From contig CACXIM010000024.1 in NCBI GenBank assembly GCA_902767725.1, forward strand, positions 1 to 46,351: a DNA stretch of 46,351 nucleotides, read 5' to 3'. Below are positions 1 through 46,351 of the stretch, one piece after another. The translations under genes were made by a program, and so were the position numbers. The notes below the pieces were generated by a model. That model saw nothing but the letters and a program-made list of their open reading frames with translations. It searched no databases and was not told where the DNA came from. Each line of letters starts with the position of its first letter. Positions within the stretch are counted from its first letter, which is position 1. This stretch comes from an uncultured Bacteroidia bacterium (GTDB lineage: Bacteria > Bacteroidota > Bacteroidia > Bacteroidales > F082).

Positions 1-684
1 CACTTCGCCGTCGATGGGCTTGTAGTACACCTTCACATACGCCACGTCGCGCAGGTAGTCGATATGCCCCACCTCCACCTTAGAGATGTCGAGGCCCGTG
101 CGCTCGATGAGATCGGCCTTCAGGTCTTCCTCCTTGCCATGCTTGGTGTTCTCGATGCGGTCGTACAAGATAATCTTCGTGGCCGTGTGTTTCAGCAGCT
201 TCGTACCGTCGAGCAGCCAGATGATCACCACCGTCAGCAAGTTGACCATGAGCAGTTCCGAATAACTCGTCGAGAGTGCCATGCCATTGACGATACTCAG
301 TCCCATCACCACAAAGAGATAAGTCATTTCACGAATTTTAATCGTCTCCGTTCGGTAACGTATCATGCCAAAGATGGCAAAGAGGCCGAGGGCGTAGGCG
401 ATGTTCATCTTCATGTTCTCCATCAGGGAGATGATGAGGAAGATGACCACGGCAAACATGAGGAAGGTGAAATAATAGTCCTTGCGGTTGGCTTTCTTGT
501 AATAGAAGCAGTGGATGATGACCCAGCAGACGAGGAAGTTGAACACGAAGCGGATCAAGGTCGTCCACAGGCTCTGGGCGTCGAAGAGCGGTACACCGAG
601 GAAGTCCATGGCCGAGGCATCGCCTCCAAACTCGCGCGCAATGTCAGGATCAAAGTCCTGCATGTTGATTTGTAGTAGGTTCAT
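1..684 (-). CDS. DUF4956 domain membrane protein (C-terminus beyond window)
   Basis: The frame opens at an ATG on the minus strand and stays open for 228 codons to the window edge, so the end is missing. The protein has a short soluble N-terminus, then hydrophobic segments at about residues 40-60, 72-90, 93-105 and 122-160, and then a charged cytoplasmic-looking domain (around LYDRIENTKHGKEEDLKADL). This layout, and the motif FGMIRYRTETIKIREMTYLF, fit the DUF4956 family. Members are often found beside a VTC-domain polyphosphate polymerase, as here, where the VTC gene lies just upstream. Its exact role is not established; an involvement in polyphosphate handling is inferred only from the neighbour. 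Downstream of the VTC stop there is a 48-base gap, so the two are probably cotranscribed. Confidence 0.85.
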   Translation of the reverse strand, partial: MNLLQINMQDFDPDIAREFGGDASAMDFLGVPLFDAQSLWTTLIRFVFNFLVCWVIIHCFYYKKANRKDYYFTFLMFAVVIFLIISLMENMKMNIAYALGLFAIFGMIRYRTETIKIREMTYLFVVMGLSIVNGMALSTSYSELLMVNLLTVVIIWLLDGTKLLKHTATKIILYDRIENTKHGKEEDLKADLIERTGLDISKVEVGHIDYLRDVAYVKVYYKPIDGEV

Positions 685-724
685 ATTGTTGATCGTTGTT
701 TGTTTAATTGTTTAATTGTTGGCT

Positions 725-797
725 ATCAGCATTCAGCCTTCAGCAATCAGCTCAGGTCCTGCCAAGCTGACGGCTGATGGCTGATAGCTGACGGCTT
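725..797. repeat. Low-complexity CAGCTATCAGCC-type repeat overlapping the VTC gene end
   Basis: Short imperfect units such as GCTATCAGC, ATTCAGCC, TTCAGCAATCAGC and GCTGATGGCTGATAGCTGA follow each other and form inverted pairs. The same style of sequence (TGGCTTATGGCC, GGCTATTGGC) recurs near 4.94, 21.25 and 32.7 kb. It encodes the last 21 or so residues of the VTC protein. Confidence 0.6.
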
Positions 798-1545
798 TTA
801 GTTTTTCAATTCTACGTAACTTCTTCTTAAACCGGTTCTGCTTCACCTCGGGGCGGGTCAGGCAGGTGCCAATGCAATATTTACTAACCTTGAAAGGCCT
901 GATTCTCAGTTCAAAGAGCACATCCTTCAGCAACGAATGGGCGCGACCGTCCTGCTTGAGTTCCATCACGGCGAGAGGCGCCATCGAGGCGGTGTTGCCG
1001 TTGCGGAGGTTTTCGAAGCGAAGGTTGCAGTCGATGGTGACACGCTCTGTCTTTTCGTAGTTCACCAAGGTGAAACGGTCGAAGATGGTGACCAGATGCG
1101 GGCTCAGCGATTCCACTGGATAAGGTTGTTTCTTGGCCAAAAACTCCACTGCCTCGGGATTATCAAGAATGTTGGCAATCGGCTCCACCTCGATGCGTTT
1201 CTTCTTCGTGCGTCCCTTGTTGTTCTTATGTTTCACCTCGCAGAAGGTCAGGTGGGAGTCGACGTAGGTCCGCACCCGCACCTTGTCGCGCACCAGATGG
1301 CGGTCGTGGTGGATGAGATACATCGTCAGCTCGGGCGTGTCGTAATACACCGTGCTGTAGGGCGACAGGCGGTTGCCCTCCACCTCCTGGGCGTAATAGC
1401 TGTTGCGGATTCCCAACAAAATGGCGCGAAGCTGATCTTCCGTCACGACATATTTGGTGTCGATGCGGTTCATCAGCTTCACGGCGCTCATCTCATCCAA
1501 GGTGATGGGCTTCATGCCTTGCACTATGTCGAGAATCTCCTCCAC
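733..1545 (-). CDS. VTC-domain polyphosphate polymerase
   Basis: The 270-residue protein has the hallmarks of the VTC polyphosphate polymerase domain (family of yeast Vtc4, which makes polyphosphate from ATP): an early RIDTKYVV strand, basic pairs such as RVRTY and KRIEVEP in the tunnel strands, and MELKQDG near the end. The frame opens at GTG (1545); an ATG ten codons later is an alternative start, and both fall only a few bases after the stop of the upstream gene. The last 21 residues are translated from a dispersed repeat and replace whatever end the gene had before. The DUF4956 membrane protein follows in the same direction. Function comes from family knowledge; polyphosphate synthesis itself is an inference. 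Confidence 0.85.
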   Translation of the reverse strand: MEEILDIVQGMKPITLDEMSAVKLMNRIDTKYVVTEDQLRAILLGIRNSYYAQEVEGNRLSPYSTVYYDTPELTMYLIHHDRHLVRDKVRVRTYVDSHLTFCEVKHKNNKGRTKKKRIEVEPIANILDNPEAVEFLAKKQPYPVESLSPHLVTIFDRFTLVNYEKTERVTIDCNLRFENLRNGNTASMAPLAVMELKQDGRAHSLLKDVLFELRIRPFKVSKYCIGTCLTRPEVKQNRFKKKLRRIEKLKAVSYQPSAVSLAGPELIAEG

Positions 1546-1550
1546 AGGTC

Positions 1551-1940
1551 TTATTTCGGGACGTACTCGTAGGTCTTCACCGACTCCAGCTTGCCATTCG
1601 GATAATAGTTCTTCTTGATTCTCGACACCTTGTCGCGGTCGTTGTATTCAATCTCACGCACCACCTTGGCCGTGATGTCGCTGTCTTTGGGATACTCGAA
1701 TACGATGCGCCACTTCTGACCATAGCTGGCATATTCGATCTCCTCAATCTTACGGCCCAATTCGTCGTAGGTCGTCACACGGTCGAGGAAGGCACGCTTG
1801 TCGCCTGCCGCCGTGTTCCATTCTTTCAGCACCATACCTTTGCGGTTCTCACGCTTCTGGATTGTGCTCTCTGAGACCGACTGGGCGAAGCAGCTGACAC
1901 TGAGCGTCACAAACGCAACTAAAACCAATAGCTTTTTCAT
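1551..1940 (-). CDS. Small secreted protein of unknown function
   Basis: I start it at ATG 1940 (MKKLLVLVAFVTLSVSCFAQ), which gives a clear signal peptide ending in FAQ and a mature protein of about 110 residues; the frame could extend ten codons further upstream. The body has repeated polar strands (TTYDELGRKIEEIEYASYG, NDRDKVSRIKKNYYPNGKLE) resembling YwqK/MORN-like beta units. A cysteine at VSCF raises a lipoprotein option, but the AxA-like end is more consistent with type I cleavage. Five bases separate its stop from the VTC gene, so it is probably the first gene of that operon. No specific function is recognised. Confidence 0.7.
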   Translation of the reverse strand: MKKLLVLVAFVTLSVSCFAQSVSESTIQKRENRKGMVLKEWNTAAGDKRAFLDRVTTYDELGRKIEEIEYASYGQKWRIVFEYPKDSDITAKVVREIEYNDRDKVSRIKKNYYPNGKLESVKTYEYVPK

Positions 1941-1975
1941 ATTACGTCGTATTTCAATTAAAAGATTCATTTTTG

Positions 1976-2101
1976 GTTTCCCCTTCGAGGAATGGAGAAC
2001 ATCATGTTTTGTAAACCGCGGCGGCCTATAGTTTCTACCTTTCGTATGTTTTTCTGCCGCCGCTAAAATGATATAGGATTACTCCATTCCCGAAGGGAAT
2101 C
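1976..2101. mobile_element. MITE-like nested inverted repeat, copy 1
   Basis: Outer arms of about 21 bases (1976-1997 with core TTCGAGGAATGGAG; 2082-2101 with core CTCCATTCCCGAAGG) are imperfect inverted repeats. Inside them sits a second inverted pair, GCGGCGGC (2018-2025) and GCCGCCGC (2056-2063). The element at 45298-45423 has the same plan and nearly the same arms. No coding capacity. Confidence 0.65.
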
Positions 2102-2108
2102 TTATTCT

Positions 2109-2822
2109 TTACACATTGATAATTATTTCATACTGTTCAGGGATCTCGTAAATCTTTCCTGCCTCCTCCACCACGATGCTTTGGAAGACGAAGTCAGGCA
2201 CCTCATTGAAGTCTTGGGTGACGGTATAAACCTCATACTCGCCAGGTTGCAATTTCTGGAAAGCGAAATAGCCGTCGGGACCTACGCGGGTGTCATCGAA
2301 GGGGATGTCCTCTCCCACCCTACGAATGTAGACACGATGTTCGTATGCCCAGCCTTCGCCGCGGTAGCTGCCATTGTGGTAATAAGTGGCATGCACACGA
2401 CCTTTCACCACCGAAGTTCCGTATGCCTTACCATCGTGAATGTAAAGCATTGGTACTTTTGCCACCGCGCCACGTTGCAGTTCCACCGTCTCGCTCACCG
2501 CCACTTTCTCACCCGAAGGCAAGGTGCTATAGGCGAACACGGTATACTCGCCAGGACGCAGATACTCAAACTGATACATGCCTTCGGCATTGGTCTCCAC
2601 ATCGTCGCCAAAAAAGGCTTCGTTGCCATAGATAATGAAAACGTCGGTCTTGGCTGCCGCCATGGTATCGGGAGTCAAAGTGTAGTCATCGTCGGGATGA
2701 TGCACCAGCTTCACGAAGCCCTGCACCGTACCTGTACCGCCTTCACCGGGACCTTTGTTGCATGAAGGCAGTAACAATGCCATCACCAAGAGAGTCAATA
2801 ACAAATGAAAGGTTTTCTTCAT
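2109..2822 (-). CDS. Lipoprotein with tandem carboxypeptidase-regulatory-like domains
   Basis: Starting at ATG 2822 the protein begins with a lipoprotein signal (LLVMALLLPSCNKG; lipid-modified Cys about residue 21). Two beta-sandwich repeats follow, each ending in the characteristic strand pair seen as NAEGMYQFEYLRPGEYTVFA and GPDGYFAFQKLQPGEYEVYT, typical of carboxypeptidase regulatory-like or prealbumin-like domains of surface lipoproteins. It stands alone between a repeat element and the MarR gene and has its own -7 box upstream. Two in-frame ATGs just upstream (2831, 2828) could also serve. Specific partner or substrate unknown. Confidence 0.75.
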   Translation of the reverse strand: MKKTFHLLLTLLVMALLLPSCNKGPGEGGTGTVQGFVKLVHHPDDDYTLTPDTMAAAKTDVFIIYGNEAFFGDDVETNAEGMYQFEYLRPGEYTVFAYSTLPSGEKVAVSETVELQRGAVAKVPMLYIHDGKAYGTSVVKGRVHATYYHNGSYRGEGWAYEHRVYIRRVGEDIPFDDTRVGPDGYFAFQKLQPGEYEVYTVTQDFNEVPDFVFQSIVVEEAGKIYEIPEQYEIIINV

Positions 2823-2844
2823 ATTCATCAAAAATTAAAGTTTG

Positions 2845-2852
2845 CAAAGATA
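2845..2852 (-). promoter_or_regulatory. -7 box TATCTTTG for the lipoprotein gene
   Basis: Read on the minus strand the sequence is TATCTTTG followed by CAAAC, the Bacteroidota sigma-A type -7 box (TAnnTTTG). It lies about 22 bases before the start codon, with TTG-containing sequence at a suitable distance upstream. Confidence 0.65.
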
Positions 2853-2880
2853 GTTATTCAACGCAATACCAATAATATTA

Positions 2881-3327
2881 TTATCCAATTTTAGTGCCAA
2901 AGTCACTGATGTTGCCGCATACCTTTTTCAGCACACTGACAAAAGTATTCAAGTCGTCCTCCGAAATGCCATCGATGGCTTTGTTCATCGTGTCGATGGC
3001 CAGCTGCTTGGTGGAGTCCTTGAGTGCCATGCCCTCTTTGGTCACGACGATGTTGTTCACGCGGCGGTCATCCTTCGAAACCGAGCGAGTGACAAGGCCT
3101 TTCTTCTCCAGGTTGTCGATGAATTGTGTCACTGAGTTCTTGTCCTTCTGGATGATGAAGGCGATGGCCTGCTGGGTAAGCGTGCCTTCGTTCCAAAGCG
3201 CATCCATGACGAGATATTGCTCACCCGTCAGATTCACATTGTTCTTCTTAAATACCTCGGCAAGGTACTTCTTGAGTCTGCAGTTCAGGATGTTGACGTA
3301 GACGCCAACTTGTTTCACGAGTATCAT
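2881..3327 (-). CDS. MarR-family transcriptional regulator
   Basis: 148 residues, the usual size for the family. The winged-helix core is visible: LTGEQYLVMDALW (helix 1-2), LTQQAIAFIIQKDKNSVTQF (recognition region), IDNLEKKGLVTRSVSKDDRR (the conserved wing with DxR) and VVTKEGMAL. MarR proteins dimerise and bind palindromic operators, usually releasing DNA on ligand binding. Upstream of it lies a compound inverted repeat (3398-3458) that could be an operator, between this gene and the PLP enzyme that precedes it on the same strand. Ligand and regulon unknown. Confidence 0.88.
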   Translation of the reverse strand: MILVKQVGVYVNILNCRLKKYLAEVFKKNNVNLTGEQYLVMDALWNEGTLTQQAIAFIIQKDKNSVTQFIDNLEKKGLVTRSVSKDDRRVNNIVVTKEGMALKDSTKQLAIDTMNKAIDGISEDDLNTFVSVLKKVCGNISDFGTKIG

Positions 3328-3397
3328 ATTATCACATTTTTGGGATTATCACAAATTTTGAAAGTGCAATAATACGAAAAATATGGATTATGGATTG

Positions 3398-3458
3398 TCT
3401 CTAACCGAAATAATCCGAAAAAAAAATTCGGAATCCTTCTAATCCGTTCGGTTAGAGA
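3398..3458. promoter_or_regulatory. Nested inverted repeat upstream of the MarR gene
   Basis: Perfect 12-base arms TCTCTAACCGAA (3398-3409) and TTCGGTTAGAGA (3447-3458) enclose a second dyad, TCCGAA (3414-3419) and TTCGGA (3427-3432), around an A tract. It may be a bidirectional terminator, an operator, or both. Confidence 0.5.
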
Positions 3459-3460
3459 AA

Positions 3461-3491
3461 AAAGGCACCGCCTGCAATTGACGATGCCTTT
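3461..3491 (-). terminator. Rho-independent terminator of the PLP enzyme gene
   Basis: On the minus strand AAAGGCATCG and CGGTGCCTTTTTT form a stem with a loop of about 11 bases, followed directly by a T run. It lies 23 bases after the stop codon of the PLP enzyme. Confidence 0.75.
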
Positions 3492-3514
3492 ACAAATCTT
3501 GGATCTGCTACAAC

Positions 3515-4774
3515 TTACTCGATGCGCATATTAGGCACCTCTGTTCCGTCATAGTAACCCTTGTCGAGCTTCTGACGCACTTCGGCGAAGGCGTTCAACG
3601 TGTAGTTGACGTCGTCCATGGTGTGGGCAGCCGTCGGGATGATGCGGAAGATGATCATGCCCTTGGGAATGACGGGATAGGTGATGACCGAGCAGAAGAT
3701 TTTGTAGTTCTCGCGCAGGTCCATGGCAATGTTGGTGGCTTGCACCACGTCGCCCTGCACGTGCACCGGCGTCACGCAAGCCTCTGCCGGACCGATGTCG
3801 AAACCGAGGTCGCGGAAACCCTTCTGCAAAGCGCGGGTCACCTTCCACAGCTGGGCACGAAGGGCGTCGCCCTCGGCGCTGCGGATGATCTCGAGACGCT
3901 TCTCACAGCCTTCCACGATGGCCAGCGGCAAGCTCTTGGCATACATCTGCGAACGCATGTTATAGCGCAGATACTCAATCACATACTTCGGACCAGCCAC
4001 GAAGCCACCGATGATAGCCATAGCCTTGGCGTAGGCACCAATGTAGATGTCGATGTCGTCCATCACATTGAAATGTTCTGACGTACCGCGACCCGTCGGG
4101 CCCATCACGCCGAAGCCGTGGGCATCATCGATAAGGATGCGGAAACTGTATTTCTTCTTCAAGGCCACGATGCCGGCGAGGTCGCCCAAAGCACCCGTCA
4201 TGCCATACACACCCTCGGTGATGACAAGGATGCCGCCACCCGTCTTGGCCACCACCTCAGTAGCGACCTTCAGCTTCTTCTCAAGGTCTTCCATGTTGTT
4301 GTGGCGGTATTTATACTTGTTACCGATGTGCAAGCGAATGCCATCGAGCAGGCAAGCGTGGGCCTCGTTGTCGTAGACAATGACATCGTGCGGGCTGGTC
4401 AAGGTATCGATAGTCGACACAATGCCTTGATAACCAAAGTTGAACAGATAGGCGGCTTCCTTCTTCTCGAAGTCAGCCAGCTCATGCTCGAAATGCTCGT
4501 GCATGCGGGTGTGGCCTGTCATCATGCGTGCACCCATAGGAGCAGCGAGGCCATATTTGGCAGCGGCTTCGGCATCCACGCGACGGATCTCAGGGTGGTT
4601 GGCCAAGCCCAGATAGTTGTTCAAGCTCCAGCAGAGCACCTCCCTGCCATTAAAAGTCATGCGCGGTCCCAATTCACCTTCCAGACGCGGGAATGCGAAA
4701 TAACCATCGGCGCGTTCGCGGTATTGCCCAATCGGGCCACCGGAATCCTTTGATATTCTTTCAAAAATGTCCAT
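3515..4774 (-). CDS. Alpha-oxoamine synthase-family PLP enzyme (serine palmitoyltransferase / KBL-like)
   Basis: 419 residues of fold type I PLP enzyme. Visible motifs: NNYLGLANHP near residue 52, MGARMMTGHTRMHEHFE (80-96), LIDDAHGFGVMGPTGRG (214-230, Asp and His of the cofactor pocket) and IYIGAYAKAMAIIGGF with the Schiff-base lysine at about K250. The family condenses an amino acid with an acyl-CoA (serine palmitoyltransferase, 2-amino-3-ketobutyrate CoA ligase, KAPA synthase). The N-terminal IFERI...GYFAFPRLEG section resembles a Bacteroidota subgroup that annotation pipelines usually leave as generic aminotransferase. A short-chain dehydrogenase is divergently transcribed next door, which would suit the 3-keto reduction step of sphingolipid or sulfonolipid synthesis; that pairing is inference. 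Its terminator is at 3461-3491. Confidence 0.82.
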   Translation of the reverse strand: MDIFERISKDSGGPIGQYRERADGYFAFPRLEGELGPRMTFNGREVLCWSLNNYLGLANHPEIRRVDAEAAAKYGLAAPMGARMMTGHTRMHEHFEHELADFEKKEAAYLFNFGYQGIVSTIDTLTSPHDVIVYDNEAHACLLDGIRLHIGNKYKYRHNNMEDLEKKLKVATEVVAKTGGGILVITEGVYGMTGALGDLAGIVALKKKYSFRILIDDAHGFGVMGPTGRGTSEHFNVMDDIDIYIGAYAKAMAIIGGFVAGPKYVIEYLRYNMRSQMYAKSLPLAIVEGCEKRLEIIRSAEGDALRAQLWKVTRALQKGFRDLGFDIGPAEACVTPVHVQGDVVQATNIAMDLRENYKIFCSVITYPVIPKGMIIFRIIPTAAHTMDDVNYTLNAFAEVRQKLDKGYYDGTEVPNMRIE

Positions 4775-4817
4775 TTTATTAGTTTGTAGTTGTTCAGTTA
4801 TCCAGTTGTTCAGTTAA

Positions 4818-4841
4818 GGTCCCTGAGCCTGTCGAAGGGCC
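4818..4841. repeat. Dispersed repeat CCCTGAGCCTGTCGAAGGG
   Basis: The core CCCTGAGCCTGTCGAAGGG is a small interspersed repeat known from many unrelated bacterial genomes. Here it sits in the intergenic region between the PLP enzyme and the dehydrogenase, next to simple TTCAGTTATCCAGTTG repeats. Confidence 0.6.
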
Positions 4842-4915
4842 GACCCGACATCAAGGTTTTGCGAGCCACAAAATTAGTAAATATATTGATTATCCCAACA
4901 TGAAGGAATTATTTT

Positions 4916-4923
4916 TATCTTTG
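4916..4923 (+). promoter_or_regulatory. -7 box TATCTTTG for the SDR gene
   Basis: A perfect TAnnTTTG box followed by GCAGCG precedes the dehydrogenase by about 107 bases. The transcript therefore starts upstream of the hairpin repeat at 4936-5015, which would become its leader. Confidence 0.6.
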
Positions 4924-4935
4924 CAGCGTATTCGA

Positions 4936-5015
4936 CGATGGCCAATGGCTTATGGCCGATGGCAGTCTCCACTGAATACGAGTGGGCTGCTATAGGCCAT
5001 AGTCATAAGCCATCG
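4936..5015. repeat. Hairpin-forming TGGCTTATGGCC-type repeat in the SDR leader
   Basis: CGATGGC at 4936 and GCCATCG at 5009-5015 are the ends of an imperfect inverted repeat built from units such as AATGGCTTATGGCC and GGCCATAGTCATAAGCC. It belongs to the same loose family as 725-797 and 21241-21290. In-frame codons run through it, but it is not part of the protein. Confidence 0.55.
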
Positions 5016-5030
5016 TTAAAAAGGAACCTT

Positions 5031-5822
5031 ATGTTACACCTCAAAAACAAAACCTCCCTCGTCACAGGCGGAGGCACAGGCATCGGGCAGAGCATCGCCC
5101 TGCATCTGGCGCAAGAAGGCTGTCACCTCGTCCTCACTGGACTGGGCATCGACGACCTCAACAAGACCAAGGAGATGTGTGAGAAATATGGTGTGAAAGC
5201 ATACGCCACCGAGACGCAACTCGACGACTACGCTTCCATTGACCGGCTTTACGACTATGTGATGGAGCAAGGCCTGAGCATCGACCTCTTCGTGCTCAAC
5301 GCAGGAATCTCGCAACGCGAGAAGGCCCTAGACACCGACATCAGCGTGGACGAAAAAATCCTGAAAATCGACTTCCTCAGTGGAGTCTATCTCGTGAAAA
5401 AGTTCAAGGAGATGATACTCGCCAAGGAGCACGTGCAGTTCAGCGTGACCACTTCGCTATCTGGCTTGTTCGGCTTCCCGCTGCGTTCGGCCTATTGCGC
5501 CGCCAAGCATGCACTTTTTGGCTTCTACGAGTCCTTGGAGCTCGAGTACGACAACATCAACGTCACCTTCCTCATCCCTGGGCGCATCAACACGCAAATC
5601 AGCAAGAGTGCCCTGCATGGCGATGGCACTGCCCATGCCAAGATGGACGCGGGCCAAGCCAACGGCCTCAGCGTGGAAAAATGCGGCCAAATCGCCGTGC
5701 GTGCCATCAAACGGCAAAAGCACCGCAAACTCATTGGGCGGACTGAACTGCTGATGGCGTATATACATAAATATTGCTTACCTTTGTATTATAAATTATC
5801 TAGGAAAATATCGGCAACATGA
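5031..5822 (+). CDS. Short-chain dehydrogenase/reductase (SDR)
   Basis: I start at ATG 5031, preceded by AAGGAACC, because the 31 codons upstream translate a repeat; this gives 263 residues. Classical SDR features: cofactor loop TGGGTGIG (residues 12-19), LNAGIS (89-94), catalytic Ser around 142-144 in TTSLSGLFG, and Y155-x3-K159 in SAYCAAKHAL. After the active site comes VTFLIPGRINTQISK, as in DHRS7-like SDRs that act on lipophilic substrates, and a C-terminal hydrophobic stretch (LMAYIHKYCLPLYYKLS) suggests membrane association. NAD(P)H-dependent keto-group reduction is the expected chemistry. The divergent neighbour is an alpha-oxoamine synthase, so a 3-keto-sphinganine or 3-ketocapnine reductase role is a reasonable but unproven guess. 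Confidence 0.82.
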   Translation: MLHLKNKTSLVTGGGTGIGQSIALHLAQEGCHLVLTGLGIDDLNKTKEMCEKYGVKAYATETQLDDYASIDRLYDYVMEQGLSIDLFVLNAGISQREKALDTDISVDEKILKIDFLSGVYLVKKFKEMILAKEHVQFSVTTSLSGLFGFPLRSAYCAAKHALFGFYESLELEYDNINVTFLIPGRINTQISKSALHGDGTAHAKMDAGQANGLSVEKCGQIAVRAIKRQKHRKLIGRTELLMAYIHKYCLPLYYKLSRKISAT

Positions 5823-5830
5823 CGCCTCGG

Positions 5831-5915
5831 CGTCACTGCGAGGCACGAAGCAGTCTAGGCATAAAACTGACAGATATCACTCTAGATTGCTTCGTCGTTC
5901 CTCCTCGCAATGACG
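5831..5915. repeat. Dispersed TCATTGCGAGG-type inverted repeat
   Basis: Arms CGTCACTGCGAGG (5831-5843) and CCTCGCAATGACG (5903-5915), with further pairing of ACGAAGCAGTCTAG and CTAGATTGCTTCGT, make a long imperfect hairpin. This is a repeat type found across many bacterial phyla. The VOC frame can be extended through it (reading RHCEARSS), but that extension is spurious. Confidence 0.7.
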
Positions 5916-5941
5916 CGAAGCGACAACAAAGACTAATCATC

Positions 5942-7009
5942 ATGAAAGAAAAAATCATCTGCGGCATACAGCAAGTGGGCATTGGAGTCAATGACTTCGT
6001 GGAAGCCTGGAAATGGTATTACGACAACTTCGGCTTTGAGGTCAAGATCGTCGACGACGAAGGCGTGGCCGAGCGCATGCTCCCTTACACAGGCGGCAAG
6101 CCCCAACCCCGCCGTTCGGGCATCGCTGTCAACATTCGCGGCGGCGGCGGCTTCGAGATCTGGCAACCCAAAGGACGTGAACTCAACTACCTGAAAGAGC
6201 CCGTCAAATTAGGCGACTTGGGCATCCTCATCGCCAAGGTGAAGACCCCTGACATTGAGGTTGCTTACAACACCTTTATTAATAAAGGCCTCGATGTCAT
6301 CAGTCCCGTCATGACCTCACCTGCCGGACAAAAGGAGTTCTTCATGAAAGACCCATACGGCAACGTTTTCCAGCTGGAACAAGATGACTATGTCTTCATT
6401 GACGAGAAAAAGACCACGGGCGGTGCCAACGGCGCTGTTATCGGCGTCAGCAACATCGACCGTTCCCTTCCCTTCTATACGAAATTACTGGAATACGACA
6501 AGGTGGTCTTCGACCAAACCGGCGTCTTTGAAGATCTCGAAGCCATCGAAGGCGGCAAAGGCACTCTGCGCCGTGTCATCTTGGAACGTTCCAAGCCCAT
6601 CGAAGGGCCATTGAGCCGCATCATGGGCACCTCGCATCTTGAGCTTATCCAAAGCATCGAAGCCCCTGGCAAGAAACTCTATGAAGGCCGCTATTGGGGA
6701 GACCCGGGCTACATCCACCTATGCTTCGACGTACGCCACATGGATGCCGTTAAGGAGCAGACCGAAGCCATGGGGCATCCCTTTGTGTGCGACAGCGGCG
6801 CCGACTTCGGCATGGGTGATGCCAACGGCCATTTCACCTACGTGGAAGACCCAGACGGCACCCTTATCGAATTCGTCGAGACTTATAAGATTCCCATTGC
6901 GAAGAAGTTTGGCCTCTACCTCAACCTCGCCAACAAAGACGACCGCAAGCCCTTGGGCATCCTCAAGCTGCTTCGTTTCGCCAAGGTCAAGCGCGAGAGC
7001 ATCAAATAA
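5942..7009 (+). CDS. Double VOC (glyoxalase/bleomycin-resistance-like) domain protein
   Basis: From ATG 5942 the protein has 355 residues and two VOC modules in tandem: residues about 1-150 (GIQQVGIGVNDFVEAWKWYY through DPYGNVFQLEQDD) and about 160-320 (GVSNIDRSLPFYTKLLEYD through VEDPDGTLIEFVETY). VOC proteins bind a divalent metal with His/Glu ligands and carry out isomerase, dioxygenase or binding functions. The usual first-strand histidine (HVGIxV) is Gln in module 1 and absent in module 2, while YIHLCFDV and the terminal Glu of both modules remain, so metal binding may be altered. The end (KPLGILKLLRFAKVKRESIK) is basic. A terminator follows within 10 bases. Substrate unknown. Confidence 0.8.
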   Translation: MKEKIICGIQQVGIGVNDFVEAWKWYYDNFGFEVKIVDDEGVAERMLPYTGGKPQPRRSGIAVNIRGGGGFEIWQPKGRELNYLKEPVKLGDLGILIAKVKTPDIEVAYNTFINKGLDVISPVMTSPAGQKEFFMKDPYGNVFQLEQDDYVFIDEKKTTGGANGAVIGVSNIDRSLPFYTKLLEYDKVVFDQTGVFEDLEAIEGGKGTLRRVILERSKPIEGPLSRIMGTSHLELIQSIEAPGKKLYEGRYWGDPGYIHLCFDVRHMDAVKEQTEAMGHPFVCDSGADFGMGDANGHFTYVEDPDGTLIEFVETYKIPIAKKFGLYLNLANKDDRKPLGILKLLRFAKVKRESIK

Positions 7010-7015
7010 CAACAA

Positions 7016-7046
7016 AAACAGCCGGCTCATCGAGTCGGCTGTTTCG
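7016..7046 (+). terminator. Hairpin terminator after the VOC gene
   Basis: AACAGCCGG and TCGGCTGTT pair around a short loop (TCATCGA region), followed by TTCGTTG. It lies between convergent genes (VOC on plus, OmpH on minus); its flanking A and T runs could serve both directions. Confidence 0.7.
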
Positions 7047-7068
7047 TTGATTCGGATTTCAACAATCC

Positions 7069-7587
7069 TTATTTGGTGATGCCCAATTTGGCTTTCACAT
7101 CCTTGGTGCAATCAACGGCATTGTCGCCCACATAGACGGCAGCACCCGTAGCCAGGTCGAGGACGTAAGTGTAGCCCTTTTCCTTACCCACCGTATTGAT
7201 GGCATTCTGGATCTTGTCGAGGATAGGCTTCAACAGCTCGGCACGCTTGCTTTCAAACTCATTCTCTGCATTCACTTGGAACTGTTGGATACGGGTTTGG
7301 AGGTCGACGATCTCCTTTTCCTTCGACTGCTTCACCAGATTCGACATGGTAGCCTGGTTAGCTTCATAATCCTGCATCTTGGTCTGATATTCCTTGGCCA
7401 TGGTCTCGAGCTGGCTCTGCAACTCACCATAGTACTTCTCCAAGCTCTTCTCTGCCTTGGCCTTGTCAGGCATGGCATCAAGGATCTCAGCCGTGTTAAC
7501 GTGTGCAATCTTCACTTGGGCATTGGCCACTCCACTCATCATGAAGAGTGCCACACCCAGAAACAAAACTCTGAATACTCTTTTCAT
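7069..7587 (-). CDS. OmpH/Skp-family periplasmic chaperone (second copy of pair)
   Basis: Start at ATG 7587 gives 172 residues with signal peptide MKRVFRVLFLGVALFMMSGVANA. The mature part opens with VKIAHVNTAEILDAMPD, the usual first beta strand of Skp, continues as a long coiled coil (KAEKSLEKYYGELQSQLETM to FQVNAENEFESKRAEL), and closes with strands GYTYVLDLATGAAVYVGD. Skp trimers hold unfolded outer-membrane proteins in the periplasm. It follows another OmpH gene and bamA on the same strand, the standard Bacteroidota outer-membrane assembly cluster. A TATCTTTG box at 7637-7644 suggests that it can also be transcribed separately from its neighbour. Confidence 0.92.
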   Translation of the reverse strand: MKRVFRVLFLGVALFMMSGVANAQVKIAHVNTAEILDAMPDKAKAEKSLEKYYGELQSQLETMAKEYQTKMQDYEANQATMSNLVKQSKEKEIVDLQTRIQQFQVNAENEFESKRAELLKPILDKIQNAINTVGKEKGYTYVLDLATGAAVYVGDNAVDCTKDVKAKLGITK

Positions 7588-7636
7588 TTTATTGACTTTT
7601 AATAATTTATCTAATTTTTGATTCGCTAACGAGCCG

Positions 7637-7644
7637 CAAAGATA
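7637..7644 (-). promoter_or_regulatory. -7 box TATCTTTG before the second OmpH gene
   Basis: On the minus strand TATCTTTG followed by CGGCTCG lies about 50 bases before ATG 7587. Just upstream is the dyad GACTCAC/GTGAGTC (7661-7679 region), which may terminate the preceding OmpH transcript. Confidence 0.55.
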
Positions 7645-7709
7645 CGAAATCCTTTGGATTAGACTCACCAAAGTGAGTCAATAATTTGCGTCCCTTCCCG
7701 ATTAATTCG

Positions 7710-8402
7710 TTATTTCTTGGTTTTAACAGGAACTGTTTTAGTATTACCCGAAGTAGTGCCTTTGTTTCCACTTCCACTTGTGGTGCCACTCTTGGTTGTA
7801 GTGCTCTTAGTGCCTCCAGCAGGGGCGGCAGTGGCTTTACGGCGGTTTTCACGACGCACCGTTTGCATGACGTTGCCGAGTTGGTCGAGCACGTCGTCGC
7901 TTACGTCGTTCTTGTCGCTGGCATAGAGCACCGAAGTTCCCGAAGCCAAGTCAAGGATGAAGGCGTAGTTTTTGGCTTGGGCCAATTCCTTCATGGCCGT
8001 GTAGACCTTCTCCTGGATGGGTTGGATGAGTTCTGTACGTTTCTGATAAAGTTGACCTTCGGCACCAAAATATTGCATCTGAAGGTTCTTGGCTTCCTGT
8101 TCCTTGTCGACGATAGCCTGCTCACGAGCACGCTTCTGGTCTTCCGAAAGAAGCAGCATTTCCGTCTGGTACTTGCTGTACATCTCCGACACCTTGTCAT
8201 AGATAGTCTTCACTTCTTTCTGCCATTTCTCCGACAAAGCGTTCAGCTCTTCTTGTGCATCGCCGTATTCCGGAATGTTTTCCATGATGTATTCCGAATC
8301 GACATAGACGATTTTCTGTCCACCGCCAAGTTGTGCATTGGCAGTCATCATGCCGCCACAAACCAAGGCAGCGGTCAAGATCAAGGTTTTAAATGCTTTC
8401 AT
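7710..8402 (-). CDS. OmpH/Skp-family periplasmic chaperone (first copy of pair)
   Basis: 230 residues with signal peptide ending TANAQ. The Skp core (KIVYVDSEYIMENIPEYGDA, then coiled coil through EDQKRAREQAIVDKEQEAKN, then NYAFILDLASGTSVLYAS) is followed by an atypical tail of about 50 residues rich in Thr, Ser, Gly and Lys (for example TTTKSGTTSGSGNKGTTSG). Such low-complexity tails occur in Bacteroidota OmpH proteins and are probably disordered. It lies between bamA and the second OmpH gene, so it is likely to feed clients to the BAM complex. A 166-base gap with repeat debris separates it from bamA. Confidence 0.92.
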   Translation of the reverse strand: MKAFKTLILTAALVCGGMMTANAQLGGGQKIVYVDSEYIMENIPEYGDAQEELNALSEKWQKEVKTIYDKVSEMYSKYQTEMLLLSEDQKRAREQAIVDKEQEAKNLQMQYFGAEGQLYQKRTELIQPIQEKVYTAMKELAQAKNYAFILDLASGTSVLYASDKNDVSDDVLDQLGNVMQTVRRENRRKATAAPAGGTKSTTTKSGTTSGSGNKGTTSGNTKTVPVKTKK

Positions 8403-8500
8403 TGTTTTATAGTATTTCTAATTGTTTTTTTCCTGTTTGCTTTATCAATAATCGTTCCAAAAACGGATTCAAAACTCAAAGATTCAAGAATCAAAATACT

Positions 8501-8576
8501 GGATTGCTTCGTTCCTCGCAATGACACAAAGTGCTACTAACTCTAAACTCTAAACACTCAACTCTAAACTAATCAA
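8501..8576. repeat. Half-copy of a TCATTGCGAGG-type repeat plus CTCTAAA units
   Basis: TTCGTTCCTCGCAATGAC (within 8501-8525) matches one arm of the element at 5831-5915 without its partner. It is followed by short tandem CTCTAAA-like units running into the end of bamA. Confidence 0.55.
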
Positions 8577-11214
8577 TAGATCCTCCAATGGAGAAGTGGA
8601 ACTGGCTGTGGTTGTTTCCAGCAGTGCCATAAACATCGTCGAAGCCGTAACCCCAGTCGAGGCCGAGCAAGCCGAACATGGGCAGGAAGATGCGCACACC
8701 GACACCTGCCGAGCGCTTCACATCAAACGGATCAAAGGTATTGAAGCCAAGCCAGCAGTTACCAGCCTCAAGGAAGGTCAAGGCATAGATAGTGGCTTGA
8801 GGATTCAGCGAGAGGGGATAACGCAACTCCAAGGTGTATTTCGTCATGATGTTACCGCCATTACCACCCGAGCCAGAATTGTTGTAGAAACCTGGCGTAA
8901 GCGAGTTGTTGGCATAGCCACGCATTCCGACGAGCTCACGGCTGTCGAACGAATAGTTACTCAAGCCATCGCCACCAAGGAAGTAGCGGTGAAAAGGCGT
9001 GGGACCAATCTGGTCGTTATAATAACCCAGATAGCCAAAGCGCACACGGGTCATCATCACGAGTTTCTCATAAAGTTCGGTATACCAAGCCGCCTTGAAG
9101 GTCCAACGGTGCATCTCGATCCACTTGTACTTTTCGTTTTCAGAGAGGCTGTTATAATCCTTATTGCTCAGCAGCGAATAGGGCGGTGTGATCTCAAGTC
9201 CAAGTTGGAACTCGGAGCCATTACGCGGATAAAGGGGTTGGCTCACCGAGTTGCGCGACAGCACAAAACTGTAACTAACAAGGTTGAACTTACCATTGCC
9301 ATCACCCACGGAAAGGAATGTATTTGAATAGTTGTTCAACTTGTATCGTTTATAGTTGAGTCCTTGATACAAAGAGAAGTAGTCATCAGGCCAGGTCAAG
9401 CGGCGACCCAATCCAATGGTACCACCCGTCATATTGAACCAACCATATCTATTATCTGTCTTCTCATAGTTGTTAGAATAAAACGCTTGGTAGAATGAAG
9501 CCGTAAGAGAGTTAGGCTTGCGGCCACCCAGCCAAGGCTCGGTAAACGAAATGTTATAAGTGATGTAACGGCTGCCCAAGGTACTCACACTCAAAGAGAG
9601 TTTCTGTCCATCTCCCATCGGCAAAGGACGCCAAGCCTTCTTGTTGAAGATGTTGCGCATGGAGAAGTTGGAGAACTGCAAGCCTGCCTCCAGCATCAGC
9701 ATCCTAGCAGCAAAACCGGCCGAGAAACGGATTTGGTCGGCAGCTGCTTCCTCGACGGAATAATCGATATCGACAGTGTTGTCGGCAGGATTGGGCTGCA
9801 CATCGGGGTTGATGGACTCCTGGTTGAAGAAACCGAGGGTGGCCAACTCACGCACGGAGCGCAACACGTCGCTGCGGCTGAAGAGCTGTCCTGGACGGGT
9901 GTAAAGCTCACGCAGCACCACATGGTCGTAGGTCTTGGTATTGCCCGCCAGCGTGATATTGCTGATGCGCGCCTGCTTGCCTTCGGTGAGACGGATTTCG
10001 AGGTCGATGGAATCGTTTTCTATGGCCACTTCAACGGGATCGACACGGAAGAAGAGGTAGCCATCGTCCATATACAGCGAACTGATGTCGAGGTTGGTCT
10101 CGCTATAGTTCAGATTCTTGTCAAGTAACTCCTTATTATATACGTCGCCTTTCTTGATGCCCAAGATGGAGTTGAGGGTTTCGTCGGTGTACTTGGTATT
10201 GCCCGTCCACGTGATGTTGCGGTAGTGGTACTTGCTGCCTTCGTCGATGACGAGGTCAATACCCAAATTACGGTCGTCGATGCGATACACCGAGTCGCGG
10301 ACGATGCGTGCGTCACGATAGCCCTTGGCGTTGTATTTGTCTATGATCAGTTTCTTGTCATCCTCGTAGTTCTTCTCGATGTACTTCGAAGCCTTGAAGA
10401 TACGCGGACGATAGTTGTCGTAGAAGTATTCCTCCACCCCGTTGATGGCTCTCAGGGGATGCAGTGTCACCACATCAGCTATGGCATTCACGATGGTTGG
10501 GCCGAGGGGATCCAAGGGGTCGAAATGGCCGCGTTGTTTGGTTTCTTTCATCGCAGAGAGGATCTGACCATCGGCAAGACTCTCATTGCCAATCACATTG
10601 ATTTTCCCAATCTTCACCTTGTCGCCCTTATCGATATTGATGACCATGTCGATGTAGTTCTCGCGCACGGTGTCGGGCTTTTGTTCGATGTCGATATCCA
10701 CGTTGAGATAGCCTTTGTCGTAGAAGAAATCCTCGATGATGCGGGTGGTCTTTGTCATCAAGTGCTCGGTAGCGATATCACCGCGCGAAAGATTGATTTT
10801 GTTGCGGATGTCGTCGGCCTCACTCTTTTTGATGCCATTGAAGGAGAATCTCGAAACACGCGGTTTCTCTTTGATGACGATTTGCAGGAATACCTTGTTG
10901 CCCACGAAGTCGGTGGCATTGACGGAAACGTCCTCGAAAAGGCCTTGTTCCCAAATCTTGCGGATGCCGTTCGAGATTTCGTCGCCTGGGATGGAGATTT
11001 CATCACCTACCCTCAAACCGGCAATCATACTCAGCATCGAGCCATCGACGTATTTGGCACCTTCGACAACCACACCGCCGATCTCGTATTTCTGCGGGCG
11101 GGCATAATCGACCTCCGAGAGGTCGTCGCCGATTTGGATTTGGGCAAAAGCGTTGTTTCCGAATCCCAAGAGAGTCACCAGAAACAACATCAAAGGTATA
11201 TATCTCAATCGCAT
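8569..11214 (-). CDS. bamA: Outer-membrane protein assembly factor BamA
   Basis: From ATG 11214 the protein has 881 residues; the frame can be extended five codons to a TTG that abuts the uppS stop, but the signal peptide (MRLRYIPLMLFLVTLLGFGNNAFAQ) fixes the start. Residues about 50-480 contain serial POTRA modules (ends such as VFLQIVIKEKPRVS, YIDMVINIDKGDKV, DIDYSVEEAAADQIRF), and the remainder is the 16-stranded barrel with the conserved loop-6 motif MRGYANN. BamA inserts beta-barrel proteins into the outer membrane. Gene order uppS, bamA, ompH, ompH is as expected for the phylum. The C-terminus (HFSIGGSID) lacks the classical terminal Phe, which is common in Bacteroidota. Confidence 0.96.
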   Translation of the reverse strand: MRLRYIPLMLFLVTLLGFGNNAFAQIQIGDDLSEVDYARPQKYEIGGVVVEGAKYVDGSMLSMIAGLRVGDEISIPGDEISNGIRKIWEQGLFEDVSVNATDFVGNKVFLQIVIKEKPRVSRFSFNGIKKSEADDIRNKINLSRGDIATEHLMTKTTRIIEDFFYDKGYLNVDIDIEQKPDTVRENYIDMVINIDKGDKVKIGKINVIGNESLADGQILSAMKETKQRGHFDPLDPLGPTIVNAIADVVTLHPLRAINGVEEYFYDNYRPRIFKASKYIEKNYEDDKKLIIDKYNAKGYRDARIVRDSVYRIDDRNLGIDLVIDEGSKYHYRNITWTGNTKYTDETLNSILGIKKGDVYNKELLDKNLNYSETNLDISSLYMDDGYLFFRVDPVEVAIENDSIDLEIRLTEGKQARISNITLAGNTKTYDHVVLRELYTRPGQLFSRSDVLRSVRELATLGFFNQESINPDVQPNPADNTVDIDYSVEEAAADQIRFSAGFAARMLMLEAGLQFSNFSMRNIFNKKAWRPLPMGDGQKLSLSVSTLGSRYITYNISFTEPWLGGRKPNSLTASFYQAFYSNNYEKTDNRYGWFNMTGGTIGLGRRLTWPDDYFSLYQGLNYKRYKLNNYSNTFLSVGDGNGKFNLVSYSFVLSRNSVSQPLYPRNGSEFQLGLEITPPYSLLSNKDYNSLSENEKYKWIEMHRWTFKAAWYTELYEKLVMMTRVRFGYLGYYNDQIGPTPFHRYFLGGDGLSNYSFDSRELVGMRGYANNSLTPGFYNNSGSGGNGGNIMTKYTLELRYPLSLNPQATIYALTFLEAGNCWLGFNTFDPFDVKRSAGVGVRIFLPMFGLLGLDWGYGFDDVYGTAGNNHSQFHFSIGGSID

Positions 11215-11229
11215 AATATTATCATTCAA

Positions 11230-11991
11230 TCATTTAGTATTATTTACTTGTTCGCTCGTCTTCCCGAAACGGCGCTCACGATGCTGGTAGTTCAAAATCG
11301 CTTCATAAAGGTCGGCCTTGCGGAAGTCTGGCCAATATTTTGGGGTGAAGTAGAGTTCAGAATAAGCCAATTGCCACAACAAGAAATTGCTGATGCGCTC
11401 CTCGCCACTGGTGCGGATGAGCAACTCGGGATCGGGCATATTATAAGTGGAAAGGTAAGACGAAATCGTCGCATCGTCGATGGCATCGGTGGCCAATTTT
11501 CCTGCGACCACGTCTTGTGCCATGCGTTTCGTGGCTTGCTTCAAATCCCAACGGCCGGAGTAACTCAAAGCCAAAGTCAAGGTCATGCGGGTATTGTGAC
11601 TCGTGTCCTCAATGGCTTGCATCAGCTGGTCGTAGTTGGCTTTAGGCAGGCTCTTCAAGTCGCCGATGGCATTCAACTTGATGCTGTTCTTGTTCATCGT
11701 GACCACCTCCTTTGTGATGGTAGTCGCCAACAATGACATCAGTCCACTGACTTCGGCTAAGGGACGATTCCAGTTCTCGGTGGAGAAGGCATACAAAGTC
11801 AGATAACCCACGCCCAACTCCGCACATCCCTCCGACACCTCACGCACCGACTGTATGGCACTTTGGTGTCCAAAGAGACGGGCCTTCCCTCTCTCTTTGG
11901 CCCAGCGGCCGTTGCCGTCCATGATGATAGCGACATGTTGAGGCAAGCGCTCGCGGTCAATTTGTTGCATCAGTTGATCCTTCAGTTCCAT
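11230..11991 (-). CDS. uppS: Isoprenyl (undecaprenyl diphosphate) synthase
   Basis: 253 residues with the cis-prenyltransferase signature IIMDGNGRWAKERG (catalytic Asp near residue 25), TLYAFSTENWNRP, and the C-terminal DPELLIRTSGEERISNFLLW plus YSELYFTPKYWPDF. It makes the C55 carrier lipid for peptidoglycan and surface glycans from FPP and IPP. It starts 3 bases after the PorG-like gene ends and stops 15 bases before bamA starts, so the block is a tight operon. Confidence 0.97.
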   Translation of the reverse strand: MELKDQLMQQIDRERLPQHVAIIMDGNGRWAKERGKARLFGHQSAIQSVREVSEGCAELGVGYLTLYAFSTENWNRPLAEVSGLMSLLATTITKEVVTMNKNSIKLNAIGDLKSLPKANYDQLMQAIEDTSHNTRMTLTLALSYSGRWDLKQATKRMAQDVVAGKLATDAIDDATISSYLSTYNMPDPELLIRTSGEERISNFLLWQLAYSELYFTPKYWPDFRKADLYEAILNYQHRERRFGKTSEQVNNTK

Positions 11992-11994
11992 AGT

Positions 11995-12897
11995 TTAGAA
12001 TTTGCTTAGGTTACAGCCTCTACCATCAGGCAGGTTAATTTTCCAGGTTAACGACACACGTGCCATGCCAAACCAATCATTGAAAGCGGAGTTGCCGCGT
12101 TGTTGGTTTTCGGTATAGCGTCCATTGGGATTATCCGTGGGATGCCCTTGTGAACTCACAGGTATTCCAGATGGTGTAGCCGTAGGATCTGTAAGGTCAT
12201 AATACATGTCGTCAACAATAACAGTAGCATGTTGGTCGTCAGCAGGATACACCGTTGCCACATCGTCGAGATAATCCGTGAACGTCTTCTGCATACGCCA
12301 TTCCACCGTGGCGGCTATATGCTTCGACAATGCGAACTTCACGCCCATTCCGAAAGGAATGGTGACACCTATGGGACTGGTCTTGCCAAAGGCTTTGTCG
12401 TACCATTTGGCCTCAATCGGGGTTGGCTCTGTCTTGTGGTCGCTAAGGTCAATCAAGGTATCACCGACCGTAGCAAAAGCCGTGTAATAAAACACCGATA
12501 TGCCGCCAAAGATATAGGGCGAGACGTTTCTTTTCGGGTTGCCGGTATAATACTCCCAGAAATTGAACTCTGCCACAAAGCTGAGGTCATGGATCTTACT
12601 TGTGAAGTTCAGACCACGTTCGGGGCGCCACTTGATGATTTTGTCATCAGCTTTCACAGTGAGATATGAATAGTCGGCACGGAAGGTCCAACGGCTGTTG
12701 TAGTTGAAACGTACCAAACCCCCGTATTCCAACTGCGACATGGCAAAAGGTAAGGTCGGGTTGAGGTCACCCATGTAGTAACTCACACCTGCATGAGGAC
12801 CAATTTCAAGCGTTTTGGGGTCGTCAAATTGGGCATTGGCTTGGACAATAATAGCCAAGCAACTCAATATCAATAAGAAACGAAGTTTTCTAATCAT
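11995..12897 (-). CDS. DUF6089/PorG-like outer-membrane beta-barrel protein
   Basis: 300 residues with signal peptide ending QANAQ, then amphipathic strands typical of an eight-stranded barrel (EIGPHAGVSYYMGDLNP, GLVRFNYNSRWTFRADYSYL, SPYIFGGISVFYYTAF, GVTIPFGMGVKFALSKHIAA, WFGMARVSLTWKINL). The position directly upstream of uppS-bamA-ompH-ompH matches Porphyromonas gingivalis porG, an outer-membrane part of the type IX secretion machinery. An inserted acidic, proline-rich segment (about residues 205-270) makes it longer than PorG. No other T9SS gene is in the window, so the functional assignment rests on synteny and fold. Confidence 0.75.
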   Translation of the reverse strand: MIRKLRFLLILSCLAIIVQANAQFDDPKTLEIGPHAGVSYYMGDLNPTLPFAMSQLEYGGLVRFNYNSRWTFRADYSYLTVKADDKIIKWRPERGLNFTSKIHDLSFVAEFNFWEYYTGNPKRNVSPYIFGGISVFYYTAFATVGDTLIDLSDHKTEPTPIEAKWYDKAFGKTSPIGVTIPFGMGVKFALSKHIAATVEWRMQKTFTDYLDDVATVYPADDQHATVIVDDMYYDLTDPTATPSGIPVSSQGHPTDNPNGRYTENQQRGNSAFNDWFGMARVSLTWKINLPDGRGCNLSKF

Positions 12898-12909
12898 AAT
12901 TCAAAACTG

Positions 12910-12917
12910 CAAAATTA
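12910..12917 (-). promoter_or_regulatory. -7 box TAATTTTG for the PorG-like/uppS/bamA operon
   Basis: On the minus strand TAATTTTG followed by CAGTTTTG lies 13 bases before the start codon, giving a short leader. It would drive the whole envelope block separately from nadK. Confidence 0.6.
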
Positions 12918-12945
12918 CGAATTTTTCTAATGAAAACGACAGAAA

Positions 12946-13770
12946 TCAATTTCTATTGTCTATCCTGACCAGATTGAGACAGAAGCCTGCCTTGCGAATC
13001 TCAAGCTGCACGGAAGTATCTAAAGTACAACTTCTTGAATCCATACTGAAAACGAATTTCTTCTCGCGTCCCTCCACCTGGATGCGGATAGTACTATCGT
13101 CCGGGATGACCACGGGACGTACTGTCAGATTGTGCGTCGCGATAGGCGTGATGACGAAGTTCTTTGCATTGGGTGCGATGATAGGTCCACCAGCACTCAA
13201 CGAATAGGCCGTGGAGCCCGTGGGGGTGGCCAACAAAATGCCATCGCCCCAATAGGTATTGAGATAGACATCATCGACAAACACCTTGATAGCCAACAGA
13301 CTATGCTCTGGGTTACGAATGACATTCAACTCATTGAGGGCATATTTCACGTCCTCGAAGACCTTTTCAGGAGAGACCAACTCAAGGAGGGTGCGCTGCT
13401 CCACAGTGTAATCGCCAGTGAGTACGCTGTTGACAGCCATGTCAATCTCGTTTTTGGAGATGCTAGAAAGAAAACCCAAGCGTCCCATGTTGATGCCAAC
13501 CACGGGAATGCCCGAATTGAGGACAAAGGGCACCGTGTCGAGGATGGTGCCGTCGCCACCGATGGAGAATAACAGGTCAGCCTTCAGATCTTCATGCGAG
13601 TGGAAAACCGTGTATCGCACGCCTACTGGGACGTAGGTGGCGACAATGTCAGCAAAATGCTGGTAAACAACAATTTCAATATGGCTATCGGCCAGTTTTT
13701 TGAACAATTGTTGCATATATTCCCCGTTCTCTGGGGCGATGGTCTTTCCAAATAGGGCGATGGTCTTCAT
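12946..13770 (-). CDS. nadK: NAD kinase
   Basis: Starting at ATG 13770 (MKTIALFGKT) the protein has 274 residues; eight upstream codons in frame come from intergenic sequence. Diagnostic motifs: GGDGTILD (71-78), GINMGRLGFLSSIS, ALNELNVIRNPEHS (the NE motif) and WGDGILLATPTGSTAYSLSAGGPI. It phosphorylates NAD to NADP in the cytoplasm. It lies upstream of the PorG-like/uppS/bamA group on the same strand, as in many Bacteroidota. Confidence 0.97.
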   Translation of the reverse strand: MKTIALFGKTIAPENGEYMQQLFKKLADSHIEIVVYQHFADIVATYVPVGVRYTVFHSHEDLKADLLFSIGGDGTILDTVPFVLNSGIPVVGINMGRLGFLSSISKNEIDMAVNSVLTGDYTVEQRTLLELVSPEKVFEDVKYALNELNVIRNPEHSLLAIKVFVDDVYLNTYWGDGILLATPTGSTAYSLSAGGPIIAPNAKNFVITPIATHNLTVRPVVIPDDSTIRIQVEGREKKFVFSMDSRSCTLDTSVQLEIRKAGFCLNLVRIDNRN

Positions 13771-13780
13771 ATTTGTATTG

Positions 13781-13857
13781 TTGTAGAGACGCAATGCTTG
13801 CGTCTCAAATATTGATTCATTTTGTTTTTCAGAGACGTATTCAATGCGTCTCTACAA
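13781..13857. repeat. Paired GTAGAGACG palindromes between rsgA and nadK
   Basis: Hairpin 1 is GAGACGCAA-TGC-TTGCGTCTC (13786-13806). Hairpin 2 is AGAGACG...CGTCTCT (13831-13853) around ATTCAAT. The outer ends TTGTAGAGACG (13781-13791) and CGTCTCTACAA (13847-13857) also pair, so the whole is either two hairpins or one long one. Related copies are at 15921, 22683 and 46086. Confidence 0.75.
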
Positions 13858-13875
13858 CCGAACGCACATGTGTCC

Positions 13876-14814
13876 CTACAATCCTTCGTCTTTTACTGAA
13901 TCATGGCTTTCGTCGGTCATCATGCGGATGTAATTCACATAACGCCAGTCGGCGATGTCGCCGTTCTCTACGGCTTCCTTCACCGCACAGCCTGGCTCAT
14001 GCGTATGGGTGCAATTGGCGAAACGGCATCCACTCATCAAATTGCGCATCTCGGGGAAGCGCTGTGCAAGGGTCTCTTTCTCAAGGTCGTAAAGCACAAA
14101 CTCTTTGATGCCTGGCGTATCCACAATCCACGCACCAAAATCGAGATGATGCATCTCTGCAAAGGTGGTGGTGTGCTTGCCTTTTTCGTGATAGTCAGAG
14201 ATGGCACCGATGCGGACATTCAACGAGGGGTCAAGGGCATTCACGAGGGCCGACTTGCCCACGCCAGAATGACCCGAGAACAGGCATATCTTGTCTTGCA
14301 TCAAGGTTTTCAACTGGTCGATTTGGAAACCCGTCTTGGCTGAAACGCCAAACGAGGTATAGCCCAGGCCCTGGTAATATTCCATCAACACGCACATCTC
14401 CCCTATCTGCTCATCGGTGTAGAGGTCGCACTTGTTGAAAACCAAGGCAGCGGGGATGTGATAGGCTTCGGCCGTAACCAAAAAACGGTCAATGAAACCC
14501 GTGGAAGTGCGAGGTTGGGCAATGGTGGCCACCACGATGGCCAAATCCACATTGGCGGCGATGATATGCGATGCCTTGCTCAAGTTGACCGACTGACGGA
14601 CAATCACATTGTCGCGTGGCTCAATCTTCTTGATAACGCCCGTGTCCTTGCCAGGTTCCTGCTCAAACTGCACATTGTCGCCCACGGCCACAGGATTGGT
14701 GGAGCGTATGCCATCCAACCGAATCTTGCCGCGCAAGCGACACTCCCACTGTCGTCCCTCTTCGTCGAGGACGATATACCAACTGCCCGTCGATTTGATG
14801 ACCTTGCCTAACAT
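13876..14814 (-). CDS. rsgA: Ribosome small-subunit GTPase RsgA
   Basis: 312 residues: N-terminal OB-fold (GKVIKSTGSWYIVLDEEGRQ), then a circularly permuted GTPase with G4-like NKCD (VFNKCDLYTD), G1 GHSGVGKSALVNAL and G3-like DTPGIKEF, then the zinc-binding end CRFANCTHTHEPGC. RsgA assists 30S maturation and checks the decoding centre. Its start overlaps the end of dprA by seven bases, which argues for coupled translation. Confidence 0.97.
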   Translation of the reverse strand: MLGKVIKSTGSWYIVLDEEGRQWECRLRGKIRLDGIRSTNPVAVGDNVQFEQEPGKDTGVIKKIEPRDNVIVRQSVNLSKASHIIAANVDLAIVVATIAQPRTSTGFIDRFLVTAEAYHIPAALVFNKCDLYTDEQIGEMCVLMEYYQGLGYTSFGVSAKTGFQIDQLKTLMQDKICLFSGHSGVGKSALVNALDPSLNVRIGAISDYHEKGKHTTTFAEMHHLDFGAWIVDTPGIKEFVLYDLEKETLAQRFPEMRNLMSGCRFANCTHTHEPGCAVKEAVENGDIADWRYVNYIRMMTDESHDSVKDEGL

Positions 14815-15905
14815 TTTTGATATCTTTTGCCTGGCAATGCCATCAGCACGCCGTCGAATTCCAAGGTCAACAGGACGGCAGCAATTTTCGTTGTTGGTAG
14901 TTCTGTCTTCACGATGATGTCGTCCAAACTAATGACGGCATTTGCACCGAAACAATCCATGACCAGCTTTTCTTCAGCGGTAAACTCGCGGAACAAAGCC
15001 GTCTGCTTCTCACTTTTTGACTCCGAGTCCCAACGCATGATATAACGCAGGTTGAGCACGCTCTCCATAAGGTGAGCGCGGTTGGTGCGGATGAGGTAGT
15101 TGCAGCCTTGGCTATAGATGTCCATCACGCGGCCTGGATAGGCGAACACATCGCGGCTATAGGAATTAGCCAAATCGGCCGTAATCAACGAGCCGCCTTT
15201 CATTGCCGACTCGATGACCACCACTGCATCGGCCATGCCCGCGATAATGCGGTTGCGACGGGGGAAGTTCTCGCGGTCGGGCAAGGTGCCACTCATGCAT
15301 TCGGTAAGGATGCCGCCCCCCTGCTCAACCATATCGGTAGCCAGCTTTTTGTTTGGCGCAGGATAGATCTGTTGCATGCCACTGCCCATCACACCTACTG
15401 TCGGGATGCCATGCTTCACAGAGGCCTTGTGTGCACTGGTGTCAACACCGTAGGCCAAACCACTTACAATCAACACATTGTCATCCTTCAAATCCTCAAC
15501 TAGCTGGTTGCAGTTCTCCTTGCCGTATTCCGTGATGTTGCGCGTTCCGACGATGGCCACTACACGATTAGCGTTGAGGTTGGCCTTGCCTTTGTAATAC
15601 AGCATCATCGGGGCATCGTCGCATTGCGACAGACGGCGCGGATAGTCCGAATCCAAGAAAAACAAAGGCTGTATACCGTTTTTCTCGACGAATGCAATCT
15701 CCTCCTCTGCCCTTTTCAGGTATTCTTTGGGCTTGCAGATGGCGTCGATAGAGGCCTCGCGCATGCCCGTAATCTTCTCCAGCGACTTGCGCGTTTCCTT
15801 GAAGATGGCCTCGGCGCTACCGCAATACTGCACGAATTTCTTCCCGCTGATATCACCGATACCAGGGAGTAACGTCAATGCAATTTGATATTGGAGGTCG
15901 GTCAT
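14808..15905 (-). CDS. dprA: DNA-processing protein DprA
   Basis: 365 residues in the usual three parts: N-terminal SAM/HhH-like region (LLPGIGDISGKKFVQYCGSA), central Rossmann-type DprA core (VAIVGTRNITEYGKENC, VSGLAYGVDTSAHKAS, NFPRRNRIIAGMADAVVVIE, KGGSLITADLA), and a C-terminal winged helix (VISLDDIIVKTELPTTKIAA) ending LPGKRYQKC. DprA loads RecA onto incoming single-stranded DNA during natural transformation. It leads an overlapping pair with rsgA. Confidence 0.96.
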   Translation of the reverse strand: MTDLQYQIALTLLPGIGDISGKKFVQYCGSAEAIFKETRKSLEKITGMREASIDAICKPKEYLKRAEEEIAFVEKNGIQPLFFLDSDYPRRLSQCDDAPMMLYYKGKANLNANRVVAIVGTRNITEYGKENCNQLVEDLKDDNVLIVSGLAYGVDTSAHKASVKHGIPTVGVMGSGMQQIYPAPNKKLATDMVEQGGGILTECMSGTLPDRENFPRRNRIIAGMADAVVVIESAMKGGSLITADLANSYSRDVFAYPGRVMDIYSQGCNYLIRTNRAHLMESVLNLRYIMRWDSESKSEKQTALFREFTAEEKLVMDCFGANAVISLDDIIVKTELPTTKIAAVLLTLEFDGVLMALPGKRYQKC

Positions 15906-15920
15906 TACTATTCTAGGTTG

Positions 15921-15948
15921 GTAGAGACGTAGCGCGCTACGTCTCTAC
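15921..15948. repeat. GTAGAGACG palindrome between lepA and dprA
   Basis: A perfect 28-base palindrome (14-base half GTAGAGACGTAGCG). It sits in the 48-base gap between the dprA start and lepA stop and may act as a terminator for lepA. Member of the family listed at 13781, 22683 and 46086. Confidence 0.8.
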
Positions 15949-15953
15949 ATAGA

Positions 15954-17741
15954 TTAATCCAATTTCAACACTGCAAGGAACGCTGACTGCGGCACCTCGA
16001 CGTTGCCGATTTGACGCATACGTTTCTTGCCTGCCTTTTGTTTTTCGAGCAGTTTGCGCTTACGGGAAACGTCGCCGCCGTAACACTTCGCCGTCACGTC
16101 CTTGCGCACCTGACGCACCGTCTCGCGGGCGATGATCTTCGCACCAATGGCCGCCTGGATAGCGATGTCGAACTGGTGACGAGGTATCAGTTCCTTCAAC
16201 TTCTCGCACATGCGACGGCCAAAGTCATAGGCATGGCCGCGGTGAATCAAGGTGGACAAGGCATCAACGGACTCGCCGTTGAGCATGATGTCGAGTTTCA
16301 CCAAATCGGCATCTTGATAGCCAGCAATATGATAGTCGAAGGATGCATAGCCCTTCGAGATGGATTTCAGTTTGTCATAAAAGTCGAAGACAATTTCACT
16401 CAAAGGCATTTGGAAGGTCAGCTCCACGCGGTCGGTAGAGAGGTAGACCTGATTCTTCAGCACGCCACGGCGGTCGATGCAAAGCGTCATGATGGGTCCG
16501 GTGAACTCATTCTTCGAGATGATTTGCGCGAGGATGTAAGGTTCCTCGATATGGTCAATCTTTGTCACCTCGGGCAAACCGCTGGGGTTGTGCACCTCGA
16601 TCATCTCGCCATCGGTCTTGAAGCACTTGAACGAGACATTGGGCACCGTGGTGATGACGTCCATGTCGAACTCGCGGTCGAGGCGTTCCTGCACGATTTC
16701 CATGTGCAAGAGACCCAAGAAGCCGCAACGGAAGCCGAAGCCCAATGCCGCTGACGATTCAGGCTCCCAGACAAGGGAAGCGTCGTTGAGCTGCAGCTTC
16801 TCCAACGAAGCACGCAGTTCCTCGTAGTCATCCGCGTCGACGGGATAAATACCCGCAAACAGCATGGGTTTCACGTTCTCGAAGCCCGCTACAGGCTCGG
16901 CGCAGGGGCGCTCGACATGCGTGATGGTGTCGCCCACTTTTACCTCCTTCGAGGTCTTGATGCCCGAAATGATGTAACCCACATCACCTGCAGAGAGCTC
17001 TTTCTTAGGCACTTGCTTCAGTTGCAGCACACCGATTTCATCAGCGTTGTATTCCTTACCCGTGGCGAAAAATTTCACCAAGTCGTTGGTATGCATGGTG
17101 CCGTTCATGATGCGGAAATAAGCGATGATGCCACGGAACGAGTTGAATACCGAGTCGAAGATGAGGGCCTGAAGCGGTGCTTCGGGGTCGCCCTTCGGGC
17201 AGGGGATGCGTTCCACGATGGCATCGAGCACAGCGGGCACGCCTTCTCCCGTGCGGGCGCTGACCTTCAGAATCTCGCTCGGGTCGCAACCCAAAAGGTC
17301 CACCATTTGGTCCTCCACGATGTCGACCATGGCACTATCCATATCGATCTTGTTCATCACCGGGATGATCTCGAGGTCGTGCTCTAATGCAGAGTAAAGG
17401 TTAGCAATCGTCTGGGCCTGAATACCTTGCGTGGCATCTACCACCAACAAAGCACCTTCGCAGGCCGCGATGCTGCGCGACACCTCATACGAGAAGTCGA
17501 CGTGACCGGGAGTATCGATAAGGTTGAGGGTATATTCCTCGCCCTTGTAGTTGTATTTCATCTGGATGGCGTGGCTCTTGATAGTGATGCCGCGCTCGCG
17601 CTCAAGGTCCATGTCGTCGAGCACCTGGTCGACGAGCTCTTTGTCGTTGAGCGTATGGGTCAGTTCCAAAAGCCTGTCGGCCAAGGTCGATTTGCCATGG
17701 TCGATATGGGCTATGATGCAAAAATTTCGGATGTTTTTCAT
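15954..17741 (-). CDS. lepA: Elongation factor 4 (LepA)
   Basis: 595 residues, normal for LepA. G1 [16 protein letters not shown] (residues 11-26), [20 protein letters not shown], and the LepA-specific C-terminal domain ([24 protein letters not shown]). The N-terminus [16 protein letters not shown] is so conserved that the start is certain. EF4 back-translocates or remodels stalled ribosomes at the membrane. The -7 box TAATTTTG ends only seven bases before the ATG, so the transcript may be leaderless or nearly so. Confidence 0.98.
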
Positions 17742-18391
17742 TGGGCTGCAAAATTAGGAAAAATTTCGTTTGCAGCCTCAGAAAAACGCATGAAAAGCGC
17801 TGACAGTTTGATTAATAATTCAAGTTTCGCAAGTTGTGGTGCATCCCGATGGGATGCGGTTGTCCCTAGGTTTCTTTTTTTACCGAACGCGCATCCCGAT
17901 GGGATGCCCTGCCATAACGTCCGACTAATCCCGTAGGGATTTGCTATCGGTAAAACAAACAACATCAACCTTTTGTCGTCAAAAATGTCCGATTCGAGAA
18001 GCGCCGTCCCCAAGACAGAGAACAGCACGATGAGGGTCACCAGACAAACGATAGAAATCACCAGACCGGCGATAGCTTTTCCTTTGGGGCGTTTGAACAT
18101 GCCGATAAAAGAGAACAGGAAGCCAAGAAACCATAAAATGAGATTTGCAAAGGGTACCCAGCACAACACCAAACCGAGTATGGATAGCACGAGACCTGCA
18201 CTCCCTGGTCCGTTTTTCTGTCTCACGGGTTGGGGTTGAACATACATAGGCTGAGGCTGAGGTTGTACAGGTCGTGGTTGAGGTTGAGCTGCAGCTTGTG
18301 GTCCGTTTAGCCAAGCCGTGCAATACATACATTTCGCGGCATTCTCAGGGATTTCCTCACCGCAGTAAGGGCATTTCTTGTATCCTTCCAT
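17738..18391 (-). CDS. Zinc-ribbon DUF4190-like membrane protein with repeat-derived C-terminus
   Basis: Starting at ATG 18391: zinc ribbon [20 protein letters not shown], a Pro/Gln linker ([17 protein letters not shown]), then two membrane segments ([20 protein letters not shown] and [20 protein letters not shown]), ending the normal part with ESDIFDD. The last 75 or so codons read through the dispersed repeat at 17830-17960 ([20 protein letters not shown]) and on to a TGA overlapping the lepA ATG. By comparison with the CCC-motif protein at 43229, whose end is SDLFEDLLDF, the ancestral stop was probably near 17965-17990. The true product is therefore uncertain: either an extended protein or a gene that lost its stop. 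Confidence 0.65.
17749..17756 (-). promoter_or_regulatory. -7 box TAATTTTG immediately before lepA
   Basis: On the minus strand TAATTTTG is followed by CAGCCCA and then the lepA ATG. With a start point a few bases after the box, little or no 5' leader and no Shine-Dalgarno sequence can exist. Confidence 0.6.
17830..17960. repeat. Triple-hairpin dispersed repeat (GCATCCCGATGGGATGC)
   Basis: GCATCCCGATGGGATGC occurs twice, at 17841-17857 and 17891-17907, and a related hairpin AATCCCGTAGGGATT lies at 17927-17941. Between the first two is a T-rich stretch. It covers the 3' end of the zinc-ribbon gene. Its translated form looks like a Bacteroidales repeat I have seen in many small hypothetical proteins (memory, not checked). 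Confidence 0.7.
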
Positions 18392-18415
18392 GGTTTTATC
18401 GATTGATGATGGGGG

Positions 18416-18423
18416 CAAAGGTA
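18416..18423 (-). promoter_or_regulatory. -7 box TACCTTTG for the zinc-ribbon membrane gene
   Basis: On the minus strand TACCTTTG lies 24 bases before ATG 18391. The divergent rel box is 74 bases away. Confidence 0.6.
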
Positions 18424-18497
18424 CATATTTTTCCAAAAATTCCAACTAAACCGCAAAAAATTCCACTCAAAATGCCAACGATACAAAGGATTATCCC

Positions 18498-18505
18498 TAA
18501 TTTTG
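18498..18505 (+). promoter_or_regulatory. -7 box TAATTTTG for rel
   Basis: TAATTTTG followed by CGGTC precedes the rel ATG (18529) by 23 bases. No convincing -33 TTTG is visible. Confidence 0.5.
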
Positions 18506-18528
18506 CGGTCTGAAAAAGACGATTGCCT

Positions 18529-20721
18529 ATGACGCCTATTTTACCCGACACTTATTCCAAAGAAGAGAAAGAAGAAATCGAGCGACGACACCAGCGCCTA
18601 CTCGACGCTTGGCAGACGCGCAAGGAAGCCGCCGACCTGGAAATGGTCGACAAGGCGTTCTATTTTGCCTGCGAGGCGCATAAGGACCAACGCCGCCGCT
18701 CGGGCGAGCCTTATATCTACCATCCCATCGAAGTGGCCACCATCGCCGCCCACGACATCGGACTGGGACGCACCTCCATCGTCTGCGCCCTGCTGCACGA
18801 CGTAGTAGAAGACACGAAATACACCCTCGACGACATCCGTGAGATGTTCGGCGAGAAGGTGGAACGTGTGGTGGATGGCCTCACCAAGTTCGCCAACCTC
18901 GAAGGTGCCGAGAGCGCCCAGGCCGAGAACTTCAAGAAGGTCATCTCTTCTCTGTCGTACGACATCCGCGTGGTGCTTATCAAGCTCTCCGACCGCCTCC
19001 ACAACATGCGCACCTTGGACTCGATGCCCAAGCACAAGCAGTTGAAGATCGCTTCGGAGACCACCTATATCTATGCGCCCCTAGCCTATCGTCTCGGCCT
19101 CCATGCCATCGAAATCGAGTTGGAAGACCTGTCACTGAAATACACCAACCCCACCATCTACTACAACATCCGCAAACGCATGGACGACGTGCGCGGCAAA
19201 CGCATGGGCGAACTGCGCGACTTCATCGCACCCATAGAGGCCGAATTGGCAAAGAATGGCATCAAAGCCAGGGCCGAGATCAAGGAACGCTCGGTCAACT
19301 CGGTATGGAAACGCATGATGGACAAGGAGTTGGCTTTCGAAGACTTGTATGGTTCCTTCATCGTCCGTCTCATCACCGACTGCCCGAAAGATCAGGAGCG
19401 CATGGAGTGTTGGAAGATCTATGCCGTGCTCACCAACTGCTACCGTCCCTACACCAAGAAGCTGAAAGACTGGATTTCGTTCCCGAAAGCCAACGGCTAC
19501 GAGAGCCTGCACGCTGTGGTGATGGGCCAGACCGGCAACTGGGTGGAGGTGCAGATCCGCAGCCAACGCATGGAGGAAATTGCCGAAAAGGGTTTCGGGG
19601 CTTATTGGAAATACAAAACCGACGACGACAAGACCGAGAGCGGCTTCGACGAATGGCTGAAAAAAGCCCAGGACCTCATCGGAAGCGAGTCGGACAACGC
19701 CATCGAGTTCGTCGACAACTTCAAACTCGACCTCTTCTCCGACGAGATCTACGTCTTCACTCCGCAGGGCAAGATGATCACTCTGCCCAAGGGTTCCACC
19801 GTGCTCGACTTCGCCTACTACATCCACAGTGAAATCGGCGACCACAGCATTGCGGCCAATGTCAACAACCAGTTGGCTCAACTTGACCGCAAGCTCACCA
19901 AGGGCGACCAAGTGGAGATCATCACCTCCGAGTCGCAACACCCGCAAGAGAAATGGTTTGAGTTCCTCGCCACGGCTACGGCCAAGTCGCGCCTCAAAAG
20001 CGGCATCAAGGAATACCGCCGCACTTTCCGCGAAGAGGGCGAACAAAAATACGAGGCTATCATGAAGAAACTCGACATGGAGCCCTCGAAAGTCAACCGC
20101 AACGAAGTGATGGCAGCCGAGAAGCTGACCAGTACCATCGACTTTTATTACAATGTAGCCATAGGCAAAATCGACGAACGCCTCATCCGCAGCGTGCTAA
20201 AGCCACAGTCGAACGGCAGCTTTGTGCGTTACATCACCTTCGGCCTCTTGGGCAACAGCAGCAAAGACAAAGACGAAACACCGTCCATCACCACTTCGGG
20301 CGAGTTCGACTTCAACGTGTCGACCTGCTGCAACCCCATCCCTGGCGACGACGTCATTGCCTTCAGCTTCCCTGGCGAGCCTCTGCAAATCCACAGGAGC
20401 AACTGTCCCAAGGCCATCCAACTCTCGTCGCGTTTTGGCAACAACATCGTGAAGGCCAAATGGCAACCCAAGAGTGAAATCGCTTTCCTTGCAGACTTAA
20501 AAATCACCGCTTTAGATTCGGCTGGACTGCTCCACCGCATGACCAACCTGCTCTCCAACGAGATGAAACTCAACCTGCACATGCTTCACATGGAGGCCAA
20601 ACAAGATGTGGTGGAAGCTACCATCTCCATCTATGTGCACAACACCAAGGAACTCGACGACCTGATGGCAAAGCTTAACCAGTTGAAAGAAATCCAGAAA
20701 GTGGTGCGCAAGAGCAATTAA
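18529..20721 (+). CDS. rel: Bifunctional (p)ppGpp synthetase/hydrolase, Rel/SpoT family
   Basis: From ATG 18529 the protein has 730 residues; a TTG two codons upstream is less likely. Order of domains: HD hydrolase (YHPIEVATIAAHDIG and ALLHDVVEDT, His-Asp near residues 90-91), synthetase with KLKDWISFPKANGYESLH (the R/KxKD form typical of bifunctional enzymes), TGS (EIYVFTPQGKMITLPKGSTV), a zinc-finger-like helical part with STCCNPIPGDD, and a C-terminal ACT domain. It makes and degrades the stringent-response alarmone. It stands alone with its own promoter. Confidence 0.96.
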   Translation: MTPILPDTYSKEEKEEIERRHQRLLDAWQTRKEAADLEMVDKAFYFACEAHKDQRRRSGEPYIYHPIEVATIAAHDIGLGRTSIVCALLHDVVEDTKYTLDDIREMFGEKVERVVDGLTKFANLEGAESAQAENFKKVISSLSYDIRVVLIKLSDRLHNMRTLDSMPKHKQLKIASETTYIYAPLAYRLGLHAIEIELEDLSLKYTNPTIYYNIRKRMDDVRGKRMGELRDFIAPIEAELAKNGIKARAEIKERSVNSVWKRMMDKELAFEDLYGSFIVRLITDCPKDQERMECWKIYAVLTNCYRPYTKKLKDWISFPKANGYESLHAVVMGQTGNWVEVQIRSQRMEEIAEKGFGAYWKYKTDDDKTESGFDEWLKKAQDLIGSESDNAIEFVDNFKLDLFSDEIYVFTPQGKMITLPKGSTVLDFAYYIHSEIGDHSIAANVNNQLAQLDRKLTKGDQVEIITSESQHPQEKWFEFLATATAKSRLKSGIKEYRRTFREEGEQKYEAIMKKLDMEPSKVNRNEVMAAEKLTSTIDFYYNVAIGKIDERLIRSVLKPQSNGSFVRYITFGLLGNSSKDKDETPSITTSGEFDFNVSTCCNPIPGDDVIAFSFPGEPLQIHRSNCPKAIQLSSRFGNNIVKAKWQPKSEIAFLADLKITALDSAGLLHRMTNLLSNEMKLNLHMLHMEAKQDVVEATISIYVHNTKELDDLMAKLNQLKEIQKVVRKSN

Positions 20722-20762
20722 AAATAATGTCGGTTATTTAGAATCTGTCTGAAAAATATTCT

Positions 20763-20770
20763 TATCTTTG
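20763..20770 (+). promoter_or_regulatory. -7 box TATCTTTG for the Fur-family gene
   Basis: TATCTTTG followed by CGCC lies 23 bases before ATG 20794, in the short gap after rel. Confidence 0.65.
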
Positions 20771-20793
20771 CGCCTCATCATGACGTAAGAAAA

Positions 20794-21240
20794 ATGAAAG
20801 ATTCGTTTGACAATACCTATCTGGCCGTCAAGAAGTTATTCATCGATTACCTGCAGCGGAGGAAGTTGCGCAAGACTCCCGAGCGTTTCGCCATATTGAA
20901 GGAGATTTACTCCACCAATGGGCACTTCGACATCGACTCGCTGTATAATCAGATGAAAGACAACAAGTACCGTGTCAGCAGGGCTACACTATACAACACT
21001 ATCGACCTACTGCTAGACTGTGGGCTTGTCATCAAGCACCAGTTTGGGCACAATTGTGCGCAATACGAACGCTCCTACAAGTTCCGCCAACACGACCATT
21101 TCATCGACATGGAAACGGAACAAGTCATGGAGTTTTGCGACCCCCGTTTGCTTGAAATCCAACGCTCCATTGAGGAACAATTGGGTGTTGAGATTACGCA
21201 TCATTCGTTGATATTCTACGGACATAAAAAGAAAGGTTGA
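20794..21240 (+). CDS. Fur-family transcriptional regulator
   Basis: 148 residues, normal for Fur/Zur/PerR. The N-terminal winged helix (RRKLRKTPERFAILKEIYST, HFDIDSLYNQM, RVSRATLYNTIDLLLDCGLV) is followed by the dimerisation and metal domain with QHDHFIDMETEQVMEF. The CxxC structural zinc pairs seen in many Fur proteins are not visible, as in some Bacteroidota members. Metal specificity and regulon cannot be told from the sequence. Confidence 0.9.
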   Translation: MKDSFDNTYLAVKKLFIDYLQRRKLRKTPERFAILKEIYSTNGHFDIDSLYNQMKDNKYRVSRATLYNTIDLLLDCGLVIKHQFGHNCAQYERSYKFRQHDHFIDMETEQVMEFCDPRLLEIQRSIEEQLGVEITHHSLIFYGHKKKG

Positions 21241-21370
21241 TGGCTACTGGCCTCTAGCTATTGGCTATTGGCAGCTTCAACCGAGTACGTCATTGCGGGC
21301 TTGACCCGCAATCTCCTAAATGCGGTGGAGCTGCCAGAAGCCAAAGGCCAAAAGCCAAAAGCAATGACAA
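21241..21370. repeat. Repeat debris between fur-like gene and purA
   Basis: GGCTACTGGCCTC / AGCTATTGGCTATTGGC units are followed by TCATTGCGGGCTTGACCCGC (a widespread repeat with inverted arms GCGGG/CCCGC) and by GCCAAAGGCCAAAAGCC units. No gene is visible here. Confidence 0.6.
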
Positions 21371-21401
21371 ACAAGAAAACAACACTGAAATATAATTGAA
21401 A

Positions 21402-22679
21402 ATGAACAAATTAGACATACTACTCGGCTTACAATGGGGCGACGAAGGCAAAGGCAAGGTGGTCGATGCACTCACCCCGAATTATGACATCGTCTGCCGT
21501 TTCCAAGGCGGTCCCAATGCCGGTCATACCATCGAGTTTGAAGGCAAGAAGTTTGTGTTGCACAATATCCCTTCGGGCGTGCTCACCCCAGGTTGCGTCA
21601 ACCTCATCGGCAACGGCGTTATCATCGAGCCACATATATTAAAAGGTGAGATCGAAGGCCTGCGCAAGGCCGGTTTCGACCTGCGTAAGACTTTGATGAT
21701 TGCCAACCGCGCCCACCTCATCCTGCCCACCCACCGCGCCATGGACGCCGCCAACGAGAAGGCTTTGGGCAAGATGAAAGTCGGCACCACGCTGAAAGGC
21801 ATAGGCCCGACCTACACCGACAAGACCGCCCGCAGAGGTCTCCGCATCGGCGACATCAATTCTGCTGACTTCCGCGAGAAATACGAAAACCTGAAAAAAG
21901 CCCATCTCCAGCAAATCGCCGGCCTCGGCTTCGAGATGCAGGGCTTCCAACTCGACGGCCTCGACTTCGCCGAGTACGAAAAACTGTGGTTCGAAGGCAT
22001 CGAATACTTGAAACAATACCAGTTTGTCGACGGTGAGTATTTCATCAACGAAGCCCTCGACAACGGCAAGAAGGTGCTGGCCGAAGGCGCCCAAGGCTCC
22101 ATGCTTGACGTGGACTTCGGCAGCTATCCTTTCGTCACTTCTTCGAACGTCATTGCAGCTGGTGTTTGCTCTGGATTGGGCATCGCTCCAAGTCGCGTGG
22201 GCAAGGTGTACGGCATCTTCAAGGCCTACTGCACCCGCGTGGGCACTGGTCCCTTCCCCACCGAGCTGTTTGACGAGACAGGTGAGATGCTTCGCCAGAA
22301 CGGACACGAGTTTGGCGCCACCACAGGCCGTCCGCGCCGTTGCGGCTGGCTCGACCTGCCCGCACTGAAATATGCCGTCATGCTCAGCGGTGTCACCGAC
22401 CTGATGATGATGAAGTCCGACGTGATGGATGACTTCGCCACCTTGAAAGTCGCCACTGCCTATCGCTACAACGGACAAGAGACCAAGCAGTTGCCTTTCG
22501 CTGCCTGCACCGAGACCATGGAGCCCGTCTATACCGAAATCCCTGGCTGGCAGCAGAAAATAGAAGGCAAGATTCCTCAGAAATTGGAAGATTACATCAA
22601 ATTCATTGAGGATTACGTCGGTGTGCCGATCAAATTCGTTTCGTACGGTCCCGACAGGACGCAGAATATTTACAGATAA
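21402..22679 (+). CDS. purA: Adenylosuccinate synthase
   Basis: Start at ATG 21402 (MNKLDILLGLQWGDEGKGK), 425 residues. Signatures: GDEGKGKVVD loop, GGPNAGHTIEFEGKKFVLH, the IMP-binding GIGPTYTDKTARRGLR, and the C-terminal GPDRTQNIYR. It joins IMP and aspartate with GTP on the way to AMP. A perfect palindrome follows 3 bases after the stop. Confidence 0.98.
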   Translation: MNKLDILLGLQWGDEGKGKVVDALTPNYDIVCRFQGGPNAGHTIEFEGKKFVLHNIPSGVLTPGCVNLIGNGVIIEPHILKGEIEGLRKAGFDLRKTLMIANRAHLILPTHRAMDAANEKALGKMKVGTTLKGIGPTYTDKTARRGLRIGDINSADFREKYENLKKAHLQQIAGLGFEMQGFQLDGLDFAEYEKLWFEGIEYLKQYQFVDGEYFINEALDNGKKVLAEGAQGSMLDVDFGSYPFVTSSNVIAAGVCSGLGIAPSRVGKVYGIFKAYCTRVGTGPFPTELFDETGEMLRQNGHEFGATTGRPRRCGWLDLPALKYAVMLSGVTDLMMMKSDVMDDFATLKVATAYRYNGQETKQLPFAACTETMEPVYTEIPGWQQKIEGKIPQKLEDYIKFIEDYVGVPIKFVSYGPDRTQNIYR

Positions 22680-22682
22680 CCC

Positions 22683-22712
22683 TGTAGAGACGGTGTGCAC
22701 ACCGTCTCTACA
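22683..22712. repeat. GTAGAGACG palindrome after purA
   Basis: A perfect 30-base palindrome with half TGTAGAGACGGTGTG. It fills the gap between purA and the ATP-grasp gene and could work as a terminator or RNA-stability hairpin. Confidence 0.8.
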
Positions 22713-22735
22713 AACCACGCAATAATAATTAAACC

Positions 22736-23803
22736 ATGATCATTTTAGAAAAACCATACGTTTCCGCCCCGTTAGTGGCGTATCTGGAAGAGAAACAAAT
22801 CCCCGTCTTACATAACGACATGGCCGAGGTGCTGAAAGGCCAAGGCCATCACCTTAACCTTTTGGACGACAAGGCTTTCGTTGAAAAATACGAGCAAAGC
22901 CATCAGTTGTATGCCGTCTCCGAGAACGCCTTGGTGTGGCTCTACGCCCAGTTGCCTGAGTCGGAACTGGTGAAAAAGGTCAAGATCCTGAAGGACAAGG
23001 CCGCTTTCCGTCGCATCTGCCAGCAGATCTATCCCGACTTCTATTACAAAGAGGTGGAGATGAAAGCCTTGCGCAACCTCAACCCCGACGAGTTGCCGCT
23101 GCCTTTGGTGCTGAAACCCGCAGTAGGATTCCTCAGCGTGGGCGTGTATATCGTCCGCAACAAGGCTGAATGGCAGGCCGCCTTGGACGACATCGACCAA
23201 AACTTCGCCAAGCAATGCGCCGTGTTCCCCGAGACTGTGGTACGCAGCGAAAAGTTCGTGCTAGAGCAGTTCATCGAAGGCGAGGAATATGCCGTGGACG
23301 CCTATTATGATGCCGAGGGCAAGCCCAACATCATCAACATCTTCCACCACATCTTCAAGAACGACCTGAACGGCGTACTCGGCCTAAAGAACTTCCCGAT
23401 GCACGTTGAGTTCCGCGTCGACAAGCACACGGGTCGCGCCATCCCGATCGAGGTCAACCCGCTGCGTTTTGCCGGCATGTGCCTCAACGACTTGACGCGT
23501 CACACCTGCCACCTGCTACCCGTGCAAGCCTACTTCGAAGGCACACATCCCGACTATGCCACCATGTGGAACGGCATCGAGAACGACGTATTCAGCTTCA
23601 TCGTCTTGGACAAGCCTTACGACACCAACCGTGCCTTGGACTTCGAGCGCATCAAGCGGCATTTCCACGGCGTGTTGGAGACCCGCGACATCATGAACCC
23701 CGCCATGAGCATCTGGGGCTTCCTGTTCACGCAGACCGCGCCCGAGCACAAAGAGGAGCTGAAAGAGATTCTGTTCTCCTCTTTGGAAGAGTTTATGGTT
23801 TGA
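22736..23803 (+). CDS. ATP-grasp domain protein of unknown substrate
   Basis: 355 residues. The ATP-grasp fold is recognisable from LPLVLKPAVGFLSVGVYIV (first ATP lysine and loop), KFVLEQFIEGEEYAVDAYYD (hinge and Glu), and IPIEVNPLRFAGM (metal-binding Glu-x-Asn). The N-terminal 100 residues form the pre-ATP-grasp domain (LVAYLEEKQIPVLHND). Such enzymes ligate a carboxylate to an amine or thiol through an acyl phosphate. No partner gene gives a pathway; purA upstream may be coincidental. A strong hairpin lies 36 bases after the stop. Confidence 0.82.
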   Translation: MIILEKPYVSAPLVAYLEEKQIPVLHNDMAEVLKGQGHHLNLLDDKAFVEKYEQSHQLYAVSENALVWLYAQLPESELVKKVKILKDKAAFRRICQQIYPDFYYKEVEMKALRNLNPDELPLPLVLKPAVGFLSVGVYIVRNKAEWQAALDDIDQNFAKQCAVFPETVVRSEKFVLEQFIEGEEYAVDAYYDAEGKPNIINIFHHIFKNDLNGVLGLKNFPMHVEFRVDKHTGRAIPIEVNPLRFAGMCLNDLTRHTCHLLPVQAYFEGTHPDYATMWNGIENDVFSFIVLDKPYDTNRALDFERIKRHFHGVLETRDIMNPAMSIWGFLFTQTAPEHKEELKEILFSSLEEFMV

Positions 23804-23839
23804 TGGACGCTGGACGGCGAGACGCAGGACGATCCAAAC

Positions 23840-23889
23840 AAAATGTTGGCTAAAAGGTGGTAAGATTACCACTATTTAGCCAACATTTT
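23840..23889. terminator. Bidirectional hairpin with an operator-like palindrome in its loop
   Basis: Perfect 15-base arms AAAATGTTGGCTAAA (23840-23854) and TTTAGCCAACATTTT (23875-23889) enclose the palindrome GTGGTAAGATTACCAC (23857-23872). It overlaps the Fic stop codon and lies between convergent genes, with short T runs on both outer sides. The inner palindrome matches the two sites upstream of Fic. Confidence 0.7.
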
Positions 23890-24958
23890 ACATAGATGAG
23901 GTGATAAACACGCGCCAGCCACCCTCGCCATCTCGTTCAACATACCCCTTTTTAATCAGGTTTTGAACCATTTTCTGAAGTGCGGAGCGGTTCACTCCTG
24001 TCGCCTTCTGCAACGATGCATAAGTGGGATGAGAATCCTCCAACAATTCATATAGAATCTTACTATAGGTTGGAGTGCGGAACTTGATTCTTTGTCCGTC
24101 ATACCACCACACATCACTTGATTTCTCGGTCACAAATAGCGTATCCATCTCAATCTCATGCTCCATAAGGTCGGTCATGTGCTTCTGGAAAGGTTTGATT
24201 TGCTTCAAAGTAGCCTTCGCCCCCTCTGAAGGCTCACTGCCTACTTTCAAGTCGGCCTTATGCAATGCTTCAAGGTAGTCGCGTTTAAGCCTACTGCGCA
24301 CAACAATCATCGGGTAGCCATGTCGCGATAGGATATAATTCATCAAAAGTCGAGCGATACGGCCGTTGCCATCCTCGAAGGGGTGGATACGGATATAACG
24401 ATAGTGGAAAAGAATGGTCAAATCGGCAGGTGAAAGGGAACCGTCTTGCTCGGTCTGGTTATACCAATCCACCAACTCAGCCATCAAAGCGGGCGTCTCT
24501 TCGGGAGAAGCATAGTCGAACCTGTCGCCATAACGCGTGATGACGCTGTTCGGACGGGTTTTGTATTGTCCAGCGTGAACGACATAACTCGTTTGCACCC
24601 CTCCTGGAAGCGTTCTATAAACCGTATAGTCCTCACGGAGTAAAGTATGATGCAATGTGCGGATAAAATTCTGGGTCAGAGGATAGTCGTTTCTGACCGA
24701 TTCGGCAACCGTCATTTTCAGGCAAACTCTACTTGCCGTCATGTCCAGCACATCCTTCACATCTGCCTCGCCAATCACCTTGCCAAACAGCAGCAACAGT
24801 TCGGTCTGACCGTATGTCAAGGTATTGCCTTCGATATGGTTGCTGTTGTAATTGAAATCAACAGAAAACTTACGGCTCAACCTATATTTGTCCGTTTCTG
24901 ACAAAGGTTGGAGCGCATTCCATTTCTCCAACGCGACTTGCAGTTTCTTCGACTCCAT
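23888..24958 (-). CDS. Fic-family AMP-transferase-like protein with C-terminal winged helix
   Basis: 356 residues. The active-site loop HPFEDGNGR is intact (residues 192-200), and an inhibitory helix motif of the (S/T)xxxE(G/N) type is present near the N-terminus (SNHIEGN, residues 39-45), so this is a class II, self-inhibited Fic. The end (about 300-356: YSKILYELLEDSHPTY, NRSALQKMVQNLIKKG, YVERDGEGGWRVF) is a winged helix. Fic enzymes usually transfer AMP to a hydroxyl side chain. The gene is flanked by three copies of GTGGTAANNTTACCAC, two upstream and one at its stop, so I infer autoregulation through its own DNA-binding domain. Target protein unknown. Confidence 0.92.
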   Translation of the reverse strand: MESKKLQVALEKWNALQPLSETDKYRLSRKFSVDFNYNSNHIEGNTLTYGQTELLLLFGKVIGEADVKDVLDMTASRVCLKMTVAESVRNDYPLTQNFIRTLHHTLLREDYTVYRTLPGGVQTSYVVHAGQYKTRPNSVITRYGDRFDYASPEETPALMAELVDWYNQTEQDGSLSPADLTILFHYRYIRIHPFEDGNGRIARLLMNYILSRHGYPMIVVRSRLKRDYLEALHKADLKVGSEPSEGAKATLKQIKPFQKHMTDLMEHEIEMDTLFVTEKSSDVWWYDGQRIKFRTPTYSKILYELLEDSHPTYASLQKATGVNRSALQKMVQNLIKKGYVERDGEGGWRVFITSSM

Positions 24959-24991
24959 TCTAGTATATATTATTGTTTACTACCAATTTTG

Positions 24992-25007
24992 GTGGTAATA
25001 TTACCAC
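24992..25007. promoter_or_regulatory. Operator-like palindrome GTGGTAATATTACCAC in the Fic leader
   Basis: A perfect 16-base palindrome located 34 bases before the Fic start codon and just downstream of the predicted transcription start. Confidence 0.65.
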
Positions 25008-25018
25008 TATTTCTGCGA

Positions 25019-25026
25019 CAAAAATA
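25019..25026 (-). promoter_or_regulatory. -7 box TATTTTTG for Fic
   Basis: On the minus strand TATTTTTG matches TAnnTTTG, 60 bases before the Fic ATG. It lies between the two upstream palindromes. Confidence 0.5.
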
Positions 25027-25075
25027 CACATTTTTGTTGGATCTGGAATCTTTTTTACATTTTTTCTCAAATTTA

Positions 25076-25104
25076 GTGGTAAACTTACCACCAAATTTAG
25101 TGGT
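25076..25104. promoter_or_regulatory. Second operator-like site plus half-site upstream of Fic
   Basis: GTGGTAAACTTACCAC (25076-25091) is followed by a half-site TTTAGTGGTAG ending at 25104. Both are flanked by AAATTT. They lie upstream of the predicted Fic promoter and just downstream of the DUF262-HNH stop codon. Confidence 0.6.
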
Positions 25105-25122
25105 AGTTTTTAGTTGCCGGTT

Positions 25123-26214
25123 TTATTTCCCACTCTTCCGTCTATTGCATTCTTTGCAGAGCATCTGGCAATTGTCGGCGATGGTCTTGCCACCCAAATG
25201 CCACGGTGTGATGTGGTCGGCTTCCATTTGCGATAGTTCGAAGTGCTGACCACAGTCGGCGCAGAAACCCATCTGCTTTTCGTAGGCCGACAGTTTTTGT
25301 GCATCGGTGAAAGCTCGAATTGACAGGTATTTCTCCTTGCGCGTAAGGATATAGGGATAGATGCCGTTCTTTTTGGTCACATCGTCGTCGAGGATGAGGC
25401 GTTTCACCTCTTCATCGATGGCTTTGTAGTCAAATACTTGGTCTTTAAATTGTTTGTAGAGCATCCCCCACTCCACGCCTTTCATGATCTTTTTACGTTC
25501 CTTGGTTGGGCGAAACGAGGTGTCAATCCAAGTGATGACCGACTGGAAGAACTGCCACAGCGGTGCGGCACTGGCATCGTGCTGATGATTCGACATGTAG
25601 ACTTCGATGTTGCCGTCGGAAATCCAGTCGATGGCGGTTTCGAGGTAGTCCTGACGGATGGCGGAGCCGTTGAGGTAATCGCTGCCGATTTTTGCGGCAG
25701 GTGCGCCGTTCTTGCTGAAATAGCGTTTGGCGTCGCTCACCCAACTGCCTGCATACACCGCGTTGCGCAGCTCCTGCTCGGTGAGCGCCTCTCCCGCAAT
25801 GTTGATTGTGCGGAACCACTTCAGCTTCTCACTGTCGGTGCCACTACAGATGTAGATTTGCAACTCGTAGTTGAGGATTTGCTCCTGCTCATCAGGCTGA
25901 AGGTTGTGGAAATAGCGGAAGTTAAAGGCGAAGTCGCCGTTGACGTATTGGCAGATGCTTATGGTGCGCTGCTGCCCGTCGATGATCTCGAAAGTGTCGT
26001 CGTCGCGCACAGCCCAATACATCACATTGAGCGGGAAGCCTTGGGTGAGTGTGTCGATGACGGCATCGCGCTGTTTTTCCTTGTAGACGAACTCGCGTTG
26101 GTAGGGCGGACGCACGTCGAGACGGCCGCCGTATGCGCGCACGCCGTTTTCGTTGTTGTCCACATAGCCTTGTGTTAGTTCGCGGACTGTGATTTTGTGT
26201 AGTTCTATGTTCAT
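25123..26214 (-). CDS. DUF262 and HNH endonuclease domain protein
   Basis: 363 residues. The DUF262 domain (ParB/Srx-like, as in the GmrS half of GmrSD) is shown by PPYQREFVYKEKQRDAVIDT and the IIDGQQRTISICQYV motif near residues 77-90. The C-terminus is an HNH nuclease with two CxxC knuckles and the catalytic HI (CADCGQHF, MEADHITPWHLGGK, CQMLCKECNRRKS). Proteins of this build are linked to restriction of modified or foreign DNA. An EcoRI-type adenine methyltransferase lies upstream on the same strand, separated only by a repeat, so the two may form an unusual restriction-modification pair; that is inference. Confidence 0.88.
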   Translation of the reverse strand: MNIELHKITVRELTQGYVDNNENGVRAYGGRLDVRPPYQREFVYKEKQRDAVIDTLTQGFPLNVMYWAVRDDDTFEIIDGQQRTISICQYVNGDFAFNFRYFHNLQPDEQEQILNYELQIYICSGTDSEKLKWFRTINIAGEALTEQELRNAVYAGSWVSDAKRYFSKNGAPAAKIGSDYLNGSAIRQDYLETAIDWISDGNIEVYMSNHQHDASAAPLWQFFQSVITWIDTSFRPTKERKKIMKGVEWGMLYKQFKDQVFDYKAIDEEVKRLILDDDVTKKNGIYPYILTRKEKYLSIRAFTDAQKLSAYEKQMGFCADCGQHFELSQMEADHITPWHLGGKTIADNCQMLCKECNRRKSGK

Positions 26215-26250
26215 ATTGTATAGTTGTTTTATTGTCCTGCCGGGGTGCTG

Positions 26251-26297
26251 CCGTAGGTCGCGACCTACGGTTACTCGAGTATCGTCCCTTCGGGACG
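26251..26297. repeat. Two palindromes between DUF262-HNH and methyltransferase genes
   Basis: CCGTAGGTCGCGACCTACGG (26251-26270) is a perfect 20-base palindrome and CGTCCCTTCGGGACG (26283-26297) is a hairpin with a TTC loop. They resemble the dispersed repeats at 17830-17960 in style and may end the methyltransferase transcript. Confidence 0.65.
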
Positions 26298-26309
26298 GGC
26301 CTACTGCCG

Positions 26310-27479
26310 CTATTCAGTTCCCTCCGCTGCCATCAAGACTGACGGTTCTATTGAAGCGTATTCTGTCGGCTTTTGCTTGCGACGGATAAATATGCGGCTA
26401 TAAGGCTTTTTTGCTATTCCGTTTCTCACGAGAACAACACTTTTCATGTTTGCTGTATAATGTCCCGTACCACCATTAGCTCGGTATTTTTTCATCCATT
26501 CTTCACCAATTCTACCAATTCCTAAATCTATTGCACTTTGAGGAATGCCGTCAGCTCCAAGAATTTCAAATTGTTCTGGATTATATTGGTCTAACAAAGT
26601 ATCTGGGACTCCCATAATACCATAATAATCGCAAGGTATTTCCGAAACCCTTTCTACATCGATGGCATCAAAGTTTTCATATTTTGGGTAATCAAAATCG
26701 TTATATGTTTTATAAAGAATCAGATCTTCATGCCTCTTGGTTATATCAAGATTTGTAATCCAACCAATAGAAGGAACCTTCCCATATTTCACCCCATCAA
26801 TTATTTCATCCCATTTTTCATAATAATCTGGCATTGCAAATTTTACAGTCTTATTAGAATTAAACCCCAACCACATTTGATTATCTTTTATCAAAGGAAA
26901 TATTTCAGTATAGTGTACAATATTATGATTACACATTACCAAGAACTTCTTACTATGTTCATGAAGAAACAATATGTAATCGTTTAGCTTTGAAAAAGGA
27001 GGATTAGTGACCACAATATCGGCATCCTCTAATAATTTTTCGCATTCTATTGATTTGTAATCTCCATCACCGTCTAGCTTTGATAATACATTCTTGTCGT
27101 TTTTAATGAGATACTCTACATCTGCAAGATTGATAGCACCATCATTATTAACATCCGTAACTTCCGTGATTTCAATCTTATAAGCTTTCTTATCTGATTT
27201 TGGCAAAATACCTTGGCCAAATATATCAAGTTGCCGACCAGCAACTGGAGAAGGGTCATAACAAGTTGCAATTAACTTTTTCAGTCCAAGATGATTAAAG
27301 TTAGCAGCAAAGTATTTGAAAAAATTACTTTCATATGGATCATCGCAATTACAAAAAACCGTTTTGCCCAAAAAATGAGTTTTATAATGAACCAACTCGC
27401 TTTCAATATCAACTAATTGAGTATAAAACTCATCCTTCTTTGCTCTCTTAGCATTTGATAATGTTTTGTTATTTGCCAT
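26310..27479 (-). CDS. EcoRI-family adenine-specific DNA methyltransferase
   Basis: 389 residues. The N-terminal KKDEFYTQLVDIESELVHY and the catalytic motif DIVVTNPPFSKL (NPPF near residue 159) are characteristic of the EcoRI-type N6-adenine methylase family, as are FCNCDDPYESNFFKYF and WITNLDI. The segment TDVNNDGAINLADVEYL looks like a dockerin or EF-hand loop, but comparable loops occur in this family, so I do not read a calcium function into it. The gene is visibly AT-richer than its neighbours, suggesting transfer. The last 15 residues after RRKQKP may be altered by the adjoining repeat. No EcoRI-like nuclease is adjacent; the nearest nuclease is DUF262-HNH. Upstream is a long structured leader. 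Confidence 0.86.
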   Translation of the reverse strand: MANNKTLSNAKRAKKDEFYTQLVDIESELVHYKTHFLGKTVFCNCDDPYESNFFKYFAANFNHLGLKKLIATCYDPSPVAGRQLDIFGQGILPKSDKKAYKIEITEVTDVNNDGAINLADVEYLIKNDKNVLSKLDGDGDYKSIECEKLLEDADIVVTNPPFSKLNDYILFLHEHSKKFLVMCNHNIVHYTEIFPLIKDNQMWLGFNSNKTVKFAMPDYYEKWDEIIDGVKYGKVPSIGWITNLDITKRHEDLILYKTYNDFDYPKYENFDAIDVERVSEIPCDYYGIMGVPDTLLDQYNPEQFEILGADGIPQSAIDLGIGRIGEEWMKKYRANGGTGHYTANMKSVVLVRNGIAKKPYSRIFIRRKQKPTEYASIEPSVLMAAEGTE

Positions 27480-27803
27480 TCAGATTGATAGTTTTGCAAT
27501 GCTATCAATCCGCCGACGCAAAAAGCAAGGTGCAAGCCCACTTATTGCGTTTAGCTGAGAGGCGGCCTCGCATGGAAACCTCTACGAGTAAACAAGTTGC
27601 CTGCACCTGTTCGGCACAAGCATTGCATCAATCTACTCGTAAAGTCTTCCAATTTGAAAGACTGCCAGATATTATTTCTGAGTGTTTATTTCCAAATAGT
27701 TTGCGAGGCTCTTGGCTAAACGCGAAATAATAGCTAATGCTTTGGTTTTTAATATGTTAAATATTCTCTATTTTTATCTCTACGATACGTTTGGTCTTTA
27801 TTT
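27480..27803 (-). ncRNA. Candidate structured leader or small RNA upstream of the methyltransferase
   Basis: No gene is visible, but a minus-strand -7 box at 27808 would make a leader of about 320 bases. Nested pairings: TGCAATGCT (27495-27503) with AGCATTGCA (27619-27627); AGGTGCA (27528-27534) with TGCACCT (27602-27608); GTTTA (27549) with TAAAC (27589); AGAGG (27558) with CCTCT (27579). A separate hairpin GATTGATAG/CTATCAATC (27483-27510) ends a few bases before the start codon and overlaps the first pairing, so the two exclude each other. Family unknown. Confidence 0.45.
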
Positions 27804-27807
27804 GGCG

Positions 27808-27845
27808 CAAAGATAGCGTATTTTTCTTATTAAACACTATCTTTG
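27808..27845. promoter_or_regulatory. Divergent overlapping promoters (two TATCTTTG boxes face to face)
   Basis: CAAAGATA at 27808-27815 is a -7 box for the minus strand (toward the methyltransferase) and TATCTTTG at 27838-27845 is one for the plus strand (toward the transglutaminase). Only 22 bases lie between them, so the -33 region of each overlaps the other's -7 and they should compete. Confidence 0.55.
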
Positions 27846-27862
27846 CAGCAAACAATTGCACC

Positions 27863-30415
27863 ATGAAAAACACCTTATTCATTCTCATTACTGCCTTTAC
27901 CCTCCTCTTTTCCGCCTGCTCAACCGAAAAGAAAATGGCTTTCAATGAAAAAGCAGCCTTGGAATTCCTATACCAATACATGCCGCTCGGCGACAGCGTG
28001 GACTACACCGAGGACTATTACCGCGAGTGCGTCCACTATGCCTTCCTCGCCAAACAGGAAATGCCTTGGGGCGACAGCATCCCCGAGCGCGAGTTCAAGC
28101 ATTTCGTGGTGCCCGTCCGCGTCAACAACGAGAACCTCGACCACTTTCGTGCCACTTATTATGAAGAACTCAAAGGCCGCGTGAAGGATTTGTCACTTTA
28201 CGATGCCGTCCTCGAAGTAAACCATTGGTGCCACGAGCATGTCAACTACAAAGGTAGCGACAGCCGTACTAGCGCTCCGATGGCCACCATCAAGACCTCG
28301 TGGGGTCGCTGTGGCGAGGAATCAACGCTATTGGTGACCGCCTTACGCACTGTGGGCATTCCTGCAAGACAAGTGTATACCCCCCGCTGGGCGCACTGCG
28401 ACGACAACCACGCCTGGGTGGAGGCTTGGGTAGACGGGCAATGGCACTTCCTCGGCGCCTGCGAACCTGAGCCAGTGCTCGACTTGGGTTGGTTCAACGA
28501 GCCCGCCTCACGCACCTTATTATTACACACCCGCGTCTTCGGCGATTATGACGGTCCCGAGGAGGTCATCAGCCGCAGCGCCAACTACACGGAAATCAAC
28601 GTGGTGGACAACTATGGCAAGACCGCCAAGACCACTTTCACCGTCGTAGATGAGAATGGTCAGCCTCAAGCCAACCTTCCCGTGGAGTTCAAGATCTACA
28701 ACTATGCCGAGTTCTGCACCGTGGTCACAAAGACAACCGACGAGAACGGCCAGACCTGGCTCACCTCTGGCTTGGGCTGCATGATGGCCTACGCAGCCAA
28801 GGATGGCAAATTCGGTTTCCAAGTGTTCAAGTCGGGCGAGAAAGACAGCATCACCATCACGCTCGACCACGAGCAGGGCCAAAACGACATCTTCGAGTTC
28901 GACATGGTGCCACCAGCCCCGACCAGCGTCTTGCCTGAAGTCACGGCTGAGATGCGTGCCGAGAACGACCGCCGCTTGGCCTTTGAAGACTCACTGCGCA
29001 ACGCCTACATCGCTGATTGCAAGAAAGCCCAGATGGAAGAGATTATGAATACGGGCAACAAAAAACTCTGTAGTATTTATGAAAAGACTTGGGGCAACTG
29101 GCAAACCATCGCCGATTTCGTGAAATACGCCCAAGACAAAGGCCAAGAGATCAAGGCCGTGGAGCTGCTCAGCAACATCTCCGACAAAGACTTGCGCGAT
29201 GTCAGCCTTGAAGTACTCAAAGACCATCTCGACAACACGCCTGGTCTCGAGCAATCCATCATCTCCATGCCGCCCGAGCATTACGCCCAGTACATCCTCA
29301 ATCCTCGCGTGAGCAACGAGATGCTGGTGCCTTACCGCAAGACCCTTTCCGAGTTCTTCCCCGAAACGGAGAGACGGCAATACCATGACAATCCCGCTCT
29401 GTTGGTCAACTGGGTGAAAGAAAATATCCAAACCGATGACAACCTGAATCCCCAACGTTTTCCCATCTCACCTTTGGGAGTCTTAAAAGCCCGTAAGGCC
29501 GACCGCCATTCGCGCGACATCTTCTTCGTCAGCATGGCACGCAGTTTGGGCATTGCCGCACAAATCAACCCCGTGAATGGCAATGTGCAATACTTCGGCA
29601 AGGAATGGACCAATGTGGACTTTGATGCTGCCGAGCCCGCCAGTGCCGCCGTGGGATATCTGGACATCCAATACTACCCCATCGCTTCCGTCGCCGACCC
29701 GAAATACTACACACATTTCAGCATCAAGAAATTCGATGGCAACAGTTTCCGCTTGTTGGCCTACGACGCCAAAGACCCAGGTATCGACGATGGCATGATG
29801 CTCTCCTCTTTTGAGCATCCTACACCTTTGGATGAGGGTTATTACATCCTCACGGCAGGAACGCGCCTGGACGATGGCACCGCGCTGACCCACAGCGAAT
29901 TCTTCAGCATCAAGGCTGACACGACCACACAAGTGAACCTCATTTTGCGCGAAGCCGACCACGACGTACATGTCATCGGTTGCTTCTACGCCGACATCCA
30001 CTTCACCGACCCTGAGACGGAAGAAGACGGCAACCCAAGACTGCTGATGGGCAACGACTATTTCATCCTCGGCTATTTGGACCAAGGCAGTGAGCCTACC
30101 ACCCACGCCATGCAGGACATCGCCGCCTTCCGCAAGAACTTTGAGGACAGCGGTTTGCCGATGATCTTCATTTTCAGCAGCAAGGATGAATATGACAAAT
30201 TCAAGCTGAAGAACTTCAACGAGCTGCCCGAAGGCATCGTCTTTGGCATCGACGACGGCTCCACTCGTGACGAAATCATCGAATGCATGCACCTCAACCC
30301 CGATGTCCGCCCCATCTTCCTCATCGCCAACGCCAACAGCGAGGTGGTGTTTATGAAGCAAGGCTATACGATTGGTTTGGGCGAGCAATTGCTGAAGGTG
30401 ATGGCGAAGTTATAG
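27863..30415 (+). CDS. Transglutaminase-like lipoprotein with C-terminal thioredoxin-like domain
   Basis: Start at ATG 27863 (MKNTLFILITAFTLLFSACS) gives 850 residues with a lipobox Cys at about 19, hence surface or periplasmic lipoprotein. The transglutaminase core has Cys at about 150 (TSWGRCGEESTLLVTALRTV), His at 183 (CDDNHAWVEAWVDGQW) and a following Asp. It is followed by a carboxypeptidase-regulatory-like segment (FTVVDENGQPQANLPVEF) and a long helical middle region. The last 150 residues (MQDIAAFRKNFEDSGLPMIF, VRPIFLIANANSEVVFMKQG) look thioredoxin-like but have no CxxC. Family members act as peptidases or cross-linkers; substrate unknown. It stands alone under its own promoter. Confidence 0.85.
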   Translation: MKNTLFILITAFTLLFSACSTEKKMAFNEKAALEFLYQYMPLGDSVDYTEDYYRECVHYAFLAKQEMPWGDSIPEREFKHFVVPVRVNNENLDHFRATYYEELKGRVKDLSLYDAVLEVNHWCHEHVNYKGSDSRTSAPMATIKTSWGRCGEESTLLVTALRTVGIPARQVYTPRWAHCDDNHAWVEAWVDGQWHFLGACEPEPVLDLGWFNEPASRTLLLHTRVFGDYDGPEEVISRSANYTEINVVDNYGKTAKTTFTVVDENGQPQANLPVEFKIYNYAEFCTVVTKTTDENGQTWLTSGLGCMMAYAAKDGKFGFQVFKSGEKDSITITLDHEQGQNDIFEFDMVPPAPTSVLPEVTAEMRAENDRRLAFEDSLRNAYIADCKKAQMEEIMNTGNKKLCSIYEKTWGNWQTIADFVKYAQDKGQEIKAVELLSNISDKDLRDVSLEVLKDHLDNTPGLEQSIISMPPEHYAQYILNPRVSNEMLVPYRKTLSEFFPETERRQYHDNPALLVNWVKENIQTDDNLNPQRFPISPLGVLKARKADRHSRDIFFVSMARSLGIAAQINPVNGNVQYFGKEWTNVDFDAAEPASAAVGYLDIQYYPIASVADPKYYTHFSIKKFDGNSFRLLAYDAKDPGIDDGMMLSSFEHPTPLDEGYYILTAGTRLDDGTALTHSEFFSIKADTTTQVNLILREADHDVHVIGCFYADIHFTDPETEEDGNPRLLMGNDYFILGYLDQGSEPTTHAMQDIAAFRKNFEDSGLPMIFIFSSKDEYDKFKLKNFNELPEGIVFGIDDGSTRDEIIECMHLNPDVRPIFLIANANSEVVFMKQGYTIGLGEQLLKVMAKL

Positions 30416-30423
30416 GAATAGTC

Positions 30424-31716
30424 TCATTCCTTAATGCATGCTAGAGGGATAATCTTCACGCCATCCGGACGAGTGTAGGCCAACTTGCCGCCTGTAATCA
30501 CTATCAACAGGTCTGGTTCGCGCAAGGGCATCTGTTTCTCCTTTTTATTGTATTCGCGGATAAGACGTTTCAGTTCCAAAAGATGTGATGCGCCATCTTC
30601 AATCTCTTTACTGCCCAACTTACATTCAATCAGTGCATATCGGCCGTCACCCAAATGTAAAACGAGGTCGGACTCCAACCCGTAACGGTCTCTATAATGT
30701 GAAATATGCGAGTCAAAATCAAGTGTATATGCCTTAAAGTCACGGATGCACATCTGCTCAAAGATGAAGCCGAAGGTCTTCAGTTGATTCAGCAACGCCT
30801 CAGGGGTAAGACCCAATGCCGCTACTGCAATGGACGGGTCGACAAAAGAGCGCTTCGGTCCTGTGCGAATGGCGGTCTTGCTACGAATGGCCGGGCACCA
30901 AGCATCAATGTCGCAGACCACAAAGAGTTTTCTCAGTGCCCCGACATAATCGTCAAACGTGGGTTCCGAACACGACACCTCGCCGGAGGCAGCGACATCT
31001 GCAATAAGTGTAGACTTCTTCGACAATGTGGAGATGTTGCGTGCGTATGCGCGTAAAATCATCCTTGTGAGCAGTTCATCGCGCGACACTCCGTCCACGC
31101 GGCTGATGTCATCTGAGCATACTGTCTTGACATAGTTACGTGCCACCAGCAGTTTTGCCTTGTCACTTTTAATATTCACCGTTGCAGGCCATCCTCCACG
31201 GCATCCGCAAAATACCAATTCTTCAACCGACATATCGGACTCAATGCCATCAATATCCAAGTTGGGATTATCGAACAACTCCATCAATGAAATCTTGCCA
31301 TTCGAGTCGCCCGACTCCCACAAACTCATCGGCAGCATGTTTAACTTGGAAATGCGACCCGTGCCTGAGTGGTGAATCTGTGATTTGTCCACTGCATTCG
31401 ATCCGGTCAGGATGAACTGACCTGGCTCAACTCTTTTGTCAACCATAGTCCTCACGGCATCCCACAACACGGGGGCATCCTGCCATTCATCGATCAGACG
31501 TGGCGTAGCACCGTTCAACAACAGGGAAGGTTTCATTGCAGCCGTGGCGAGATACTCATCGCGCATATCGGTGTCTTGCAACTTAATGACACTCTTGGCC
31601 ACCTGCACGGCGGTAGTTGTCTTTCCACACCACTTCGGCCCTTCAATCAATACGGCGCCAAAGGCCTCAAGATGTTCGCGAAGGACGGTATCTGCAGTCC
31701 GTTTCAAATATTCCAT
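30424..31716 (-). CDS. AAA_14/DUF4143 ATPase (copy A)
   Basis: 430 residues. Walker A GPKWCGKTTT (26-35), Walker B RLIDEWQ (73-79), sensor-like QFILTGSNAVDK, then the DUF4143 region (FVDPSIAVAALGLTPEALLN, FGFIFEQMCIRDFKAY) and a PD-(D/E)xK-like end (ESDLVLHLGDGRYALIECKLG). This family is abundant in Bacteroidota and of unknown function; ATP-dependent DNA binding and a nuclease-like fold are known features. Directly upstream of its promoter lie 23-base tandem repeats. A remnant of a related gene is on the other strand at 32091 and a third at 39788. It converges with the transglutaminase gene (8-base gap). Confidence 0.88.
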   Translation of the reverse strand: MEYLKRTADTVLREHLEAFGAVLIEGPKWCGKTTTAVQVAKSVIKLQDTDMRDEYLATAAMKPSLLLNGATPRLIDEWQDAPVLWDAVRTMVDKRVEPGQFILTGSNAVDKSQIHHSGTGRISKLNMLPMSLWESGDSNGKISLMELFDNPNLDIDGIESDMSVEELVFCGCRGGWPATVNIKSDKAKLLVARNYVKTVCSDDISRVDGVSRDELLTRMILRAYARNISTLSKKSTLIADVAASGEVSCSEPTFDDYVGALRKLFVVCDIDAWCPAIRSKTAIRTGPKRSFVDPSIAVAALGLTPEALLNQLKTFGFIFEQMCIRDFKAYTLDFDSHISHYRDRYGLESDLVLHLGDGRYALIECKLGSKEIEDGASHLLELKRLIREYNKKEKQMPLREPDLLIVITGGKLAYTRPDGVKIIPLACIKE

Positions 31717-31741
31717 ATTATATCACTTTTGAATTACGCGG

Positions 31742-31773
31742 CAAAGTTACTAATAATAAATGGATTATCAAAA
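31742..31773 (-). promoter_or_regulatory. Promoter of ATPase copy A
   Basis: On the minus strand TTTTG (31769-31773) and TAACTTTG (31742-31749) are 19 bases apart, the expected Bacteroidota -33/-7 arrangement. The tandem repeat array begins 4 bases upstream of the -33. Confidence 0.7.
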
Positions 31774-31777
31774 CAAT

Positions 31778-31844
31778 TTTTGCTTTTTGTGGTATTTTAC
31801 TTTTGCTTTTTGTGGTATTTTACTTTTGCTTTTTGCGGTAAAAC
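31778..31844. repeat. 23-bp tandem repeats upstream of ATPase copy A
   Basis: The unit runs from TTTTGCTTTTTG to GGTATTTTAC (23 bases). Copies at 31778-31800 and 31801-31823 are identical and the third (31824-31844) is partial and diverged. The array ends directly upstream of the -33 element. Confidence 0.85.
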
Positions 31845-31846
31845 AA

Positions 31847-31951
31847 CTAATCCATATCCCCCAAGACCATCTCATGATAATCCCGAATGGAGTCCCTATT
31901 TAGGCTTGCATAAAGACGGATATCGCTTTTCAGCTTCCCGATTTCTTCCTG
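31847..31951 (-). pseudogene. C-terminal gene fragment ending RDSIRDYHEMVLGDMD (copy 1)
   Basis: An open frame of about 34 codons without a start, ending LNRDSIRDYHEMVLGDMD-stop, matches the fragment at 32586-32653 at protein and DNA level. Both look like 3' ends of a gene whose body is gone. Parent family not recognised. Confidence 0.45.
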
Positions 31952-31971
31952 TTAGTCTTGGACAATTGATT

Positions 31972-32040
31972 ACAAACAACCGAATAAATCCGCCACAAAT
32001 AACCGAATAAATTCACTATAAACAACCGAAAAATCGAGAA
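31972..32040. repeat. 23-bp tandem repeats upstream of the ATPase remnant
   Basis: Three units of exactly 23 bases start at 31972, 31995 and 32018, each with the core AAACAACCGAATAAAT or close variants (AAATAACCGAATAAAT; AAACAACCGAAAAAT). The sequence differs completely from the arrays at 31778 and 41003 but the position relative to the promoter is comparable. Confidence 0.85.
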
Positions 32041-32045
32041 TTGTT

Positions 32046-32075
32046 TTTGTAATTAAAATAAAATCAGTAATTTTG
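32046..32075 (+). promoter_or_regulatory. Promoter of the ATPase remnant
   Basis: TTTG (32046-32049) and TAATTTTG (32068-32075) with an 18-base spacer, directly downstream of the 23-bp repeats. An ATG (32091) follows but in a frame that stops early. Confidence 0.6.
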
Positions 32076-32090
32076 CAACGAAAACAAAAA

Positions 32091-32537
32091 GATGAAAAAT
32101 CTGCCATCCGAACCAGCGACACCCGCCATTTCGTCGACCCCAGCATTGGCACGGCAGCCCTTGGACTTGGCCCCAGCGACTTAATTAACGACCTTAATTC
32201 ATTTGGGTTGTTCTTCGAAGACCTTGCCGTTCGTGACCTGCGCGTGTTCGCAGAAGCTCTCGATGGCAGACTCTACCATTACCGCGACAGCTCTGGCCTG
32301 GAATGCGATACGGTAATTCACCGCAGAAACGGAACATACGCATTAGTTGAAGTCAAACTGGGGGGCGACAAACTTATAGAAGAAGGTGTAAATGCGCTCA
32401 AGACGCTCGCTACAGCCATAGACACGACTAAGATGCCAAGCCCTTCGTTCATGATGGTGCTGACTGCTGTCGGGCAATACGCATACCAACGCCCCGACGG
32501 TATTTTTGTCGTTCCAATCGGCTGTCTAAAAGACTAA
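32091..32537 (+). pseudogene. Remnant of an AAA_14/DUF4143 ATPase (C-terminal third only)
   Basis: The readable frame (AIRTSDTRHFVDPSIGTAAL ... LVEVKLGGD ... YQRPDGIFVVPIGCLKD) aligns with the last 150 residues of copy A at 30424-31716 (AIRTGPKRSFVDPSIAVAAL ... IECKLG ... YTRPDGVKIIPLACIKE). The ATPase domain with Walker motifs is missing. The promoter and leader are joined directly to the C-terminal part, and the first ATG (32091) is out of frame, so an internal deletion has probably removed the N-terminal two thirds. The PD-(D/E)xK-like end is intact, so a short product from a non-ATG start cannot be excluded. Confidence 0.8.
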
Positions 32538-32585
32538 GTCAGCTCGTTCGAGAACGCAATATCCAAACAATGTTGAGTTCTCCTA

Positions 32586-32653
32586 TCAATCCAAATCTCC
32601 TAGGACCATCTCATGATAATCGCGGATGGCGTCTCGGTTCAGGCCCTTTTTGA
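32586..32653 (-). pseudogene. C-terminal gene fragment ending LNRDAIRDYHEMVLGDLD (copy 2)
   Basis: Matches the end of the fragment at 31847-31951 over about 18 codons with the same stop position; homology stops abruptly at the leucine. The two fragments flank the ATPase remnant and its promoter on either side. Confidence 0.45.
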
Positions 32654-32683
32654 CCATGACTTGTGACTATGATCATGACTATT

Positions 32684-32915
32684 TCAACGGGCATAAAACT
32701 CCACGCATTTAAACAAGTGTAAACTATATGCAGGAGTAACATCTTTCAATGTCGTAGGGTTGGTCATAGTCATGGTCAATGGCCATGGTTGAATGGCTTT
32801 CAGCTCGGCGGCATCGGTGATGGTGGCCTTCTTTTCTTGCAGCTTCTTGAGGGTCTGCTTGGTTTCGGCAAGCTTTTGCTTGGCGGATTTGATCTGGTTG
32901 GTGTAAAGCTTTGCC
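32684..32915 (-). pseudogene. Possible remnant encoding a coiled coil
   Basis: In one minus-strand frame KLYTNQIKSAKQKLAETKQT and a following KKLQEKKATITDAAELKAI form a convincing heptad-rich helix, then run into a TCATAGTCATGG-type repeat. There is no start codon. It directly follows the PD-(D/E)xK gene. Parent not identified; codon composition is GC-richer than the nuclease gene, so it belongs to a different layer of sequence. Confidence 0.35.
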
Positions 32916-32919
32916 GTAT

Positions 32920-34431
32920 TTATTTTTTCTCCACAACCTCAATGTTGTAGTTTTCTTTTGCAAATTTCGCCAATTCGTCAAACTCATCCTTGAGCCACAT
33001 CTTCATGCTTAGCACTTTCTCTTTTTTATTTGACCCTTCTTTATTTATCTTTAAATAATAAGGCGTGTCACAACCATAAAAATCCCATTGAAGATACTTT
33101 TTCCCATCAATCTTTTCATCTATTGAGGCTTTATAGTAGGTCGCGTTATCTGCTGGACCTTGCTTTCTAGCTTTGCCAATATCATCACACCAATAAAACA
33201 AATATTGATATGGGTATTTTTCTTGCTGAATGATGCTTTCAATAGGAAAAGCTTTACGAATTTCTTCTATAGTAGCATCTTTATGATTATCGAGCCACGC
33301 CTTAAAAATATAATATGAAGCAAGGCTTTTTGGCACAGGCTTGGCATTAATTGGAGTTTTACATTTTTTAGCATAAACCCAATACTTCGTATTATCTCGA
33401 TTGGTTTTATGCATGCCCAATAATGTTTTTATTGTTTCCAAATCATCATTTAGTTTTTGCAACGAGGAATAAAGAATAAGTTTAAGCAATGGTTCGTTGG
33501 CATCCCAGAAGGAAGACAAACGATTTTCATCTAATTGATTAAATTCCCGGTATGAATCATATCTTTCTTTGTAAAACTCTTTTAGTAACTTTATCCTTCC
33601 TTTGTTTTTAACAAATATGACATCATCCAATAAAACACCATGTTTCTCGTATAAACTATATGTTTTCTCCTTGATCGAAACAGATAATGCTAAAACGGTA
33701 TCCTTATCCTCAAACGTAGTTCCATCTCTTTTCTTTTTTTTAATTGATTGTCCTAGGTTTATTACATAATCTTCAATTAGAGTACACGCACCAGACGGCG
33801 AAATTATCTTAAAAGGTAATGGATTGATTACATACCTAAGCATCTCGTCGTAAGTAATTTTGATAAAACTATCACATACACACCTTGCATTCGTATCGGG
33901 AGATAGAAACACACCCAAAATATCATGGTTTTCATATTTAACTTGTTGCGAAGCCCATCTATAATAAGTATCTGTTTGTTTATCATGTTCTTCTGTGTAA
34001 ATCTTGTTTTCAATAATAACAAGAACTTTTTTATCAATGGTATTACTATCTGATTTATAACTATAACTAAAATCAATAAGAATATCTATTCGCCCCTTCT
34101 TCTTTTCAAATTCCGCTTGTTGTTCTAAATCAACGGTCATACTTTCAATATTATAATTGCCATTCAAGAAGGGAGTCTCAAATTTAGAATCTCTATTTGC
34201 CAACAATCTCATAAAACATTTCAGCGGCTCTTCGCCCAACCCATGGTTGCCATTCGAATCCAATAACCAAGCAAGAAAAGCACTATGACAATTCTCATTT
34301 CTCTCAATTTTCAGCACATTGAACAATGTGATCTTGCCGTAAGAGGCTTTCAATTCCTGAAACAAAGGATCATTGTAAAAGTTAATTATTTCGCTTTTGA
34401 TTGCGTCCAAATCTGTCTTATTGTCTCCCAT
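32920..34431 (-). CDS. PD-(D/E)xK nuclease superfamily protein
   Basis: 503 residues. The N-terminal part has NENCHSAFLAWLLD (residues 46-58) and the nuclease core RIDILIDFSYS ... KVLVIIENKIYTEEHDKQTD, giving Asp at about 116 and Glu-x-Lys at 141-143, as in the PDDEXK_4 family. The C-terminal 200 residues (TKYWVYAKKCKTPINAKPVP; YLQWDFYGCDTPYYLKINKE) are a separate domain I do not recognise. The gene is strikingly AT-rich with AAA/ATA/AAT codons, unlike the core genes, which suggests horizontal acquisition. A defence role is plausible from family and neighbourhood but not shown. Confidence 0.78.
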   Translation of the reverse strand: MGDNKTDLDAIKSEIINFYNDPLFQELKASYGKITLFNVLKIERNENCHSAFLAWLLDSNGNHGLGEEPLKCFMRLLANRDSKFETPFLNGNYNIESMTVDLEQQAEFEKKKGRIDILIDFSYSYKSDSNTIDKKVLVIIENKIYTEEHDKQTDTYYRWASQQVKYENHDILGVFLSPDTNARCVCDSFIKITYDEMLRYVINPLPFKIISPSGACTLIEDYVINLGQSIKKKKRDGTTFEDKDTVLALSVSIKEKTYSLYEKHGVLLDDVIFVKNKGRIKLLKEFYKERYDSYREFNQLDENRLSSFWDANEPLLKLILYSSLQKLNDDLETIKTLLGMHKTNRDNTKYWVYAKKCKTPINAKPVPKSLASYYIFKAWLDNHKDATIEEIRKAFPIESIIQQEKYPYQYLFYWCDDIGKARKQGPADNATYYKASIDEKIDGKKYLQWDFYGCDTPYYLKINKEGSNKKEKVLSMKMWLKDEFDELAKFAKENYNIEVVEKK

Positions 34432-34572
34432 AATTGTTGTTATTTTTGTTGTCTATTTCTTTCCTTTCATTTTAAATTTCATCCTTCCCTTTCGTTTTTC
34501 GCTCGCTGTGACTGATTGTGAGTGTCCAGCAAAACCAAAAGAAAAGTCGATTCGCGTTGCTTCAAGGTTATA

Positions 34573-36093
34573 TCAATCGGCGGGGCATACGAGGCGTACA
34601 GAGAGACCATAGTGTGGATGGTCGTTATAATACAGGAAAAGGGCACCGCCTCTGAACCAAATATGGCCTGCGGAAGTGTAACCGCCGCCGCCGCCCGATG
34701 CCGACCAGTAGGCGCCGTAGGAACCGGTAATGTAGACTGAAGCCCCGTCTTGACGACAGCCTGCAGCAGGCAGGAAGACTGCTCCGGCATTCTGCAGGAT
34801 GTCCCACTGCGAGGCGGAAATCACATTTCTGTTAAAGTCCACTCCTATTTGGTTCGCGTCGTTCAAGTGATAGGTACTCGCACTCCAATTATCGGGCAAA
34901 AGGACTACTCCGTTCACGCCATTCACCTGAGCCATGGCGAAGAGGATATCGCTCGGCGTGACTCGCTCAATGAACACATAAAACCATTCTCCGTTAGCCC
35001 CACCCGTCAAAGTACGCCACTGTTGTGTCGCATTACCGCCATTGCTAATAGTGTTGCTACCCCAGTCCGTGAAGGAACTATAATTGTTATCGAATGTAGA
35101 AGTTAGGGTCGGATTGTCTCCAGTTCCCCAACCGAAAAGATCAATCCAACCGCTGTAAGTAGAGGAAATGTTGTTATTATCACTGCCATTAACAGTCCCT
35201 CCCGGATCACCAGATTGTGGATTTTGGGAGCCAACATAATCCCATTGATTCTCGGCAAAACGCCAAATGTTAGTGCTGGCTTGATATTGCAAGTTGCCTT
35301 GGGAAAAACGAACCTTATCCCCATTCTCATTGATAGTAAACAAGCCGTTGACGGCACCAGTTGGCACATCACCACTTCCATTGCCCGAAAGTGTAACAAA
35401 CTCCTTGTCTAAACCATAAACTGTTCCCACCTCGTTTATAGCGTAAGCGCGAACATGATAGGTGATGTTAGCCTCCAAATTCTCCATAACTGCAGTGAAA
35501 GCACCTATTCCCGAACCTGTGGCAATATGGTTGTCGCCCGAAGTAGGATTCTCGTTAGTACTCCAGCAGATACCGCGCTCGGTCACTTCGGCGCCACCCT
35601 CACTGGTTACCTCACCACTACAAGATGCGGAATGAGCTGTAATTCCTGTAACTTCTCCCGTAATGACCGTAGGCAATTCGGCACCAGGCGGTGTCGGTGG
35701 TCCTGGCGGCTCCGGCGTATCAAAGGCTTGCGTACGGAAGGTCTTTTGCTCCGAAAGGTAAGCGTTGCCACTCTTGGAAAAAAGTTCATAGTAATAGCAA
35801 TACAACGTATCGCTCAACAAATCATTAAGGGTTAACTCGAAAAAGGTATCTTTCTTTGTCATTTCGACGGCTTCGAATTGTTGGGCGTTGCCGTTGGCAT
35901 CGGCAGGACAATAGTGAAACACCACACGGCTGAGTTCCGCATGGTCTGTCCGTGTGTATTCAATATGAACATCCTTCATGCCTACCGTTACAATTTCATC
36001 ATTGCCATCCCCGATTTCAGGATGGACTTCCTTGCTCTTGGTGCAGGCTGCTAAGGTCACCAAAACGCAGATTATTATTGATAGTTTTTTCAT
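34573..36093 (-). CDS. FISUMP-domain lipoprotein, paralogue A
   Basis: 506 residues. Lipobox LVTLAACTKS, an FN3-like region, a Pro-rich linker (TPEPPGPPTPPGA), then the repeat module around GGAEVTERGICWSTNENPT to YHVRAYAINEVGTVYG, and a C-terminal domain with NGLFTINENGDKVRFSQGNL, WIDLFGWGTG and VVLLPDNWSAS ending YWSASGGGGG ... LSVRLVCPAD. This is the Fibrobacter-succinogenes-major-paralogous type of surface module with a C-type-lectin-like end. It is the last gene of a four-gene minus-strand operon. The upstream paralogue B is close to identical in its framework and very different in the segment before SVRLVCP, pointing to fast-evolving binding loops. Confidence 0.82.
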   Translation of the reverse strand: MKKLSIIICVLVTLAACTKSKEVHPEIGDGNDEIVTVGMKDVHIEYTRTDHAELSRVVFHYCPADANGNAQQFEAVEMTKKDTFFELTLNDLLSDTLYCYYYELFSKSGNAYLSEQKTFRTQAFDTPEPPGPPTPPGAELPTVITGEVTGITAHSASCSGEVTSEGGAEVTERGICWSTNENPTSGDNHIATGSGIGAFTAVMENLEANITYHVRAYAINEVGTVYGLDKEFVTLSGNGSGDVPTGAVNGLFTINENGDKVRFSQGNLQYQASTNIWRFAENQWDYVGSQNPQSGDPGGTVNGSDNNNISSTYSGWIDLFGWGTGDNPTLTSTFDNNYSSFTDWGSNTISNGGNATQQWRTLTGGANGEWFYVFIERVTPSDILFAMAQVNGVNGVVLLPDNWSASTYHLNDANQIGVDFNRNVISASQWDILQNAGAVFLPAAGCRQDGASVYITGSYGAYWSASGGGGGYTSAGHIWFRGGALFLYYNDHPHYGLSVRLVCPAD

Positions 36094-36200
36094 TATCCTT
36101 GGTTTTTACAAATTGTTTATCACTATATGTTAAGTTTTGTCTTGACGAAAAAAACACTCGCAACAGGCAAAAAGTCGATTTGCGTTGCTTCAGGAAATAA

Positions 36201-37727
36201 TTACTCACCGGGGCAAACGAGACGTACAGATTGACCAGAATTACGGAAACTCCCGCCACTCCCGCTACTCGTTCCGAGGGAGGTGACAGTAAAATAAGCG
36301 GTGTATGCGCGACTGCTATCGTAACTCGAGCTGGCTGACCAGTAGTTGCCTCTGAAATTAGGATTATAGACCGAAGTCCCTTGGCGAAAGCCTGCAGCAG
36401 GCAGGAATACCGCTCCAGCATTTTGTAAGGAGTTCCACTGTGAGGCTGAAATCACATTGTTGCCGAAACTTGCTCCTATTTGGTTCGTGTCGCTCAGATT
36501 ATAGGTACTCACGCTCCAGTTATCAGGCAAGAGGATTACCCCATGCACGCGGTTCACCCGAGCCTTGGCATAGCGGATGCCACTTGTGGTGTTCCGCGTG
36601 TTGAAGATATAGTCCCATTCAGACTTTGTCAATGCCCTCCATCCGCTGTTCTCGGTGTTACCTCCATTTGATATTGCATTATAACCCCAGTCCGCTTGAC
36701 CTGTCTGGTCGTAGAGGTTACAGGTCTCGCAACCGTATGCGTAGTAGTAATCGTTTGTTCGGTCTGTGCTCCATGGCTGGTAGCATTCCGCACCATGGTT
36801 GTAACCGCTCGTACCCCAGCCAAAAAGGTCGATCCAACCGCTATAAGTAGATGAGATGAAGTTATTATCACTGCCATCAACAGTTCCCCCAGGATTACCT
36901 TCAGTTGTGGACTGAGCACCCACATAATCCCATTGGTTTTCAGCAAAACGCCAAGTGTTAGTGCTCGCTTGATATTGCAGGTTGCCTTGGGAGAAATATA
37001 CCAGGTCGCCATTCTCATTTATGGTGAACAAACCGTTTATCGCGCCTTGGGGAGCATTACTTAACGCCACAAACTCCCTATCCAAACCATAAGCAGTGCC
37101 GACCTCATTTGTTGCATAGGCACGAACATGATAGGTAGTATTGGCTTCCAAACCGTTCATCATGGCTGTAAACACACCTGTTCCTGTACCAGCAGTCATA
37201 TGGCTGCCATCCACTGTCGGGTTTGAAGTTGGGCTCCAGCAAATGCCGCGCTCGGTCACTTCGGCACCGCCGTCGTTGGTCACTTCGCCACCACCTTTGG
37301 CAGAATTGGAAGTAATCTCTGTCACTTCTGCGGTAACTACAGTAGGCAAAGTAATCGTCACATCAGAACCTTTTGTCTTGAAGGTCTTCACCGCCGTCCT
37401 CATTGAATTGAAACCGTTATGGAACTCATAGTAATAGCTATAAGTAGTGTTCTCCCTCAAGCCTGTCAGTTCCACATAAAGCGTGTTCTGCACCACGCGC
37501 ATCTCGGCAGAGGTAAAGGCATTTTCATTCTCACCTTCACCATAAAAGAGATAGGCTTTCTTCAAAGTGGCGATGTATTCGTAGTCACACTGGATGTTGG
37601 CGGTAGTCGAGCCAACTGTTACCAGGTCGCGCTCCACATCCACATATTTCAAATTCACCTCAGGGGTCTTCTTGCAGGAGGCCAATGCCACCACAAGAAC
37701 CATGATCATTATGCTTATCTTTTTCAT
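36201..37727 (-). CDS. FISUMP-domain lipoprotein, paralogue B
   Basis: Start at ATG 37727 (MKKISIMIMVLVVALASCKK), 508 residues, lipid-modified Cys in ALASC. Same layout as paralogue A: FN3-like N-terminus, GGAEVTERGICWSPTSNPT to YHVRAYATNEVGTAYG module, and C-terminal VYFSQGNLQYQAST, WIDLFGWGTSGYNHG, VILLPDNWSVSTYNL, YWSASSSYDSSRA ... SVRLVCPGE. An insertion with paired cysteines (YGCETCNLYD) is absent from A. A 25-base segment after the stop codon is shared with paralogue A, so the pair arose by duplication including the 3' flank. Confidence 0.82.
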   Translation of the reverse strand: MKKISIMIMVLVVALASCKKTPEVNLKYVDVERDLVTVGSTTANIQCDYEYIATLKKAYLFYGEGENENAFTSAEMRVVQNTLYVELTGLRENTTYSYYYEFHNGFNSMRTAVKTFKTKGSDVTITLPTVVTAEVTEITSNSAKGGGEVTNDGGAEVTERGICWSPTSNPTVDGSHMTAGTGTGVFTAMMNGLEANTTYHVRAYATNEVGTAYGLDREFVALSNAPQGAINGLFTINENGDLVYFSQGNLQYQASTNTWRFAENQWDYVGAQSTTEGNPGGTVDGSDNNFISSTYSGWIDLFGWGTSGYNHGAECYQPWSTDRTNDYYYAYGCETCNLYDQTGQADWGYNAISNGGNTENSGWRALTKSEWDYIFNTRNTTSGIRYAKARVNRVHGVILLPDNWSVSTYNLSDTNQIGASFGNNVISASQWNSLQNAGAVFLPAAGFRQGTSVYNPNFRGNYWSASSSYDSSRAYTAYFTVTSLGTSSGSGGSFRNSGQSVRLVCPGE

Positions 37728-37740
37728 TTTCTTTCGGTTT

Positions 37741-38574
37741 TTAACGGTTTTCAAAACTATAACCCAAACCAACCCTACCTTCAAAGATGCTGAAGTTGGT
37801 CGTCACGGCATCCAACGAGAGGACGAAGCCTCCGAAGCGGAACATCATACCCGCCGAAACATCCACACCCACGGCGGAATAACCGCTGTTGCGTACCCAA
37901 CGGTCATCCAAGGTCTTCCACGACAGCGAGCGGTTGCCGAAACCTAAGCCTGCCTTTAAGTACATCATGTCATTCAAGCGCATCACGCCGCCACCCATGA
38001 CGGATAGCACGGTCTTGGCGTATTCGTCCTTGTAAAAAGGCAAGTCCTCGCCCACAAAGCCCTCAGCATCGCTGACGGCGGCAGGAGTCAGACCAGCAAA
38101 GTTGAAGCCGCTCATCACCGAGGCAAACCAACCGAACTTCTGCACTTGACCGAAAGTAAATCCGACTGAGGGATTCTCGGTATTGGTATATGCACCATTC
38201 AAAGTGGAGAAAGTAATTTTCGGGATGCGCTTTGGTCTGGGTGTCTGCTGCTTTTCCTCGGTGACAAACTTAAACCGAATCTCCGGATAGTCACCATAGC
38301 CCAAGTCCTTGAAAGCCTGCCAGCGAATCGTTTTGTTCTTTCCTACAGGAACGATCTTGTTGACCATACCCGTCACTTTCATCGTGTCGGTATAGTGTTC
38401 TCCGTCATCAATGGAGATCAGGAGCTTCACATCAGAACGCACATTCAAGTCGTATCTGATGGTCACAATCTTATCTTCCTGCTTAGCACGGATGTTGGTC
38501 ACATGGTCTTGTGCAACGGCTATTTGCGAGCCTAAAAGAAGGCTTAGCAATACTAATAAGGTGTGCTTCTTCAT
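37741..38574 (-). CDS. Secreted outer-membrane beta-barrel-like protein
   Basis: 277 residues with signal peptide ending AVAQ. Residues about 20-110 form a beta-sandwich (VTNIRAKQEDKIVTIRYDLN, LLISIDDGEHYTD), and 125-277 have alternating amphipathic strands (FGWFASVMSGFNF, AGLGFGNRSLSW, MMFRFGGFVLSLDAVTTNF) ending GRVGLGYSFENR, typical of a small outer-membrane barrel. Its ATG overlaps the stop of the upstream gene (ATGA), so translation is probably coupled. It may anchor or export the FISUMP lipoproteins downstream; this is a guess from position. Confidence 0.72.
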   Translation of the reverse strand: MKKHTLLVLLSLLLGSQIAVAQDHVTNIRAKQEDKIVTIRYDLNVRSDVKLLISIDDGEHYTDTMKVTGMVNKIVPVGKNKTIRWQAFKDLGYGDYPEIRFKFVTEEKQQTPRPKRIPKITFSTLNGAYTNTENPSVGFTFGQVQKFGWFASVMSGFNFAGLTPAAVSDAEGFVGEDLPFYKDEYAKTVLSVMGGGVMRLNDMMYLKAGLGFGNRSLSWKTLDDRWVRNSGYSAVGVDVSAGMMFRFGGFVLSLDAVTTNFSIFEGRVGLGYSFENR

Positions 38575-39359
38575 GGCTTCACGGTTTTTTCGGGTTCAAC
38601 ATCAGCAAAGGCACCGCGAATGATCATTTCAACCGAAACGCGGCGATAGCCTCCGCCTTTCTCCTTGTTCTCCACGGCACAACTCAGGAAAACATTCTCC
38701 GTGTGCTTCAACGGCTCCACCTGGGTTTTCAGAAAGTCTTCCACACCTTGGGTACGCAAGAAAGCCAACTGCCCGTTGGTGGTCACACCTGTTTTTTGTG
38801 TCACAGTCATGTTATATGGAGATCCGTTCAATGTAATAGGCTTGTCGGTAAAGTCACCGTATTCTCCCAAGTAGGCAATCTTGTTGCGAATAGGTGTACC
38901 ATCTGTGGCACCCGTGATTTTCACGTCCACCTTTGTTCCTTCTTTCAGATAATCGACAAGGTCTTTCTCCAACTTGTTTTTCAGGAAACTGCACATCAAC
39001 ATACAAGCATTGGAGTTTTGGATGGTGTACTTGCCAAGAGCATAGTCGTCGGCGGCATCGGCCACCACAAGGGTCTCGTAGGACACCGAAACGACGAGAT
39101 TGTTGTCCTGAACCTCTGTCTGGACTTCAATCTTCACATTGTCGGAAACTTTCTGTCCTTCAGCCAAATTGGCTTTCATTGCAGCCAGTTCCTCCTGCCA
39201 GTTGCGCTGGCGTTCCTCGTTTTCCTTCTGGATTTGTTCCTTCGACTGTTCTTTTTTGAGGTATCGGTAATGGAACCGTTCCGACACCGTTTCCACTTCT
39301 TGTCCGAAACACATTGCAGACAGGGAAATGAGAATCGTTGTAAATAGAAATTTCTTCAT
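38571..39359 (-). CDS. Secreted protein of unknown function, first gene of FISUMP operon
   Basis: 262 residues, signal peptide MKKFLFTTILISLSAMCFGQ. A charged helix (YLKKEQSKEQIQKENEERQR) is followed by mixed alpha/beta sequence (VSDNVKIEVQTEVQDNNLVV, LEKDLVDYLKEGTKVDVKIT, SVEMIIRGAF). No family is recognised; the part around DYLKEGTKVDVKITGATDGT resembles OmpA-neighbouring periplasmic domains only loosely. It heads a minus-strand operon with a barrel protein and two FISUMP lipoproteins, which suggests a shared envelope role. Confidence 0.7.
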   Translation of the reverse strand: MKKFLFTTILISLSAMCFGQEVETVSERFHYRYLKKEQSKEQIQKENEERQRNWQEELAAMKANLAEGQKVSDNVKIEVQTEVQDNNLVVSVSYETLVVADAADDYALGKYTIQNSNACMLMCSFLKNKLEKDLVDYLKEGTKVDVKITGATDGTPIRNKIAYLGEYGDFTDKPITLNGSPYNMTVTQKTGVTTNGQLAFLRTQGVEDFLKTQVEPLKHTENVFLSCAVENKEKGGGYRRVSVEMIIRGAFADVEPEKTVKP

Positions 39360-39489
39360 ATTGGGTTGTTTTGGTGTTTAGTTGTATGCTCAATTCTGTA
39401 TTAGATTCATCTTCTATTTTCCACCCGGCAAAGAAACGCACTTCCACGAAAACTTTTCAGGTTCATGTTGGTTCATATTGAGTCGTTTC

Positions 39490-39521
39490 TTGCCAGCACA
39501 AAAAAAAGCGTGATACTTTTG
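39490..39521 (+). promoter_or_regulatory. Promoter of the candidate 6S-like RNA
   Basis: TTG (39490-39492) and TACTTTTG (39514-39521) are separated by 21 bases. The box is followed immediately by the hairpin-rich region and no ORF, which points to a non-coding transcript. Confidence 0.55.
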
Positions 39522-39680
39522 CATCCGCTTATCGAGGTGTTTGGCATACCTAAAGAAACCGAATGTTGAAAAGCACACGCTATTCGTGTAACTTTCAGCA
39601 TCATTCTGGTTTCTTTATCTCAAATCGCCAAACTTTCGATAAGACAGAATATTGCTAATCGTCTGATTATGTGATGTATA
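39522..39680 (+). ncRNA. Candidate structured small RNA (6S / Bacteroidales-1-like)
   Basis: The region folds as one long interrupted hairpin: CTTATCGA (39528-39535) with TCGATAAG (39636-39643); GTTTGG with CCAAAC; TAAAGAAACC (39551-39560) with GGTTTCTTTA (39608-39617), ten perfect pairs; TGAAA (39567) with TTTCA (39593); and an apical ACACG/CGTGT. Internal loops separate the helices, as in 6S RNA, and the Bacteroidales-1 motif has been suggested to be the 6S RNA of this order. The identity is inference; the structure is visible. The 3' end is uncertain; a weak hairpin (CGCCTTGCGGCG) lies near 39690. I see no protein-coding gene in 39360-39787. Confidence 0.55.
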
Positions 39681-39787
39681 TTGCTTCTAATGCGCCTTGC
39701 GGCGGGTTATTCCATAGGCTTTTCTTTTAGTTTTACGCTCCAAAATTAGGGAATTTTTGAGAAAAGCAAAAGAAAATTGAGGATTTC

Positions 39788-40972
39788 TCAAAAAAGGTTG
39801 GCCAACTTGAAAGTAAGAAACTCCTCAACGGGTATCCCGCCGCTGCCCACAATAAACGAATGGTCAGGATGAAATTGATCTCTGAACTTTCTAAGGCCTT
39901 CGTTTTCGGTACGGCGGCCACTCTTCACCTCTATTGCGACACATTTCCTATTGTACTCAATGACGAAATCGACCTCATCATTACGCTCACGCCAATAGTA
40001 AGTCTTATACCCATCTTCATCGGCTTGATTGAGCAAATATGCCCCGACTGCCGACTCCACCCAGCGTCCCCATTCTGTAGGTGTCGTAAAAACCTTTTCA
40101 AAAGCAACTCCCGATTGTGCCGAAAGCAATGCGGTGTTGTAAACCATAAGCTTGGGGACCGAATTGTACTTGCGCGCCGCATCGTTGGCATATTTATGCA
40201 GTCCGCAAAGCAATCTCGACTCATCCAATGTGGTCAAGTAATTGGCTAATGTGGTCACATTGCCCGCGTCCTGCAGTTGACCAAGCATCTTGTTCAAAGA
40301 CAACTCCTTGCCCGAATACACACAGCCCAAGTCAAACAATTGACGCATCAATTCAGGCTTATAGACTATCTTTGTCGACAGGACATCCAGTTCGATAGCT
40401 GGAGCGATAATGCTTCCCTTGACATACCGCTGCCAACGCCGATAATCGTTTATCAAAAGCGCTCCGCCAGGATAACCGCCATAATACATATACTGGTTGA
40501 CATCGAAGCCAAAAGCTTCTCGCATTTCCAAATAGCTCCAATGCGACATCCTAATGATTTCAAACCTACCGGCAAGCGACTCGGTAAGTCCGTCTTTTAG
40601 CAACAGCCGAGAAGAGCCAAGCAGCACCACTTTTATCGGAACATCATTGAATGTGTCCATATCCCACTCTTTTTTCACGGCTTCGCTCCAGTTGCCAATC
40701 TTGTGGACTTCATCAATGACAAGAAGATATTCCGAAGCATGCGTAATTTGCAACTTGGCACGTGCCGTTGACCATGTTTCTCCAATCCACGCTATGTTAT
40801 CTGAAGAAACGCTGTCAGCCGTGACAAACAAATACGGAATGTCGATTTCCTGTAACACCTGTTTTACCAAGGTCGATTTCCCCACCTGTCGTGGTCCAGA
40901 TATCACCTGAATAAAATGCCGAGGCTCCTTTATGCGAGACATTACTTCATCAAATTGCTGTCTTTTATACAT
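39788..40972 (-). CDS. AAA_14/DUF4143 ATPase (copy B)
   Basis: Start at ATG 40972 (MYKRQQFDEVMSRIKEPRHF); the frame extends eight codons upstream but that would cross the predicted transcription start. 394 residues: Walker A GPRQVGKST (26-34), Walker B YLLVIDEVHKIGNW, VVLLGSSRLLLKDGLTESLA, then DUF4143 with YNSVPKLMVYNTALLSAQSG and the nuclease-like end NDEVDFVIEYNRKCVAIEVK. It is a different subfamily from copy A. Upstream are four repeats with a strict 22-base period embedded in the promoter. Function of the family unknown; autoregulation by binding these repeats is my inference. Confidence 0.9.
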   Translation of the reverse strand: MYKRQQFDEVMSRIKEPRHFIQVISGPRQVGKSTLVKQVLQEIDIPYLFVTADSVSSDNIAWIGETWSTARAKLQITHASEYLLVIDEVHKIGNWSEAVKKEWDMDTFNDVPIKVVLLGSSRLLLKDGLTESLAGRFEIIRMSHWSYLEMREAFGFDVNQYMYYGGYPGGALLINDYRRWQRYVKGSIIAPAIELDVLSTKIVYKPELMRQLFDLGCVYSGKELSLNKMLGQLQDAGNVTTLANYLTTLDESRLLCGLHKYANDAARKYNSVPKLMVYNTALLSAQSGVAFEKVFTTPTEWGRWVESAVGAYLLNQADEDGYKTYYWRERNDEVDFVIEYNRKCVAIEVKSGRRTENEGLRKFRDQFHPDHSFIVGSGGIPVEEFLTFKLANLF

Positions 40973-40993
40973 AATATATTGATTATTCGGCTG

Positions 40994-41025
40994 CAAAGAT
41001 AAACAAAATTCTCAAATCTACAAAA
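40994..41025 (-). promoter_or_regulatory. Promoter of ATPase copy B
   Basis: TATCTTTG (40994-41001 on the minus strand) and TTTTG (41021-41025) with a 19-base spacer. One repeat unit occupies the spacer and the next abuts the -33. Confidence 0.7.
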
Positions 41026-41082
41026 CAAAATTCTCAAAAGTTGATTACAAAATTCTCAAATCCATACTACAGAATTCTCAAA
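41003..41082. repeat. Four 22-bp-spaced repeats at the promoter of ATPase copy B
   Basis: ACAAAATTCTCAAA starts at 41003, 41025, 41047 and (with one change, ACAGAATTCTCAAA) 41069, a period of exactly 22 bases with unrelated 8-base linkers. This spacing puts each copy on the same face of the helix about two turns apart. Confidence 0.88.
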
Positions 41083-41156
41083 AGTGCAAAAAAAAGACCT
41101 TGACAAACATGTTGCCGAGGTGCATCCAAACACGACAAGTTCAGTTGTTTAGTTCC

Positions 41157-41197
41157 GAGATAATCCAAAGCCAAGTGACTTTGGACAAGGTTATCTC
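41157..41197. other. Isolated hairpin in the 41.1-41.4 kb gap
   Basis: GAGATAA (41157-41163) and TTATCTC (41191-41197) enclose CCAAAG (41165-41170) and CTTTGG (41179-41184) around an 8-base loop. The rest of 41083-41395 is AT-rich with no ORF, and I see no clear promoter. It may be a terminator or part of a small RNA. Confidence 0.4.
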
Positions 41198-41395
41198 ATC
41201 ATAGATAAACCACATCCTAACTAATGTAAAATTACAGAAAAACAAATATTTACATCATATCACATATAAAACCTTTTTTGCCACTTTTTTTCTACGGCAA
41301 AGAAACAGGAAATCAAAATGGCAAATCGGTACTTTTCGGTACTTGTTTTGCGGACTTGGTATAGGATATATCTAACTTCATACAAGAAACATATA

Positions 41396-41432
41396 GAAGG
41401 GGCGTCTCTTGGATTTTAGAAGACGCACCTTC
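41396..41432 (-). terminator. Hairpin downstream of the BspA-like gene
   Basis: GAAGG-x-GCGTCT pairs with AGACGC-x-CCTTC around a loop of about 13 bases, 50 bases after the stop codon of the 41483 gene. The T tract after it is weak. Confidence 0.5.
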
Positions 41433-41482
41433 TTCATGATCACATGGCTTTTCTTGCCTATGTTTTGTCAAAAAATGAACTC

Positions 41483-42040
41483 CTAATAGGTAACAACGCC
41501 ACCATCAATTTTGAATCTTTTATCTTGATTTGGAACCGCCATATTTGCTGGAATTCCAGTATCTATTCCCGACACTTTTACCTTGGTTTTACCGAAAGCA
41601 TACGAATCTATTACCGGACGAGAAGCCGATTTGAAAGAAAGAGTCGATAACGAGAAACAGAAAATGAAGGCCTGCTTCCCAATGTGGAGAACGCTGGCGG
41701 GAATTGCGACAGACTTTAAGCCAGAACATTCTCGAAAAGCCTCTTCGCCTATTTCGATGATACCTTCAGGTAAAGTGACCGCAGTAATCTCACTGTTTTT
41801 GAAAGCGTATTTTCCAATGTGTGTCACGGAATAGGCGTTGCCGTCATATTCAACTTTTGCAGGAATGACGATTTTCCCAGAATAGATAGCGCTGTCCTGA
41901 GGACAGGACGTAACGGTTACATCCTTTAGATTTGGGTTGATTTTGTAATAGATACCGCCTTTTGCGAAATCACTTTGGCCGAACATGCTTGTTGCGACGA
42001 AGAGCAAACATACAAGCATAGAGATAATTCTTGTATTCAT
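41483..42040 (-). CDS. BspA-type leucine-rich repeat protein (short)
   Basis: 185 residues with signal peptide ending MFGQ. After a beta region (GGIYYKINPNLKDVTVTSC; GKIVIPAKVEYDGNAYSVTH) come LRR_5 units (HIGKYAFKNSEITAVTLPEG, IIEIGEEAFRECSGLKSVAI, HIGKQAFIFCFSLSTLSFKS). These are surface or secreted binding proteins. It lies 18 bases after a longer paralogue and looks like the last gene of the cluster. No sorting tail or lipobox is visible. Confidence 0.8.
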   Translation of the reverse strand: MNTRIISMLVCLLFVATSMFGQSDFAKGGIYYKINPNLKDVTVTSCPQDSAIYSGKIVIPAKVEYDGNAYSVTHIGKYAFKNSEITAVTLPEGIIEIGEEAFRECSGLKSVAIPASVLHIGKQAFIFCFSLSTLSFKSASRPVIDSYAFGKTKVKVSGIDTGIPANMAVPNQDKRFKIDGGVVTY

Positions 42041-42058
42041 AATAATTCACGTTTTAGG

Positions 42059-42805
42059 TTAGTAGACAACTGTATTTTTCCTTTTTTTCGGGTTCGAATT
42101 TCTGCTCGAACTATTGGTTCTCTTACTATGCGCCTTAAAATAAGGGGTCTTACTAAAAGCATAATCAGTGTATTTCATATTGCTATTTGCAATAGAAACC
42201 GTTTGCAGCTTCGAGCATCCGACAAACGCATCATCCTTGATGGATTCAACATTTGCAGGAATTTTGACGGAAACCAAAGCGGTGCAATTACTGAATGCGT
42301 TTTTTTCAATTTGCTTTACACCAGTTCCAAAGGTAACACTCGTCAGAGACGTACATCCTCTAAAGCATTGTCCGGTTATTTTTTCCACATTATTCGGAAT
42401 GATGATTTTGGCAAGTTTGGTACAATCCGAGAAAGCAAAACTCTCAATCGAAGTTACAGAATTGGGGAGGGTTATCGATTTTAAATTATTGCAACTGCTG
42501 AATGCACCAGTACCGATGAATTCGAGCGTGTTCGGTAATTTGATTGATTTCAGGCAATCGCAATGACCGAAAGCTCCAGCTTTGATGCCCACAACACTAT
42601 AAGTGTTTGAGTCCATTGTCGTCACTTGTTCCGGGATAACAATGTCGCCATAATAGTCAAATCCATCGATTTTAGCGACAACGACTTTTGTCTCATCCTG
42701 TACTTGATAGTTAATGCCTTCCACGATGAATTGATTTTGAGCCATAGATTCTTTGGCACAAAAACAGGAAAACAAGATTCCCATGATAATTAGTTTCTTT
42801 TTCAT
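42059..42805 (-). CDS. BspA-type leucine-rich repeat protein
   Basis: 248 residues. Signal peptide (MKKKLIIMGILFSCFCAKES region), then INYQVQDETKVVVAKIDGFD and at least five LRR_5 units, each with an AFxxCxxL pattern (GAFGHCDCLKSIKLPNTLEF, GAFSSCNNLKSITLPNSVTS, FAFSDCTKLAKIIIPNNVEK, CFRGCTSLTSVTFGTGVKQI, AFSNCTALVSVKIPANVESI). The C-terminus is basic. The 10-base gap before its ATG is preceded by a 29-base sequence also found before the 43602 gene. Confidence 0.82.
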   Translation of the reverse strand: MKKKLIIMGILFSCFCAKESMAQNQFIVEGINYQVQDETKVVVAKIDGFDYYGDIVIPEQVTTMDSNTYSVVGIKAGAFGHCDCLKSIKLPNTLEFIGTGAFSSCNNLKSITLPNSVTSIESFAFSDCTKLAKIIIPNNVEKITGQCFRGCTSLTSVTFGTGVKQIEKNAFSNCTALVSVKIPANVESIKDDAFVGCSKLQTVSIANSNMKYTDYAFSKTPYFKAHSKRTNSSSRNSNPKKRKNTVVY

Positions 42806-42813
42806 TTTCTAAA

Positions 42814-42842
42814 CCCTAATTCCGTGTCGGGCGCAACCTTTA
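42814..42842 (-). promoter_or_regulatory. Conserved 29-base leader, copy 1
   Basis: Minus-strand core GGTTGCGCCCGACACGGAAT ends 8 bases before the BspA gene ATG. The identical 29 bases occur at 43958-43986. Confidence 0.7.
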
Positions 42843-42919
42843 TTTATGATTAAAACAACCTTGCAAAAGATAAATTAATTCAATACTACTACAAATAGTG
42901 TCTCCATTTTTTCCAGAAT

Positions 42920-43216
42920 TCAATTGGCCAAGTTTTGGTACACCATATTGAATAGAAGCATGACTGCATCCACTACAAGTGCAATCAGTATCGCTTTTTT
43001 GCCGACAAGCCCCGTTAACTTCCAAAGGCATACCAACAACAAAGTAATTGCCAATGGCAACAAGGGTGGGAACATCTTCATGCTGTCCCAAACATGTCCT
43101 TGAAATAGTAAAGCAACCGCCCGTTGGCCTCCGCATACCGGGCACGAAACCCCAAATACCTGTTTGTAGAAACACGGCAGCATGTTGGCCAAAAGCCATT
43201 GGGCGGTTAGTATCAT
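42920..43216 (-). CDS. DUF2752 membrane protein
   Basis: 98 residues with the DUF2752 signature PVCGGQRA (FGVSCPVCGGQRAVALLFQG) and two membrane segments (FPPLLPLAITLLLVCLW; ILIALVVDAVMLLFNMVY). Function unknown. It starts 12 bases after the CCC-motif membrane protein, a pairing common in Bacteroidota. Confidence 0.85.
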   Translation of the reverse strand: MILTAQWLLANMLPCFYKQVFGVSCPVCGGQRAVALLFQGHVWDSMKMFPPLLPLAITLLLVCLWKLTGLVGKKAILIALVVDAVMLLFNMVYQNLAN

Positions 43217-43228
43217 AGCATTGGGTGA

Positions 43229-43573
43229 TTAGAAATCCAACAAATCTTCAAACAAGTCAGAGTCAAAGAGCAAAAATGATCCGCCCAAAAACAAGGCGGA
43301 GATAATGCCCCATATTATTGCAATGGCTCCCAAAATCACACCTATAATGGATAGGATGCGACCTGCATTCAACGCTCCAAAGTTAACATATTTCATCGGA
43401 TTCATTCGATACATCATCATAGGTTTCTTGGACAACGCCAAGCCAATAATGCCACAGATAAAGCCCACAAATACGCATCCAAATAGGATTGAACAGATGC
43501 CCAAAATGAGCACGGCAGTGGCATTCGGCAACTTTTCGAATTGTTGGTTGGTTGTCAGAGGTTGGTTTTCCAT
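43229..43573 (-). CDS. CCC-motif / DUF4190-like membrane protein
   Basis: 114 residues with two long membrane segments (TAVLILGICSILFGCVFVGF ICGII, and ILSIIGVILGAIAIIWGIIS) separated by a conserved-looking loop KKPMMMYRMNPMKYVNFGAL. Ends with acidic SDLFEDLLDF. Similar architecture to the C-terminal half of the zinc-ribbon protein at 17738-18391. It precedes DUF2752 in the same operon; function unknown. Confidence 0.8.
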   Translation of the reverse strand: MENQPLTTNQQFEKLPNATAVLILGICSILFGCVFVGFICGIIGLALSKKPMMMYRMNPMKYVNFGALNAGRILSIIGVILGAIAIIWGIISALFLGGSFLLFDSDLFEDLLDF

Positions 43574-43601
43574 AGCTTTTCTTTTTTAGGAGGTCTACTT
43601 T

Positions 43602-43949
43602 TTAATCCATCAAAGCTTTCGTCATCTTCTCAGTGATCTTGGCATAGCGCTTCAACTGGGCAGCAGACATGTCGTCTTCAGCGTCCTCCAGTTGTTCAGC
43701 AAGCTTCTGTGCCTTCTCTGCCAGTTTCACATACTCGCCCATGGCCGTCATGTCACCTTTCATTGCCTTTTTGTAAGTATTGATGTACTGGTCGACATAC
43801 TTCTCGTATTCGTCAAGAAGCTTGTCCCACTTGTCACCAACAAAAAACTCAGTGGCATCCTTGGCCGGCACCACATTGGCCGAAGCAGTGAAGTAGAATC
43901 CTCCCATCAGGAAAGCCATAACAGCAGCAGTCATAATTGTCTTTTTCAT
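43602..43949 (-). CDS. Small secreted helical protein (DUF6591-like)
   Basis: 115 residues with signal peptide (MKKTIMTAAVMAFLMGGFYFTASA). The mature part is entirely helical and charged (KWDKLLDEYEKYVDQYINTY, AEKAQKLAEQLEDAEDDMSA, YAKITEKMTKALMD), resembling the DUF6591 group of Bacteroidota. It follows the kinase gene by 107 bases and carries the shared 29-base leader. Function unknown. Confidence 0.75.
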   Translation of the reverse strand: MKKTIMTAAVMAFLMGGFYFTASANVVPAKDATEFFVGDKWDKLLDEYEKYVDQYINTYKKAMKGDMTAMGEYVKLAEKAQKLAEQLEDAEDDMSAAQLKRYAKITEKMTKALMD

Positions 43950-43957
43950 TTTATTAT

Positions 43958-43986
43958 CCCTAATTCCGTGTCGGGCGCAACCTTTA
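43958..43986 (-). promoter_or_regulatory. Conserved 29-base leader, copy 2
   Basis: Identical to 42814-42842 (core GGTTGCGCCCGACACGGAAT) and at the same distance (8 bases) from the ATG of the 43602 gene. Confidence 0.7.
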
Positions 43987-44056
43987 AATGTTTAACAGAA
44001 TGTTTACGGCTGCAAAATAAGATAATAAAAACGGAATCGGTTTGGTTCATGTTGGT

Positions 44057-45217
44057 TCACTTCACCTGAACCCGGTCGAACATCATAAAAGCAATCTGGT
44101 TATACTTGTCGTTGTGCACTTTTTCCCATGCACTTCTGAACTCATCGCTCGTCTTGCGGTCGTCAAGCAACGGCGATTGGATGTTTTGCAACAGAGAGCG
44201 GCATGTCAGCATCCTGTCATTGAAGTCATTGACGACATCAGAGTAGGCTTTCCCGCCATTCAAATCGTCGATGATAGGCTGATACATGCTGTCGATGATA
44301 TGCTCCGCCCTGTCGAGCAGCACCATGAACTCGTCGGAATAACCGTTGGAATTACGCTCCACGATGATGGTGTCAATCACATGCTGCACCTCGGTCCTGA
44401 CTATTTCTTTGGGTCGCAACAACAATGGGATAACTGCCAACGCCACACCTATCAATATCGGGAGTATCCAAAGCCAACGCGTATGCCGCTCAAAGGCTTT
44501 CTTCAAGGCTTCGGCATTGGCGTAGCGGCGCTCACGGTCGGGACGGGAACACTTGGCGGCGATGCGCTTGTAGCGGTGCGGGAAGATTTCCTTCAACAAC
44601 AATCCAAAAGCATAGATGTCGGTGCGACCATCTATCTTCACATCCGGATCCTTTTGCTCGGGAGCCATATACTTCAAGGTGCCGGCAGGCTGTTTCAACA
44701 CGGCATAGTCATCGGCATCGGAAAGACCGAAATCGATGATTTTCACATTATTGCCGTTTCTTGTCACCAAAATGTTGCTCGGCTTCAAGTCGCGGTGGAT
44801 GATTTGCTTGCCATGGATGTAAACGAGGGCGTCCACCAGCTGCTCCACCACCTTTTTGCGGACATTCACAGAGGGCTTTGCAGCAAGGAACTCATTCAAA
44901 GGCACACCGTCCACATACTCCATTACGATGCAAGGCCCAACCTCGGGATTCATCTCCTTGGCGAGCAGTTTCACGATGTTGGGATGGTCGAGTTGGGTGC
45001 CCAGTTCAAACTCTTTCTTCAACAACTCGATATAGGCCTGCTGGTCGCGATATTCGCGCTTCAACCCTTTCAAAATGAACCACTTGCCCTGCCTACGAAT
45101 CTTCACCACCTGGTTGAAGCCACGCGACGACGAGGACTCGTACACCGTCAAGGCTTCCGTCTCGGTGATGAAACTACCGTTGATGATTCCCGAAGTGCTA
45201 TCGTCGTCCATGGTCAC
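44057..45217 (-). CDS. Hanks-type Ser/Thr protein kinase with one membrane segment
   Basis: 386 residues. Kinase landmarks: WFILKGL (Lys 48), FELGTQLDHP with the C-helix Glu at 67, IIHRDLKPSNILV (138-149), KIIDFGLSD (DFG 160-162), APEQK and GRTDIYAFGLLLKEIF (195-210). The C-lobe is cut short before the membrane segment LWILPILIGVALAVIPLLL (about 247-265), and an outer domain of some 120 residues (DTIIVERNSNGYSDEFMVLL ...) follows. It probably senses an envelope signal through this domain. It is divergent from the 45504 gene and upstream of the small secreted and membrane proteins. Confidence 0.93.
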   Translation of the reverse strand: MTMDDDSTSGIINGSFITETEALTVYESSSSRGFNQVVKIRRQGKWFILKGLKREYRDQQAYIELLKKEFELGTQLDHPNIVKLLAKEMNPEVGPCIVMEYVDGVPLNEFLAAKPSVNVRKKVVEQLVDALVYIHGKQIIHRDLKPSNILVTRNGNNVKIIDFGLSDADDYAVLKQPAGTLKYMAPEQKDPDVKIDGRTDIYAFGLLLKEIFPHRYKRIAAKCSRPDRERRYANAEALKKAFERHTRWLWILPILIGVALAVIPLLLRPKEIVRTEVQHVIDTIIVERNSNGYSDEFMVLLDRAEHIIDSMYQPIIDDLNGGKAYSDVVNDFNDRMLTCRSLLQNIQSPLLDDRKTSDEFRSAWEKVHNDKYNQIAFMMFDRVQVK

Positions 45218-45228
45218 TTATTTTTTGG

Positions 45229-45236
45229 CAAAAGTA
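45229..45236 (-). promoter_or_regulatory. -7 box TACTTTTG for the kinase gene
   Basis: On the minus strand TACTTTTG lies 11 bases before the kinase ATG, giving a very short leader. Confidence 0.5.
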
Positions 45237-45297
45237 CGAAAACTATTATAAACCGTTTGGGCTTTTCTATAAACATCATTCGTCCATTGAAGTCAGA

Positions 45298-45423
45298 GAT
45301 TCCCAAGGGAATGGAAAGTTGGTACTAATTAGAACTGCGGCGACAGATAGAGTTTACATAGCAAATGAACTACTTGTCGCCGCATTGTACTCCACATGCC
45401 CACTCCATTCCCCTTGGGGAATC
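45298..45423. mobile_element. MITE-like nested inverted repeat, copy 2
   Basis: Outer arms 45298-45315 (GATTCCCAAGGGAATGGA) and 45403-45423 (CTCCATTCCCCTTGGGGAA and two more bases), inner arms GCGGCGAC (45337-45344) and GTCGCCGC (45376-45383). Same plan as 1976-2101. It lies between the kinase and the 45504 gene. Confidence 0.7.
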
Positions 45424-45503
45424 TCACATTTTAAAAAATGAACCAAAAAGAATTGCACAGTTTCAAAAAGAAGTCGCATTTTTGCAGCAGAAAACGAAAC
45501 GCC

Positions 45504-46067
45504 ATGCAGAAAACCTGTCCAGAAATCTCCGAACTCAAGCAGCAAATCGAGGAAAGTGTAGGTCGCAAGATGAAGACTTCCAATGACTTCACCTTTCTCA
45601 GCGGTGCCATTTGGGAACGCATACACGAAAACCTGAGCGCCTCAACACTGAAGCGGCTCTGGGGCTATGTGGACGGTCCCGACACCACCCGCAGTAGCAC
45701 GCTTGAAATCTTGTCAAAATTCTTGGGTTTCAAAGATTGGGACGGTTTCCTGGGGCATATCAGCCAAGGCAACGGCTCTGACCGCGTCACCAAGCAGCAT
45801 ATCAAAACGGACGACTTGAAGGTAGGCGACCATATCTCCGTGTCATGGAAACCCAATCGTCACTGCACATTCCGCTTCCTTGGCGAATACCGTTTCATCG
45901 TTGAGCAATCCGAAAACTCCAAACTGAAGGTGGGCAACACCTTCCGTTGTGCACTCTTCATCCTCGGTGAGCCACTTTACTTGAATGATCTAGTTCAGGG
46001 TAACGAGCCACCCGTGGCTTTTGTGGTTGGCAACAAAGATGGTTTGTGTGAATTGAAACAGCGATAA
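45504..46067 (+). CDS. Putative DNA-binding regulator divergent from the kinase
   Basis: Starting at ATG 45504 (MQKTCPEISELKQQIEESVG) the protein has 187 residues; an upstream ATG at 45438 is before the likely promoter (CATTTTTG near 45477). The N-terminal half has SASTLKRLWGYVDG and STLEILSKFLGFKDWDGFL, an HTH-like arrangement I associate with Bacteroidota proteins of unknown role beside Ser/Thr kinases. The C-terminal half is a small beta-rich domain (LKVGDHISVSWKPNRHCTFR, FRCALFILGEPLYLNDLVQG). Regulation of, or by, the kinase is a guess from the divergent layout. Confidence 0.65.
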   Translation: MQKTCPEISELKQQIEESVGRKMKTSNDFTFLSGAIWERIHENLSASTLKRLWGYVDGPDTTRSSTLEILSKFLGFKDWDGFLGHISQGNGSDRVTKQHIKTDDLKVGDHISVSWKPNRHCTFRFLGEYRFIVEQSENSKLKVGNTFRCALFILGEPLYLNDLVQGNEPPVAFVVGNKDGLCELKQR

Positions 46068-46085
46068 TCTCTTTCCAATAAAAAC

Positions 46086-46113
46086 AGTAGAGACGCGATA
46101 TCGCGTCTCTACT
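46086..46113. repeat. GTAGAGACG palindrome before infB end
   Basis: A perfect 28-base palindrome with half AGTAGAGACGCGAT, between the convergent 45504 gene and infB. Fourth locus of the family. Confidence 0.8.
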
Positions 46114-46134
46114 AAGTTTCTGCATTTAATCGGA

Positions 46135-46351
46135 TTACAACTTCCTCGCGACTTCCTTCTCAGTGTAACCCTCGATGATGTCGCCGACTTTAATGTCGTT
46201 GAAGTTCTCGATGTTCAAGCCGCAGTCCATACCGGCGCTGACTTCCTTGACATCGTCCTTGTAACGCTTCAAGGAGCCGAGCACACCCGTGTAGATTACA
46301 ATGCCATCGCGGATGACACGGACCTTAGTATTGCGGGTGACCTTGCCGTCC
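46135..46351 (-). CDS. infB: Translation initiation factor IF-2 (C-terminal end only)
   Basis: The last 71 residues are present, ending at TAA 46135. [40 protein letters not shown] and [20 protein letters not shown] are the conserved domain IV strands of IF-2 that bind the formyl-methionyl tRNA end. The rest of the gene lies beyond the window. Confidence 0.95.

Follow-up and report, generated by a model that had tools for sequence, protein, structure and literature searches.

Clade-linked tandem arrays adjoin the promoters of AAA_14/DUF4143 ATPase genes and are probably read by the proteins that they precede

Results

Genes and arrays in the window

The window (the whole stretch of DNA analysed, 46,351 nucleotides) carries two intact genes, copy A and copy B, that join an AAA_14 ATPase to a DUF4143 domain, and a remnant between them (Table 1). 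In copy A the Pfam scores were 60.9 bits for AAA_14 and 97.5 bits for DUF4143, and a helix-turn-helix is predicted at about residues 233-260, while the listed reading frame of copy B, 39788-40996, opens at a TTG at 40996 and the ATG at 40972 is its likely start. Both copies match the PADLOC model PDC-S01 (E 3.6e-60 for copy A and 1.7e-177 for copy B), with AAA_14 and DUF4143 in one protein, whereas the remnant retains only the C-terminal part: it covers positions 71-159 of the 160 in the DUF4143 model, and alignment with its intact relative L145 showed that about 835 bp, comprising the ATPase and the helix region, are gone.

Table 1. Coordinates of the genes, arrays and promoter boxes in the window
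Feature	Position	Strand	Description
Copy A gene	30424..31716	-	AAA_14 ATPase and DUF4143 (PD-(D/E)XK-like), 430 aa
Copy A -7 box	31742..31749	-	TAACTTTG; 40 bp to start of last core
Copy A -33 box	31769-31772	-	TTTG, read from sequence
Copy A array	31777..31840	-	Full 23-bp units 31790-31812, 31813-31835; proximal core 31777-31789; TRF 31778-31840, period 23, 2.7 copies, 97% match
Remnant array	31972..32040	+	Units 31972-31994, 31995-32017; weaker third 32018-32040; TRF 31972-32035, period 23, 2.8 copies, 80% match
Remnant -33 box	32046-32049	+	TTTG, read from sequence
Remnant -7 box	32068..32075	+	TAATTTTG; 50 bp from last core
Remnant open frame	32073..32537	+	DUF4143, C-terminal part only
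Copy B gene	39788..40972	-	AAA_14 and DUF4143 (Pfam), subfamily distinct from copy A
Copy B -7 box	40994..41001	-	TATCTTTG; read from sequence
Copy B array	41001..41082	-	22-bp pattern matches 41003-41024, 41025-41046, 41047-41068; weaker 41069-41090; TRF 41001-41082, period 22, 3.7 copies, 78% match

An earlier note on this DNA had described tandem arrays of 22-23 bp at the promoters of copy A, copy B and the remnant, and TRF found all three, which score highest of its 11 listed rows for the window. The note placed the arrays at or upstream of the -33 element, which is right as to their presence at every promoter but fails for copy B, whose promoter-proximal unit lies within the core promoter, between the -33 and -7 boxes as read by eye. 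It also held that the three sets of units share nothing obvious; copy A, however, falls in a single clade with L145 and L126, which are relatives of the remnant, and a weak common frame appears when their units are registered. The statement that an ATPase gene stands behind each array was wrong for the remnant, and three specific autoregulators are thus unsupported because the remnant has lost the ATPase and helix region, so that its array is an orphan; the core idea, that a protein reads its own array, finds support in the enrichment and covariation given below. The remnant's spacing between last core and -7 box is the same in L145, likewise 50 bp.

With up to three mismatches allowed, the full units of copy A and the first two units of the remnant have no match in the assembly (80% complete) away from their own promoters, and B-like units gave four extra matches as against six for a reversed-pattern control. 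A regulon was therefore rejected. A CRISPR reading was set aside because the units abut without spacers.

Enrichment and period of the arrays

A strong array (TRF score of at least 80) lay within 200 bp upstream of 64 of 161 family genes, as the earlier note had anticipated for homologues, compared with 2 of 158 neighbouring genes, 5 of 149 downstream flanks and none of 805 dinucleotide shuffles. The count excludes family genes shorter than 350 aa or with less than 205 bp upstream, duplicates, and 31 neighbours close to the promoter of a family gene; before this cleaning of the controls the figures were 71/169 for the family and 12/182 for the controls. Of the two neighbours positive at a lower cut-off, one (L142, score 79) is the family gene's own second array. 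The upstream regions are AT-rich (34% GC, 38% in the controls). The array recurs 3' of the gene in 3 of 65 genes; systematic downstream arrays were rejected on this low count, and the remaining downstream scores resemble those of mismatched pairs.

The array period goes with the protein clade, as delimited by hand, and is 23, 22 or 32/33; clades V (2/21) and IIIb (0/7) are mostly without arrays. Within the subfamily of copy A a period of 23 scored best in 108 of 109 genes, compared with 4 of 109 after shuffling. It was again best in 10/10 plasmid and phage-collection records (27-69% identity; Collinsella, Prosthecochloris and Lentilactobacillus are among them), which were taken from 15 listed matches, 8 of them plasmid records out of 238 and 7 the full set from the phage collection. 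Arrays are kept next to the gene under four phylum labels, Bacteroidota, Bacillota, Actinomycetota and Chlorobiota. In copy B's subfamily the best period was 22 in 21 of 24 loci, copy B included, out of 28 loci given (L061, L063, L066 and L068 were unscored, with no tblastn match at 1e-20).

Promoter geometry in copy A's subfamily

In copy A's subfamily the array adjoins the core promoter of its gene at a fixed geometry. A chain of unit cores was found in 107 of 109 genes and a -7 match at 25-70 bp from the last core in 78, of which 47 have a distance of 40-41 bp, and the remaining genes are mostly displaced by about 11 bp (Rayleigh p ~5e-5 at period 11, for the 84 genes whose -7 match lay 13 bp or more away). 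Moreover, among the Bacillota-labelled loci the distance to a sigma-70 -10 box was 41-42 bp in 8 of 11, and the array geometry held under two promoter types. Scored against a 12-position consensus, three of the Bacillota promoters reached 12/12 and four 11/12; these seven, being near consensus, should need no activator. As with the proximal unit of copy B, the units of several relatives overlap the core promoter or follow it, as judged by eye.

Covariation of unit and protein in copy A's subfamily

Unit sequence and protein vary together among the relatives of copy A, another expectation of the earlier note, and do so down to one residue of the predicted DNA-reading helix. The relatives collected were the best 80 of the matches listed, and four of six viral loci were used. 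The set compared leaves out L214, L223 and L239 (upstream too short) and L203 (length filter; array not seen), and L227 is below the score threshold (7.8) in it. Protein and unit distances are correlated (Mantel r 0.68, p 0.001), which taken alone also reflects shared ancestry. Against a tree-based null, residue 252, within the predicted helix-turn-helix, and unit position 11 ranked first of 6348 pairs (z 9.8). The best column fell within 233-260 for eight of the ten core unit positions (5-14). Residue and base changed together in independent pairs (means of 200 pairings): D with G gave 5.6 same, 0.0 opposite and 2.4 with no difference, N or G with C gave 6.3, 0.0 and 1.7, and P, T, V or A with A gave 5.9, 0.1 and 1.0, respectively.

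The resulting rule was correct for 23 of 30 held-out genes, against a baseline of 11/30, a hold-out not fully independent because the pair had been chosen using all 109 genes; formulated post hoc, it is broken by 11 of the 109 genes and by 3 of 9 new plasmid or phage-collection records. A general rule from residue 251 to position 8 was rejected, with only 9 of 30 held-out genes correct. Other pairs were also high under the tree-based null, namely residue 344 with position 1 (second, z 8.7) and residue 282 with position 23 (z 7.9). Many columns throughout the protein covary with unit positions 19-23, a pattern that we read as clade structure surviving the null. Active insulation of paralogues was likewise rejected: the 36 within-genome pairs differ on average at 9.7 positions and pairs between genomes, taken over the same protein-distance range, at 10.5.

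Pfam named no helix-turn-helix in the predicted region, and a PDB sequence search for a solved structural relative gave no credible match; the helix is therefore assigned from sequence pattern and covariation. The unit letters shift with this predicted helix, which points to a protein that reads and controls its own switch. For copy B the case for self-reading is weaker and comes from the period of its subfamily, the residue-base test having covered copy A's subfamily.

Discussion

We presume, with a probability of about three in four, that an AAA+ ATPase carrying a PD-(D/E)XK-like domain binds the array at its own promoter, autorepression being the most likely outcome. Each intact gene would encode an ATPase linked through the predicted helix-turn-helix to the nuclease-like domain, and each intact protein would occupy its own promoter array. 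Each unit is probably read by a single protomer, with the N-terminal end of its recognition helix making the contact (residue 252 to position 11). Spaced at 22/23 or 32/33 bp, roughly two helical turns or three, 2-7 units may seat several protomers side by side, held at a fixed rotational position beside RNA polymerase. We further suppose that loading is cooperative and that the nuclease-like domain acts as the effector. The signal that lifts repression might be, for example, the ATP state, titration or invading DNA, and array, promoter and gene would move as one cassette in which array and helix diverge together.

The sign of the regulation is the point on which the nearest alternative differs. 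A site centred near -42 is the classic location for an activator, and a protein beside the -35 could contact RNA polymerase and activate its own gene, making a switch of positive autoregulation. The last unit indeed stands at a distance like that of class II activators and shifts by approximately whole helical turns, so contact with polymerase fits better than simple blocking. However, the seven near-consensus promoters speak against a need for activation, and the proximal unit of copy B, together with units of several relatives that by eye fall within the core promoter or on its downstream side, sits poorly with it. We consider activation possible but unlikely; judged from where these units fall and from the strength of the promoters, repression is the most likely sign.

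A quite improbable explanation is that the gene is a one-gene mobile element and the array its site of recognition or exchange, the nuclease-like domain cutting or joining at its own repeats and the array travelling along. Several observations agree with mobility: in 12 of 15 relatives of copy A elsewhere (L161-L175) homology extends no further than the array edge and the stop codon, in the other 3 it stops just inside the gene start, further pairs of relatives have similar ends, copy number runs from 0 to 50 per genome inside one genus, and the occasional recurrence of the array 3' of the gene and the short duplicated sequence on either side of the remnant would also fit. Yet a fixed promoter geometry with helical phasing is unnecessary for mobility, arrays on both sides of a gene are rare, and no clean empty site was found for the remnant; comparison with L160, from which the remnant and 13.9 kb of DNA are absent, showed a duplicated flank and no clean junction. 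A separate host regulator binding the arrays is very improbable, since nothing specific favours it, the arrays covary with the gene's own residue 252, with a prediction that holds in held-out genes, and the array is kept beside the gene in records of four phyla. Chance repetition of low-complexity, AT-rich DNA, for which the lower GC content would speak, is refuted by the shuffle and period controls and has next to no probability left.

Beyond binding of the array by its own protein, we entertain tentatively, and as an improbable extension, that these proteins are self-addressed ATPase-nucleases, whose private iteron-like array would be operator and self-address at once; titration of the protein by incoming DNA, or competition for it (by a rival copy that bears an identical array, for instance), might then release both expression and nuclease action, and a simple residue-to-base code would predict part of each member's array. 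Through its array a family member gains a candidate DNA ligand, a promoter ready for reporter work and a specificity rule open to test, which brings assays of binding, regulation and release within reach. The family reaches 50 members in a genome, many with their own operator, and could be a natural collection of repressor-operator pairs.

Iterons, the Rep binding sites of plasmid origins, are tandem direct repeats of about 17-23 bp to which a protein encoded next to them binds side by side, often regulating its own gene. The present arrays resemble them in being tandem direct repeats (~22 bp), but the protein is AAA+ and nuclease-like rather than a Rep, the array lies at the promoter, and paralogues vary in unit sequence; Pfam gave no Rep match in the gene behind the array, which is AAA_14/DUF4143. 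Autoregulated helix-turn-helix regulators have a private operator at their own promoter and a specificity that evolves with the recognition helix. Here, similarly, the array adjoins the gene's own promoter and the unit covaries with the predicted recognition helix at residue 252, whereas an ATPase-nuclease-like protein contains the predicted reader, and an array with a clade-linked period serves as the operator.

The literature searched, with subscription journals and preprints mostly outside its scope, contained no published account of these arrays, and its available portions held no experimentally established function for PDC-S01. TT_P0211 of Thermus thermophilus has the same domains, AAA_14/DUF4143 with helix-turn-helix motifs noted, and is tabulated under expression changes with plasmid DNA present; the available text of that paper does not mention promoter repeats (PMC4406477). 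PDC-S01 is a single-gene phage-defence candidate of PADLOC. It is described, in the available part of one study, as an ATPase fused to the PD-(D/E)XK superfamily and as the fourth commonest defence across prokaryotes, validation pending for most such candidates (PMC12988326); in that of another, it ranks first in frequency among the individual loci of bovine rumen genomes (PMC13356809). An antiviral role is a candidate function of copies A and B. The available text of these two papers mentions neither operator arrays nor DNA specificity, whereas the genes analysed here come with arrays, a predicted DNA-reading helix and a residue-to-base rule.

Tandem arrays at AAA_14/DUF4143 promoters

TRF recovered the tandem arrays of 22-23 bp that the earlier note had described at three loci of the window, with periods of 23 at copy A, 23 at the remnant (a truncated third locus) and 22 at copy B, and these three had the top scores among the 11 TRF rows listed for the window. 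The source genome (3.06 Mb, 153 contigs, 80% complete) has 12 DUF4143 matches, 10 of them above the Pfam cut-off; a match was present in 37 of the genomes of 40 relatives (above the cut-off in 35), and the number per genome ranged from 0 to 50 inside one genus. A published table of expression in the presence of plasmid DNA (PMC4406477) includes a Thermus DUF4143 gene, and the available portions of that account and of the PDC-S01 accounts (PMC13356809, PMC12988326) make no mention of arrays.

AAA_14/DUF4143 loci of the window and adjoining genes
Feature	Position	Strand	Assignment
Transglutaminase-like protein, 874 aa	27791-30415	plus	Weak Ig-like match; beside copy A 3' end
Copy A	30424-31716	minus	AAA_14 + DUF4143 (Pfam); match to PADLOC PDC-S01 (single-gene phage-defence candidate)
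Remnant	32073-32537	plus	DUF4143 C-terminal half only
PDDEXK_4 protein	32920-34431	minus	Matches PADLOC candidate PDC-S26; adjoins copy A
Copy B	39788-40972	minus	AAA_14 + DUF4143 (Pfam); PADLOC PDC-S01 match
BspA-type leucine-rich repeat protein	41483-42040	minus	Adjoins copy B
Reading frame	42059-42805		Neighbour of the BspA-type protein

In a family sample of 159 loci, whose members were called by an iterated profile (183 frames), TRF arrays (score at least 80, period 15-60, 200 bp upstream) were found at 64/161 family genes versus 2/158 neighbouring genes (Fisher p 4e-20), 5/149 downstream flanks of family genes and 0/805 dinucleotide shuffles, so that the enrichment upstream of homologues proposed as a check was indeed present. 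The best periods clustered at 22-23 and 32-33. When arrays were scored by autocorrelation (at least 13; 96/161 family genes versus 1/805 shuffles) and clades were cut by hand on the protein tree, the period went with the protein clade: copy A's clade had arrays in 30/30 genes, every one of period 23, copy B's clade in 2/2 (period 22), a small clade in 4/4 (period 22-23), and two large clades in 21/34 and 29/38, all of period 32 or 33, while the remaining clades had few or none (6/17, 2/21, 2/8, 0/7). The clade with 2/21 had inverted repeats in excess (7/21 at a score of at least 10 versus 1/42 shuffles); in two of its loci, L014 and L019, one inverted repeat across the -7 box was seen by eye in place of an array. 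Across an enlarged sample of copy B relatives, the best period was 22 in 21/24, copy B and its own-genome paralogue counted.

For copy A's subfamily, the best 80 of the relatives listed from named genomes, which were Bacteroidales and MAGs labelled Lachnospiraceae, Oscillospiraceae, Clostridia and Verrucomicrobia, were taken together with 6 from viral contigs. TRF found an array in 68 of the 81 loci (77 from genomes, 4 viral) whose upstream sequence was long enough, and a direct period-23 score was passed by 109/110 genes (30 from the initial sample, 80 of the added relatives) and by 10/1090 pair-shuffled upstreams. Among periods of 15-40, 23 was best in 108/109 genes, in 4/109 after shuffling, and in 10/10 outside records from plasmids or phage collections (27-69% identity), including Collinsella, Prosthecochloris and Lentilactobacillus plasmids.

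Position of the arrays relative to the promoter

Arrays in this subfamily have 2-7 units, and the last core (unit positions 5-14) begins 40 or 41 bp from the -7 box TAnnTTTG in 47/78 genes; the remaining distances fell for the most part into the ranges 27-33, 50-53 and 60-64, and three matches lay at 36. Distances outside 39-41 recurred at intervals of roughly 11 bp, which was among the top-scoring of seven candidate periods between 9 and 13 (Rayleigh p about 5e-5, weighted for redundancy, not ancestry). Among 11 Bacillota-labelled loci, a sigma-70 -10 box lay at 41-42 bp in 8 and at 56 in 2, and one had a Bacteroidota-like box at 41; L212, one of the 8, had a promoter score at chance level, as did the Verrucomicrobia locus, at 41. 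Because the Bacteroidota -7 and sigma-70 -10 distances match, the array has the same placement under two promoter types. The units had been placed at or just upstream of -33; by our reading of the boxes, the proximal unit of copy B is instead located between -33 and -7.

Covariation of unit and protein

With the units of all genes set in register, protein distance and unit distance in copy A's subfamily were correlated (Mantel r 0.68, p 0.001), although shared ancestry alone could yield such a correlation. Once the remainder of the protein was controlled for, the best single-column predictors of the unit were 233 and 234, then 252, all in the segment that separates the ATPase from the nuclease-like part; protein windows 51-65 and 146-160, outside this segment, scored too. 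Across 109 genes, residue 252 and unit position 11 paired as P-A 39, D-G 23, N-C 10, T-A 8 and S-T 4. Under a tree-based null, in which unit letters were simulated along a tree built without columns 226-262, 252 x 11 ranked first of 6348 pairs (z 9.8), followed by 344 x 1 (8.7, outside the helix), 233 x 20 (8.6), and 251 x 8 and 282 x 23 (both 7.9). Thus the covariation of repeat with protein anticipated earlier was recovered in this subfamily. The best column fell within 233-260, the predicted helix-turn-helix, for 8/10 core positions (exceptions 9 and 13); positions 19-23 covaried with columns throughout the protein, which we read as clade structure.

Independent pairs for 252 went in the wrong direction in 0.0, 0.0 and 0.1 of 7-8 pairs, with a median p of 0.03 because few pairs exist; the counts for residue 251 were not significant. 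Trained on 79 genes from named genomes or viral contigs, the 252 rule gave position 11 correctly in 23/30 remaining genes (best constant 11/30), a hold-out not fully independent since the column pair was chosen on all 109 genes, and in 6/9 outside records with the residue covered. A 251 rule failed in the 30 held-out genes (9/30).

The remnant and possible mobility of the cassette

Aligned to its intact relative L145, the remnant is that cassette minus about 835 bp: window 31849-32100 matches L145 -250 to +2 (90%) and 32097-32641 matches +837 to +1382 (98%). The array and promoter were kept while the ATPase and helix region were lost, and therefore the remnant cannot be an autoregulator, which reduces the three autoregulators of the earlier note by this one. 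A 45-60 bp sequence, the reading-frame end LNRDSIRDYHEMVLGD, flanks the remnant on both sides (window 31851-31895 and 32586-32644) and also occurs around L145.

Among the matches listed for 15 copy A relatives elsewhere (L161-L175), homology spanned exactly from stop codon to array edge in 12 and stopped just within the gene start in 3. The same array lay before and after the gene in 3/65 genes (L118, L142, L143), and L160, 97% identical to copy A at the locus common to both, is without window 31951-45802 (13.9 kb, remnant and copy B included). This pattern fits a cassette that spreads; no clean junction for it was found when the remnant locus was compared with L160. Elsewhere, L135 has an extra array unit and promoter 1.6 kb upstream, with no family gene directly behind in the stretch examined, and L175 has a copy-B-like gene and array (4338-5513, 68% DNA identity to window 39907-41082) beside its copy A relative.

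Proposed mode of action

Judged from sequence, the simplest account of the covariation would be that the protein binds its own array. Direct repeats about two or three helical turns apart, fixed to the promoter, suggest that several protomers would sit side by side on it. We favour autorepression of the own gene, because the proximal unit of copy B overlaps the core promoter and because in seven Bacillota promoters 11 or all 12 of the 12 consensus positions are matched; the protein may instead activate its gene, as a site centred near -42 would allow. Asp facing the C opposite G, and small hydrophobic residues facing the T opposite A, are ordinary recognition chemistry.
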